In this document: positions 1 to 42,597 of the stretch, piece after piece | Position numbering within the stretch: position 1 is the first letter of the stretch | How the letters are laid out: every line of letters begins with the position of its first letter | Assembly (NCBI GenBank): GCA_016841445.1 | Contig: JAENZD010000004.1 | Span: 166,861 to 209,457, forward strand | Reading direction: 5' to 3' | DNA from: Anaerolineaceae bacterium | GTDB lineage: Bacteria; Chloroflexota; Anaerolineae; Anaerolineales; Anaerolineaceae | Length of the DNA: 42,597 nt | Program-made: the position numbers and the translations under genes | The notes under the pieces: model-generated | The model's input: the letters and a program-made list of their open reading frames with translations, nothing else | The model's database searches: none | Told to the model about the DNA's origin: nothing

Positions 1-30
1 CTGACAAAATTATGATATTTGTATGGAATG

Positions 31-83
31 AGGGCTTTAGCCCGATAGGTTGGTTGAAAATCGATCCCGTTGGCCTGAAGGCC
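31..83. repeat. Two short hairpins downstream of the GH13 gene
   Basis: Two perfect 5-bp inverted repeats with 2-nt loops are visible: GGGCT-tt-AGCCC at 32-43 and GGCCT-ga-AGGCC at 72-83. They lie just past the stop of the leftward GH13 gene. They could end its transcript or be part of a short intergenic repeat. There is no clear U-tract, so calling this a terminator would be a guess. The first 105 bases hold nothing else that I recognise. Confidence 0.3.
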
Positions 84-105
84 TCACTCCCAGGCTGAAA
101 ATGAC

Positions 106-1716
106 CTACACGTTATATATTGCGCCGGAAACCGGTGGAAGGGACAGGTACCAACCGGATGCGCTTTTTTTGAAGATGATACCGTTTGGAATGTCAATGG
201 GTTCTGGCGACCCTTTGATTTTCTGTTGAGGTAGCTCAACACGAACTTCCTGATTGGATGGGTTGATTGCGACCAGGATGCTCTGATTGCCCTTGGTGCG
301 TCTGTAAACGAAGGGCAATTTGCCGCTTTCCGCATAGACAACTTCAAATTTCCCATCGGCATCCAATGCTTCATAGGACTGGCGGATTTTTACCAGCTGG
401 CGGAAGCGGTACAACAGGGAAGCGGGATCTTTGTCTTGCTGGTCTACGGTCGGGCGGTCCGGCGAATCATCTACGGGCAAATAAAGGGCGTCTGACGGTG
501 CAGTGGAAAAGCCGGCGTTGGGTTCATCCGACCACTGCATGGGTGTGCGTGCACCTGTCCGGGCATAGCCGCCTTCTTTGGAGGGTAAATCCCGTGAGCG
601 CATCCCGATCTCGTCACCATAATAGATGAAAGGCGTCCCGGGCATGGTTAGCAGAAAAAGATAGATCAATTTCATCATTACCGGACTTTTGCCATTAGCA
701 ATCCGAGGTGTCTCATCGTGGTTGCCGGTTATCAGGGCGATATGTCCTTGTTCTTTTATGGCTTGATAATAGTGAAGGTATTCATCCAGGAAAGCCATAA
801 TATCCCCATTGCCTGATTCGTCAAAAAACGACCAGCCATAAGGGTCTCGCCAGCGTCCCACGCCTCGCTTGCGAAACAGGGATACCCAACCGGGACTGCC
901 GAATCCCAGCAGGAAATCACCATGAAAACCTGCCGGGATGGCCTGGGCGGGGTTTCCCCATTCAGATACCAGCACGGCTTCAGGGTACTCCTTATCTAGC
1001 CAGGTTCTAATCCATCGCCAAAATTTTGAAGTTTCAGTCTTGTAGGGGTCGCGTTTGACCAGTGAGTTCGCCATGTCCACCCGGAAACCGCTTGCACCCA
1101 AGTCCAACCAGAACTGCATGATGTTCTTGATCTCCTGGCGTACTTGTATCGGACCAGGGGCGTCCACAGGCTGCATCCAGGGATGATCCGGATGGGTCTG
1201 GCCAAAACCGTAGTTTAAGGCAGGTTGGAACCAGAAGAAATTGGTGACATACCCCGCGTCCCGCTGGCCAAAACCGCGCACAACCGGCAAATCTTCTTGA
1301 GGCTCATCCCAAATCGAACTGTTCCAGACATAATAGTCGGTATATTGGTTTTGATGGTGTTTTTGAGATTCTTTGAACCAAGGATGCTCAATGGATGTAT
1401 GGCCTGGTACAAGGTCCAGTAAAACCCGAATTCCACGCTTTTTTGCTTCGGTGAAAAGATTTTTAATATCATCGTTAGTGCCGTAGCGCGGTGCGACCCG
1501 GTAGTAATCGGCGACATCGTAGCCGGCATCCTGGAAAGGGGAGACAAAACAAGGGTTGATCCAAAGCGCGTTCACACCCAGGGAACCGATATAGTCAAGC
1601 TTCTGGCGAATTCCCTGGATATCACCAATACCATCCCCGTTGGAATCATGGAAAGATTGGGGATAGATCTGGTAGAAAACGGCTTTATTTAACCATCCTG
1701 GAATATTCGCTTTCAT
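106..1716 (-). CDS. GH13 alpha-glucosidase / alpha-amylase-family hydrolase
   Basis: About 536 aa, cytoplasmic (no signal peptide), of the oligo-1,6-glucosidase/trehalose-synthase-like branch of GH13. The TIM-barrel signatures run in order: the N-terminal FYQIYPQSF motif, region I DLVPGHTS near residue 103, region II GFRVDMANS with the nucleophile Asp near 210, region III VSEWGNP with the acid/base Glu near 255, and region IV GNHDETPR with the third Asp near 333. RTPMQW and a C-terminal beta domain follow. Region I has Gly where most relatives have Asn. I start it at the ATG at 1716, since GGGAGAA lies just upstream; a longer form from 1728 would use that purine tract as coding sequence. It is the last gene of a four-gene operon with a GPH sugar symporter, so it probably hydrolyses an imported alpha-glucoside. 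The exact substrate cannot be read from the sequence; trehalose synthase or sucrose-active activity is possible. Confidence 0.88.
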   Translation of the reverse strand: MKANIPGWLNKAVFYQIYPQSFHDSNGDGIGDIQGIRQKLDYIGSLGVNALWINPCFVSPFQDAGYDVADYYRVAPRYGTNDDIKNLFTEAKKRGIRVLLDLVPGHTSIEHPWFKESQKHHQNQYTDYYVWNSSIWDEPQEDLPVVRGFGQRDAGYVTNFFWFQPALNYGFGQTHPDHPWMQPVDAPGPIQVRQEIKNIMQFWLDLGASGFRVDMANSLVKRDPYKTETSKFWRWIRTWLDKEYPEAVLVSEWGNPAQAIPAGFHGDFLLGFGSPGWVSLFRKRGVGRWRDPYGWSFFDESGNGDIMAFLDEYLHYYQAIKEQGHIALITGNHDETPRIANGKSPVMMKLIYLFLLTMPGTPFIYYGDEIGMRSRDLPSKEGGYARTGARTPMQWSDEPNAGFSTAPSDALYLPVDDSPDRPTVDQQDKDPASLLYRFRQLVKIRQSYEALDADGKFEVVYAESGKLPFVYRRTKGNQSILVAINPSNQEVRVELPQQKIKGSPEPIDIPNGIIFKKSASGWYLSLPPVSGAIYNV

Positions 1717-1761
1717 CATTTCTCCCATCTTTAAAATGTTAGGGATTTAATTCTCCCCAGA

Positions 1762-3072
1762 TCATGAATCAAGATAAATGGGGTTAGAGATCAATGCTGG
1801 TAAAGGAGGTAGTCCGGGAATGAACGTGCGATAGATCTCTACCCGGACAAACCCGGGCGACTTGACCGGATAAGTAACTGCCAATGCACCATCTGAAGAC
1901 GCTTGAAAAAGATCAGTTGTTTCGTGGGGCGTGATGACTCGCAGGACGTCGTTGGTTTTCAGTCCGGAGGCTGTGATCTGAACTTGAGTGTCCTCATCCC
2001 ACTTTTGAGTCTCACCCATCATCTTCTCCCCCGATATCAATTGGAGGCTCGGACCTTCAGGTGCAAAGCGGATAAAGCTGTTCCCATTGCGCAAGGCATC
2101 AAGGATATCAGCAGGTGCGTTGGATAAGGCATAAACGCCCATGCATGGACCACCCAGGATTTGAAACAACCGGTCCCTGTGGTAATCACTCCCACCCACA
2201 CACGCGATTTTCCGGCCTGATACCAGCAAGTTTTGCCAAAGAGCTACAGCTCTCAGGTTGCTCTCTCGCATGGGACCGTTCCAGATCTCCAGGCAGTCGA
2301 AAGGGAAGTCGTGCATGTCAAACTGAAAACTGCATGCCTCATCGCAAGGGTGGTCGATAATGATCAACGCACCCCGACCTCTGGCAGTACTGAACTTTGT
2401 CAGGGCTTCTTCTTCAGTGTTCGTAAAAAATGGGCCATCATAGGGTTGGTCAACACCTAAAAAACCAGCATGCCCTTCGTAATGCGTCCATTCCACCCCG
2501 GGGATCAATGTTATCCCTTCAATATGACGAAATGTTTCTGTCCGGCTCACCTGGTTATGATCTGTGACAGCCAGAAAATCCATCCCGTGACTTTTAGCAT
2601 GGTTTGCTAGCTGAGATAAAGACAAAACGCCATCCGAAGCCGTGGTATGGGTATGGATGTCCCCGATCAATAAGGATCTTTCCTTTGGGGTGAACGTTAA
2701 TTGGTAGGTCACTTTGACACCTTGGGGTGCGACAAGGTAAGCACCAACCAGGATGCCCCACTCACCGGGTGTGAGAGCGGTAGGTGTGTACCCGGGGGTT
2801 GCCCTGGTCTCGCTGAGGAACATAGTCTGCTTGTCCGACCCAGAAGCCCCGACTTGCTGCCCGTCCGGGCTGATCAGCCCCAGGTCGATGATATTTTCGC
2901 GATTTTCAGGGATAAATTCTCCGAACTCAAGTGTTGTTGGTTGGTTTGAAATGCTGAGGTAGCTGTAGCTGAGTTCCATTAAAGCAGTGTTTTCCGGCAT
3001 CTCAAAGGGGATGGTAAAATATTCTCCCTGGCGGTCAGGCGGGATGTAAATCTCGATTTGTTTTCCAGTCAT
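1762..3072 (-). CDS. PHP-domain metallohydrolase (CehA/McbA-like)
   Basis: 436 aa. An N-terminal beta-rich region of about 130 residues precedes a PHP domain with typical metal ligands: GDIHTHTTASDG near residue 137, VTDHN near 170, PGVEW near 190, DHPCD near 240 and GGSDYH near 296. The order and spacing fit PHP proteins of the CehA/McbA type, which bind a multinuclear metal centre and hydrolyse phosphoester or related bonds. The start is an ATG just after the esterase stop codon. GAGGAGGGG, which overlaps the end of the esterase gene, is its ribosome-binding site, so the two are probably translationally coupled. Its place in a sugar operon suggests work on a sugar phosphate or ester, but the substrate is unknown. 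The family call is firm; the reaction is not. Confidence 0.8.
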   Translation of the reverse strand: MTGKQIEIYIPPDRQGEYFTIPFEMPENTALMELSYSYLSISNQPTTLEFGEFIPENRENIIDLGLISPDGQQVGASGSDKQTMFLSETRATPGYTPTALTPGEWGILVGAYLVAPQGVKVTYQLTFTPKERSLLIGDIHTHTTASDGVLSLSQLANHAKSHGMDFLAVTDHNQVSRTETFRHIEGITLIPGVEWTHYEGHAGFLGVDQPYDGPFFTNTEEEALTKFSTARGRGALIIIDHPCDEACSFQFDMHDFPFDCLEIWNGPMRESNLRAVALWQNLLVSGRKIACVGGSDYHRDRLFQILGGPCMGVYALSNAPADILDALRNGNSFIRFAPEGPSLQLISGEKMMGETQKWDEDTQVQITASGLKTNDVLRVITPHETTDLFQASSDGALAVTYPVKSPGFVRVEIYRTFIPGLPPLPALISNPIYLDS

Positions 3073-3077
3073 CAGTT

Positions 3078-3863
3078 CTACCCCTCCTCACCGGTGGGGA
3101 ATTGCCCCAGTGCGAACTCCAAAAATTGCTTGATATGTTTGTTCCAGAAATACCAGTCGTGTTTTCCGTCTTCAGTCACGAATTCGTGATGTATTTGCAT
3201 GCTCTGACAGGCTGCATGAAAAATCTGATTCAGGGGGTAGAGGTCATCCTGTTTTCCACAGGCAATGTACAGATTTGGCAGGGTGGTATTTCGTTGAGCG
3301 GCATCTTGAAGCCAAATTAATGGGTCGTGCGGGCTGCCAATTAAGTTATCGAGGCTGCCAAACATATGGGCGAACTTTTCATTGCGCGGATCGTCTGGAT
3401 ACAGGTTTAAGAATTCAAGGGAGGTCAGACCGGATAGACTGGCGATGGCTGCAAAACGCTCAGGCAAATTCAACCCCACTTTGAGCGCACCATATCCTCC
3501 CATAGAAAGCCCGGCGATGAGGCTATCTTCCCGCCGGGGTGCTAATCCAAACAGGAATTCAAGGTATGCAGGCAATTCTTCAACAAGATAGGTGTAAAAA
3601 AGCTGACCATTGGGTAAATTGGCATAGAAACTCCGCTCAACAGAGGGCATCACAACAACCAAGCCATAATCTCGTGCGATTGTTTCGATCATGCTGTAGC
3701 GCACCCAGGCACTGCCATCATCGCTGAGGCCGTGCAAGAGATACAGGACTTTCCGCTGGTTGATGGGCAGAGACTTGATTTGCCCGGGGTCAGGCACGAT
3801 GAGGTACAGGGGTAAGCAAACCTGGACGGTTTCGGGAACGTGATCGAGCCGGATCAGAGCCAT
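3078..3863 (-). CDS. Alpha/beta-hydrolase esterase (EstA/FrmB-like)
   Basis: 261 aa with the fold of tributyrin esterase and S-formylglutathione hydrolase-like proteins. The nucleophile elbow GLSMGG lies near residue 120. The likely acid is in GKQDD near 207 and the likely catalytic His in DGKHDWYFW near 238. LLHGLSDDGSAW near 45 is the usual oxyanion-side motif. No signal peptide is seen, so it acts in the cytoplasm. It starts 5 nt after the stop of the transporter gene, with AAGGA before the ATG. In this operon it may remove acetyl or other acyl groups from an imported glycoside before GH13 hydrolysis; that role is inferred from context. Confidence 0.82.
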   Translation of the reverse strand: MALIRLDHVPETVQVCLPLYLIVPDPGQIKSLPINQRKVLYLLHGLSDDGSAWVRYSMIETIARDYGLVVVMPSVERSFYANLPNGQLFYTYLVEELPAYLEFLFGLAPRREDSLIAGLSMGGYGALKVGLNLPERFAAIASLSGLTSLEFLNLYPDDPRNEKFAHMFGSLDNLIGSPHDPLIWLQDAAQRNTTLPNLYIACGKQDDLYPLNQIFHAACQSMQIHHEFVTEDGKHDWYFWNKHIKQFLEFALGQFPTGEEG

Positions 3864-3867
3864 AGCA

Positions 3868-5172
3868 CTATCCTTCTAATGTGGGAATGTTTGAATTTTT
3901 GGGTTTCCGGTTAGCAAATTTGAGGAGGAAGGAAAACCCTAAACTGATGACCATCATGACCATTGGGAAAACGGTCATCAAAAATCGTGAAGCCAGGCCG
4001 GGTTGAGCGCCTGGGTTATCTCCGCTTTCAAAGCCAAATAAAACTGAAATCAGTAGAAATGCAAGGCTGGTAAACAAACCGCTCAGTCGGTTCATGAAAC
4101 CAAGTGCGTTTGATATGATGCCCTCCCGGCGCACATTGTGCTTGCGTGTATCCTCATCCATGATCTTCGCTCCGATTAGATCCATGGTTGTGATCACGCC
4201 CGCAAAACCAAAACCAACCAAAGCGCTGCTGATGATGGCGGTCATAAGGCTGTTCGCGAAAAAGAGTGGGATAAAAGCTACAGCTAATGAAGCCAGGGCT
4301 ATCCGCCAAATTGGGATTAGCCTAAATTTCCTGACAAACCATGCCCACAAGACAACACAACCGATGGCAATCAAGAGCACTGAGGCAAATAAGATCGTGG
4401 ATTGGCCATCCGGGATTTGGAGCGTATATTTTACAAAAAACGGCATACCCGCCAGGACTAATGCCATGGCAGCGCTGTAAAAGGCATTTGTGAGACCCGC
4501 GATCCAGAAGTTGCGGTTGGTGACCAGGCTCTTGATGCTGTCCCAGAGTTTGGGTTTCTCTTCTTCATCAGTGATTTCTTTTTCACGTGCAGTCAGGGAC
4601 ATGTATAGAATTACAACACCACCCAACACGCCGTAAATTATTGATGTCAGACTGAACCCAAGAGCATTGGTAACAATTGGTGTCAGTGCAATGCTGATGA
4701 TCATTGCGACAAGCTGAAATGCCTGACGCATGGCGTTGGTTTTTGCCCTGCTGACATCATCCGGGAATAACTCTGGGAACAATGCCCCATAATTGGCATT
4801 GATCACGGAATCTACCGTTCCAGTAAACATATAAAACAACATTGCATAGGCTAACATTGATTTTCCAGCAATAAACGCTGGCGGACTGTAGAAGGCAATT
4901 AAGCCCAGAACGAGGAGGGGTGTCCCGATCACCAACCAGGGACGGCGCCGGCCCCACTTCGTTCTTGTGCGGTCTGAGAGGAAGCCATAAACAGGGTTAT
5001 CTAAAACATCGATAAAGGTGTAAACGAACAAAATAAGAGCAAATTGGGTGGTTTTAAGTCCCAGACCATCCACATAAAAAATTGCTGCGTACGTTTTGAG
5101 CATATTGATAGGGATGGATGTTCCAAACATCCCAATGGCGTAGTTAAAGGATTTTAACCGTTCTGATTTCAT
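3868..5172 (-). CDS. GPH-family sugar:cation symporter (MFS)
   Basis: About 434 aa with around 12 hydrophobic segments. The GPH (glycoside-pentoside-hexuronide) loop is clear near residues 60-75: the run SDRTRTKWGRRRPW, preceded by DVLDNPVYG. It imports a sugar or glycoside with Na+ or H+ across the cytoplasmic membrane. I start it at the ATG at 5172 because GGGAG sits about 8 nt upstream; a GTG at 5187 would put that site inside the gene. It is the first gene of the operon with the esterase, PHP protein and GH13 hydrolase, all within a few bases of each other except the last gap of 45 nt. No regulator gene is adjacent. Confidence 0.87.
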   Translation of the reverse strand: MKSERLKSFNYAIGMFGTSIPINMLKTYAAIFYVDGLGLKTTQFALILFVYTFIDVLDNPVYGFLSDRTRTKWGRRRPWLVIGTPLLVLGLIAFYSPPAFIAGKSMLAYAMLFYMFTGTVDSVINANYGALFPELFPDDVSRAKTNAMRQAFQLVAMIISIALTPIVTNALGFSLTSIIYGVLGGVVILYMSLTAREKEITDEEEKPKLWDSIKSLVTNRNFWIAGLTNAFYSAAMALVLAGMPFFVKYTLQIPDGQSTILFASVLLIAIGCVVLWAWFVRKFRLIPIWRIALASLAVAFIPLFFANSLMTAIISSALVGFGFAGVITTMDLIGAKIMDEDTRKHNVRREGIISNALGFMNRLSGLFTSLAFLLISVLFGFESGDNPGAQPGLASRFLMTVFPMVMMVISLGFSFLLKFANRKPKNSNIPTLEG

Positions 5173-5321
5173 GATTGGCTCCCTCACTGAATTGGATAGC
5201 GAATATTGCTGTTAAAAAATTATAGTTGTGATTATCAATCACATCAATAGGGATTTCATATTTCTGTCCGCGTTTTAATGCAATGAGAAAGGTTATGTTT
5301 TAGATTAAACGATTGGGGAAT

Positions 5322-5615
5322 TTAAACAGTCCCACGCACTTGGAACTGATCGAATTCGTTCTTTGGGTCTTTGAATTCGTAATCCACATCCCTTACGTCT
5401 GCGCTGATGGTGCCTTTTCGAAGGTCTCTCAGAAACTGGTTGAGACTTTCCGTTTTCCCCTCTGCCAAAACCTCAACACGTCCATCACGCAGATTTCGCA
5501 CCCACCCGGCTAATCCCAATTCCTGGGCTTTTTGGAGGGTGTGGTATCGAAAACCTACCCCCTGAACCCGGCCCTTAATGTAAGCATGTAATTGGTATTT
5601 TCCGTTTTCTGTCAT
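5322..5615 (-). CDS. acyP: Acylphosphatase
   Basis: 97 aa from the ATG at 5615, which has AAGGA 6-7 nt upstream; the longer form from 5639 lacks such a site. The active-site loop GRVQGVGFRYHT lies near residues 15-26, with the phosphate-binding Arg. The catalytic Asn follows in GWVRNLRDGRVE near 38-48. These match the family, which hydrolyses the acyl-phosphate bond of small metabolites such as acetyl phosphate or 1,3-bisphosphoglycerate in the cytosol. It appears to be a single-gene unit, separated from the upstream HEAT gene by a terminator. Confidence 0.93.
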   Translation of the reverse strand: MTENGKYQLHAYIKGRVQGVGFRYHTLQKAQELGLAGWVRNLRDGRVEVLAEGKTESLNQFLRDLRKGTISADVRDVDYEFKDPKNEFDQFQVRGTV

Positions 5616-5684
5616 AAATATCCTTTGCAATACTGCCATTAAAGATTCTACCCAAGTGACTTCTGTGAATTCAACTTAAATGTA

Positions 5685-5710
5685 AAACACCCGCCAAAAA
5701 ACGGGTGTTT
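5685..5710 (-). terminator. Rho-independent terminator after the HEAT-repeat gene
   Basis: A perfect 9-bp stem (AAACACCCG / CGGGTGTTT) with an 8-nt loop lies 56 bp past the stop of the leftward HEAT gene. Read on the minus strand the stem is followed by TTAC. It should end the decarboxylase-RseP-HEAT transcript before the acylphosphatase gene. Confidence 0.75.
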
Positions 5711-5765
5711 ATTGCATATTACCAATGAAATTTTTATCCTGTGATGAGTTTAAATCATAATAAGC

Positions 5766-6791
5766 TTAATAGTTAGATGGGAAATCATCGTATTCTTCGT
5801 CGTCTTCTGAGAAATCATCCATTTGATCTTCATCGACGTACATCATGTTGAATAGGTTGACTTGCTCTGTGAAATCCAGGTTGTCCAATGCTTCTTCAAG
5901 AAATTCGATTTCATCAGGATCATCTGTCTCTTCAAGGGACATTTCAAGCAACTGACGGACTTGATCACCACCTATTTTTGATAAGGACCAGACAGCTGCA
6001 AAATAAATGTCGTTGTCGTCTGTGCCTTCTTCGAGAAGATCGAAAAGCGGTTGACGGGCATCTTTGGCTTCAAGTTCTCCAGCAGCACGGATTGCTTCGT
6101 ATCTTACCAGGTTGTCAGGGTGGTCTATCATAGTCAGGACATTTTCAACCCAGCGGTCGTCACAGGAACGACCCATTGCAAAAAGAGCACTTTGAAGCCA
6201 TTCTTCATGATTGGATTCGTAAGCACGCTTGATGAAACCAGGTACATCAGGGTGGCTGGCATACCCCAGGGCTTCCAGGGCACGTCTGCGAACCAATGTT
6301 TCATCCGAGCTGAGATGAACTTCGATCAGGCGATCTACCAGGTTGCGATAGGTTGATTCTTTTATCTCTTCTAACTCACCAAGATAAACAAACAACCCTA
6401 AACCGGTGGCAGCGGCTGCCCGGACGATAGATTCTGGATCCTCCAGAAGCATATTCAAAAAGAGAGGCACCAGTTTTTCCTTATGAGACTGCCATAACAG
6501 TCGAATGGCGGTTGCCCTGGCTACCGGATCTTTATCGCTTAAGCACATGATTGCAACGTTGTCGAAGAACAGCAGCGTATCAGCTTCCGCCAATTCTTCC
6601 ATATCTTCCAGCAATCCTCTGCGTCTTTCCGTCCGCACATTAGGCCAGACTTGTTCGATCTGCTTCAGGTCATCCTGAGATATATCCGAGAAAAAATATA
6701 ATGCTAAGGGTGGGAAGGGCTTAGCCTCATCTAACAAAGCATTTTTGATTTCTTCCAACTGGTAAGTTTTTCGGTGAGACGAGTCTTCCAT
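5766..6791 (-). CDS. HEAT-repeat protein
   Basis: About 341 aa. The longer ORF runs back into the upstream rseP gene, so I place the start at the ATG at 6791. From about residue 65 to 295 the protein is a series of roughly 30-residue helical pairs of HEAT/PBS-lyase type, with recurring patterns such as DPVARATAIRLLW, DPESIVRAAAATGLG, ETLVRRRALEALGYA and NLVRYEAIRAAGELE. The C-terminal tail of about 25 residues is almost all acidic or aromatic. Such repeats make protein-protein scaffolds; no catalytic residues are evident. It lies 26 bp downstream of rseP on the same strand, so a link to membrane proteolysis is possible but not shown. Confidence 0.8.
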   Translation of the reverse strand: MEDSSHRKTYQLEEIKNALLDEAKPFPPLALYFFSDISQDDLKQIEQVWPNVRTERRRGLLEDMEELAEADTLLFFDNVAIMCLSDKDPVARATAIRLLWQSHKEKLVPLFLNMLLEDPESIVRAAAATGLGLFVYLGELEEIKESTYRNLVDRLIEVHLSSDETLVRRRALEALGYASHPDVPGFIKRAYESNHEEWLQSALFAMGRSCDDRWVENVLTMIDHPDNLVRYEAIRAAGELEAKDARQPLFDLLEEGTDDNDIYFAAVWSLSKIGGDQVRQLLEMSLEETDDPDEIEFLEEALDNLDFTEQVNLFNMMYVDEDQMDDFSEDDEEYDDFPSNY

Positions 6792-6817
6792 TTCTTTCTT
6801 TACCTCAATTAATGAAT

Positions 6818-7897
6818 TTATTGTGGAATTACAATCGGGTTTGTAAAGTCCAGGATGGTGATTACGATCATCAGAAGGATCAAGAGTAAAAAGCTGACCG
6901 TGTTGACAGCGTTTTCCCATTTTTGGGGTATACGCTTTTTAAAGATCAACTCAGGCAGTGTAAATAAAATCCGACCGCCATCCAAAGCCGGGATAGGCAG
7001 CAGGTTTGTGATTCCCAAAGCAAGTGAAATATTGGCGATGATCGAGAGTGTGAAAACAGGGATCGGTTCTGCTGTTGTAACGTCTGTTTCCTGGTCCATT
7101 TCAACCGCCTGGCTGTAAATGTCATAGATTCCTTTATAGCCCACTGGTCTCGCTAATGAAATATCAACCGTGCCCCGAATCAACCTGACTGGCAGTAGAA
7201 CGGTCTCGCGGATGACATAACCGGTTGTCTGAAAAGCGTATCCCACCGATTGGAAAAACGGGGTCGGCTTTAGGGGATTGGTGAGCCCAACGCCCATCCC
7301 ACCCTCGCCTTCCGGTGGGTTTACACGGGGTACTAAGCTAAATGTCTCTAATTGTCCGTCTCGCTCAACAACCAGGGTGATCTCTTCACCGCTTTTTGTT
7401 TTGATGATTTCAATCAGATGATCAATATTTTCAATCTTTTGGCCATTGACAGACACGATGATATCTTCGGGTTGTAAACCCACCTGCATGGCGGGCGAAC
7501 CAGGGGAGACCTGTGAGATCATGGCTTGATCGGATGCCGGAACCCCGATACCGCTATAGATGACAATCAATATGATGATCCCGATCAAGAAATTCATCAG
7601 GGGACCTGAGAGGGCAATCACGAAGCGCTTCCAGGCCGGTGCGGCTGCCATGCCGCCTTCAACCGCTTCGTCTGATTCACCTTTTGGTTTCACGAATCCA
7701 CCGAAAGGGATCCAGTTCAGGGTGATCTCAGTACCCTTCCAGGTGCCGATCTTTGCCAGACGGGGTGGGTATCCAAAGCCAAATTCTTCAATAGGTACCC
7801 CTACCGCTCGGGCAGAAAGAAAGTGACCTAATTCATGGAAAAAGATCAGCAAACTGATCACTAAAACAACTTGTAAAATTAAGAAAAATATACTCAT
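6818..7897 (-). CDS. rseP: RseP/RasP-type site-2 membrane metalloprotease
   Basis: About 359 aa from the ATG at 7897, which has AAGGAAG upstream; an earlier ATG at 7912 lacks a site. HELGH in the first membrane segment (near residue 20) is the zinc motif. A single PDZ domain follows near residues 120-190, with GLQPEDIIVSVNGQ. NLLPIPALDGGRI near 305 supplies the third zinc ligand (Asp). There are about four membrane segments. One PDZ rather than two is typical of Gram-positive-like homologues. It cleaves anti-sigma factors or remnant signal peptides within the membrane. It lies between the mevalonate decarboxylase and HEAT genes on one strand. Confidence 0.92.
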   Translation of the reverse strand: MSIFFLILQVVLVISLLIFFHELGHFLSARAVGVPIEEFGFGYPPRLAKIGTWKGTEITLNWIPFGGFVKPKGESDEAVEGGMAAAPAWKRFVIALSGPLMNFLIGIIILIVIYSGIGVPASDQAMISQVSPGSPAMQVGLQPEDIIVSVNGQKIENIDHLIEIIKTKSGEEITLVVERDGQLETFSLVPRVNPPEGEGGMGVGLTNPLKPTPFFQSVGYAFQTTGYVIRETVLLPVRLIRGTVDISLARPVGYKGIYDIYSQAVEMDQETDVTTAEPIPVFTLSIIANISLALGITNLLPIPALDGGRILFTLPELIFKKRIPQKWENAVNTVSFLLLILLMIVITILDFTNPIVIPQ

Positions 7898-7994
7898 TTC
7901 TTCCTTTAACATCCTGATGCGCTTTTATTCGCTCAGGTTTTTGATATTGATATGGAAATTAATTATACCTTGGGGGACAGGGCATGGAAGTCAA

Positions 7995-8966
7995 TTAAAT
8001 CAATCGCGCCGGTCCAGCAGGCAGCCCTTTCAGGACATCAATGATGCCGGTTATCTGGCGGAGTCTGTGCAGAACCTCTCCCATGACCTCCTGGGAGCAG
8101 ATCACGTGAACGTTTGGGCCGGCATCCAGGGTGTATGTGACGGGCAGCCCTTCATTTTGCCAGTCCTTGATGGTTTTCATGATCCCCAGCGACAGCGGGT
8201 GCCAGTAAAACAGGGGTGGGTTTGATGTCATCATCACGGCATGCATCAGATTGCTGTCCAGCTCGGTCACTTCAGCCAGGGCGTTGAAATCCCGGTTGAG
8301 GATTGCGCTCCGGCAGAGATCCATCCTGCGACCGGAATCCTTAATCCGGGCTTCTTGAAGGGGGCTGGAATCAGCCTGGCGCATCCCGGCTTCAGAACCC
8401 ACGGATTTATGTGCTTTGCTCAAAATGACGATGCAGTCCGCAAGATTCCAGTGGTCTGGGGGGGCAATTGAGAAGGCATAGGATTCGGACGATTCCGGGT
8501 CTGTCCGCCATTCGACGAACCCCCCCGGGATCGAGCGGCAAGCTGAACCTGAACCAAAGCGGGCCAAACTGGATAGTTCACGTTCAGGAAGATCAAACCC
8601 CAAGGCTGCAGTACCCGCAAGAGCGAGCGCGGCAAAGGCAGAGGCGGAGGAGGCAATGCCTGCCCCAACCGGAAAATTGTTTTCGCTGGTGACGTGGGCA
8701 AAAAGCGGCTGGCCGGTCATCAGGCGGATGCGGTCCATAAAGCGTTGGACTCGGTGTAAACCCTCGCCATTGACCGTTTGGCCATTCAAAATCAACCTGT
8801 CCGACGATAAAAGATTGTCGTATTCTACGGTGGTACGCGTCGAGAGGCAGCCGATATTCATGGATAATGAGTCGTTTGCTGGAATCCGGTGGGTTTCGTC
8901 TTTGATCCCCCAATATTTAATGAAGGCAATGTTAGGGTGTGCGAGGGCGGTCGCTTTCAGGGTCAT
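7995..8966 (-). CDS. mvaD: Mevalonate (di)phosphate decarboxylase, GHMP superfamily
   Basis: About 323 aa from the ATG at 8966. The N-terminal motif PNIAFIKYWG, the phosphate loop PVGAGIASSASAFAA near residues 100-115, GSGSACRSIPGGFVEW near 138-153 and TLDAGPNVH near 280 are the hallmarks of diphosphomevalonate decarboxylase. The last holds the catalytic Asp. In the classical pathway it turns mevalonate diphosphate into isopentenyl diphosphate with ATP. A homologue in the chloroflexote Roseiflexus instead acts on mevalonate 5-phosphate and gives isopentenyl phosphate, so the substrate here is open. The ATG has no Shine-Dalgarno site but has a promoter ending 7 nt before it, so it may be leaderless. 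A longer form from 9002 would overlap this promoter. Parts of the archaeal-type dehydratase route lie at 16.8-21.8 kb. Confidence 0.9.
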   Translation of the reverse strand: MTLKATALAHPNIAFIKYWGIKDETHRIPANDSLSMNIGCLSTRTTVEYDNLLSSDRLILNGQTVNGEGLHRVQRFMDRIRLMTGQPLFAHVTSENNFPVGAGIASSASAFAALALAGTAALGFDLPERELSSLARFGSGSACRSIPGGFVEWRTDPESSESYAFSIAPPDHWNLADCIVILSKAHKSVGSEAGMRQADSSPLQEARIKDSGRRMDLCRSAILNRDFNALAEVTELDSNLMHAVMMTSNPPLFYWHPLSLGIMKTIKDWQNEGLPVTYTLDAGPNVHVICSQEVMGEVLHRLRQITGIIDVLKGLPAGPARLI

Positions 8967-8973
8967 ATTGAGC

Positions 8974-9002
8974 AGAATACCATAATCGTTTGACGGGGTC
9001 AA
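8974..9002 (-). promoter_or_regulatory. Promoter for the mevalonate decarboxylase (leaderless)
   Basis: On the minus strand TTGACC (9002-8997), a 17-nt spacer and TATTCT (8979-8974) form a good sigma-70-type promoter. Only 7 nt separate the -10 box from the ATG at 8966, which would put the transcription start at or next to the A of the start codon. No purine-rich ribosome site is present in those 7 nt. Confidence 0.6.
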
Positions 9003-9039
9003 TTGAGAAAAAAGGGGAAAAGTGGAAGTGAAAAGGTGA

Positions 9040-9160
9040 AAGGTGAGGTAAGGAATCAGGTATCAGGCAATCAGGTATCAGGCAATATGATATCAGGTAA
9101 TCTGGAGATCAGGAAGCTGGGAACAGGTTTTAGTTATCAGGTGATCAATAATCAGTGACC
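9040..9160. repeat. Degenerate ATCAGG repeats, part of a 330-bp non-coding gap
   Basis: The gap from 9003 to 9332 contains no convincing gene. Between about 9050 and 9150 a motif close to ATCAGGNAA recurs some eight times with varying spacing, after a stretch of AAGGTGAAAGG-like sequence at 9015-9045. The same vocabulary appears at 19060-19225. The rest of the gap, 9160-9332, shows nothing I recognise. Confidence 0.7.
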
Positions 9161-9332
9161 CCATTTTTATTTGCGAGCCCCGACAAAGGCATACGGGAAG
9201 TATTTGTAATTGGAGATTGAGGCATGGTGAAGAGCATTTGAAGGAATTTATCATCGCAGTAGGAGCTACCACCTGATATAATAGCATTTAGTCATAATCA
9301 TATACCCTTCGTCTAGCCTCCTGGAGCGAAGC

Positions 9333-10463
9333 ATGGATATTACCCCTGTCGAAAGCAAGAGGGCATTAAAAGAATTCATTGAATTTCCGTATCATCTTTA
9401 TCATGATGACCCACTATGGGTACCCCCACTTCGATCTGAGCAGCGTGCACAATTCGATCCTAAGAAGAACCCGATGCTGGCCCACTGCAAGACCCAGCTA
9501 TTTCTTGTTAAAGATGGGTGGAGAGTCATTGGGCGCTGTTCTGCCTTCATTGATCACCTGGCGGTGGATTATTGGGGTGAGCCTATCGGGTTATTTGGAT
9601 CTTTTGAATGTATTGAAAACTCGGAAGCAGCGTTTTTACTGCTGAACGCTGCCCGCGATTGGTTGGTTAGTAGAGGTATGAAAGCCATGCGGGGACCCTG
9701 GAGTTTTGCATCGCAGGAGTGGGGTTTGGAAGTTGAGGGGGGTGAACGACAGCCGGTGATCCTGGCACCGCACAACCCAACCTGGTACGGAGAGGTTTTT
9801 GAGCAGTTTGGGTTGGCGAAAGCGATGGACCTGCTTGCTTACCTGGCTGATATGAAAACGGGTTACACGATGCCTGAGCGGTATTTGACCCTGACCGAAC
9901 GAATCCAATCCAGATATAAAGTGACAGTGCGACCGGTCAATATGGATGACCTGGAAAAAGATGTGATGACTATCGTTGATGTGTCAAACCGCTCGATATG
10001 CGATAATTGGGGCTACTACCCGGTCACCGAGGAAGAGGCACGCGCGATGGCACGCGACCTGAAGCAAATCGTCAACCCTGATGCTTTGCTGATCGCCGAA
10101 AATTCTCAAGGAGAGCCGATTGGGTTTGGGCTTTCACTGCCGGATGTCAACATGCTGCTTAAGGGAATGAACGGCCGGTTATTCCCGTTTGGGTGGTTAA
10201 AACTGCTGTTCGGGATGAAGAATATCAGCCAGTATCGCATGTGGGCATTGGGTGTTATCCCGGAATACCAGGGGAAGGCTATCGATACATTATTGTACAA
10301 AGCGACACATGATGCACTGAAAAAAGTACTGGTCACGATGGAAATAAATTATGTTTTGGAAAACAATGACCGCATGAACAACGCACTTATGAAATTAGGT
10401 GTGAAACCCATCCGCCGCTACCGGGTTTATGAGATGCCATTCCACTCAAATTCATCTGAGTGA
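9333..10463 (+). CDS. YghO-like GNAT-fold protein
   Basis: 376 aa, soluble, no signal peptide. The N-terminal half resembles the uncharacterised YghO family (PYHLYHDDPLWVPPL near residue 20, RGPWSFASQEWGLEVEG near 120-136). The C-terminal third resembles a GNAT acetyltransferase core, with LIAENSQGEPIGFGLSLPD near 250 and ALGVIPEYQGKAIDTLLY near 305, the latter being the acetyl-CoA-binding type loop. GGAG lies 7-8 nt before the ATG. It stands alone on the plus strand, between the repeat region and the ABC transporter. Acyl transfer to an unknown amine is the most I would infer. Confidence 0.65.
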   Translation: MDITPVESKRALKEFIEFPYHLYHDDPLWVPPLRSEQRAQFDPKKNPMLAHCKTQLFLVKDGWRVIGRCSAFIDHLAVDYWGEPIGLFGSFECIENSEAAFLLLNAARDWLVSRGMKAMRGPWSFASQEWGLEVEGGERQPVILAPHNPTWYGEVFEQFGLAKAMDLLAYLADMKTGYTMPERYLTLTERIQSRYKVTVRPVNMDDLEKDVMTIVDVSNRSICDNWGYYPVTEEEARAMARDLKQIVNPDALLIAENSQGEPIGFGLSLPDVNMLLKGMNGRLFPFGWLKLLFGMKNISQYRMWALGVIPEYQGKAIDTLLYKATHDALKKVLVTMEINYVLENNDRMNNALMKLGVKPIRRYRVYEMPFHSNSSE

Positions 10464-10575
10464 TAATATTGAAACCAATCAATGAAATAGGAAAACGAGA
10501 TCAAAAACGAGGAATTTTAAGGTTTGGAACTGAAATTTTAATGTAACTTTACTTATAAAAATATTGATCTTCAGT

Positions 10576-10599
10576 TAGAATGGTGTTGTCTATACAACA
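10576..10599 (+). promoter_or_regulatory. Operator-like palindrome upstream of the BMP transporter
   Basis: The 300-bp gap before the transporter holds an inverted repeat TGTTGT-ctat-ACAACA (10584-10599), directly next to a -10-like TAGAAT (10576-10581). The form TTGT-N4-ACAA resembles sites bound by GntR-type repressors. No clear -35 box is present and no regulator gene is adjacent, so this is a candidate only. I see no other gene in 10464-10763. Confidence 0.35.
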
Positions 10600-10763
10600 T
10601 CTCGATCTGGCCTTTTTATATTGATTGGGTTGGTTGATCGACATTTTTGTTGTCAGTACATGATTGAGAAGTGTGTATTACAATTAAATGGAGGTGGTAC
10701 GGTTCAAAGAGACATTGCAGAAATTTCAAATCCTAAAAAGTGATCAGAAAGTAGAGGAGAATT

Positions 10764-12011
10764 ATGAAGCGTAAATATATTTTGTTTTTCTTGAGTTTGT
10801 TGGTGATTTTCAGCATGGTTTTAACCGCATGTCAGACTGAAGAACCAGTTGTAGAAGAAACTGAAGAAGTAGTCGTAGAAGAAACTGAAGAAGTCGCTGA
10901 ACCAGAAGAGTTCATCTTTGGAATTTTGATGGTGGGACCTTACAACGATAAAGGTTGGAGCCAGGCGCACTATGAAGCAGGGCTTTATGTTGAAGAGAAC
11001 GTGCCCGGAGCCAAGATGATCTATCTTGATTCTGTGAACACCGCAGACCGGCCTGGAACGACCGCCGCACAATTGGCTGATGAACTGGTGCAGCAGGGTG
11101 CTCAACTGGTTATATTCAACTCGGATGATATGAAAGATGATGCAGTTGAATTCACCAAAAACAATCCTGAGATTTTTGTCATTCATGCCTCCGGAGATTC
11201 GGTCTGGGAAGAGGGAATGAATTATCAACCCTTAGCGAACATGGTTAATACCATGGGTGAGATGGAATACGGTAAGATGATTGCTGGTTGTGATGCAGCA
11301 TTGCATACAGAATCTGGCTCGATTGGTTATCTTGGACCCTTAATCAATGACGAAACCCGCCGGTTAGCCGCATCCGTTTATCTTGGCGCCAGCTATTGCT
11401 GGGAGAATTATCTTGGCAATGACCCTGCAGATCTGAGTGTTCGCGTGACCTGGATTGGGTTCTGGTTCAATATCCCCGGCTTTACCGAAGATCCGACACA
11501 GGTTGCAAACGAATTTATCGATTCCGGTGTTGATGTGATCATTTCCGGTATTGATACGACTGAAGCACTTGTTGAAGCCCGTAAGGCATCAAGCGAAGGC
11601 ACACCGGTTCTGGCAATACCCTACGATTTCAACGGCGCTTGCGAAGAAGCCCCCGAGGTTTGTTTGGGTGTTCCTTATTTCAACTGGGGTCCCGCTTATG
11701 TACGCCATATATCAAGTGCAATTGATGGAACCTGGGAAACCACATTTGAGTGGCTGCCCCCCAACTGGGAAGACATCAACGATCTGGATACCACAGCCGT
11801 TGGTTTCGTGATGGGTTCAGCCATGGATGAAGAAGCAAAAGTCACCCTCCAGCAATTCATTGATGAATTAGCGGGTGGGTTGAATTTGTGGACAGGCCCA
11901 CTCAACTACCAGGACGGGTCAACTTTCCTGGCTGATGGTGAAACTGCTACAGATATTCAAATCTGGTACTTGCCTCAATTATTAGAAGGCATGGAAGGCC
12001 GCTCAGAGTAA
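10764..12011 (+). CDS. BMP-family substrate-binding lipoprotein of an ABC importer
   Basis: 415 aa. A signal peptide ends in the lipobox LTAC near residue 23, so the mature protein is a lipid-anchored extracytoplasmic receptor. A low-complexity Glu/Val/Thr linker (VEETEEVVVEETEE) follows, then a BMP (PnrA/Med-like) domain with FGILMVGPYNDKGW near 50 and a type I periplasmic-binding fold. Members bind nucleosides, riboflavin or related compounds. AGAGGAGA lies before the ATG. The next genes encode the matching ATPase and two permeases, separated by a strong hairpin that may set a higher level for this receptor. The ligand cannot be told from the sequence; purine nucleoside is the commonest in the family. 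Confidence 0.9.
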   Translation: MKRKYILFFLSLLVIFSMVLTACQTEEPVVEETEEVVVEETEEVAEPEEFIFGILMVGPYNDKGWSQAHYEAGLYVEENVPGAKMIYLDSVNTADRPGTTAAQLADELVQQGAQLVIFNSDDMKDDAVEFTKNNPEIFVIHASGDSVWEEGMNYQPLANMVNTMGEMEYGKMIAGCDAALHTESGSIGYLGPLINDETRRLAASVYLGASYCWENYLGNDPADLSVRVTWIGFWFNIPGFTEDPTQVANEFIDSGVDVIISGIDTTEALVEARKASSEGTPVLAIPYDFNGACEEAPEVCLGVPYFNWGPAYVRHISSAIDGTWETTFEWLPPNWEDINDLDTTAVGFVMGSAMDEEAKVTLQQFIDELAGGLNLWTGPLNYQDGSTFLADGETATDIQIWYLPQLLEGMEGRSE

Positions 12012-12030
12012 ACACCAATTTTGGTTAAAC

Positions 12031-12064
12031 AAATGGGGAAAACCGTATGGTTTTCCCCATTTTC
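12031..12064 (+). terminator. Intercistronic hairpin between receptor and ATPase genes
   Basis: A perfect 14-bp stem (AAATGGGGAAAACC / GGTTTTCCCCATTT) with a GTAT loop lies 19 bp past the receptor stop and 19 bp before the ATPase ATG. Only a short T run follows. It probably acts as a partial terminator or RNA-stabilising hairpin that raises receptor over ATPase and permeases. Confidence 0.65.
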
Positions 12065-12081
12065 TAATGATAAGATAGCTT

Positions 12082-13590
12082 ATGGATATTGAATTTAGCG
12101 AGATCAATAAATCATTTGGGCAAGTCCACGCCAACGCTGATATTTCTTTAAAGATTCCCGGAGGGGAAATATTCGGCATCCTGGGTGAAAACGGTGCTGG
12201 GAAAAGCACCCTGATGAAGGTCCTTTCCGGGTATATCAACCCTGATTCTGGAGAGATCAGCCTGGGTGGGGAGGTGTCCCATATTTCTTCGCCTGCGGAT
12301 GCGATTGGATATGGCATTGGTATGCTTCATCAGGATCCGCTGGACTTTCCCCCGATGCAGGTCATCGAAAACTTTGTCTTAGGCCAAAAAGGCAGGATGA
12401 TTCTAACTTACAAAGAAAGAATAAAAGAATTTCAAACTTTTCAAAATAAATTTGGTTTTTCTTTGGATCCAAGAGCTTATGTGGAATCCTTAACAGTCGG
12501 CGAAAGGCAGCAACTTGAAATTCTGCGTTTGTTATGGCTGGGGGTGAGGGTTCTGATTCTAGATGAACCGACAACGGGAATCAGTGCTCAACAAAAGGAC
12601 AAGTTGTTCAGGGCTTTACAACTTCTGGCTGGAGAAGGGAAGACGATCATTTTCGTCTCCCACAAGCTTGAGGATGTTGAAAGCCTTTGTGATGAGGTGG
12701 TGGTTTTACGCAAGGGGCGAAAGGTCGGAAAAGTCTCTCCACCTTACAAGACGGATCAACTGATCGAAATGATGTTTGGTAAGCAAATCACCCTGCTTAC
12801 ACCAGAACCTGCTGTTAAGGAGAGGGTTACATTAGAGCTGAAAGATCTTGTGGTTGAAAAATATCCGCTCAGGATCGAGGATGTCAACCTACAATTAAAA
12901 GCTGGCGAGGTTGTTGGGCTTTCAGGGATGGAAGGCAGCGGGCAGGATATTTTGCTGAGAGCTTGTGTGGGCTTATTAAGGCCTGTTGCAGGACAGGTGA
13001 TTATCAATGGGAAAGATCTCTCTCACAAAACCTACCTGGAATTCATGCAAAATAAGGTTTCATACCTGCCTGCCTCAAGAATGGAAGAGGGACTGGTGCC
13101 AGGTATATCTATTGCCGAGCATTTTACGTTAACAGGAAACACGGATAGAAAATTATTTATCGATAAGGAGCAATTTCGTCAAAAAACGCAAGAAAAAATC
13201 GATGAATATCACGTCATTGGTCGTCCTGAAACCCCTGTTGAATCCCTGTCAGGAGGTAACCAGCAAAGGGTTGCGCTTTCTTTATTAAAAGAGTCGCTAA
13301 ATATCCTGTTATTGGAACATCCAACCCGGGGTTTGGATATTGAATCCGCAATTTACATGTGGGAAAAGTTAAAGGAAAGATGTAAAAAGGAGACATCGAT
13401 CATCTTTATTTCGGCAGATCTTGAAGAGATATTAAGGTACAGCGACCGGGTGCTGGTCTTTTTCAGCGGTTATGTTTCAAAACCGCTTGATTCTAGGCAT
13501 ACCAGCCTGGAGCAATTAGGCCAATTGATCGGCGGAAAAGGGTGGGAGGATGAACTTGTCGCAAAGGAAAGCTATGAACCCAGCAAATAA
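12082..13590 (+). CDS. ABC importer ATPase, two nucleotide-binding domains (BMP/sugar type)
   Basis: 502 aa with two fused ABC domains. The first has Walker A GENGAGKST near residue 36, signature LTVGERQQLE near 142 and Walker B VLILDEPTTG near 165. The second has the degenerate Walker A GMEGSGQD near 288, signature LSGGNQQRVAL near 388 and Walker B-like LLLEHPTRGLD near 407. A weakened second Walker A is usual in the RbsA/MglA/NupO type. It energises transport by the two permeases encoded next. The gene runs 16 nt into the first permease gene, which suggests coupled translation. Confidence 0.92.
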   Translation: MDIEFSEINKSFGQVHANADISLKIPGGEIFGILGENGAGKSTLMKVLSGYINPDSGEISLGGEVSHISSPADAIGYGIGMLHQDPLDFPPMQVIENFVLGQKGRMILTYKERIKEFQTFQNKFGFSLDPRAYVESLTVGERQQLEILRLLWLGVRVLILDEPTTGISAQQKDKLFRALQLLAGEGKTIIFVSHKLEDVESLCDEVVVLRKGRKVGKVSPPYKTDQLIEMMFGKQITLLTPEPAVKERVTLELKDLVVEKYPLRIEDVNLQLKAGEVVGLSGMEGSGQDILLRACVGLLRPVAGQVIINGKDLSHKTYLEFMQNKVSYLPASRMEEGLVPGISIAEHFTLTGNTDRKLFIDKEQFRQKTQEKIDEYHVIGRPETPVESLSGGNQQRVALSLLKESLNILLLEHPTRGLDIESAIYMWEKLKERCKKETSIIFISADLEEILRYSDRVLVFFSGYVSKPLDSRHTSLEQLGQLIGGKGWEDELVAKESYEPSK

Positions 13591-14617
13591 ACGCACTTTA
13601 TCAATCGTGTTTCAGCTTGGGGGACTGGTCCTCGCTATTCTGTTTGTGACCCTCATCCTTCTTTTGACTGGTGCTAACCCGCTGGATGTATTTAAAAATC
13701 TAATCGTGGGTGCATTTGGCAGCACAAACCGGGTTGCCAGTATCCTTGTTGTTTGGGTGCCATTAACCCTTGTCACCTGCGGTTTACTGGTGACATTCAC
13801 AACAGGATTGTGGAACATCGGTATTGAAGGGCAGATCACGATTGGCGCAATTTTTTCGACGGGTATTATTCGCATTTTTATGGACACTTCAGTTTCACCC
13901 ATCCTGGTCATCATTTTATCGGTCATTGCTGGCATTGCCGGCGGTGCGATTTGGGCTGTTCTGGTCGGGCTTTTGAAAACTTATGGCGGCGTTAATGAAA
14001 TCTTTGGGGGATTGGGTTTAAATTTCATTGCAACTGCGCTTAATATTGGGTTGATCTTTGGTGCGTGGAGCCGCGAAGGCGTTGCTTCGATGAGCGGTAC
14101 CCAACCTTTTCCGGAGGTTTATTGGCTGCCCAATTTCAGGTCCTATAATTTCAGCTGGGTATCTATTGCGATATCAGTGATCGGCATTGTGATCATTTTT
14201 TTGCTTCTGACAGGAACTCACTTTGGCTTACGGCTAAAGGCTGTTGGAAAAGGGATGAAATCTGCGCACCGTTTGGGTATACCGCCGAAAAAACATATGC
14301 TGCTTGCCTTTTTAATTTGCGGTTGTTTTGCTGGACTGACTGGCGCGCTGCAGGTGGTTGGTGTTTATCACAGATTGATTCCATCGATCTCAAGCGGTTA
14401 TGGCTTCTTAGGATTGATGGTAGCGATGCTGATTAGCTACAAAGCTATTTGGATCGCACCAATTGCTTTTTTCTTTGCAGCCTTGAATATTGGCGGCATC
14501 CAACTCCCGATTGTTCTACAACTTGATTCCACATTAAGCGGTGTACTGCAAGGTAGCCTGGTTTTATTCATTTTATTGATGCAGGGTGTCAAGCAGCGTG
14601 TATTGGGAAAGTCGTAG
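13574..14617 (+). CDS. ABC importer permease 1 (BPD_transp_2 type)
   Basis: About 347 aa from the ATG at 13574, which has AAGGA 5 nt upstream, inside the end of the ATPase gene; the ATG at 13550 has no site. Eight to ten hydrophobic segments are visible. GLWNIGIEGQITIGAI near residue 75 and LKAVGKGMKSAHRLGIPPKK near 230 are the signature loops of the nucleoside/riboflavin-type permease family; the second is the coupling helix that meets the ATPase. It pairs with the second permease to form the channel. Confidence 0.9.
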   Translation: MNPANKRTLSIVFQLGGLVLAILFVTLILLLTGANPLDVFKNLIVGAFGSTNRVASILVVWVPLTLVTCGLLVTFTTGLWNIGIEGQITIGAIFSTGIIRIFMDTSVSPILVIILSVIAGIAGGAIWAVLVGLLKTYGGVNEIFGGLGLNFIATALNIGLIFGAWSREGVASMSGTQPFPEVYWLPNFRSYNFSWVSIAISVIGIVIIFLLLTGTHFGLRLKAVGKGMKSAHRLGIPPKKHMLLAFLICGCFAGLTGALQVVGVYHRLIPSISSGYGFLGLMVAMLISYKAIWIAPIAFFFAALNIGGIQLPIVLQLDSTLSGVLQGSLVLFILLMQGVKQRVLGKS

Positions 14618-14625
14618 GTTGTTAA

Positions 14626-15624
14626 ATGACAGGTGATATGATCCTATTGGGTTTAGCAGGTGTGATAGAAGCGGGAGCACCTATCGTTATCGCTGCGATT
14701 GGGGAAACATTAACAGAACGAGCAGGCGTGATCAATCTTTCACTGAACGGAACCATTATCCTTTCCGGGATGGTTGGATTTTGGGCGGCTTTAGAGACAG
14801 GCAGCATTGCCCTTGGATTTTTAGCAGGTATGGTTGTAGGCGCATTCGTTGCTGCTATCGTTGCTTTCAGCAGTATTACATTGAAACAATCACAAGTAGC
14901 CGTCGGTTTTGTGCTGGCGGTCATGTGTAAGGACCTGGCGTATTTTCTTGGCAACCCGATCATGGGCGCTCAGGCCCCAATACTTTATGCGGCGCCAGTT
15001 CCTTTCCTAAGCGAAATCCCGATCATAGGAACATTGATTTTTAAGCAATCTATCATGACTTATATCAGCATTATCCTGATCATATTCGCATGGTTTTGGG
15101 TTTCAAAAACACGGCAGGGATTGATTCTGAGAGGCGTTGGTGAGAAACCTGCGGCAGCGTTCAATCGGGGTACAAACGTTGTGAGCACACGATACCTATA
15201 TACAATAATAGGCGGTGCACTTGTTGGTGCCGCAGGACCCTTTTACACGCTCAGCGTCAAAGCTGGCTGGAAGGGAACCATCACAGGTTTGGACGGGATT
15301 GGGTGGATCGTACTGGCCCTGACTATTTTTGGGGGTTGGGAACCTTTCCGTGTGGCATTCGGGGCATACTTTTTCGCCTTTTTACAATGGTTAGGTCTGG
15401 TGCTTCAATCAACACTGATATTCATCCCATCGCAAGTGCTGCAGGTTGCACCTTTTCCGCTGATGATTTTGGCTTTGCTGCTGGTGAACCTGGGGAACAC
15501 CGATTGGGTAGAACGCTTCCTGGCGACATTGCCTGAGAAATCAAGGACTCGGGTCAAGAAGTTAATCCGAGCAACGCGCTCACAACCCCCGGCTGCACTG
15601 GGGACTCCCTTCGAGCGTGATTAA
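14626..15624 (+). CDS. ABC importer permease 2 (BPD_transp_2 type)
   Basis: 332 aa, integral membrane. ETLTERAGVINLSLNGTIIL near residue 27 is the family signature, and LRGVGEKPAAAFNRG near 165 is the loop that contacts the ATPase. It starts 8 nt after permease 1 and completes the receptor-ATPase-permease-permease set. Its stop lies 10 bp from the end of the convergent M48 gene. The C-terminal 30 residues are basic and extend past the last membrane segment. An in-frame ATG four codons later is an alternative start. Confidence 0.9.
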   Translation: MTGDMILLGLAGVIEAGAPIVIAAIGETLTERAGVINLSLNGTIILSGMVGFWAALETGSIALGFLAGMVVGAFVAAIVAFSSITLKQSQVAVGFVLAVMCKDLAYFLGNPIMGAQAPILYAAPVPFLSEIPIIGTLIFKQSIMTYISIILIIFAWFWVSKTRQGLILRGVGEKPAAAFNRGTNVVSTRYLYTIIGGALVGAAGPFYTLSVKAGWKGTITGLDGIGWIVLALTIFGGWEPFRVAFGAYFFAFLQWLGLVLQSTLIFIPSQVLQVAPFPLMILALLLVNLGNTDWVERFLATLPEKSRTRVKKLIRATRSQPPAALGTPFERD

Positions 15625-15634
15625 TTCGACAAAA

Positions 15635-16762
15635 TTAAGAAGATTTCCAGTTTTCAGCTTTTTTAATACGGCTGTTCAGTGGCGGGTGACTGTAGAACAG
15701 GAAGACCACCCAGGACTTTGGGTCAATTTCACCTAAATTCTGATTTGCCAGCCTTGTGAAGGCCGAAGCGAAGGCTGACTGCTTTCCAGTGATCTCCAGG
15801 GCAAAATCGTCTGCGAGTCGCTCGCGCCAGCGTGAAAAGGCGTTATCGATTGGCATGGTGATCAATTGATAAAACGAAAGCAAAATCATTAAAGCCGGTA
15901 AGCTAGCAGGATCTTCAACGCCATTCAAGCCAAAGGAAGAAATCGCCCAATTCATGGCAAGGGAGACAAGGAAGAAACCCAGGGCGGTTAATAACGTGCC
16001 GAATCCGATTAACCAGGGGACATCATGATGGACATGGTGACCGAGTTCGTGCGCCAGCACTGTTTCGATTTCATCGAGGGAGAATTCTTCAATCATGGTA
16101 TCGCCAAGGATGATGCGGCGGGTATTGCCCAAACCGGTCAGGGCCGCATTGGCCTGCTTGGTCCTGCGAGACATATCCATTTTATATACCCCTTTGACCC
16201 TGGTTCCGGCTTCTTTTGCCAGGTTGATCAACCGTTCTTCCAGGTCTGCATGGTCTTCTCCCAGGGGGGTGAACTTATTGAAGATCGGCATGAGCAGCAC
16301 TGGCGCCAGGTTGGAGAGGATCACGCTGAACAAAAGCATGCCGCCGGTCAGCCACAGCCACCAAAGGCTCCCGGTGTTTCTGAGAATCAGGTACACAACT
16401 TCTAGCAACAAAAAGCCTAAAACGGCACCGACGGCCAGACCTTTGATCTGGTCGATCAGCCAATCTTTGAGGGATTGGGTTGAGAGGTCAAACCGGTGGG
16501 GCAGGACATAACTGGAGAAATAACCCAGGGGCAGGTTCAATAAGAAATAAATACCGCCAAAAATGAGGGCAAAAACGGCGATCAGGAGCCAATCCCCCTG
16601 GATGAAACCTGCCAACCAGGTTCGTAAACCAACAGACCATCCTGTTATAAGCCACACCAGGGCATACACCAGGCTAAAGGATTGATCGACGATCCAGAGC
16701 CTGCGTTTGATACGTGAATATTGCTTGGCTTGTTTCTGTCGCTCGAGGTCAATTTCTGTCAT
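15635..16762 (-). CDS. M48 membrane metallopeptidase, Ste24/CAAX-protease-like
   Basis: 375 aa with about six hydrophobic segments. HELGHH near residue 240 is the zinc-binding catalytic motif, and a downstream Glu in ERLADDFAL near 317 fits the third ligand. Length and layout (long membrane N-terminus, M48 core, two segments after the motif) match Ste24-type proteases rather than the shorter HtpX. It presumably degrades or trims membrane proteins. AAGGAA precedes the ATG, and a TATATAAT box lies some 30 nt upstream. It follows UbiX by 36 bp. Whether it has to do with prenylated substrates is not known. Confidence 0.87.
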   Translation of the reverse strand: MTEIDLERQKQAKQYSRIKRRLWIVDQSFSLVYALVWLITGWSVGLRTWLAGFIQGDWLLIAVFALIFGGIYFLLNLPLGYFSSYVLPHRFDLSTQSLKDWLIDQIKGLAVGAVLGFLLLEVVYLILRNTGSLWWLWLTGGMLLFSVILSNLAPVLLMPIFNKFTPLGEDHADLEERLINLAKEAGTRVKGVYKMDMSRRTKQANAALTGLGNTRRIILGDTMIEEFSLDEIETVLAHELGHHVHHDVPWLIGFGTLLTALGFFLVSLAMNWAISSFGLNGVEDPASLPALMILLSFYQLITMPIDNAFSRWRERLADDFALEITGKQSAFASAFTRLANQNLGEIDPKSWVVFLFYSHPPLNSRIKKAENWKSS

Positions 16763-16798
16763 TTCTATTCCTTCTATTCTGGCTATTATATAAAAATA

Positions 16799-17374
16799 CT
16801 ATGCACCCGCTCCATCCCAGGGTTGATACAGGTCATTTTGAATCCCCATTCGTGCGAGCATCCTACCAACCGTGTTATCCACGACCTGCTCAACCGTGGC
16901 TGGACAATTGTAAAAGGTAGGATTAGGTGGATAGATGATAGCACCGGCTTGCGCTACTTTTTCCATCAAGCGCAGATGCCCCAGGTGGAGGGGTGTTTCC
17001 CGCACGGCCAGCAATAAGGGTCGACCTTCTTTCAGGCAAACATCCCCAGCACGCTGGACCAGGTTTTCTGCATAGCTGTTGGCAATACCGGAAAGGGTTT
17101 TTATTGAACATGGCACCACCAGCATCCCATCTGTGTGAAATGACCCCGAGGCGATAGGGGCAGCAAGATCATTTGGTGGATAGGTGTAGGCTGCCATTTG
17201 CCAAACACCACCAAGCTTTTGTTTGGTTTCCGTTTCCATGACCTGGGCACCCATTTGCGTGATGACAAGATGGACTTCTGCATCAAGCGATTTTAATGCC
17301 TGAAGCATGCGCAGTCCATAAACTGCGCCGCTGGCACCTGTAATTGCAAGAATGATCCGTTTCTTTTCTGGCAT
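16799..17374 (-). CDS. ubiX: Flavin prenyltransferase UbiX
   Basis: 191 aa. ITGASGAVYGLRM near residue 10 (FMN-binding Rossmann-like start), VVPCSIKTLSGIA near 88 and LLAVRETPLH near 120 are UbiX hallmarks. The enzyme joins a dimethylallyl group to FMN and makes prenyl-FMN, the cofactor of UbiD decarboxylases. A UbiD gene lies 3 kb upstream on the same strand, so the partner is nearby. The ATG has no good ribosome site; TATAAT lies exactly 6 nt before it, which points to a leaderless transcript in addition to any read-through from the AcnX-DUF126 genes. Confidence 0.93.
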   Translation of the reverse strand: MPEKKRIILAITGASGAVYGLRMLQALKSLDAEVHLVITQMGAQVMETETKQKLGGVWQMAAYTYPPNDLAAPIASGSFHTDGMLVVPCSIKTLSGIANSYAENLVQRAGDVCLKEGRPLLLAVRETPLHLGHLRLMEKVAQAGAIIYPPNPTFYNCPATVEQVVDNTVGRMLARMGIQNDLYQPWDGAGA

Positions 17375-17380
17375 GATTAA

Positions 17381-17386
17381 ATTATA
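17381..17386 (-). promoter_or_regulatory. -10 box placing the UbiX start at the ATG
   Basis: TATAAT on the minus strand ends 6 nt before the UbiX ATG at 17374. No consensus -35 box is seen at the expected distance. AAGGA occurs 13 nt before the ATG, overlapping this box, too far for a normal Shine-Dalgarno site. Confidence 0.4.
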
Positions 17387-17437
17387 TCCTTGATATCACT
17401 GGGAAAGTTTTCTTTATTTACAAGAATTATGGCTAGC

Positions 17438-17830
17438 TCAATGGATGATTTCAAGCTTTCCCTTATTGCCGTCAACGAGTAGATCCATGTTAGTCTCTAA
17501 ATCTGTCAAATCGACCTGGTCGATGCATGGAATTTCTGCAATGATGCAGCCTACGGCAATGATCGTTTCACATTCGGCATTGACCACTGCCAGGGGGGCG
17601 CAGCCATTTTTCTTGAGCCGGTAGAGGATGTATGAACCGACTGTTGATCCCTTCCCACTTGGGAATACCAGGATCTTTCCGGCTATGGATTGACCACCCA
17701 GATCATGACCGGCTTCTGTAATGATCCCTGTTTCAGGGTTAACACCACCGTAAAAAGAAATCCCCATCTGGCTGACCAGGGCTTGCCCCCTGACAACGCC
17801 GGGAAATATGGCTCTGCCGGAAAGGATCAT
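17438..17830 (-). CDS. Phosphomevalonate dehydratase small subunit (DUF126 / AcnX swivel domain)
   Basis: 130 aa, the full length of a stand-alone DUF126 protein. The family motif FPSGKGSTVGSYILY near residues 56-70 contains the Ser thought to act in dehydration. It overlaps the AcnX large-subunit gene by 4 nt (ATGA), so the two are translationally coupled. In archaea the separate large and small subunits form phosphomevalonate dehydratase, which removes water from mevalonate 5-phosphate. Related AcnX proteins in other bacteria dehydrate 3-hydroxyproline; the UbiD and UbiX neighbours favour the mevalonate role here. Confidence 0.85.
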   Translation of the reverse strand: MILSGRAIFPGVVRGQALVSQMGISFYGGVNPETGIITEAGHDLGGQSIAGKILVFPSGKGSTVGSYILYRLKKNGCAPLAVVNAECETIIAVGCIIAEIPCIDQVDLTDLETNMDLLVDGNKGKLEIIH

Positions 17831-19026
17831 TTTATGGCCTCCCGAACAACGTCGTCAAAACGCATCAAGCGGGTTTGAAAACCATTTTTAGCACTCGCGT
17901 AGTAGCAGGCTTTGGCGGAATCGGTTGCCATTGCACGGAACCGGCCTTTGATCGGTGCAACCACGCAGCAGGTATCGGTGGCAAACTTTGCACCTGCAGC
18001 TTCAATGATCGCGCTGTAGCCCATGCGGTCAGCTATCCCTTTCACCAGGCGGGAGGTTGTGATCCAGAATTCTTTTGTGACCTGCTTCCCTTCCAGCAAG
18101 ACTGCGATCCGCTGGATTTCACGCAAAGAAAGATGAGGGCAGCCGAGGCTGACAAAATCCACCTCCTCTGAATCAGCATTGTTCAGGCTTTGGATCGCTT
18201 GATCCAGGTCTGTGCGGTATATTGCGATGGATTCTGAAGGTGGCTCGTACAGTTCTGCTTCGGGCGTGATCCCGGGAAGATGGAAAAGTGCGACACCGCC
18301 GTAGGTGGCGATGCTGGCACATAGGGATTTCAGGTTTTCAAGGCTGGCGGTTTCAATCCCGTTGATCCAGGGTACCCGGTATCCTTTTTGGGACTGGATG
18401 CGGTCCCCGATGACCTTACCCAATGCGCCGAAATCAGGGTTGTTCTGGGGTTCTGACTTGACATCAATAGATAGTGTTGGACGCCTGTTTTCATTTAAGT
18501 GGTAGCCATAAGCTGGCGTCCGCCCTGTCAGCGCAGCTGCCAGCGCAGAAGGACCGCCCTCCCGGTTGGTGCGTGCCCCAATAACGGAATTTGCGTAACA
18601 AACTGCGCTGCTCTCCGCCCAGGCGATGTGCTCACCATAGACGGGTAGGTTGCCAAAAAGATAGGGTGTGCATGAGCAAGTTGTGACAACCCCCATCGCT
18701 TCGAAAGCATCCAGAACACGGCGTTGGTTGGCAGCAAAGTCCTCTGGGATTCCCAGGGATTGATAATTGTTGATATCCATCCCGGCCGGGTTGAGGGTGG
18801 TCAGAACTTGTGCTTTGCCTCCGCCATCCGCCATTTCTGTCAGCCATGCCAATCCTGCTTCCCCCAGGTTGTCGTAGCTAACACCTGAGATTTGGACGGA
18901 ATTGACCGGGATCATATGAGCCGCGCCGTAGATGCGCCCAAGGGTTTCAAGGATGCGCATGGCCTTTTGGGCAGAGGGACCAGATTCACCCGCTAGCAGG
19001 GATTGTTCTTCATACGTTAGATACAT
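17827..19026 (-). CDS. Phosphomevalonate dehydratase large subunit (AcnX / DUF521)
   Basis: 399 aa. The N-terminus MYLTYEEQ and the run IAWAESSAVCYANSVIGAR near 135-153 are typical of the archaeal-like two-subunit AcnX. Three Cys sites likely bind the iron-sulfur cluster: CTPYLFGN near 118, SLGCPHLS near 294 and ATDTCCV near 353. GARTNREGGPSALAAA near 151 is the substrate-loop motif. In archaea this enzyme with DUF126 gives trans-anhydromevalonate 5-phosphate from mevalonate 5-phosphate. The start ATG matches relatives exactly, yet no Shine-Dalgarno site precedes it; TACAAT lies 6 nt before the ATG, which suggests leaderless expression. Acting as a 3-hydroxyproline dehydratase is the main alternative, but no proline-related genes are near. 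Confidence 0.85.
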   Translation of the reverse strand: MYLTYEEQSLLAGESGPSAQKAMRILETLGRIYGAAHMIPVNSVQISGVSYDNLGEAGLAWLTEMADGGGKAQVLTTLNPAGMDINNYQSLGIPEDFAANQRRVLDAFEAMGVVTTCSCTPYLFGNLPVYGEHIAWAESSAVCYANSVIGARTNREGGPSALAAALTGRTPAYGYHLNENRRPTLSIDVKSEPQNNPDFGALGKVIGDRIQSQKGYRVPWINGIETASLENLKSLCASIATYGGVALFHLPGITPEAELYEPPSESIAIYRTDLDQAIQSLNNADSEEVDFVSLGCPHLSLREIQRIAVLLEGKQVTKEFWITTSRLVKGIADRMGYSAIIEAAGAKFATDTCCVVAPIKGRFRAMATDSAKACYYASAKNGFQTRLMRFDDVVREAIK

Positions 19027-19032
19027 GGGAGT

Positions 19033-19038
19033 ATTGTA
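19033..19038 (-). promoter_or_regulatory. -10 box placing the AcnX start at the ATG
   Basis: TACAAT on the minus strand, with ACTCCC as the only bases between it and the ATG at 19026. The transcript would start at or within a base of the start codon. A consensus -35 box is not evident. Confidence 0.4.
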
Positions 19039-19059
19039 ACATCAGTGGATGGTGAATGG

Positions 19060-19225
19060 AGAATTTTGAATGGTGAGTGGGATTGGTAAATCAGGCAGTT
19101 AGGTAACAGGCGATCAGGGGATCAGGAAAGCAGGTATCAGGCAATCCGGGGATCAGGAAAGCAGGTATCAGGCAAACAGGGGATTAGGAAATCAGGTTTC
19201 AGGCAAACAGGTATCAGATAATTGG
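19060..19225. repeat. Tandem 31-bp repeat within ATCAGG-rich sequence
   Basis: Three contiguous 31-bp units begin at 19117, 19148 and 19179, each starting GGGGAT(C/T)AGGAAA. The first two differ only at the last few bases; the third has several changes. Shorter ATCAGG and AACAGG motifs flank them on both sides. There are no spacers, so this is not CRISPR. The array lies just upstream of the AcnX gene. The rest of the gap to the SGNH gene (19226-19355) contains low-complexity AGCT-rich sequence at 19285-19360. Confidence 0.8.
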
Positions 19226-19355
19226 GAAATTTTGTGGCCGGCTGGTCAGTTGTTTATAGACTAGATCGATGTCTCTTTAATTTCCCTTTCAGCTTTCAAC
19301 TTTTAACTTTGAGCTGCCAACCACAAGCTTCCCGCTACCAGCTGCACGCTACGAG

Positions 19356-20378
19356 CTACTGTTCTCCACTTATGCCCCGCCACACCGCATCAATGGCCTG
19401 GAGGGCAGTCAGGTTGCGGACAGGCCAGGCCTGCTTCAAATTTCTGGGATCATCAAAATAATTTAGACCGTGGGTCAGGTGAAAGCCGTCCTCCAGTAAA
19501 CCGTGATTACTAAGGGGTTGGACGGCCAGCCAGAAATTCCACATGGGGATGTCGTATTCATAAGCGAGGTTGGCAATGACCTGGTTGATTTGATGGTTAC
19601 CTTCAAGGTTGCTGGCTTTGGTGGTGAGTATTGGAACGGCCCCAAATTCTATGACGGTATCCAGCACCTGACGCATGTATTTTTCGTAATTCTCAACCTG
19701 GTTATTGCTGCCCCAGGTTTCTTCCATGCTGATCAGGACGATGCTGGGCTGGTTCAAGCGAAGTTCACATGCCAGGGGCGTTTCAAGGCTGTCGCAGCGT
19801 TCTTTATCTGTCCAGCGGGTTGATAACACGGATGCAACGTTCATGCCCCCAGCGGTCGCTGTGCTTTCCCGTGAATATGATCCGCCGAAATGGTCGATGA
19901 CTTCCTGCAAGTAAGCATAATCAGCGCCCAGGTTGTACTGGTTCGGGTCGTCAAACATAGCCAGGAAGTAAGTGGTGATGTTTTGGCAATCCCCGATTTT
20001 CGAGAAACGGTCAGGAAAGTTACCCTTTTCCAAACCCTTCTGGTAGATCAACTTTGCATTGGCAGAAACGGTCGGTACAACCGGCCACTCCTGCCAGTTA
20101 GCCGGATCAAGACGGGTGTCTGGTGTGGGCGAGGGGCTGGGACTGCTGACCGGAGGAATCGTCTCAGTTTGGGTTGGAAAATCCGCTTCGGTAGGTGTGC
20201 TGGTTGTTCTTGGGCGGATGACTGTGAATGCAAATGGTGTTTGGGTGGGGGATGAGTTCGGTGAGCCTTCAGCAGTTGTGACTTGTGGTGTGGTTGATGG
20301 TAAAACCTGGCATGCAGTGGTCAAAAGAATATAAAACAAGGTCAGCAGTGAAAATTTAGCGATGCGAATTGAGGACAT
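19356..20378 (-). CDS. SGNH/GDSL-like lipoprotein
   Basis: 340 aa. A signal peptide ends in the lipobox LTTAC near residue 23. A Ser/Thr/Pro-rich linker to about residue 95 follows. The C-terminal globular part has features of an SGNH hydrolase: an internal VLISMEETWGSNN region near 212, the block PILTTKASN near 250 and DGFHLTHG near 302, whose His would be catalytic. The usual N-terminal GDS is not clear (GDCQN near 128 is the best candidate), so activity is uncertain. It would act at the outer face of the membrane. It lies between the UbiD and AcnX genes on the same strand but shows no evident link to isoprenoids. Confidence 0.6.
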   Translation of the reverse strand: MSSIRIAKFSLLTLFYILLTTACQVLPSTTPQVTTAEGSPNSSPTQTPFAFTVIRPRTTSTPTEADFPTQTETIPPVSSPSPSPTPDTRLDPANWQEWPVVPTVSANAKLIYQKGLEKGNFPDRFSKIGDCQNITTYFLAMFDDPNQYNLGADYAYLQEVIDHFGGSYSRESTATAGGMNVASVLSTRWTDKERCDSLETPLACELRLNQPSIVLISMEETWGSNNQVENYEKYMRQVLDTVIEFGAVPILTTKASNLEGNHQINQVIANLAYEYDIPMWNFWLAVQPLSNHGLLEDGFHLTHGLNYFDDPRNLKQAWPVRNLTALQAIDAVWRGISGEQ

Positions 20379-20484
20379 TTAGCAAGAAACCTCTATGGTT
20401 GTAGCAATAAATTACCTATAAAAATATATCTATTATCAATGTTGTCCAAAGAACTTCATTCACTTTCCAAAGTGTGTAATGATA

Positions 20485-21786
20485 TTAATCGATGAATGCT
20501 GAAAGGTCAACCGGGGGGAATTGTACTTTTTTGAATTTTTTCCCCTGTGTTTCCAATGGTGCAGTCAGATCAAACCCAACCTTACAGGTTTCATAGGTGC
20601 CCGGTTCTGCACTAGGGTCAAGCGATGAACCGCGCTCACGCCCCAGCATGATCATATCCCGGTCTGCCTGGAAACGGGTGGCCATGGCCCACTCGACAGA
20701 GAGCGGGTCGTAAATATCGATGTCTTCATCCACAACGAAGATGTGCTTGCAGGAATGGTGACCGCGGGCAGCAGCATAAATAGCTTTGACACCGTCCTCT
20801 TCGTGCTCTTTTCGGATCTTGACAATGGCATGCAGCCAGGAACAGCCCCCGGGATTGATGTTGATATCCAGGCATTTGGCGACCTTGCTGACCTCCCGAA
20901 AGATGGTGGGTTCCCGGGGCATCCCCATCAGGAGCTTGTGCTCCAAACCACCGGGCAGGAGGGCATGCCAGAGGGAGTCTTTCCGGTGCGTAATGCATTT
21001 CACTTCCAGGATGGGTTCGTTCCGGACGATATCCTGGGTTTCCGTAAGATCTACGAAAGGTCCCTCAGCATGGCGCTTATCACGATAGATGGTTCCTTCG
21101 ATCACAAATTCTGATTCAGCCGGGATCAACAGATCGGATGTGATCGCTTTGACAACCTGAATGGGCTTAAGGGCGTTAGCGATTTCGAGTTCGTTCACCC
21201 CGATCTCAACCGATGTTGCGCCAGCGATGAGAATTTGAGGAGCAACACCGACACAGATAGCCACATCCACAGCACCCAGGTCCTGCAGGAAGGTGTCAAA
21301 ATTGCGGGTTTTAACCACACGGACTGCCATTTCTGTTTTGGAAAACTGCATGCAGCGGTGGAAGTCCATGTTCTGCCCGTATTCAGGGTGGCTTGCGATC
21401 ATCACACCTGAGCTGATATATCGACCGCCATCACCTTCACAGTGGAACAGGATTGGCAGGTCGTCAAGATTGGGCTGATCGATGACCACTTCCTGGCACG
21501 GCGCATCAACCGTTACCTCGGGAGTCGTGTGATGCTTAATGGCATTCGTGAGGATAGGGATAATTTCACTCGTTGGGATCCCAAGGTAATCAGAAAATGA
21601 ACCTTTGCTGCACAGCAAGTTGCCTACAACGGGGAAAGCGGATTCGGTGATGTTGGAAAAGAAGACCGGTGTTGGCTCCAAGGCTTTGAGGATGCCGGCG
21701 GCCTGAAGGTGTAGTGAAACAGGCTTATCGATTTGAGTGACTGATTTTAGCTGCTGCAGATTGTTAAGATAGTCTCTAAAGGACAT
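20485..21786 (-). CDS. UbiD-family decarboxylase, probable anhydromevalonate phosphate decarboxylase
   Basis: 433 aa, the short form typical of archaeal UbiD proteins. Conserved segments are GGRYISSGVMIA near residue 120, QNMDFHRCMQFS near 138, AGATSVEIGVNELE near 189, EGPFVDLTETQD near 240 with an active-site Glu, and VEWAMATRFQADRDM near 370. It needs prenyl-FMN from UbiX, encoded 3 kb downstream. In the modified mevalonate pathway the UbiD homologue decarboxylates trans-anhydromevalonate 5-phosphate to isopentenyl phosphate. The company of AcnX, DUF126 and UbiX makes that the likeliest role. Other UbiD enzymes act on aromatic or polyprenyl-hydroxybenzoate acids, which cannot be excluded. 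A TATAAT box lies about 30 nt upstream of the ATG. Confidence 0.82.
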   Translation of the reverse strand: MSFRDYLNNLQQLKSVTQIDKPVSLHLQAAGILKALEPTPVFFSNITESAFPVVGNLLCSKGSFSDYLGIPTSEIIPILTNAIKHHTTPEVTVDAPCQEVVIDQPNLDDLPILFHCEGDGGRYISSGVMIASHPEYGQNMDFHRCMQFSKTEMAVRVVKTRNFDTFLQDLGAVDVAICVGVAPQILIAGATSVEIGVNELEIANALKPIQVVKAITSDLLIPAESEFVIEGTIYRDKRHAEGPFVDLTETQDIVRNEPILEVKCITHRKDSLWHALLPGGLEHKLLMGMPREPTIFREVSKVAKCLDININPGGCSWLHAIVKIRKEHEEDGVKAIYAAARGHHSCKHIFVVDEDIDIYDPLSVEWAMATRFQADRDMIMLGRERGSSLDPSAEPGTYETCKVGFDLTAPLETQGKKFKKVQFPPVDLSAFID

Positions 21787-21816
21787 ATTTTTCTCTCTTG
21801 TCAGATGTTTTTCTGA

Positions 21817-21822
21817 ATTATA
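21817..21822 (-). promoter_or_regulatory. -10 box of the UbiD gene
   Basis: TATAAT on the minus strand, 30 nt before the ATG at 21786. GAGAGA lies between as a plausible ribosome site. The -35 region is weak. Unlike AcnX and UbiX, this gene would have a short leader. Confidence 0.35.
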
Positions 21823-22034
21823 GCAGGGTTAATCTGCTTTTTTGATTGTGGGTCCGTATCAACAAAAAAATCACCAAAGTTTATAGGCAGCATGATAATC
21901 GTCTTAAGATAATGAAATGTAAAAAAACCAATTTTGGAAGGCAGTTATTGGAATTTTAATGGTATGCTCATATTCTCAAGAATTATCAAGAAATGATCCT
22001 TTGTTTTCTTTTTGATAATGACCAGGAGAACTGA

Positions 22035-23636
22035 GTGGAAAGATCAAGAATTAATCACATCAAGTTTCTTTTACAGGGGATGTGTTTGATTTTGTGTGTT
22101 TTCTTATTGATTTCCTGCATGCCGGTTTTGCAAGAAATGCCATCAACGCCGACCATAGACTTAACTCAACCGCTCGAATTGGGAAATTTTTCAGCGGAAC
22201 TGAAGGGCAAGGGTGTCCACGGGGGAATGGTGTGCATCACCTATGATGGACAGCCGGTTGATTTATTTGGATTGTCACTCAAGGCATTCATCACCCGGCA
22301 GGACAAGTATCTCGATTTTGGTATTCCTATGGAAGAGATCGATGGCGAGATGTGCTTTGAGATCACGGACTCAAAATACCTTTCTGTTAGCGCCAACGCG
22401 GATGGCGGCAGATTGATCATCCCTGAAGAACCCCTTACCATCAGGCTCACAGCTGAGTCTGAAGGAGAACGTGTGATCCTGAACAACAACCAGGAGATCG
22501 CCTTGGGAAAATATGTCCAGTTTCCTTTCATGGCGTGGATTTATCCGGAAGGTGTCCAAGCCGGGTGTGTTGCTGACTCTCATTATCGAATCGACCCTTA
22601 CACGAATAAAGAAGTCTTTTATCCGGCATGGGATATGATCCCTGAACCCACAAGGGAATACCCCACTATTGTGGGAACACCAGTGCTGGCACCCGTCGAT
22701 GGGATTTTCTATGTTTATTCGATCCCCAGTGAAGATAAAGAAAATCCTTTTGGTTTTAATGCCATCATGATCTATTCGGAAGATACAGGTTTTCTTATTA
22801 ACCTGACGCATGAGTATGACCTGCTGATGAAGGATGGAAAATGGATCATGCTGGAGGAACTGTCAGGGAAGGCGGTCAGAGAAGGGGAGCAAATCGGTAT
22901 GATAGGTCCCAAAGACTGGGGGTCAGGCATTCCGCACACGCACGTCCAGGTCACGGTTTCCTGGGTTGATATTCTCAGGACGAATTCACCAGAGACCATT
23001 TATGGCTATCTGACCAATATCAATCACCCCAATGTTGATTTCTTAATGGAAGATCTCTTTATAGACGAAGATCTCAATCATGCATTGAACAATCCCACGA
23101 ATGGATTTTCAACCTGCCAGAACTATCCATGGGGAGAAATAGATATCCCGCAGGAGCTGCCCATTTCAATCGACGGCAGCGACGAAGATTGGGTAAGTTA
23201 TCAACCCATCCTTACCGACCCAGCCGGGGATTCAATCGCTGGGGATGTGATGGATTTCACAGAGCTTTATGTCGCAGAGGATACGAACTATTTGTATTTG
23301 ATGCTGAAGGCTGGGGCGAAACCTGATTCCATCTGGGACTCCTGGTCGGCTACATTTTCTGCTGATTTGTCTGTGGAAAATCGCTGTGGGGGCACAGCGT
23401 GGGAATTTCATGTCAATTCAGACAATCCCAATGCGATTCTGATCAATCGCATGGTTGGATGTGATGGCAATATTAGTGAACAGGCATATCCCGCTGAATA
23501 CATTTGGGGAGATGTGCTGGAGGTCAGAGTTCTGCAGGCGTACTTGAGAAACCCGTCTGAGATTGAGATTTTTAATGTGAAGGGTTTCCTTCTGGAATCT
23601 GCAGATAACTATATTATGCCAGATGAAATCCGGTAG
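22035..23636 (+). CDS. Lipoprotein with M23-like domain and C-terminal beta domain
   Basis: 533 aa from a GTG at 22035, chosen because AGGAGA lies 5 nt before it. A signal peptide ends in the lipobox LISC near residue 28. Residues 195-320 look like an M23/LytM beta-barrel: TPVLAPVDGIFYVY near 215 and IPHTHVQVTV near 300, the latter with the HxH zinc motif. The upstream HxxxD pair usual in active M23 peptidases is not obvious, so the domain may be degenerate or bind rather than cut. Residues 380-530, from ISIDGSDEDW onward, resemble a family-9-like carbohydrate-binding or DOMON-type beta domain. It would act outside the cell. It is divergent from UbiD. Confidence 0.6.
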   Translation: MERSRINHIKFLLQGMCLILCVFLLISCMPVLQEMPSTPTIDLTQPLELGNFSAELKGKGVHGGMVCITYDGQPVDLFGLSLKAFITRQDKYLDFGIPMEEIDGEMCFEITDSKYLSVSANADGGRLIIPEEPLTIRLTAESEGERVILNNNQEIALGKYVQFPFMAWIYPEGVQAGCVADSHYRIDPYTNKEVFYPAWDMIPEPTREYPTIVGTPVLAPVDGIFYVYSIPSEDKENPFGFNAIMIYSEDTGFLINLTHEYDLLMKDGKWIMLEELSGKAVREGEQIGMIGPKDWGSGIPHTHVQVTVSWVDILRTNSPETIYGYLTNINHPNVDFLMEDLFIDEDLNHALNNPTNGFSTCQNYPWGEIDIPQELPISIDGSDEDWVSYQPILTDPAGDSIAGDVMDFTELYVAEDTNYLYLMLKAGAKPDSIWDSWSATFSADLSVENRCGGTAWEFHVNSDNPNAILINRMVGCDGNISEQAYPAEYIWGDVLEVRVLQAYLRNPSEIEIFNVKGFLLESADNYIMPDEIR

Positions 23637-23680
23637 GATCTTACAGTAAAGAATCCTCAACCACTTAAAAAATCTCTTAA

Positions 23681-24255
23681 GGCTTCCCTTGTGTTGACGC
23701 CTTTCTCCCCTTGTTGGCGATGGTCTCTTTTACCCCCGAAGCGCAGCGGAGAGGGACTTGACCGTGCGCCTGATACCAACACACTGGTGGGGACACCAGC
23801 TTGATTTGGAATATGTTAAGGCTTCCCCTGGGGGAAGCTGTCAGCGTAGCTGACTGATGAGGGGATTATTTTCTTCTGACAAAATTTCCAATATTCGATA
23901 AATGCAAGAAAAAATATCATTTGGTTGCTATCTTCCCGGGCGCTGCATGCAGTGCCCCTACGGGTCAACCTCTCTGTTATCATCGGTCTCCTGGCCGTGC
24001 ACCGGATGGACAACGCTGGTGAGGACACCAGCGAGAAACAACTTAATGGTTTTCTTATCCCTCATCCGTCACGCTGAAAGCGTGACACCTTCCCCCAGGG
24101 GAAGGCTTTGTATGCACAGGTTTTGACAGAGCGCTTGACAACAGAAAGGATTAATCTCTCTGATGGAGTCGGTCTCTATTACCCCCGAAGCGCAGCGGAG
24201 AGGGGCTTGACCGAGCGCCTGTTTCAACAACGCTGGTGAGGACACCAGCTTGAAC
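23681..24255. repeat. Mosaic of hairpin-forming intergenic repeats, possible MITE remnants
   Basis: The gap 23637-24287 holds no gene. An 84-bp direct repeat occurs at about 23721-23804 and 24170-24253. A partial third copy lies near 23984-24033. All three contain or end in a hairpin of the type GCTGGTG-agga-CACCAGC. Between them a second element occurs twice in inverted orientation, at 23819-23863 and 24060-24108. It carries two adjacent palindromes, CTTCCCCTGGGGGAAG and a 15- or 19-bp dyad. The inverted pair bounds about 290 bp. No transposase is present, so a non-autonomous element or a family of repetitive palindromes is the best reading. Confidence 0.75.
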
Positions 24256-24287
24256 GAAGGCGTTTCAATTTTTGGATAGGATCAGTC

Positions 24288-25682
24288 TTACGCAGATTTA
24301 TAGGCATCCAGGGTGCGCTGACGGGCGAAGCCATGGTCGACAATACGCTGGGGGTAATCACGGCCGAGTTTAAAATTGTATTTTTGCGCTACTGGCTCAT
24401 CCATTTTCCAGGGTTCATGGCGGTATTTGACCGGCAGGTCTCGCAGTTCGGGCACCCACCGGGCGATGAATTCACCATCTGGATCATGTTTTTGCCCCTG
24501 AGTGATTGGGTTGAAAATCCGAAAATAAGGGGCAGCGTCTGTGCCGGTGCCGGCAGACCACTGCCAGCCACCGTTGTTGGCTGCTGGGTCACCATCGACC
24601 AGGTTAGACATGAACCAGGACTCTCCCTCCTGCCAGTCTATGAGCAGATCTTTGGTGAGAAAGGAAGCGACGATCATCCGCCCGCGGTTGTGCATCCAGC
24701 CGGTTTCCAGCATCTGGCGCATGCAGGCATCCACAATTGGGAAACCTGTTTCTCCCTGCTGCCAGGCTATAAGGTCGTCAGCTGCAGCCCGCCAGGGGAC
24801 CGATTTGTATTTCTTCCGGAAGGGTCCTTCCAGAACATATGGAAAGTGATACAGGATCGCTGTATAAAACTCTCGCCATACCAGCTCATTTTGCCAGGTC
24901 CGGATTTCTGATCGGGTTTGGCTTTTGTTTGCTTGCATATATGCCAACTGCGCCAGGGCGAAGGCTTTACTGGGGGAAATCAACCCGAAACGTAAATATG
25001 GGGAGAGCTGGGAAGTCCCATCCAGGTCCATCCGGTCTCTGCGGCTGTTGTAGTGTTCAATACCACCGCCAGCTATGAAATCATCCAACCTGTTCTGGGC
25101 TTCTTGTAATGTTGGGGGGAAGTATTCAGGTGGGTCGGCGGAGGGTAGGTTTTCTGAGGATAGACCTTTTGGCATGGAGGGCAGTTTCTCTGGCGCGGGC
25201 AGGCCGTCAGCGGGATTAGGGAGAGGCGCTTCGTACCATTTGTTTTTGTAGGGGGTGTAGACGACATAAGGGTCACCGTCATCTTTGAGGATGGCTTCAG
25301 GATGGCGGATCACAACACCGGGGAATTCCTTTAATGAGAATGATTGCGCAATTTCGCGATCTCGCTGACGGGCAAAGGGACTGAAATCTTCATGGGTGAA
25401 GATGGCCATTTCTGGATATTGCTCATTTAAGTCGCGAAACACTTCGATGGCGGGGCCTTTCTTAACGATCAGACGGCTCCCCAGGCTATGCAGCTGTTGT
25501 TCAAGATCCGCCAGGGCGTTCAAAAGAAAAGCACGCCTTTTAGGCGCGGCATCATTCATTAATGCTGGTTCGATAATGAAAAGGGGAATAAGAAAATCTG
25601 CACCTTGACAGGCTGCCTCTAAGGCAGGGTTGTCTTGCAGACGGATATCACGCCGGATCCACCACAGGTTTAGTTTCGACAT
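24288..25682 (-). CDS. phr: Deoxyribodipyrimidine photolyase (CPD class I type)
   Basis: About 464 aa from the ATG at 25682, which has AAAGGAG 7 nt upstream; the earlier ATG at 25733 lacks one. The N-terminal Rossmann antenna domain begins LNLWWIRRDIRLQDNPAL. The FAD domain shows TGFPIVDACMRQMLETGWMH near 310-330, RMIVASFLTKDLLIDW near 333 and DGDPAANNGGWQW near 362, which include the flavin-contact and electron-transfer Trp residues. It uses blue light to split cyclobutane pyrimidine dimers. A cryptochrome-like role cannot be excluded from sequence, but the residues fit a repair enzyme. It is a single-gene unit. Confidence 0.93.
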   Translation of the reverse strand: MSKLNLWWIRRDIRLQDNPALEAACQGADFLIPLFIIEPALMNDAAPKRRAFLLNALADLEQQLHSLGSRLIVKKGPAIEVFRDLNEQYPEMAIFTHEDFSPFARQRDREIAQSFSLKEFPGVVIRHPEAILKDDGDPYVVYTPYKNKWYEAPLPNPADGLPAPEKLPSMPKGLSSENLPSADPPEYFPPTLQEAQNRLDDFIAGGGIEHYNSRRDRMDLDGTSQLSPYLRFGLISPSKAFALAQLAYMQANKSQTRSEIRTWQNELVWREFYTAILYHFPYVLEGPFRKKYKSVPWRAAADDLIAWQQGETGFPIVDACMRQMLETGWMHNRGRMIVASFLTKDLLIDWQEGESWFMSNLVDGDPAANNGGWQWSAGTGTDAAPYFRIFNPITQGQKHDPDGEFIARWVPELRDLPVKYRHEPWKMDEPVAQKYNFKLGRDYPQRIVDHGFARQRTLDAYKSA

Positions 25683-25751
25683 CAAGGCTCCTTTACGTTT
25701 AATTGTACACAAATCAGGGGAAATGGGATGCAAATATCGAAAGTTAATGAA

Positions 25752-25780
25752 GAAAGCCGCCCGTGAAACGAGCGGCTTTC
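25752..25780 (-). terminator. Terminator downstream of the 19-codon ORF
   Basis: GAAAGCCGC / GCGGCTTTC forms a perfect 9-bp stem around an 11-nt loop. Read on the minus strand it is followed by TTCATT. It lies 21 nt past the stop of the 19-codon ORF and about 70 nt upstream of the photolyase ATG, so it should end the short transcript. Confidence 0.7.
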
Positions 25781-25787
25781 GATTTTA

Positions 25788-25834
25788 GGCTACAGCACCC
25801 TTATCGAATGTTCCCGAGGAGTGGTGCTGCAGCC
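25788..25834 (-). ncRNA. 12-bp RNA hairpin overlapping the 3' half of the 19-codon ORF
   Basis: GGCTGCAGCACC (25834-25823) can pair with GGTGCTGTAGCC (25799-25788) with one G-U pair, leaving a 23-nt loop that contains the ORF's stop codon. The structure sits between the strong ribosome site and the terminator. It suggests the transcript may also work as a structured RNA, or that translation of the ORF opens and closes this hairpin. Confidence 0.5.
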
Positions 25835-25860
25835 ATGGTTAAGTAACTACTACCTATCAT
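25801..25860 (-). CDS. Candidate 19-aa small protein
   Basis: ATG to TAA gives MIGSSYLTMAAAPLLGNIR. The ribosome site AGGAGGTG lies 6 nt before the ATG and is close to a perfect match to the 16S anti-Shine-Dalgarno, among the strongest in the window. A promoter lies about 70 nt upstream and a terminator 21 nt downstream, making a complete short transcription unit of roughly 170 nt. The peptide is mildly hydrophobic with one C-terminal Arg; too short for any domain call. It could be a functional microprotein, a leader peptide, or the translated part of a regulatory RNA. I know of no named homologue. The gap 25683-26062 holds nothing else. Confidence 0.6.
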   Translation of the reverse strand: MIGSSYLTMAAAPLLGNIR

Positions 25861-25928
25861 GTACACCACCTCCTCTTTTCGTGGGATAGTGAATTCAGAG
25901 GCCAGGATTTCTTAGCCTGCTGCCTACA

Positions 25929-25956
25929 GTATTACACATTGGGGTTAAATTGTCAA
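25929..25956 (-). promoter_or_regulatory. Promoter of the 19-codon ORF
   Basis: On the minus strand a perfect -35 box TTGACA (25956-25951) is followed by a 16-nt spacer and TAATAC (25934-25929). One base further, AATACT gives a 17-nt spacer. It faces the 19-codon ORF and leaves a leader of about 60 nt. Confidence 0.65.
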
Positions 25957-26062
25957 TGATTGGTACAGGGTGAAGTTGTGATGAATCACGTCCATATGAG
26001 TGAGGGTGATTTAGTGGGTATAATTGTCTGAGTGAAATATTGATAGTATTGAGAGGTTGAAA

Positions 26063-27214
26063 ATGCAATATCGGAAATTTGGGCCATTGGATTGGAAGGC
26101 GTCTGCCCTGGGGTTTGGCGCTATGCGGCTGCCTGTACTTGATGGTGATAGCGGTAAGATCGACGAGCCATTAGCAACGGCAATGATTCGAAAAGCCATT
26201 GATTCTGGTGTAAATTATGTGGATACTGCTTATCCTTATCACCAGGAACAGAGCGAACGTTTTGTTGGGCGTGTACTGAAAGATGGTTACAGGGAAAAGG
26301 TACGTCTTGCAACAAAGATGCCCTCCTGGCTGGTCAAAGAGCAGGCTGATTTTGACCGATTTCTTGAAGAACAGCTAAAAAGACTGGATGTAGACCATAT
26401 TGATTTTTATCTTTTACATGCTATGAATGCAAAGTCCTGGCAAAATTATCGGGATTTGGATGTATTTAGTTGGGCAGAAAAAAGGATGGCAGAAGGTCTT
26501 TTTAACCACCTGGCGTTTTCTTTTCATGATGATTACCCGGTATTTGAATCGATTGTCAACGGATATGACAACTGGACGATGGCTCAAATTCAATATAACT
26601 TTATTGATATTAACTACCAGGCAGGTCAGAAAGGCTTGAAATTGGCTGCTGATCGAGGACTGGCGGTTGTGGTCATGGAACCGCTGCGGGGAGGGCGAAT
26701 TGCCAAGAACCCACCACCACCGCCTGTTGCTGAAGTCTGGCAGAAGAGCGATCGGGATTGGACGCCGGCAGAATGGGCTTTACAGTGGGTTTGGGATCAA
26801 CCTGAAGTCTCCCTTGCCTTGAGCGGCATGAGCACAATGGAACAGGTTGAAGAGAACCTGGTAACAGCCTCTCAATCAGAAGTTGGTAAGCTGACCCAAG
26901 AAGATCAAGAAATGGTCAGGCTGGCGCGAGAAGCCTTTTCATCACTGGCACCGATCCCCTGTACCCAGTGTGAATATTGCTTACCGTGCCCGAGTGGGGT
27001 AGCGATACCGAGCATCTTTAATATTTATAATGAAGCAGAAGCTTATGACTCATGGAGCCACAGCCGTTGGGCTTATAACAAACAGCTAAAACCCGAATTA
27101 AGGGCGGATAACTGCATTGAATGCGGTGAATGTGAGGCTGTTTGCCCGCAGAATATACGGATTATCGATTGGCTGGCGAAAGCTCACGAGAAATTAGTTG
27201 AACCGGTTAATTAA
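26063..27214 (+). CDS. Aldo/keto reductase with C-terminal 4Fe-4S ferredoxin domain
   Basis: About 383 aa from the ATG at 26063, with GAGAGG 7 nt upstream. Residues 1-270 form the AKR barrel: YVDTAYPYHQ near 52 (catalytic Asp and Tyr), LATKMPSW near 84 (Lys) and DFYLLHAMN near 114 (His). Residues 280-383 carry CTQCEYCLPCPSGV near 302 and CIECGECEAVCPQNI near 350, the latter a ferredoxin-type 4Fe-4S motif and the former an incomplete second cluster. Such fusions are a known group of predicted oxidoreductases in anaerobes, probably using ferredoxin or NAD(P)H. The substrate is unknown. It appears to lead a run of rightward genes. Confidence 0.88.
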   Translation: MQYRKFGPLDWKASALGFGAMRLPVLDGDSGKIDEPLATAMIRKAIDSGVNYVDTAYPYHQEQSERFVGRVLKDGYREKVRLATKMPSWLVKEQADFDRFLEEQLKRLDVDHIDFYLLHAMNAKSWQNYRDLDVFSWAEKRMAEGLFNHLAFSFHDDYPVFESIVNGYDNWTMAQIQYNFIDINYQAGQKGLKLAADRGLAVVVMEPLRGGRIAKNPPPPPVAEVWQKSDRDWTPAEWALQWVWDQPEVSLALSGMSTMEQVEENLVTASQSEVGKLTQEDQEMVRLAREAFSSLAPIPCTQCEYCLPCPSGVAIPSIFNIYNEAEAYDSWSHSRWAYNKQLKPELRADNCIECGECEAVCPQNIRIIDWLAKAHEKLVEPVN

Positions 27215-27276
27215 TGGTTATTGGAATTTACGTCACCATTTCTAAAGAAGATAATAGGGTTTGAATCAGGATTAAT

Positions 27277-28086
27277 ATGGATAAAGCAGCAGAATCAAAA
27301 CATCACATGCCTGTATGGAAGTGGGTCATCATTGCTGTTGCCCTGGCGTTAACCCTGACCTGGTTATTTCTGACACCTGAAGGCCTGCTGGGGAAAGCGG
27401 ATGCTGTGGGGTACGCTGTTTGCCACCGGATCAGTGCTCGATCTTTTATGATCGGTGATAGACCAGTTGCCATGTGCGCTCGCTGTTCAGGTATGTTCCT
27501 GGGTGCTTTATTGGGATTGATATTCCAACTGGTTCAAGGCAGGAAAGGTAAAATGCCCCCGATCCCAGTTTTGGTGATTTTGGGTTTGTTTGCCGCAGCC
27601 TGGGTGCTGGATGGATTTAATTCCTTTTTGATGCTCACAGATTGGTTCCCATCGTTTTATACGACAGAAAATTGGACTCGGCTTGTGACCGGGACGGGTA
27701 TGGGTTTAGGTGTTTCCGCCATGATCTTCCCTGCTTTTATCCAGGCACATTTTAAGACCTGGCAGAAAGAATCTCCTTTGGGAAATTGGAAGCAGGTTCT
27801 GATTTTGATCCTGGCAGCAGGCGTGCTTGATGCTGTTATCCTCTTAGAGATCCCCTGGATACTTTATCCGCTGTCATTGCTGAGTGCACTGAGCGTGATC
27901 ATCCTGCTAACCATGATTTACAGTATGGTCATCGTGATGCTGGCGAAAAAAGAAAACACTATTGAACGGCTCCGCCAGCTGATCTTTCCGTTGATTGGCG
28001 GTTTCATCATTGCCTTACTCCAAATAGGGGTGATTGACCTGGCTCGCTATTTGTGGACTGGTACCTGGGAAGGTTTTGTTTTGTAG
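27277..28086 (+). CDS. DUF2085 membrane protein
   Basis: 269 aa with about seven hydrophobic segments. The family's Cys-containing core is clear at residues 45-75: GYAVCHRISARSF, then MCARCSGMFLGALLG. The conserved CH and CxRC residues suggest a metal or heme site in the membrane, but the function is unknown. AGGA precedes the ATG. It lies 62 bp after the aldo/keto reductase and 47 bp before the DUF4126 gene, so all may be co-transcribed. Confidence 0.8.
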   Translation: MDKAAESKHHMPVWKWVIIAVALALTLTWLFLTPEGLLGKADAVGYAVCHRISARSFMIGDRPVAMCARCSGMFLGALLGLIFQLVQGRKGKMPPIPVLVILGLFAAAWVLDGFNSFLMLTDWFPSFYTTENWTRLVTGTGMGLGVSAMIFPAFIQAHFKTWQKESPLGNWKQVLILILAAGVLDAVILLEIPWILYPLSLLSALSVIILLTMIYSMVIVMLAKKENTIERLRQLIFPLIGGFIIALLQIGVIDLARYLWTGTWEGFVL

Positions 28087-28133
28087 ATCATTTCAATTAT
28101 AATTAATATGAATCATCACTGAGAGGTGGAAGT

Positions 28134-28697
28134 TTGGATATTCTTGCGGCTTTTGGCCTTTCAGCCAGTGCAGGGCTGAATGCATACATCCCTTTATTGG
28201 TGGTTTCGCTTTTGGCGAAATTCACTAACCTTATTGAACTATCTGATCCATGGCGAGCAATGGAAAGCTGGTGGATCATTGGACTGCTTATTGTGCTGTC
28301 CGTTATCGAATTCTTTGCTGACAAATTTCCAGCCGTCAACCATGTCAATGACATCATCCAGTCATTTATTCGCCCGACTGCAGGTGCGATCCTGTTTGCG
28401 GCCAGCGCCAACGTGATCACGGAAATCCACCCGGTAATTTCAATTGCAGCAGGTTTGTTGATTGCAGGAGGGGTTCACGCCATCAAATCCTTGGTTGTCA
28501 GACCAGCGGTCACCGCGACTACCGCGGGGGCAGCGAATGTTCCCGTGAGCATGCTGGAAGATGCAGTATCGACAACCCTGTCCGTACTCGCAGTCGTCCT
28601 GCCGATTGTGGTCGGGGTGGTCTTACTGGCTTTTGCCGGTTTATTGATCTGGTGGTTATCAAAACGAGCATCCAAAAGACGGAAAAACCCTGATTAA
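28134..28697 (+). CDS. DUF4126 membrane protein
   Basis: 187 aa starting with TTG at 28134; GAGAGGTGG lies just upstream and no ATG fits. SASAGLNAYIPLLVVSLLAKF near residues 10-30 and PAVNHVNDIIQSFIRP near 70 are the family's signature. Four to five hydrophobic segments span the protein, and the tail is Arg/Lys-rich. Function is unknown; the Asp/Asn-containing membrane segments hint at a transport role, but this is only a guess. Confidence 0.75.
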   Translation: MDILAAFGLSASAGLNAYIPLLVVSLLAKFTNLIELSDPWRAMESWWIIGLLIVLSVIEFFADKFPAVNHVNDIIQSFIRPTAGAILFAASANVITEIHPVISIAAGLLIAGGVHAIKSLVVRPAVTATTAGAANVPVSMLEDAVSTTLSVLAVVLPIVVGVVLLAFAGLLIWWLSKRASKRRKNPD

Positions 28698-28757
28698 TCA
28701 TTGACGGAAAGGTCATTAATCATATAAAATAGAAAATAATCAGAAAGGAAATATAAA

Positions 28758-29084
28758 ATGTCATATCAAAATTACAATGGCACCCCACCCCCAGTTTATG
28801 CTCAAGAGACATCCTCACTTGCGATTGTCAGTCTTATTGCAGGCATCATCAGCTATTTCTTCCTACCAATCATCGGTGCGATCACCGCGATCATCACAGG
28901 GAGTATCGCGAAACGTCAAATTCGTGAAAGCAACGGCAGATTGTCTGGCCGAGGGATGGCAACATGGGGCGTGGTCCTGGGGTGGATCAATATTGGTCTG
29001 GGGTTATTGGCAGCTTGTGTTATCATATTAGTGGTATTAGGTGTAGGCGGTTTTGCGTTTTCACTGCCATTCCTGAGCCAATAA
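28758..29084 (+). CDS. DUF4190 small membrane protein
   Basis: 108 aa with a Tyr/Pro/Asn-rich N-terminus of about 20 residues and two membrane segments (residues 24-48 and 75-103). ITAIITGSIAKRQIRES near 42 and GRGMATWGVVLGWINIGLG near 65 are the DUF4190 signature. Often found in small-protein sets at the membrane; function unknown. AAAGGA lies 9 nt before the ATG. Confidence 0.8.
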   Translation: MSYQNYNGTPPPVYAQETSSLAIVSLIAGIISYFFLPIIGAITAIITGSIAKRQIRESNGRLSGRGMATWGVVLGWINIGLGLLAACVIILVVLGVGGFAFSLPFLSQ

Positions 29085-29131
29085 TTCAGTTCTTATCAAC
29101 ACGATCACTTATTTTCCTTGAGGAGGAATGA

Positions 29132-29365
29132 ATGTCAGAAGAACCTATTGAAATGCCAGAGATTGTAGAAGAAATGGGAGAAGGGGAAGAACCAACACAG
29201 AAGAAAAAGAATAAAACCCTGTGGATCATATTGATCGTGGTTGGTGTTCTTATAATCCTTTGCTGCTGCGTAGCGCTCATTATTGGAGGGTTAGGGCTAC
29301 GGGAGGGCGCGTGGTTAAGTGAATGGTTCGACGATATGAGCTTTATCGTCCCCATGTTGGCCTGA
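29132..29365 (+). CDS. Small single-pass membrane protein with acidic N-terminus
   Basis: 77 aa. The first 25 residues are strongly acidic (10 Glu), followed by a KKKNK basic patch and a single membrane segment of about 20 residues that includes a CCC run. GAGGAGG lies before the ATG, which supports translation. I recognise no family. It lies 47 bp after the DUF4190 gene on the same strand and is the last of the rightward set; its end is 38 bp from the convergent DUF402 gene. Confidence 0.65.
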   Translation: MSEEPIEMPEIVEEMGEGEEPTQKKKNKTLWIILIVVGVLIILCCCVALIIGGLGLREGAWLSEWFDDMSFIVPMLA

Positions 29366-29403
29366 TATTTTGGGATAATTCACAAAAGAATAATAATTGC
29401 GCG

Positions 29404-29904
29404 TTAGTTAAACGCGTCATAATCCGCATTTAGCATCTCGGTAAGATGCCCTGTTTCTACGAGAGATCTCAGGGCATCGAGTGCTTTAAGGGCGTGTTTT
29501 TGTGTGTCCTTATCGATCTTTAACGCTGTAAATTCATCTTCGTCAAGAACCAGATATTCACCATTTGGGTAAACCAGGATATCGAGAGCTAAATCCACGT
29601 ATTCGATCCTACCTGGTTTGACTTGTGCTGGCTTGGTGACATTGCAGTACCAACCTTTTAAACTGTCATTGTCCCGGTCGTGGATCTCAAATATGTTGTA
29701 CCAGCGATCCTTGAAATACTTTTCAATAAAGCGGTCATTTTCTTTGAGATGAATCCCGTGAAAATGAAGATCTCCCCGGTTGAAAAAAGCTTCAATCAAG
29801 ATACTGGTCTCGTCCTCGGCAATGACCTTTCCGTCATATCGCCAGGTCTCTTCACCTTGCGGGTTGAGTTTGATGATCACAACTTCGCGTTCATTTGAGG
29901 TCAT
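29404..29904 (-). CDS. DUF402 protein at the end of the thiamine operon
   Basis: About 166 aa from the ATG at 29904, chosen because AGGGGGAA lies 4 nt upstream and it gives an ATGA overlap with the preceding ABC ATPase gene. DUF402 features are visible: GWYCNVTKPAQ near 85-95, YVDLALDILVYPNGEY near 102-117 and LDEDEF near 119. Characterised relatives hydrolyse nucleoside di/triphosphates or RNA-linked diphosphates with a metal ion bound by these acidic residues. Its tight coupling to the thiamine genes suggests a role on a diphosphate such as thiamine (di)phosphate, but this is inferred from position only. Confidence 0.75.
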   Translation of the reverse strand: MTSNEREVVIIKLNPQGEETWRYDGKVIAEDETSILIEAFFNRGDLHFHGIHLKENDRFIEKYFKDRWYNIFEIHDRDNDSLKGWYCNVTKPAQVKPGRIEYVDLALDILVYPNGEYLVLDEDEFTALKIDKDTQKHALKALDALRSLVETGHLTEMLNADYDAFN

Positions 29905-30959
29905 GATTCCCCCTTGCCATTTTGTAAGCAAAGAATGTCCTCAGTACTGTACCCGATTGAGATCATTTTTCCAATTTCTGCGGGGACAGATAATGAAACG
30001 ATAAAGTTAGGGATGTCATAATTGATTCGAATCGATAAACGATAGGTTTCGCCCTGGAAGACCTGATCAATGACTTTCCCTGTCAGGGTGTTCGTGTCCT
30101 CGATGCCTGCTATATGAGCCTGGTTTGGACGGAAAAGCAGAGATGTTTTTTCACCTTTTTGAGGCGCATTCCCGTCACACCTGGCATGGAACACCCCAAA
30201 CGGTGTGTTTACCGCCAAAGGAGATCGCGAGCGGACTTCTCCCTCGACCAAATTTCCCAAGCCAAAGAACTTAGCTACCCAAACATTTTTGGGGTGATGA
30301 TAGAAATCAGCCGGTTTACCGCTCTGCAGGATGACACCATCATGCAGCAGCAGCAGGCGGTCAGCGATGGAAAAGGCCTCTTCCTGATCATGAGTGACGT
30401 AAATAGCCGGGATCCTGGTCTGGTGTAAAATTCGTCGCAGTTCAAAGCTGAGCTGCTCGCGCAGGGTACGGTCGAGCGCACCCAGGGGTTCATCTAGCAT
30501 CAGCAGGCGCGGCTGTGGTGCCAAAGCCCGTGCGAGTGCAACTCGCTGCTGTTCACCACCGGATAGTTCAGTCACTTTTCGGTCTGCAAAACCGGTCATT
30601 TCGATCGTTCGTAATGCCTCTTTGACTGTTTGCTGAATTTCTTCCTTTGGCGCATTCTGCATCCGCAGTCCGAAAGCGATATTCTTGGCAACGTTACGAT
30701 GGGGGAACAGAGCATAGTCCTGGAACATCAAACCGAACTTGTGCTGGTGTGCTGGGATATCTGTGAGGTCTTCACCTTTCCAAAGAACACGACCACCTTC
30801 GGATTCCTCTAAACCAGCGATAATACGAAGCAAGGTACTCTTCCCGCTGCCGGACGGCCCCAGCAGGCAGACGGTCTCGTCTGGGTGCACCTCAAACGAT
30901 ACTTTCTTCAATAATGGTTTTCCTTCATAGGTCTTTTCGATGTTTTCAACAGTGAGCAT
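29901..30959 (-). CDS. thiQ: ABC transporter ATPase for thiamine (ThiQ-like, with C-terminal domain)
   Basis: About 352 aa from the ATG at 30959, which overlaps the permease stop by one base (TAATG). Walker A GPSGSGKST near residue 34, signature LSGGEQQRVALARAL near 133 and Walker B LLMLDEPLGALD near 153 are intact. After the ATPase core (to about 235) comes a TOBE-like C-terminal domain. E. coli ThiQ is about 230 aa and lacks this part, so the protein resembles PotA/FbpC in build. The gene's place after ThiB and ThiP under a TPP riboswitch sets the thiamine assignment. Confidence 0.85.
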   Translation of the reverse strand: MLTVENIEKTYEGKPLLKKVSFEVHPDETVCLLGPSGSGKSTLLRIIAGLEESEGGRVLWKGEDLTDIPAHQHKFGLMFQDYALFPHRNVAKNIAFGLRMQNAPKEEIQQTVKEALRTIEMTGFADRKVTELSGGEQQRVALARALAPQPRLLMLDEPLGALDRTLREQLSFELRRILHQTRIPAIYVTHDQEEAFSIADRLLLLHDGVILQSGKPADFYHHPKNVWVAKFFGLGNLVEGEVRSRSPLAVNTPFGVFHARCDGNAPQKGEKTSLLFRPNQAHIAGIEDTNTLTGKVIDQVFQGETYRLSIRINYDIPNFIVSLSVPAEIGKMISIGYSTEDILCLQNGKGES

Positions 30960-32680
30960 TAGAACCAATCCTTACCGGCTGTTTGGAGCCTCTCAATCAA
31001 AAGAATACCACTGGCGCAAACCAGCATCAATAGTGTTGACATGGCTAAAGCCTGTCCGTAATTTAATGCACCTGGTTGAGAAATGTAGCGGAAAATGGCC
31101 ACTGGCATGGTGGGGTATTCTGGCCTGGTCAGGAAGGTGCTGGCGCCGAATTCGCCTAACGAAATGGTGAGGGCAAAGATAATGCTCACTAAAATCGACG
31201 GAGCAAGCAGTGGTAGATCAACTTCATACCAGATCCGGAGCGGGGAGGCACCCAGGGCACGGGCAGCATTCCTTAAGGAATTTGGGATGCTTTGAAGTGC
31301 GGGACTCAATGTTCTGACGATGAATGGAAGTGCTATCAGGCTGTGGGCAATGGGTAAGAGGATGGGAAAATTTAGATTACTGAAGGGTGGGCGGTTGAAA
31401 ACAATGATGAAACCCAAGCCCAGTGTGATTGCTGAAGCACCTAATGGGAGCATCAGCAAGGGATCCAGGACATGGTTGATAGGGGAACTTTGTCTTAGAC
31501 CGTAAGCAACAAGAAGTCCTAAAATTAGGGTGATAAAAATGGTGATCAGGGCAAAAACGAAAGAGTTACGGATGGCTGCGATTGGCGGCACATAAAACAG
31601 CGATCCACGACGGTTGACCCCCAGCTCGCGGTAGAACTGTAGGGTCAGCCCACGCTCGATGTCACCACGCTCACCGCGAGAGGGTTCAAGTTTGACGAAA
31701 GACCGTGCAGCCAGTGAGGCCAGGGGGGAGACCAACAAACTGAACAAGACAACCACGAGGATGATAACCGCGAATCGCTCCACGCCTTTATTGGGTCTTC
31801 GCTCAACCAATGTCTGCGCTCTCGGGGTTATTGATAGGTTTTTAGAAGAAGTCAGGCTGTTATGCAGCAATGTGATAGTGAGGGTGTAGACCAATTGCAC
31901 GATGGACAGTACGGCTGCCAGCGGGAGATTGAGAAGATGCAGTGCCTGGATGTAAATTTCCACCTCGAGTGTAGCAAACTGAGGCCCTCCTAGCATCAAC
32001 ACAACGCCAAAGCTGGTGAAATTGAACAAAAAGACCAACAGAGTCCCCGCAAGAATATGCGGTTGTAATAAGGGTAAGGTTACCTCCCTGAAAGTACGCC
32101 AGGGGCTGGCCCCCAATACCTTGGCGGCATGCTCCAGGCGGATATTTTGTTTTGACCAGGCGTTGCTGACCACCCGGATAATGATCGTTGTGTTATAGAA
32201 TACATGGGCGGTCAGAATAGCGCCGAAAGTGTTCAAGAATGTGACCGGAGGCGTTGATAGGTCAAACAAAGCCATCAGACCCAGGTTTATCCAACCGCGG
32301 GGGCCGAGCAGCGTGTTAAATCCAGCCGCAACCACAACTGTTGGCAAAATGAAGGGCAAAGTGGTCAGCACTCGCAGCACTCTTTTACCCGGGAACCTGA
32401 ACCTGGCAAACAGCCATGCACTGGGCAACCCAATGATGAGGGTTAACAGGGTTGACAGAAATGCCTGATATGTGGTGAACCACAATGGGTCCCAAACCTG
32501 GCTGAAATTCAATGTCCCAAGACTGAACCCCCATTCCTTCGAGAAGAGCAAATTAAATAAAGCCAGCAGCGGCTGGTAAAAGAAAAACCCCAAGAACAGA
32601 GCGGGAACCAGCCAGAAAAGAACTGCCCGCCATGTCGGGTTTTTTGATCGCCTTCCTAAGAATTCGCGAATGGTTTTCAA
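30959..32680 (-). CDS. thiP: Thiamine ABC transporter permease ThiP
   Basis: 573 aa with two fused permease halves, each of about six membrane segments. The two EAA loops are EHAAKVLGASPWRTFREVTLP near residue 180 and ARALGASPLRIWYEVDLPLL near 475. The start is a TTG at 32680 overlapping the ThiB stop (TTGA), which implies coupled translation at a reduced rate. ThiB-like genes often pair with such a fused permease. Fe3+ uptake permeases of the FbpB type look alike; the riboswitch and receptor decide for thiamine. Confidence 0.87.
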   Translation of the reverse strand: MKTIREFLGRRSKNPTWRAVLFWLVPALFLGFFFYQPLLALFNLLFSKEWGFSLGTLNFSQVWDPLWFTTYQAFLSTLLTLIIGLPSAWLFARFRFPGKRVLRVLTTLPFILPTVVVAAGFNTLLGPRGWINLGLMALFDLSTPPVTFLNTFGAILTAHVFYNTTIIIRVVSNAWSKQNIRLEHAAKVLGASPWRTFREVTLPLLQPHILAGTLLVFLFNFTSFGVVLMLGGPQFATLEVEIYIQALHLLNLPLAAVLSIVQLVYTLTITLLHNSLTSSKNLSITPRAQTLVERRPNKGVERFAVIILVVVLFSLLVSPLASLAARSFVKLEPSRGERGDIERGLTLQFYRELGVNRRGSLFYVPPIAAIRNSFVFALITIFITLILGLLVAYGLRQSSPINHVLDPLLMLPLGASAITLGLGFIIVFNRPPFSNLNFPILLPIAHSLIALPFIVRTLSPALQSIPNSLRNAARALGASPLRIWYEVDLPLLAPSILVSIIFALTISLGEFGASTFLTRPEYPTMPVAIFRYISQPGALNYGQALAMSTLLMLVCASGILLIERLQTAGKDWF

Positions 32681-33738
32681 TCCAAAACAGTCTCCGTCCA
32701 GGCTTCAATCCAACTTTCCCTTTTCTGATCAATTTGCTCAGGCGGGAGAGATGCGGGTTCATTTGGAATCTGTACGTTCTCCTGGAATGCCTGCGGCAAC
32801 TGAGCATTTTCATTGACAGGAAACACAAACATCTGCATTGGGATGTCTTCCTGGAATGGGGCGCTGAGCATGAAGTCAATAAAAGCCTCTGCTAATGCAG
32901 TGTTTTGAGTTCCCCTGAGAATACCCACATATTCAATCTGCCGGAAGCAGGTGTTTGGACCAATAATAGACGCTGTTGGCGCTTCTTCAAGCTCTGTCTC
33001 CGCAAAAATGACTTCAGCAGCAGGGCTGGACCCATAAGATACAACCATCGGCTGAGGTCCCTGTCCTGAGGAACCGCTGAAATTCGTATAGTAAGCAGTT
33101 TCCCAATCGTTGACAACGACCAGGCCGTTTTCAGCCAGTGCCTGCCAGTAATTGAGATAGCCTTCTTCTCCAAATTGGGCAATGGTTGCCATCAAAAACG
33201 CTAAGCCTGGAGAGGATGTTGCCGGATTTTCAGTGACCAGAAGCCCCTCATATTGAGGCTCCAACAAAGCTTCCAGGGATTGCGGCACAGGTATGTTATT
33301 ATCTTCAAAATAACCCTTATCATAATTGATGCAAACATCACCATAATCGACAGGGAGAGCCATGAAAGTGGGATCCAGTTTAAACTGGTCAGGGATTTCC
33401 AATAATAGAGGCGATTCATAAGGGAGGAAAATCTCCTCTTCCAGGGCTCGAGTGAGGAAGGCATTGTCGACCCCATAAAAAACGTCTGCCAGGGGATTTT
33501 CTTTGGACAGGATCGCCTGGTTGAGGGCGGTGCCGGTATCACCACTTCGGATAAAGCGGACGGTGATATCCTGTTCTTCTTCAAACTGGGTGATGAGATC
33601 TTCACTGATGGCGAAAGAATCGTGGGTCATGACCGTCAGTGTGCGCAATTGAGGTGGCGCGCAGGCAGTTATAACAAGTCCCAGCACAGCAATGAGCATC
33701 ATAAGGAACATAAGTATAATCGGCTGTCTTTTATTCAT
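32677..33738 (-). CDS. thiB: Thiamine-binding lipoprotein ThiB
   Basis: 353 aa. A signal peptide ends in the lipobox ITAC near residue 26. TLTVMTHDSFAISEDL near 34, YGDVCINYDKGYF near 152, ENPATSSPGLAFLMAT near 187 and CFRQIEYVGILRG near 280 match the ThiB family, which binds thiamine, thiamine phosphate and thiamine diphosphate. It overlaps the upstream pyrophosphokinase gene by one base (TAATG) and the permease gene by four. The C-terminal region from about residue 320 is longer than in E. coli. Confidence 0.88.
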   Translation of the reverse strand: MNKRQPIILMFLMMLIAVLGLVITACAPPQLRTLTVMTHDSFAISEDLITQFEEEQDITVRFIRSGDTGTALNQAILSKENPLADVFYGVDNAFLTRALEEEIFLPYESPLLLEIPDQFKLDPTFMALPVDYGDVCINYDKGYFEDNNIPVPQSLEALLEPQYEGLLVTENPATSSPGLAFLMATIAQFGEEGYLNYWQALAENGLVVVNDWETAYYTNFSGSSGQGPQPMVVSYGSSPAAEVIFAETELEEAPTASIIGPNTCFRQIEYVGILRGTQNTALAEAFIDFMLSAPFQEDIPMQMFVFPVNENAQLPQAFQENVQIPNEPASLPPEQIDQKRESWIEAWTETVLD

Positions 33739-34412
33739 TATTCTTGATCTCCTTCATTAAAATCAAAGGTTTCGTGAATACACAAAAGTAACCCTTCCCT
33801 GATGGTGATATTCGCTTCTGATTGGGTCATCTTATTGCTGATACCACGTGTTTGATGGGGGGCTAAGGTTTCGTTTTCCAAGGGATAATACAGACCATGG
33901 GTGTTGATCCCGGTTACAGGTCCATTGAGCGGCAGGAGGGACACCCGATCGCCAGTTTTCCCCTTGATGGTTCTTGAGGAGCGAATCATAAAAATTTCCT
34001 GAACCCCGTCAATCAACTTCAGATCCAGGGATGCGAATTTTGGGGATGCGATCAGGAAGATGTTTCCCAGGGTCTGATCGATCCGTTTTCCAAGCGCGCC
34101 AACGACCCAGACCTCATCCGGCTGTGTTTCGAGGGAAGCCAGTAAGGCTAATTCCAGGTCTGTTTCGTTTTTTTCAACCGGGAATTTCCGAATCTCAACG
34201 CCGCGTTTTTGAAATTTCTCGATGTCTTTCGGATCTGCTGAATCAAGATCCCCAATGATCAGGTCTGGGGTCAGGTTGGACCCGGTGATGTATTTCAGCC
34301 CACCATCAACAGCGATAAGCACATCCTGACCAGAGATCTGTGATTGGATCTTCTCTGGTTGAGGAAAGTCCCCATTTGCAAATAGAACGACCTTTTTCTT
34401 GTTATTAATCAT
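33738..34412 (-). CDS. thiN: Thiamine pyrophosphokinase
   Basis: 224 aa. ANGDFP near residue 11, VDGGLKY near 34 and DLIIGDLDSADP near 52 hold the conserved ATP- and Mg-binding Asp residues; FPVEKNETDLELAL near 77 and VVGALGKRIDQTLGNI near 98 follow. It transfers diphosphate from ATP to thiamine and gives TPP directly. It is the first gene of the operon and its ATG follows the riboswitch terminator without a gap, so TPP controls its own last step and the importer together. Confidence 0.9.
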   Translation of the reverse strand: MINNKKKVVLFANGDFPQPEKIQSQISGQDVLIAVDGGLKYITGSNLTPDLIIGDLDSADPKDIEKFQKRGVEIRKFPVEKNETDLELALLASLETQPDEVWVVGALGKRIDQTLGNIFLIASPKFASLDLKLIDGVQEIFMIRSSRTIKGKTGDRVSLLPLNGPVTGINTHGLYYPLENETLAPHQTRGISNKMTQSEANITIREGLLLCIHETFDFNEGDQE

Positions 34413-34444
34413 AAAAAAACACCCTGCCTTTTTGTGGAGGGTGT
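34413..34444 (-). terminator. Riboswitch expression platform: terminator with embedded ribosome site
   Basis: A 7-bp stem ACACCCT / AGGGTGT (34444-34419) is followed by seven T residues that run straight into the thiN ATG. The 3' arm contains AGGGTG, the only plausible ribosome site, about 9-11 nt before the ATG. The same structure can thus block transcription and translation when TPP is bound. Confidence 0.75.
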
Positions 34445-34457
34445 GTCTGTCTATGCA

Positions 34458-34547
34458 ATATCATCCCTCCGCCGGCATTATCCGGATCAGGTCTTGCGGG
34501 TCGAGGACTTGCGTCCTCCTCTCAGCCTGTAGGCAGGCTCCCCGTTC
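34458..34547 (-). promoter_or_regulatory. TPP riboswitch (THI element)
   Basis: On the minus strand the conserved core is present in order: ACGGGGAGCC, the GGCTGAGA loop, a variable stem GGAGGACG/CGTCCTC-like, GACCCGCAAGACCTGATC, then GGATAATGCCGGCGGAGGGA. These are the universal pyrimidine- and pyrophosphate-sensor helices of the TPP aptamer. It lies in the leader of thiN-thiB-thiP-thiQ-DUF402, and TPP binding should turn the operon off. Confidence 0.95.
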
Positions 34548-34574
34548 AACTGTCAAAATTCGTTTGTTAAGGAT

Positions 34575-34604
34575 ATCGTACCACAACAGGTTTACACCTG
34601 TCAA
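34575..34604 (-). promoter_or_regulatory. Promoter and internal palindrome of the thiamine operon
   Basis: TTGACA (34604-34599), an 18-nt spacer and TACGAT (34580-34575) precede the riboswitch by about 30 nt. An inverted repeat ACAGGT-N4-ACCTGT (34586-34601) overlaps the -35 box and spacer, where a bound repressor would block polymerase. The palindrome may be chance, but its position is that of an operator. Confidence 0.55.
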
Positions 34605-34675
34605 TTGAGTTTTTGGTGGTAAGTGTGATGCTTATTCCGTCAAACCTGTTTGAATAACGAAAGTTGAAGATTATT

Positions 34676-34876
34676 TTATTTTCCGGTCAAAAACTCATTA
34701 ACCTCGGATTCAGCTTTCGAGCGAGTCATCTCATATTTTCCCTGGATGACACCCACCAATTGGTCAAACTGACCTTCGACCTTATCCAGATCGTCATCTG
34801 TGAGCTTGCCCCATTTCTCTTTAGCTTTTCCTTGAAGCTGTTTCCATTGCGCCTTAAACATTCTTGAAAGATCCAT
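34676..34876 (-). CDS. CsbD-family stress protein
   Basis: 66 aa, fully helical and charged. WKQLQGKAKEKWGKLTDDDL near residues 11-30 is the CsbD signature, followed by DKVEGQFDQLVGVIQGKYE. Members are induced by general stress or phosphate limitation; the biochemical role is unknown. AAAGGA lies before the ATG. It is a single gene, divergent from rpoB. Confidence 0.9.
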   Translation of the reverse strand: MDLSRMFKAQWKQLQGKAKEKWGKLTDDDLDKVEGQFDQLVGVIQGKYEMTRSKAESEVNEFLTGK

Positions 34877-35060
34877 TACAAAATCCTTTCTGTTAATATC
34901 AATTTATCAATTTCGTATATTAATTCTAATGGTTAGCAGAATGATCTCAGAGAGGACTTCGTTGGCAGAAGGTATGTAAAGTGTTAGTGATGTTAGAAAC
35001 AGATTAGTTTGGCAGCGGAACAGCAAAAATGAGGGTTAGTCACTAATATATAAATCCGAC

Positions 35061-35170
35061 TTTACATTTTGTTAGAAATGGCTATAATGGTGTTGATGGG
35101 GGAATTTTGCAACGGAGTGATGGAGCACTTCAGAAAACCTATTGACTCTTGTTTTCCGATTTGTTATAAT
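35061..35170 (+). promoter_or_regulatory. Two promoters upstream of rpoB
   Basis: P1: TTTACA (35061-35066), 16 nt, TATAAT (35083-35088). P2: TTGACT (35142-35147), 17 nt, TATAAT (35165-35170), a near-consensus pair. Both face rpoB. The region 34877-35260 contains no gene; rplJ-rplL, the usual upstream neighbours of rpoB, are absent, so rpoB is driven from here. Confidence 0.75.
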
Positions 35171-35188
35171 AAACACTTGCGCTTTGCG

Positions 35189-35221
35189 CGTCCTTGTGTA
35201 TTTAAGAAGGATGTGTTTTTT
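35189..35221 (+). terminator. Attenuator-like hairpin in the rpoB leader
   Basis: CGTCCTT (35189-35195) can pair with AAGGATG (35207-35213) with one G-U, and TGTTTTTT follows. It lies about 20 nt after P2 and 40 nt before the rpoB ATG. The stem is short, so partial termination is likelier than a full stop. Confidence 0.5.
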
Positions 35222-35260
35222 GAATAAATCCCGGAAACATAAGCTTACCAGGAGTGTTTA

Positions 35261-38200
35261 ATGGCAGATTTGATGCCCACAAAATCGTACAGACGTATCC
35301 AAGTTGGGTTGGAACTTCCCCAACTCATTCAGGTCCAGATGGATTCTTTTGCTCGCCTCAAGCGAGAAGGATTCAATGGACTTTTTGCTGAAATTACACC
35401 CATTGAATCTTACAACAAAGGAATGCAGCTGTATTTCCCCACTGGCGATGCATTTTCAAAAGAATGGGGATTGAAGTTTTGGTATGAGGATCCAACCAAT
35501 ACGATCGAAGAATGTCTCGAACGTGATTTAACTTACTCAAGTCCCTTATATGTCACCGTGCTCTTAAAAGGAAAAGAAATCCCGGAACCGATCAAACAGG
35601 ACCTGTTCCTGGGTGATTTCCCTGAGATGACACCAAAGGGGACTTTCATTATTAACGGTACAGAACGCGTTGTCGTTAACCAACTGATCCGCTCACCAGG
35701 TGTCTATTTTGAGCGAGAGCTTGACCGTGCCACTGGGCGTTTCCTTTCCACGGCAAAGATGATTCCTGACAGAGGGGCCTGGATGGAATTTGAGACCCGG
35801 AAGCATGATTATCTGATCATCAAATTCAACCGAAAACGCACAACGCCTATCACCATTTTCCTGCGTGCCCTGGCGGTAGTTGATGATGGAATGGGTGAAG
35901 ACCAGAACCCCATCAAGACAGGGTCAGATCAGGAATTGATCGATCTCTTTACGGATGTGGATACAAACAACGACAGGTTGTTCATTCCTGCAACAATTAA
36001 ACAGGAACCTGAATGGGACTTGTCAGGCGAGAAGAGCATTGCAGAACAAGCCCTGATCGAGTTCTTCAAGCGACTCCGACCCGGCGACCCACCAACACTG
36101 GAGAATGCGAAAGAATTCCTGGAAGAACAGTTATTTGATATGCGGCGCTATGACCTTGAACGTGTAGGGCGCTACAAACTCAATCAAAAACTTGACCAGG
36201 AAATCCCGATCTCGCACCGCACGATCACAAAATCGGATATCATCCGGATTGTTCGACGAATGATACAGATCAATAATGCTGTTGAGCCTGCTGATGATAT
36301 TGATCATCTCGGTAACCGGCGTGTGAAAACGGTTGGTGAACTGATCCAAAATAAACTGCGTGTCGGCTTACGCCGAATGGAACGCGTGATCCGTGAGCGG
36401 ATGTCCATCCGTGACCAGGATCAGGTTTCACCCACAAGCTTAGTCAATATTCGCCCGGTTATTGCTTCTCTACGAGAATTTTTTGGCTCGAGCCAACTTT
36501 CTCAGTTCATGGAAGAAACCAACCCCCTGGCAGAACTTCGCCATAAACGAACCCTGTCCGCTTTAGGACCAGGTGGTTTGCGACGAGAACGGGCCGGTTT
36601 TGATGTACGTGACGTGCACCATACCCATTACGGGCGCATCTGCCCAATCGAGACCCCGGAAGGTCCAAACATTGGTTTGATCGGCCGTATGGCAACTTAT
36701 GCCACGGTCAACGAATATGGTTTTATTGAGACGCCTTATCGTCAGGTTGTCAAATCGATGAAACCCACCGATGATCTGGTGGACCGGCAGTTACGAGAAG
36801 ATATCAAAGATCCAAAGACGGATAAGATCATCGCTAGCAGTGGTGAACGAATTACCAAAGATTTAGCGAAGAAACTGAAAAAACTTGACCGTGATGTGAT
36901 CCTGGTGAAACCATTTGTGACGGACCAATACGAGTACCTATCAGCAGATGCCGAAGATAAATTTGTGATCGCCCAGGCGAACGCTCCGCTGAACGAATAC
37001 AATGAGTTTACGCGACGTGTTTCATGCCGCTACCACTCGGGGTTCATGCTCGGGACAGAAGAACAGATCAATTACATGGATGTTGCCCCCCAGCAAATTG
37101 TTGGTGTGAGCGCCGCCCTGATCCCCTTCCTTGAACATGATGATGCAAACCGAGCCTTGATGGGCTCAAACATGATGGCGCAGGCGGTACCCCTGGTGCG
37201 GCCTGAGATCCCGATCGTTTCAACCGGCATGGAAGCTTATTCTGCTGTTGATTCCGGGCAGCTTGTCGTTGCTGAAGAAGATGGTGAGGTAGTCTCAGTC
37301 ACGGGGCGCTCGATCCAAATTCGAGAGAAGAACGGCAATATCCATACCTACAACTTACAAAAATACCGGCGGTCAAACCAATCGACCTGTATTGACCAGC
37401 GTCCTGCAGTGATCAAAGGCCAGCAGGTTCAAAAAGGCCAAATCATTGGTGACTCTTCCTCATCTGTGGACGGCCAGCTCGCACTGGGACAGAATGTGTT
37501 GATTGCATTTGTCTCATGGGAGGGTGGCAACTTTGAGGATGCTATCCTGATTTCTGAAAAGCTGGTTCAGGAAGATCGCTATACTTCCGTTCACATCGAA
37601 AAACATGAAGTGGAAGCGCGCGATACCAAACTGGGCCCCGAAGAGATCACACGGGATATTCCAAATGTCGGTGAAGAAGCGATTCGTAACCTGGATGAGT
37701 TTGGCGTGATCCGCATTGGTGCAGAGGTTGGGCCTGGAGATATCCTGGTTGGCAAGATCACCCCTAAAGGCGAAAAAGAACTGACACCTGAAGAGCGGTT
37801 GCTCAGGGCAATCTTTGGTGAGAAATCACGTGATGTAAAAGACACATCCTTGCGTATGCCGCATGGTGAAAAAGGGATTGTTGTGGATGTGAAGGTATTC
37901 ACACGGGAAGAAAACAATGATCTCAAAGCCGGTGTTGACACAATGGTGCGTGTTTCTGTGGCTCAGCGTCGAAAGGTCACGGAAGGTGATAAGATGGCAG
38001 GACGCCATGGGAACAAAGGTGTTATCTCGATGGTTGTACCTATTGAGGACATGCCTTTCCTTGATAACGGTCGATCAATTGAGATCATTCTCAACCCGTT
38101 GAGCGTCCCAGGCCGTATGAACCTCGGGCAGCTTTTGGAAGTCCACCTTGGGTGGGCTGCAGAACGGCTTGATTTTAGAGCGATTACGCCTGTGTTTGAT

Positions 38201-39160
38201 GGTGCAACGGAATATGAGATTGAAGCCGAATTAGCTCGTGCCTGGATGATCGATGAAGCCTGGAATGCGGCCGGTGAGCAAGCCTGGGAATGGCTGGGTG
38301 AAGAATATGACCCCGAAGCGATCCGGGACGATGATGAAGTCCGCATGCTGTATTTAGAGGAATGGCTTGGTGAAAAAGGTTACGAAATATATGACCTGCA
38401 GGATCCGAGTTTTGCACGACAAGCTACGATGAAAGAATGGCTGCGCGATAAAGGTTATGACCCGGATGGGATCACAGCTTTTGTTAATGATGAAATCGGT
38501 GTTTCAGAACGGTATGATCAGGATACGAGCGCGATTGAAGCCTGCTTACAGTTATGGATGAAATCTTTAGGTGAAAGTTTCAAGAAGAGCCTGGCTGGTG
38601 ATGAGCTTAATGCGAAAGCCAGAGAGGTTATGAAAAAGCTGGATAAGCCCATGCCAACACTAGGGAAACAGAAATTGCGTGACGGTAAGACTGGTGATTA
38701 TTACGATCACCCGGTCACGGTTGGGTTGATGAATATATTGAAACTTCACCACCTGGTGGAAGACAAAGTTCATGCCCGTTCAACAGGCCCTTACAGTCTT
38801 GTGACCCAGCAGCCGTTGGGCGGTAAGGCACAGTTCGGCGGCCAACGCTTTGGTGAGATGGAAGTTTGGGCGCTGGAAGCTTATGGTGCAGCTTATACCC
38901 TGCAGGAAATGCTGACGGTTAAATCTGATGATGTAGTTGGGCGTGTCAGCACTTATGAGGCGATCGTTAAAGGTGAGCCGATCGAGAATCCTGGTATTCC
39001 TGCTGCTTTCAAGGTTTTGGTGAAAGAAATGCAAAGCCTTGGCCTGGCGATCGAGGCTGTTTTAGACAGCGGTGATGTGATCACCTTTGGCAAGGATGAG
39101 GATAAGGCGAGAGTACCTAATACACCGACGGGTTTGATCAGTATTGGACGGGATATATAA
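35261..39160 (+). CDS. rpoB: RNA polymerase beta subunit
   Basis: 1299 aa, full length. The rifampicin-pocket region is intact near residues 405-450: [19 protein letters not shown], then [11 protein letters not shown], then [14 protein letters not shown]. The nucleotide-contact segments [12 protein letters not shown] near 911 and [20 protein letters not shown] near 1187 follow. AGGAGTG lies before the ATG. Between about residues 977 and 1131 there is an acidic insertion longer than in Thermus, with three degenerate EWL(G/R)..GY(D/E) repeats. The gene stands apart from rplJL and rpoC: upstream is csbD, downstream rpsL. No mutation typical of rifampicin resistance is evident. Confidence 0.97.
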
Positions 39161-39174
39161 GGCTATCTTTGTTC

Positions 39175-39203
39175 TTGACGCACCCCATATCACATGGTAG
39201 AAT
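39175..39203 (+). promoter_or_regulatory. Promoter of the str operon
   Basis: TTGACG (39175-39180), 17 nt, TAGAAT (39198-39203), beginning 15 bp after the rpoB stop. It gives rpsL-rpsG-fusA-tuf a start of their own. Confidence 0.65.
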
Positions 39204-39272
39204 CATCCCTCGTTACCCCCATACCAGCCCAATAAGATCGGCTGGATTTTGGAGGAAAAATTGTAAAAAAGC

Positions 39273-39302
39273 GAGGCCATCACGGAAGATGAGGATGGCC
39301 TC
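39273..39302 (+). promoter_or_regulatory. Leader hairpin before rpsL
   Basis: GAGGCCATC / GATGGCCTC is a perfect 9-bp stem with a 12-nt loop in the leader between the promoter and rpsL. There is no U-tract after it, so it is likelier a site for ribosomal-protein feedback or RNA processing than a terminator. TTGGAGGAAAAATTG upstream resembles the rpsL ribosome site TTGGAGGC and is followed at once by TAA. Confidence 0.45.
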
Positions 39303-39342
39303 CATTATTGGAAAATGTAATCATTAGTTTTGGAGGCAAACA

Positions 39343-39759
39343 GTGCCAACGATTAACCAACTGATACGAAAAGGCCGGAAAGCACCGAGCAAGAAAAGCA
39401 AAGCTCCTGCGCTGCAGTATACGTATAATTCACAGAAACAAAAACGTATTCGACAGCCAAAAGGTGCACCGCAGAAACGCGGTGTGTGCACGGTCGTGCG
39501 TACAATGACCCCCAAGAAACCGAATTCTGCTTTGCGGAAAATAGCCCGTGTTCGTCTGACGAACCACATGGAAGTTACCGCATATATCCCTGGCGAAGGT
39601 CACCAGCTTCAGGAGCACTCAGTGGTGCTCGTGCGCGGTGGTCGTGTCAAGGATTTGCCTGGTGTCCGATATCATATTGTTCGAGGCACACTGGATTCGA
39701 CTGGTGTTGAGGACCGCTCACGCGGACGCTCAAAATACGGCGCCAAAAAACCTAAGTAG
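39343..39759 (+). CDS. rpsL: Ribosomal protein S12
   Basis: 138 aa from a GTG at 39343, with TTGGAGGC 7 nt upstream. The core [13 protein letters not shown] near residue 47 and [12 protein letters not shown] near 93 hold the two Lys residues whose change causes streptomycin resistance; both are wild type. The N-terminal insertion typical of Gram-positive-like S12 is present, which explains the length over the 124 aa of E. coli. Confidence 0.98.
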
Positions 39760-39781
39760 CCGAAATCCAGTCGTTTAAGTC

Positions 39782-39840
39782 TAGGGCGAAGCATTTTAAT
39801 CGGTCTCAATGGGGATTGCTGAAATGCTTTGCCCTATTTT
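39782..39840 (+). terminator. Attenuator hairpin between rpsL and rpsG
   Basis: TAGGGCGAAGCATTT pairs with AAATGCTTTGCCCTA (15 positions, one mismatch or G-U) around a 25-nt loop, followed by TTTTAATTTTTG. It lies 22 bp past rpsL and 27 bp before rpsG. It should cut part of the transcripts and uncouple S12 from the rest of the operon. Confidence 0.65.
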
Positions 39841-39867
39841 AATTTTTGATTTTTGTAAGGAGTAAGG

Positions 39868-40338
39868 ATGGCGCGTAGATATACACCAGAAAAACGAGAA
39901 ATCTCCCCTGATATTCGCTTTAACCAAATCGATATCCAGGAGATGATCAATCGAATCATGATCAAAGGCAAGAAAAGTACAGCCACACGGCTGATGTACG
40001 ATGCCATGGATTTGATTGAAGAGCGCACAGGAAAGGATCCAGTTGAGACCTTTGATACTGCGCTTAAGAACGTCTCCCCGATGATGGAAGTTAAACCACG
40101 TCGTGTGGGTGGCGCGACATATCAGGTGCCGATGGAAGTTGATCCTTCTCGCCGCAAGAACCTTGCGATGCGATGGATCATTACCGCTTCTCGAGCTCGA
40201 CCAGGTAAATCATTTGCTGAGAAGCTGGCAAACGAATTGATGGATGCAGCAACACATTCCGGTGCTGCATACCGCCGCCGTGAAGAAACGCACCGTATGG
40301 CAGAGGCCAACCGGGCATTCTCACATTTTCGTTTATAA
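39868..40338 (+). CDS. rpsG: Ribosomal protein S7
   Basis: 156 aa, the usual length. Its start MARRYTPEKREISPDIRFN and the RNA-binding segments VKPRRVGGATYQVPMEV near 75 and AMRWIITASRARPGKSFAEK near 100 are clear. AAGGAGTAAGG lies before the ATG. It is the primary binder of the 16S 3' domain and in many bacteria the repressor of its own operon. Confidence 0.98.
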   Translation: MARRYTPEKREISPDIRFNQIDIQEMINRIMIKGKKSTATRLMYDAMDLIEERTGKDPVETFDTALKNVSPMMEVKPRRVGGATYQVPMEVDPSRRKNLAMRWIITASRARPGKSFAEKLANELMDAATHSGAAYRRREETHRMAEANRAFSHFRL

Positions 40339-40379
40339 AATCTCGCATCGATTTATTGATTTGGATTAGGTGACCTTTC

Positions 40380-42455
40380 ATGACTGAGCAAGAATACCCG
40401 CTTGAACGATACCGAAATATTGGTATTATCGCGCATATTGATGCGGGTAAAACAACGACGACCGAGCGGATTCTTTTCTATACCGGGAAAACATACCGGA
40501 TTGGCTCTGTTGATGATGGCACAACAGTCACAGATTGGATGGAGCAGGAGCGTGAGCGGGGCATAACGATCGTATCTGCTGCTGTGACCACTTTCTGGAA
40601 AGACTATAAGATCAATCTGATCGATACCCCCGGTCATATCGACTTCACCGCAGAAGTCCAACGTTCGCTGAGGGTTTTGGACGGCGGTGTTGTTGTTTTT
40701 GACGCAGTTCAGGGCGTTGAACCACAAAGCGAAACTGTTTGGCGTCAGGCAAACCGATATAATGTCCCGCGGATTTGTTTTGCCAATAAGATGGACCGAG
40801 TAGGTGCATCTTTTGATAGAACGATAAAGTCCATCGAAGATCGCCTTGGGGCAAGACCACTGCCGATGCAAGAACCGATTGGTTCTGAAGATTCATTCGT
40901 CGGTGTTGTTGATCTGCTAACTCGGCAGGCAATATTTTTTGAAGATGAGTTAAGCAGCGAGGCAAGATATGGTGAAATTCCTGCCAATTTGGTTGATAAA
41001 GTTGAACTTCGGCGAGCAGATCTTATCGAACGTATTGTTGAGTTGGATGATGAGCTCACGTTAAAATATCTCGAAGGTGAGACCCTGACCCTGGAAGAAT
41101 TGAAAACAACGCTTCGTCAAGGCGTTTTGGACAGCCGGGTCACACCGGTGTTCTGTGGTTCATCCCTGAAGAATAAAGGTGTTCAACCATTGCTGGACGC
41201 GATCGTGGACTACCTCCCATCACCACTGGACGTGGAAGATGTGGTTGGAATGCACCCACACACTGAGGAAGAGGTTTCACGACCGCCAAAGGACGAAGCC
41301 CCGATGTCCTCTTTGGTTTTCAAGATCGTCACAGATGCCTATGTTGGCCGGTTGGCCTATATCCGAGTTTATTCCGGGAAAATCAAAAAAGGTTCGACCT
41401 ACCAAAACACGACACAGGATTCAAAAGAACGTGTTGGGCGGTTGCTGCGAATGTATGCTGACCACCGCGAGGATGTTGATGAATTAGGCGCAGGTGACAT
41501 TGGCGCGATCCTGGGTTTGAAGCGCAGTTTCACAGGGGATACGCTGTCTGATAACTCGAACCCCGTGGTTCTGGAAACGATCAACTTCCCTGAACCAGTC
41601 ATTTCAGTGGCGATTGAACCCAAGACAACGGCTGATCAGGATAAGATGAGCCTGGCGCTGCAGAAGCTATCTGAAGAAGATCCTACATTTAAAGTCAGAC
41701 TGGATGAGGATACCGGGCAGACGATCATATCCGGGATGGGTGAGCTTCACCTTGATATCCTGGTAGACCGGATGTTGCGTGAATTCAAAGTCCAGGCCAA
41801 CGTTGGTAACCCGCGAGTTGCCTACCATGAGACGATCACCCGTACAATACCGGAATCAGAGTATCGATTTGTCAAACAAACCGGTGGACACGGACAGTAT
41901 GGTCATGTTGTTCTGCGGATTGAACCACTGGAAAGCGGTTCTGGGTTCGTTTTCGAAGATGAGATCAGGGGCGGTTCCGTACCGCGAGAGTATATTCCCG
42001 CGGTTGAAAAAGGTGTTCAAGAGGCGGTTGAAAGCGGTGTCGTTTCTGGCTACCCGATGACAGATCTCAAGGTCACCCTAATTGATGGTTCTTTCCACGA
42101 AGTTGATTCCAGTGATATGGCTTTCCGAATGGCAGCAATTTTTGCTTTTCGAGAGGGTGTTCCCAAAGGGAAGCCGGTATTACTTGAACCAATAATGAAG
42201 GTTGAAGTGGTAGCACCTGAGATCCATATCGGCGAGGTGCTCGGTCAGGTAAATTCGCGACGCGGCAATGTACTCGGGATGGATCCCCGACCTGGCAACG
42301 CCCAGGCTATCCATGCGGAGGTACCGCTGGCAGAGATGTTTGGTTATGCAACAGAGTTGCGTTCAGCAACCAAGGGACGCGGTGTGTTTACGATGGAATT
42401 TGAACATTATGCACCAGTCACTGAAGCTATTATGAAAAAGTTAGCAGGAATATAG
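40380..42455 (+). CDS. fusA: Elongation factor G
   Basis: 691 aa. GTPase motifs: [13 protein letters not shown] near residue 18 (P loop), ERGITI near 58 (switch I), DTPGHIDF near 81 and NKMDR near 135. Domains II-V follow in full, with HGQYGHV near 502 in domain IV. It moves tRNA and mRNA through the ribosome. AGGTGA precedes the ATG. A canonical EF-G by length and motifs, in the expected place in the str operon. Confidence 0.98.
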
Positions 42456-42491
42456 AACAAGGTATTTTTAGTTTGAGGAGTAATAAAGGAA

Positions 42492-42597
42492 ATGGCAAAA
42501 GAGAAATTTGATCGCTCAAAGCCGCACTTGAACGTGGGGACAATGGGGCACATTGACCATGGGAAGACCACGCTAACAGCGGCGATCACAAAAGTGC
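42492..42597 (+). CDS. tuf: Elongation factor Tu, N-terminal part (runs off the window)
   Basis: The first 35 codons begin [20 protein letters not shown] and continue with the P loop [16 protein letters not shown] and AAAGGA lie upstream. The gene continues past the end of the window. Met in place of the usual Ile in NVGTIGH is a mild variation. Confidence 0.97.

Follow-up and report, generated by a model that had tools for sequence, protein, structure and literature searches.

A predicted archaeal-type phosphomevalonate dehydratase and decarboxylase cassette alongside a PMD homologue in an Anaerolineaceae genome

To our knowledge, the archaeal route of mevalonate metabolism is known in bacteria from one uncultured member of the Chloroflexota, and the activities of phosphomevalonate dehydratase (PMDh) and anhydromevalonate phosphate decarboxylase (AMPD) have reportedly been shown for Candidatus Promineifilum breve. 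For this organism, and so for Chloroflexota, the pathway has thus entered the literature (Kanno et al. 2024, Appl Environ Microbiol 90:e0110624, cited in PMC13001223), and by its title that paper concerns the same phylum and the same pathway as the locus analysed here; among the 80 loci kept in this study, none is titled Ca. Promineifilum breve. The archaeal reference system is that of Aeropyrum pernix and its relatives (PMDh and AMPD; Hayakawa et al. 2018), whose gene set recurs in the present locus with the PMDh residues conserved, and the archaeal mevalonate pathway is described, in a passage of PMC9254496, as proceeding without involvement of a DMD homologue. The Haloarchaea-type route of Chloroflexota consists of PMD and isopentenyl phosphate kinase (IPK), according to a passage of Dellas et al. 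2013 (PMC3857490). The window analysed here is a stretch of 42,597 nucleotides from an Anaerolineaceae bacterium (contig JAENZD010000004.1, positions 166,861 to 209,457). Unlike the Aeropyrum-type pathway, its genome keeps a PMD homologue, although this difference is not absolute, since 13 of 49 archaeal loci have PMD-like matches close to their cassette; like the Haloarchaea-type Chloroflexota route, it has both a PMD homologue and IPK, but with PMDh and AMPD genes in addition. Judged from the sequences, the cassette very probably represents an archaeal-type module, and the PMD homologue an alternative module, for the conversion of mevalonate 5-phosphate to isopentenyl phosphate.

The cassette is encoded on the minus strand and comprises a UbiD-family decarboxylase (predicted AMPD; 20485..21786, 433 aa, TIGR00148 331.5 bits, above cut-off), an AcnX large subunit (predicted PMDh large subunit; 17827..19026, 399 aa, PF04412 489 bits), a DUF126/AcnX swivel domain protein (predicted PMDh small subunit; 17438..17830, 130 aa, NF003046 171.8 bits, above cut-off, and swivel domain PF01989 119 bits) and a UbiX flavin prenyltransferase (16799..17374, 191 aa, above the cut-offs of TIGR00421 and NF004685, and matching PF02441 Flavoprotein). 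These profile matches are far beyond chance. UbiD matches PF01977, PF20696 and PF20695, its N, middle and C domains, and AcnX and DUF126 are two separate ORFs whose coordinates overlap by 4 nt. An earlier, sequence-only reading of this DNA had described the same four genes and the same overlap, and all are found; its view of them as a cluster holds in that the four lie together, but the run is interrupted by a 340-aa lipoprotein-like ORF (19356..20378, minus strand) between UbiD and AcnX. The inventory of that reading was also incomplete, since it overlooked the PMD homologue in the same window (7995..8966, minus strand; TIGR01240 259.7 bits, above cut-off).

The nearest solved relative of the window AcnX is Thermococcus kodakarensis 7cnr_A (345 bits, versus 200 for hydroxyproline dehydratase), and the three cysteine sites noticed earlier (Cys119, Cys296 and Cys353) align with Cys110, Cys283 and Cys342 (sites A, 1 and B) of the Thermococcus PMDh. 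Residue roles in the large and small subunits were taken from passages of PMC8184944 and PMC10040528. All ten substrate-site residues (Gly48, Val49, Ser50, Asn53, Asn79, Glu129, Ser130, Ser131, Lys361 and Tyr365, Thermococcus numbering) are identical in the window AcnX, which has Ser at position 47 where Thermococcus has Ala47. The small subunit (147.6 bits to 7cnr_B, TK1248) retains Ser62-Thr63-Val64, the serine motif recognized earlier in DUF126, and has Tyr27 versus Leu27 in Thermococcus. At the sites that separate hydroxyproline-type enzymes the window AcnX has Ser47, Asn53 and Ser131, whereas the hydroxyproline-enzyme-like AcnX proteins of four relatives (G038, G045, G047 and G054), in whose genomes no UbiD orthologue was found, have Asp47, an empty position 53 and Asn131. 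Hydroxyproline-type dehydratases belong to the same superfamily but differ from the window AcnX in substrate residues and in clade, and a hydroxyproline dehydratase identity, which the sequence-only reading had named as an outcome contrary to its proposal, is rejected on residues and tree. AcnX/DUF126 is predicted to be a phosphomevalonate dehydratase (AcnX type IIb).

Both AcnX and UbiD of the window group with Asgard/DPANN genes that stand in the same order. The UbiD clade is shared with the UbiDs of Asgard/DPANN cassettes (SH-aLRT 99), apart from the second UbiD of the genome (only 32% identical) and from seven other UbiDs of relatives; on this tree an aromatic-decarboxylase identity, the other grouping that would have spoken against the earlier proposal, is rejected. 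A search for a solved AMPD structure to compare with the window UbiD found none, and UbiD is predicted to be AMPD from its clade and gene order, with UbiX predicted to supply its prenyl-FMN. The order UbiD-AcnX-DUF126 is common to Chloroflexota and archaea: a UbiD match (45-70% identity) lies upstream in 48 of the 49 archaeal AcnX loci, of which 45 have an MVK-like gene, 33 an MVK-like gene with IPK, and 29 HMG-CoA reductase (HMGR) too. The nearest relatives of the imported gene set are in Asgard archaea. The PMDhs of G185 and G231 form a group separate from the window's clade; the archaeal sampling behind any placing of these two and of G068, and behind any direction of transfer, is not wide. 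One AcnX tree omits L025 (short) and 11 duplicate rows.

In the proposed archaeal-type module, AcnX and DUF126 would use a [4Fe-4S] cluster to turn mevalonate 5-phosphate, by dehydration, into trans-anhydromevalonate 5-phosphate, from which UbiD with prenyl-FMN would form isopentenyl phosphate by decarboxylation. UbiX would make the prenyl-FMN, and mevalonate kinase (MVK) and IPK, encoded elsewhere in the genome, would catalyse the preceding and the following reaction, respectively. The Chloroflexota PMD would carry out the same net step, from mevalonate 5-phosphate to isopentenyl phosphate, with ATP. The sequences show what the genes are, their residues, clades and order, which of them occur together, and one secondary deletion; the activities, and the working of both routes, are inferred. 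HMG-CoA synthase, HMGR, MVK and IPK are all present in the genome, MVK and IPK adjoining each other outside the cassette. The MEP gene IspG is missing from 61 of 61 genomes, the window's included, and from 24 of 24 further cassette genomes (only 20 of these 24 have IPK above cut-off), and on this gene the MEP pathway is rejected as the main route. Of the genome searches that the sequence-only reading had proposed, those for MVK, IPK and HMGR thus found the genes, and that for the MEP pathway, made with IspG, found none; no outcome that it had named as contrary to its proposal was observed. Its question whether the route is already described in Chloroflexota is answered by Kanno et al. 2024. 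Its suggestion that isopentenyl phosphate is made by the archaeal route agrees with residues, clades and pathway genes, but was incomplete: the archaeal mevalonate pathway is described as involving neither DMD nor PMD homologues, and because the PMD homologue is kept, this genome does not represent that pathway in pure form, although the cassette itself bears the pathway's marks.

The PMD ORF is listed from a TTG at 9002, but the ATG at 8966 is its likely start. Its closest solved relatives are 6n0z and 6n0x, the latter being the Anaerolinea thermophila PMD (AthPMD) according to a passage of PMC9254496, and against the PMD model NF040704 it scores 184.5, below the cut-off of 475. The Lys of DMD is absent; Ile occupies the Lys/Asn position (Asn in AthPMD), the Arg is present, and Met replaces the His of AthPMD. 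Because Ile and Met replace the Asn and His of AthPMD, the substrate of the window PMD is less sure. Among the aligned PMD rows (excluding G001, G038, G044, G045, G046, G050, G058, G356 and the second piece in G012, and keeping some over-extended ORF ends, outside which the residues read fall), this His is replaced by Met in genus g1 (14 of 14 rows), by Gln in G026, by Asn in a clade of three, and by Asn or Ser in a clade of four; every row retains the catalytic Asp, Arg and Ser. Within the genus, median dN/dS is 0.144 for PMD (from 63 of 91 pairs, the other 28 having been dropped as saturated or failed), 0.121 for AcnX (35 of 36 pairs) and 0.111 for UbiD (44 of 55), and all three genes look constrained.

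A PMDh-type cassette was found in 19 of 61 relatives, and a UbiD orthologue (60% identity or more) accompanies it in 19 of 19 genomes, versus 1 of the 42 others. The cassette is also present in the cultured strain Ornatilinea apprima P3M-1, and of 43 Chloroflexota genomes with the cassette, 33 have PMD, O. apprima included (L107, with the same AcnX as L106, was left out of the PMD search, and eight AcnX matches above cut-off brought no locus and were left untyped). Some relatives keep both modules, some PMD alone and some the archaeal module alone: counting PMD matches of any strength, 42 high-quality genomes divide into 10 with both, 30 with PMD only, 2 with the cassette only and 0 with neither, a distribution that favours interchangeable modules. 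The two genomes without PMD are both within the 12 of these 42 that have the cassette (chance about 0.08), by itself a weak association. Cassette presence varies within the genus, so the cassette is dispensable there. Of 31 Chloroflexota loci like that of the window, none has MVK, IPK or HMGR in the fetched flanks; in G185, UbiD-AcnX-DUF126-IPK are contiguous.

Other readings of the cassette can be weighed against these data. AcnX/DUF126 might be a C3LHyp dehydratase or another AcnX class, with UbiD/UbiX an unrelated aromatic-acid decarboxylase pair nearby by chance; both families are varied, the same phylum also contains AcnX proteins of hydroxyproline-like and of a third type, and a second UbiD/UbiX pair exists elsewhere in the genome. 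This is nevertheless highly improbable given substrate residues and a three-Cys pattern of PMDh type, the clustering of AcnX and UbiD with genes of archaeal mevalonate loci, a gene order retained across domains, and the co-occurrence of UbiD with PMDh-type AcnX. Patchy presence of the cassette (16 changes on the PMD tree) and its secondary loss in G009 would fit a largely silent import, with PMD carrying the flux. Against such silence stand the low dN/dS of AcnX and UbiD and four genomes with neither PMD nor IspG, namely G036 and G056, in which HMGR, MVK and IPK accompany the cassette, and G185 and G231 (99 and 96% complete), which have PMDh with IPK; a silent import is accordingly considered unlikely.

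Somewhat less doubtful, yet still improbable, is that the cassette works as a PMDh/AMPD route and that PMD, in genomes with the cassette, has been freed for a different role or is decaying. Outside genus g1, replacement of the His is confined to cassette genomes (8 of 24, versus 0 of 27 that lack the cassette; G369, which duplicates G026 (Ornatilinea), is not counted again), counts that are suggestive of PMD decay through loss of this His, and the PMD of G356, a cassette genome, is in two pieces. However, the PMD tree has only 4 changes of the His, with which an independent-pairs test is unable to reach 0.05, and decay through His loss was set aside; a split PMD also occurs in G044, which has no cassette; and PMD is above cut-off in 16 of 19 genomes with the cassette versus 33 of 42 without. 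The intact catalytic residues and low dN/dS of PMD likewise speak against decay. Moreover, the Met variant occurs without the cassette in G006, G009 and G013 (95-97% complete), which would therefore need their PMD.

The preferred reading, of an archaeal-type module with PMD as its alternative, can be put to the test as an instance of one metabolic step solved in two non-homologous ways, which coexist and are lost in turn. A bolder version, offered tentatively and with rather more doubt than belief, is that Anaerolineales run both routes in one cell and switch between them by oxygen or energy supply, that PMD may prime the archaeal route, that in the course of evolution one module takes the place of the other, and that the Fe-S/prenyl-FMN pair is of Asgard-like ancestry. 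PMD would use ATP and need no oxygen-sensitive cofactor, and the Fe-S/prenyl-FMN pair would save ATP. UbiX requires dimethylallyl phosphate, and since this derives from the pathway's own product, the archaeal route might be primed by PMD.

G009 has evidently undergone one secondary deletion of the cassette while keeping PMD, as a 51-bp UbiD remnant is collinear with its relative G010. The lipoprotein-like ORF, for which no match was found in the NCBIfam or Pfam profiles, is probably not a pathway component: it lies at the equivalent place in G011 (locus L083) and G010, is absent there in G015, and is retained in G009.

The genome under study (G000; 3.35 Mb in 8 contigs, 98.85% complete), in which the window spans positions 166861-209457 of contig C5, encodes, on the minus strand of that window, the UbiD, AcnX, DUF126 and UbiX genes that a sequence-only reading had placed on one strand at 16799-21786 as archaeal-type mevalonate genes. 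UbiD (20485-21786) is followed by a lipoprotein-like ORF of 340 aa (19356-20378), AcnX (17827-19026), DUF126 (17438-17830), UbiX (16799-17374) and a metallopeptidase gene. The inventory of four cassette genes stands, but it left unreported a homologue of phosphomevalonate decarboxylase (PMD), the ATP-using alternative to the predicted phosphomevalonate dehydratase (PMDh) and anhydromevalonate phosphate decarboxylase (AMPD), on the same strand (7995-8966). The best solved relatives of this homologue are 6n0z (410 bits) and 6n0x (407 bits; the next scores 201); 6n0x is the Anaerolinea thermophila PMD according to PMC9254496, and PMC3857490 reports PMD activity for Roseiflexus, another member of the Chloroflexota.

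The pathway partners for which the earlier reading proposed a genome search are present: mevalonate kinase (MVK) and isopentenyl phosphate kinase (IPK) adjoin each other on contig C3, and contig C6 carries HMG-CoA reductase (HMGR) together with a thiolase-family gene and an HMG-CoA synthase of archaeal type, whose match to TIGR00748 exceeds the cut-off. IspG, the MEP-pathway gene looked for, had no match in this or any other of 61 genomes (the same profile search was positive in 9 of 14 control genomes). A second UbiD and UbiX are found on C3 (L274 6766-9262), beside molybdenum hydroxylase-type genes (MoCoBD domains).

Compared with solved structures, the window AcnX is nearest to that of Thermococcus kodakarensis (345 bits, versus 200 bits for the Agrobacterium hydroxyproline dehydratase). 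At published positions it is identical to the Thermococcus protein in the ten residues that bind mevalonate 5-phosphate (positions from PMC8184944) and in the three cysteines that ligate the [4Fe-4S] cluster (positions from PMC10040528); Thermococcus Ala47, which is Asp in the hydroxyproline enzyme, is Ser here, and the DUF126 small subunit has Tyr27 in place of Leu27 (position also from PMC8184944). PF04412 matched in 25 of the 61 genomes, this one included, and the ten binding residues were found in 19 of the 25, counting G012, whose AcnX is truncated where the contig stops and therefore misses the final two. The AcnX proteins of 80 named loci also have G48-V49-S50-N53-N79 and the three cysteines, a conservation due in part to selection because peptide patterns including GVSY or TTLNPAG found these loci. 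The nearest AcnX genes among named records are from Anaerolineaceae, Anaerolineales, Anaerolineae or Chloroflexi, and PMDh-type AcnX occurs in seven of the best 30 loci from a 301-genome phylum sample (G000, the window's own genome, G011, G037, G122, G185, G231 and G068, the last counted as PMDh type with Thr replacing Asn53). Four other Chloroflexota (G038, G045, G047 and G054) have AcnX resembling the hydroxyproline enzyme. A third type occurs in G016 and G017 and as second copies in G019 and G026. With VTS...N at Thermococcus positions 48-53 and Asp at 79 (L024, L025, L026, L027), it matches the pattern of neither PMDh nor hydroxyproline dehydratase; in Ornatilinea (G026) it is found together with PMDh.

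Sixty-two AcnX proteins were placed in a quick maximum-likelihood tree. Those of the window type from Chloroflexota form a single group together with that of locus L137 (SH-aLRT 99); their neighbours are proteins of Asgard, DPANN and Bathyarchaeota, and hydroxyproline-type AcnX lies well apart. A FastTree run places L137 just outside. In both trees G068, G185 and G231, which make up another Chloroflexota PMDh group, lie elsewhere. In both, too, a very long branch joins the third type to Thermococcus, and this is taken as an artefact. A more careful tree of 39 rows supports the Chloroflexota group (95/89) and its separation, with archaea, from Thermococcus plus G185 and G231 (100/99); support for archaea as a single group is weak (61/21). 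In a 53-row UbiD tree, the Chloroflexota group (99) is sister to an Asgard and Bathyarchaeota group (99 for both together), and all cassette UbiDs stand apart from eight others, including the genome's own second UbiD (99). In both comparisons proposed in the sequence-only reading, AcnX against hydroxyproline dehydratases and UbiD against aromatic UbiD, the window protein came out on the archaeal side. The AcnX and UbiD trees agree that the two genes share one history, close to that of Asgard archaea; the putative direction of transfer is based on how widely the pathway occurs among archaea (PMC11052028).

Gene order was compared in the 80 named loci (31 Chloroflexota, 49 archaeal). In 27 and 48 of these, respectively, a UbiD gene is found no more than 3 kb upstream of AcnX, with both on one strand; DUF126 is downstream of AcnX in 30 and 49. 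Archaeal loci include an MVK-like gene (45/49), often with IPK (33/49) and HMGR in addition (29/49); none of the three was found within the fetched flanks of the 31 Chloroflexota loci. G185, of the other Chloroflexota PMDh group, has contiguous UbiD-AcnX-DUF126-IPK, with IPK over its cut-off. Gene position, in addition to the conserved residues, therefore connects the window's gene family with the mevalonate pathway. PMD-like matches occur in 13 of the 49 archaeal loci, some just 26-28% identical; PMD/DMD-like genes lie near UbiD-AcnX-DUF126 in some Asgard archaea (L115 7484-8479, L154 12734-13726).

Forty-three distinct Chloroflexota genomes that have a PMDh-type AcnX were compared, and PMD scored over the model cut-off in 33. 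A first set contributes 16 positives out of 19 genomes; a second, made up of G068, G122, G185, G231 and the named Chloroflexota loci absent from the first (the duplicate G369 and L107 were left out), contributes 17 out of 24. Among the remaining ten, a PMD fragment sits at the end of a contig in G001, PMD is in two pieces in G356 (L093 9582-10515, just downstream of the cassette, by decay or assembly error), and no match was found in G036, G056, G068, G185, G231, G354, G359 and G360. IPK was over its cut-off in 20 of the 24 second-set genomes. Restricting the count to genomes with completeness of 90% or more and no more than 5% contamination leaves 42, and 40 of these have a PMD match, in some cases weak, split or partial; the two exceptions, G036 and G056, possess HMGR, MVK and IPK as well as the cassette, and with 12 cassette genomes among the 42 the chance of both falling there is about 0.08. 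G185 and G231 (99 and 96% complete), which were selected for having PMDh, have IPK and lack PMD and IspG.

Three genomes of the window's genus (G006, G009 and G013, 95-97% complete) lack both AcnX and the cassette UbiD. G013 has HEAT, RseP, PMD, M48 and photolyase genes ordered as in G015, with other genes at the place of the latter's UbiX-DUF126-AcnX-UbiD. In a DNA comparison G009 is collinear with G010, to which it is closest in the PMD tree, across PMD-RseP-HEAT, the lipoprotein ORF and two photolyase-side stretches; between the lipoprotein ORF and these stretches, at the place of the G010 cassette, lies a 51-bp UbiD block (L269 4707-4757, 82% identity, E 3e-8). At the protein level this is an 18-21-codon match (E 0.001 to 0.05 for nine of ten orthologues, 0.97 for one), and it is best read as the remnant of a deleted cassette, in which case PMD alone would suffice in G009. 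Together with the cassette-only genomes, this loss supports the view that cassette and PMD perform the same net step. That an archaeal-type pathway exists in some Chloroflexota is already known: PMC13001223 says so, with citations of Kanno et al. 2024 and Dellas et al. 2013. A limited literature search, mainly of open-access papers, found no description of a bacterium that has PMD as well as PMDh/AMPD, though their coexistence may already have been reported.

Where the A. thermophila enzyme has Asn and His, the window PMD carries Ile and Met; at both positions 6n0z differs from 6n0x, and it is presumably an engineered variant. All 14 PMD rows of the window's genus have Met at the second position and, at the first, Ile, Leu, Met or Phe. 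Beyond this genus, a residue other than His stands at the second position in 8 of 24 genomes with the cassette versus 0 of 27 without it; the PMD tree shows four changes in all, and an independent-pairs test cannot support the link, which is offered as a lead.

Elsewhere in the window, rpoB, a 138-aa ORF, rpsG and fusA follow one another on the plus strand (35261-42455), with no space for rpoC between. ABC transporter genes for ATPase, permease and binding protein (29904-34412, minus strand) adjoin thiamin pyrophosphokinase and are likely to serve thiamine uptake.
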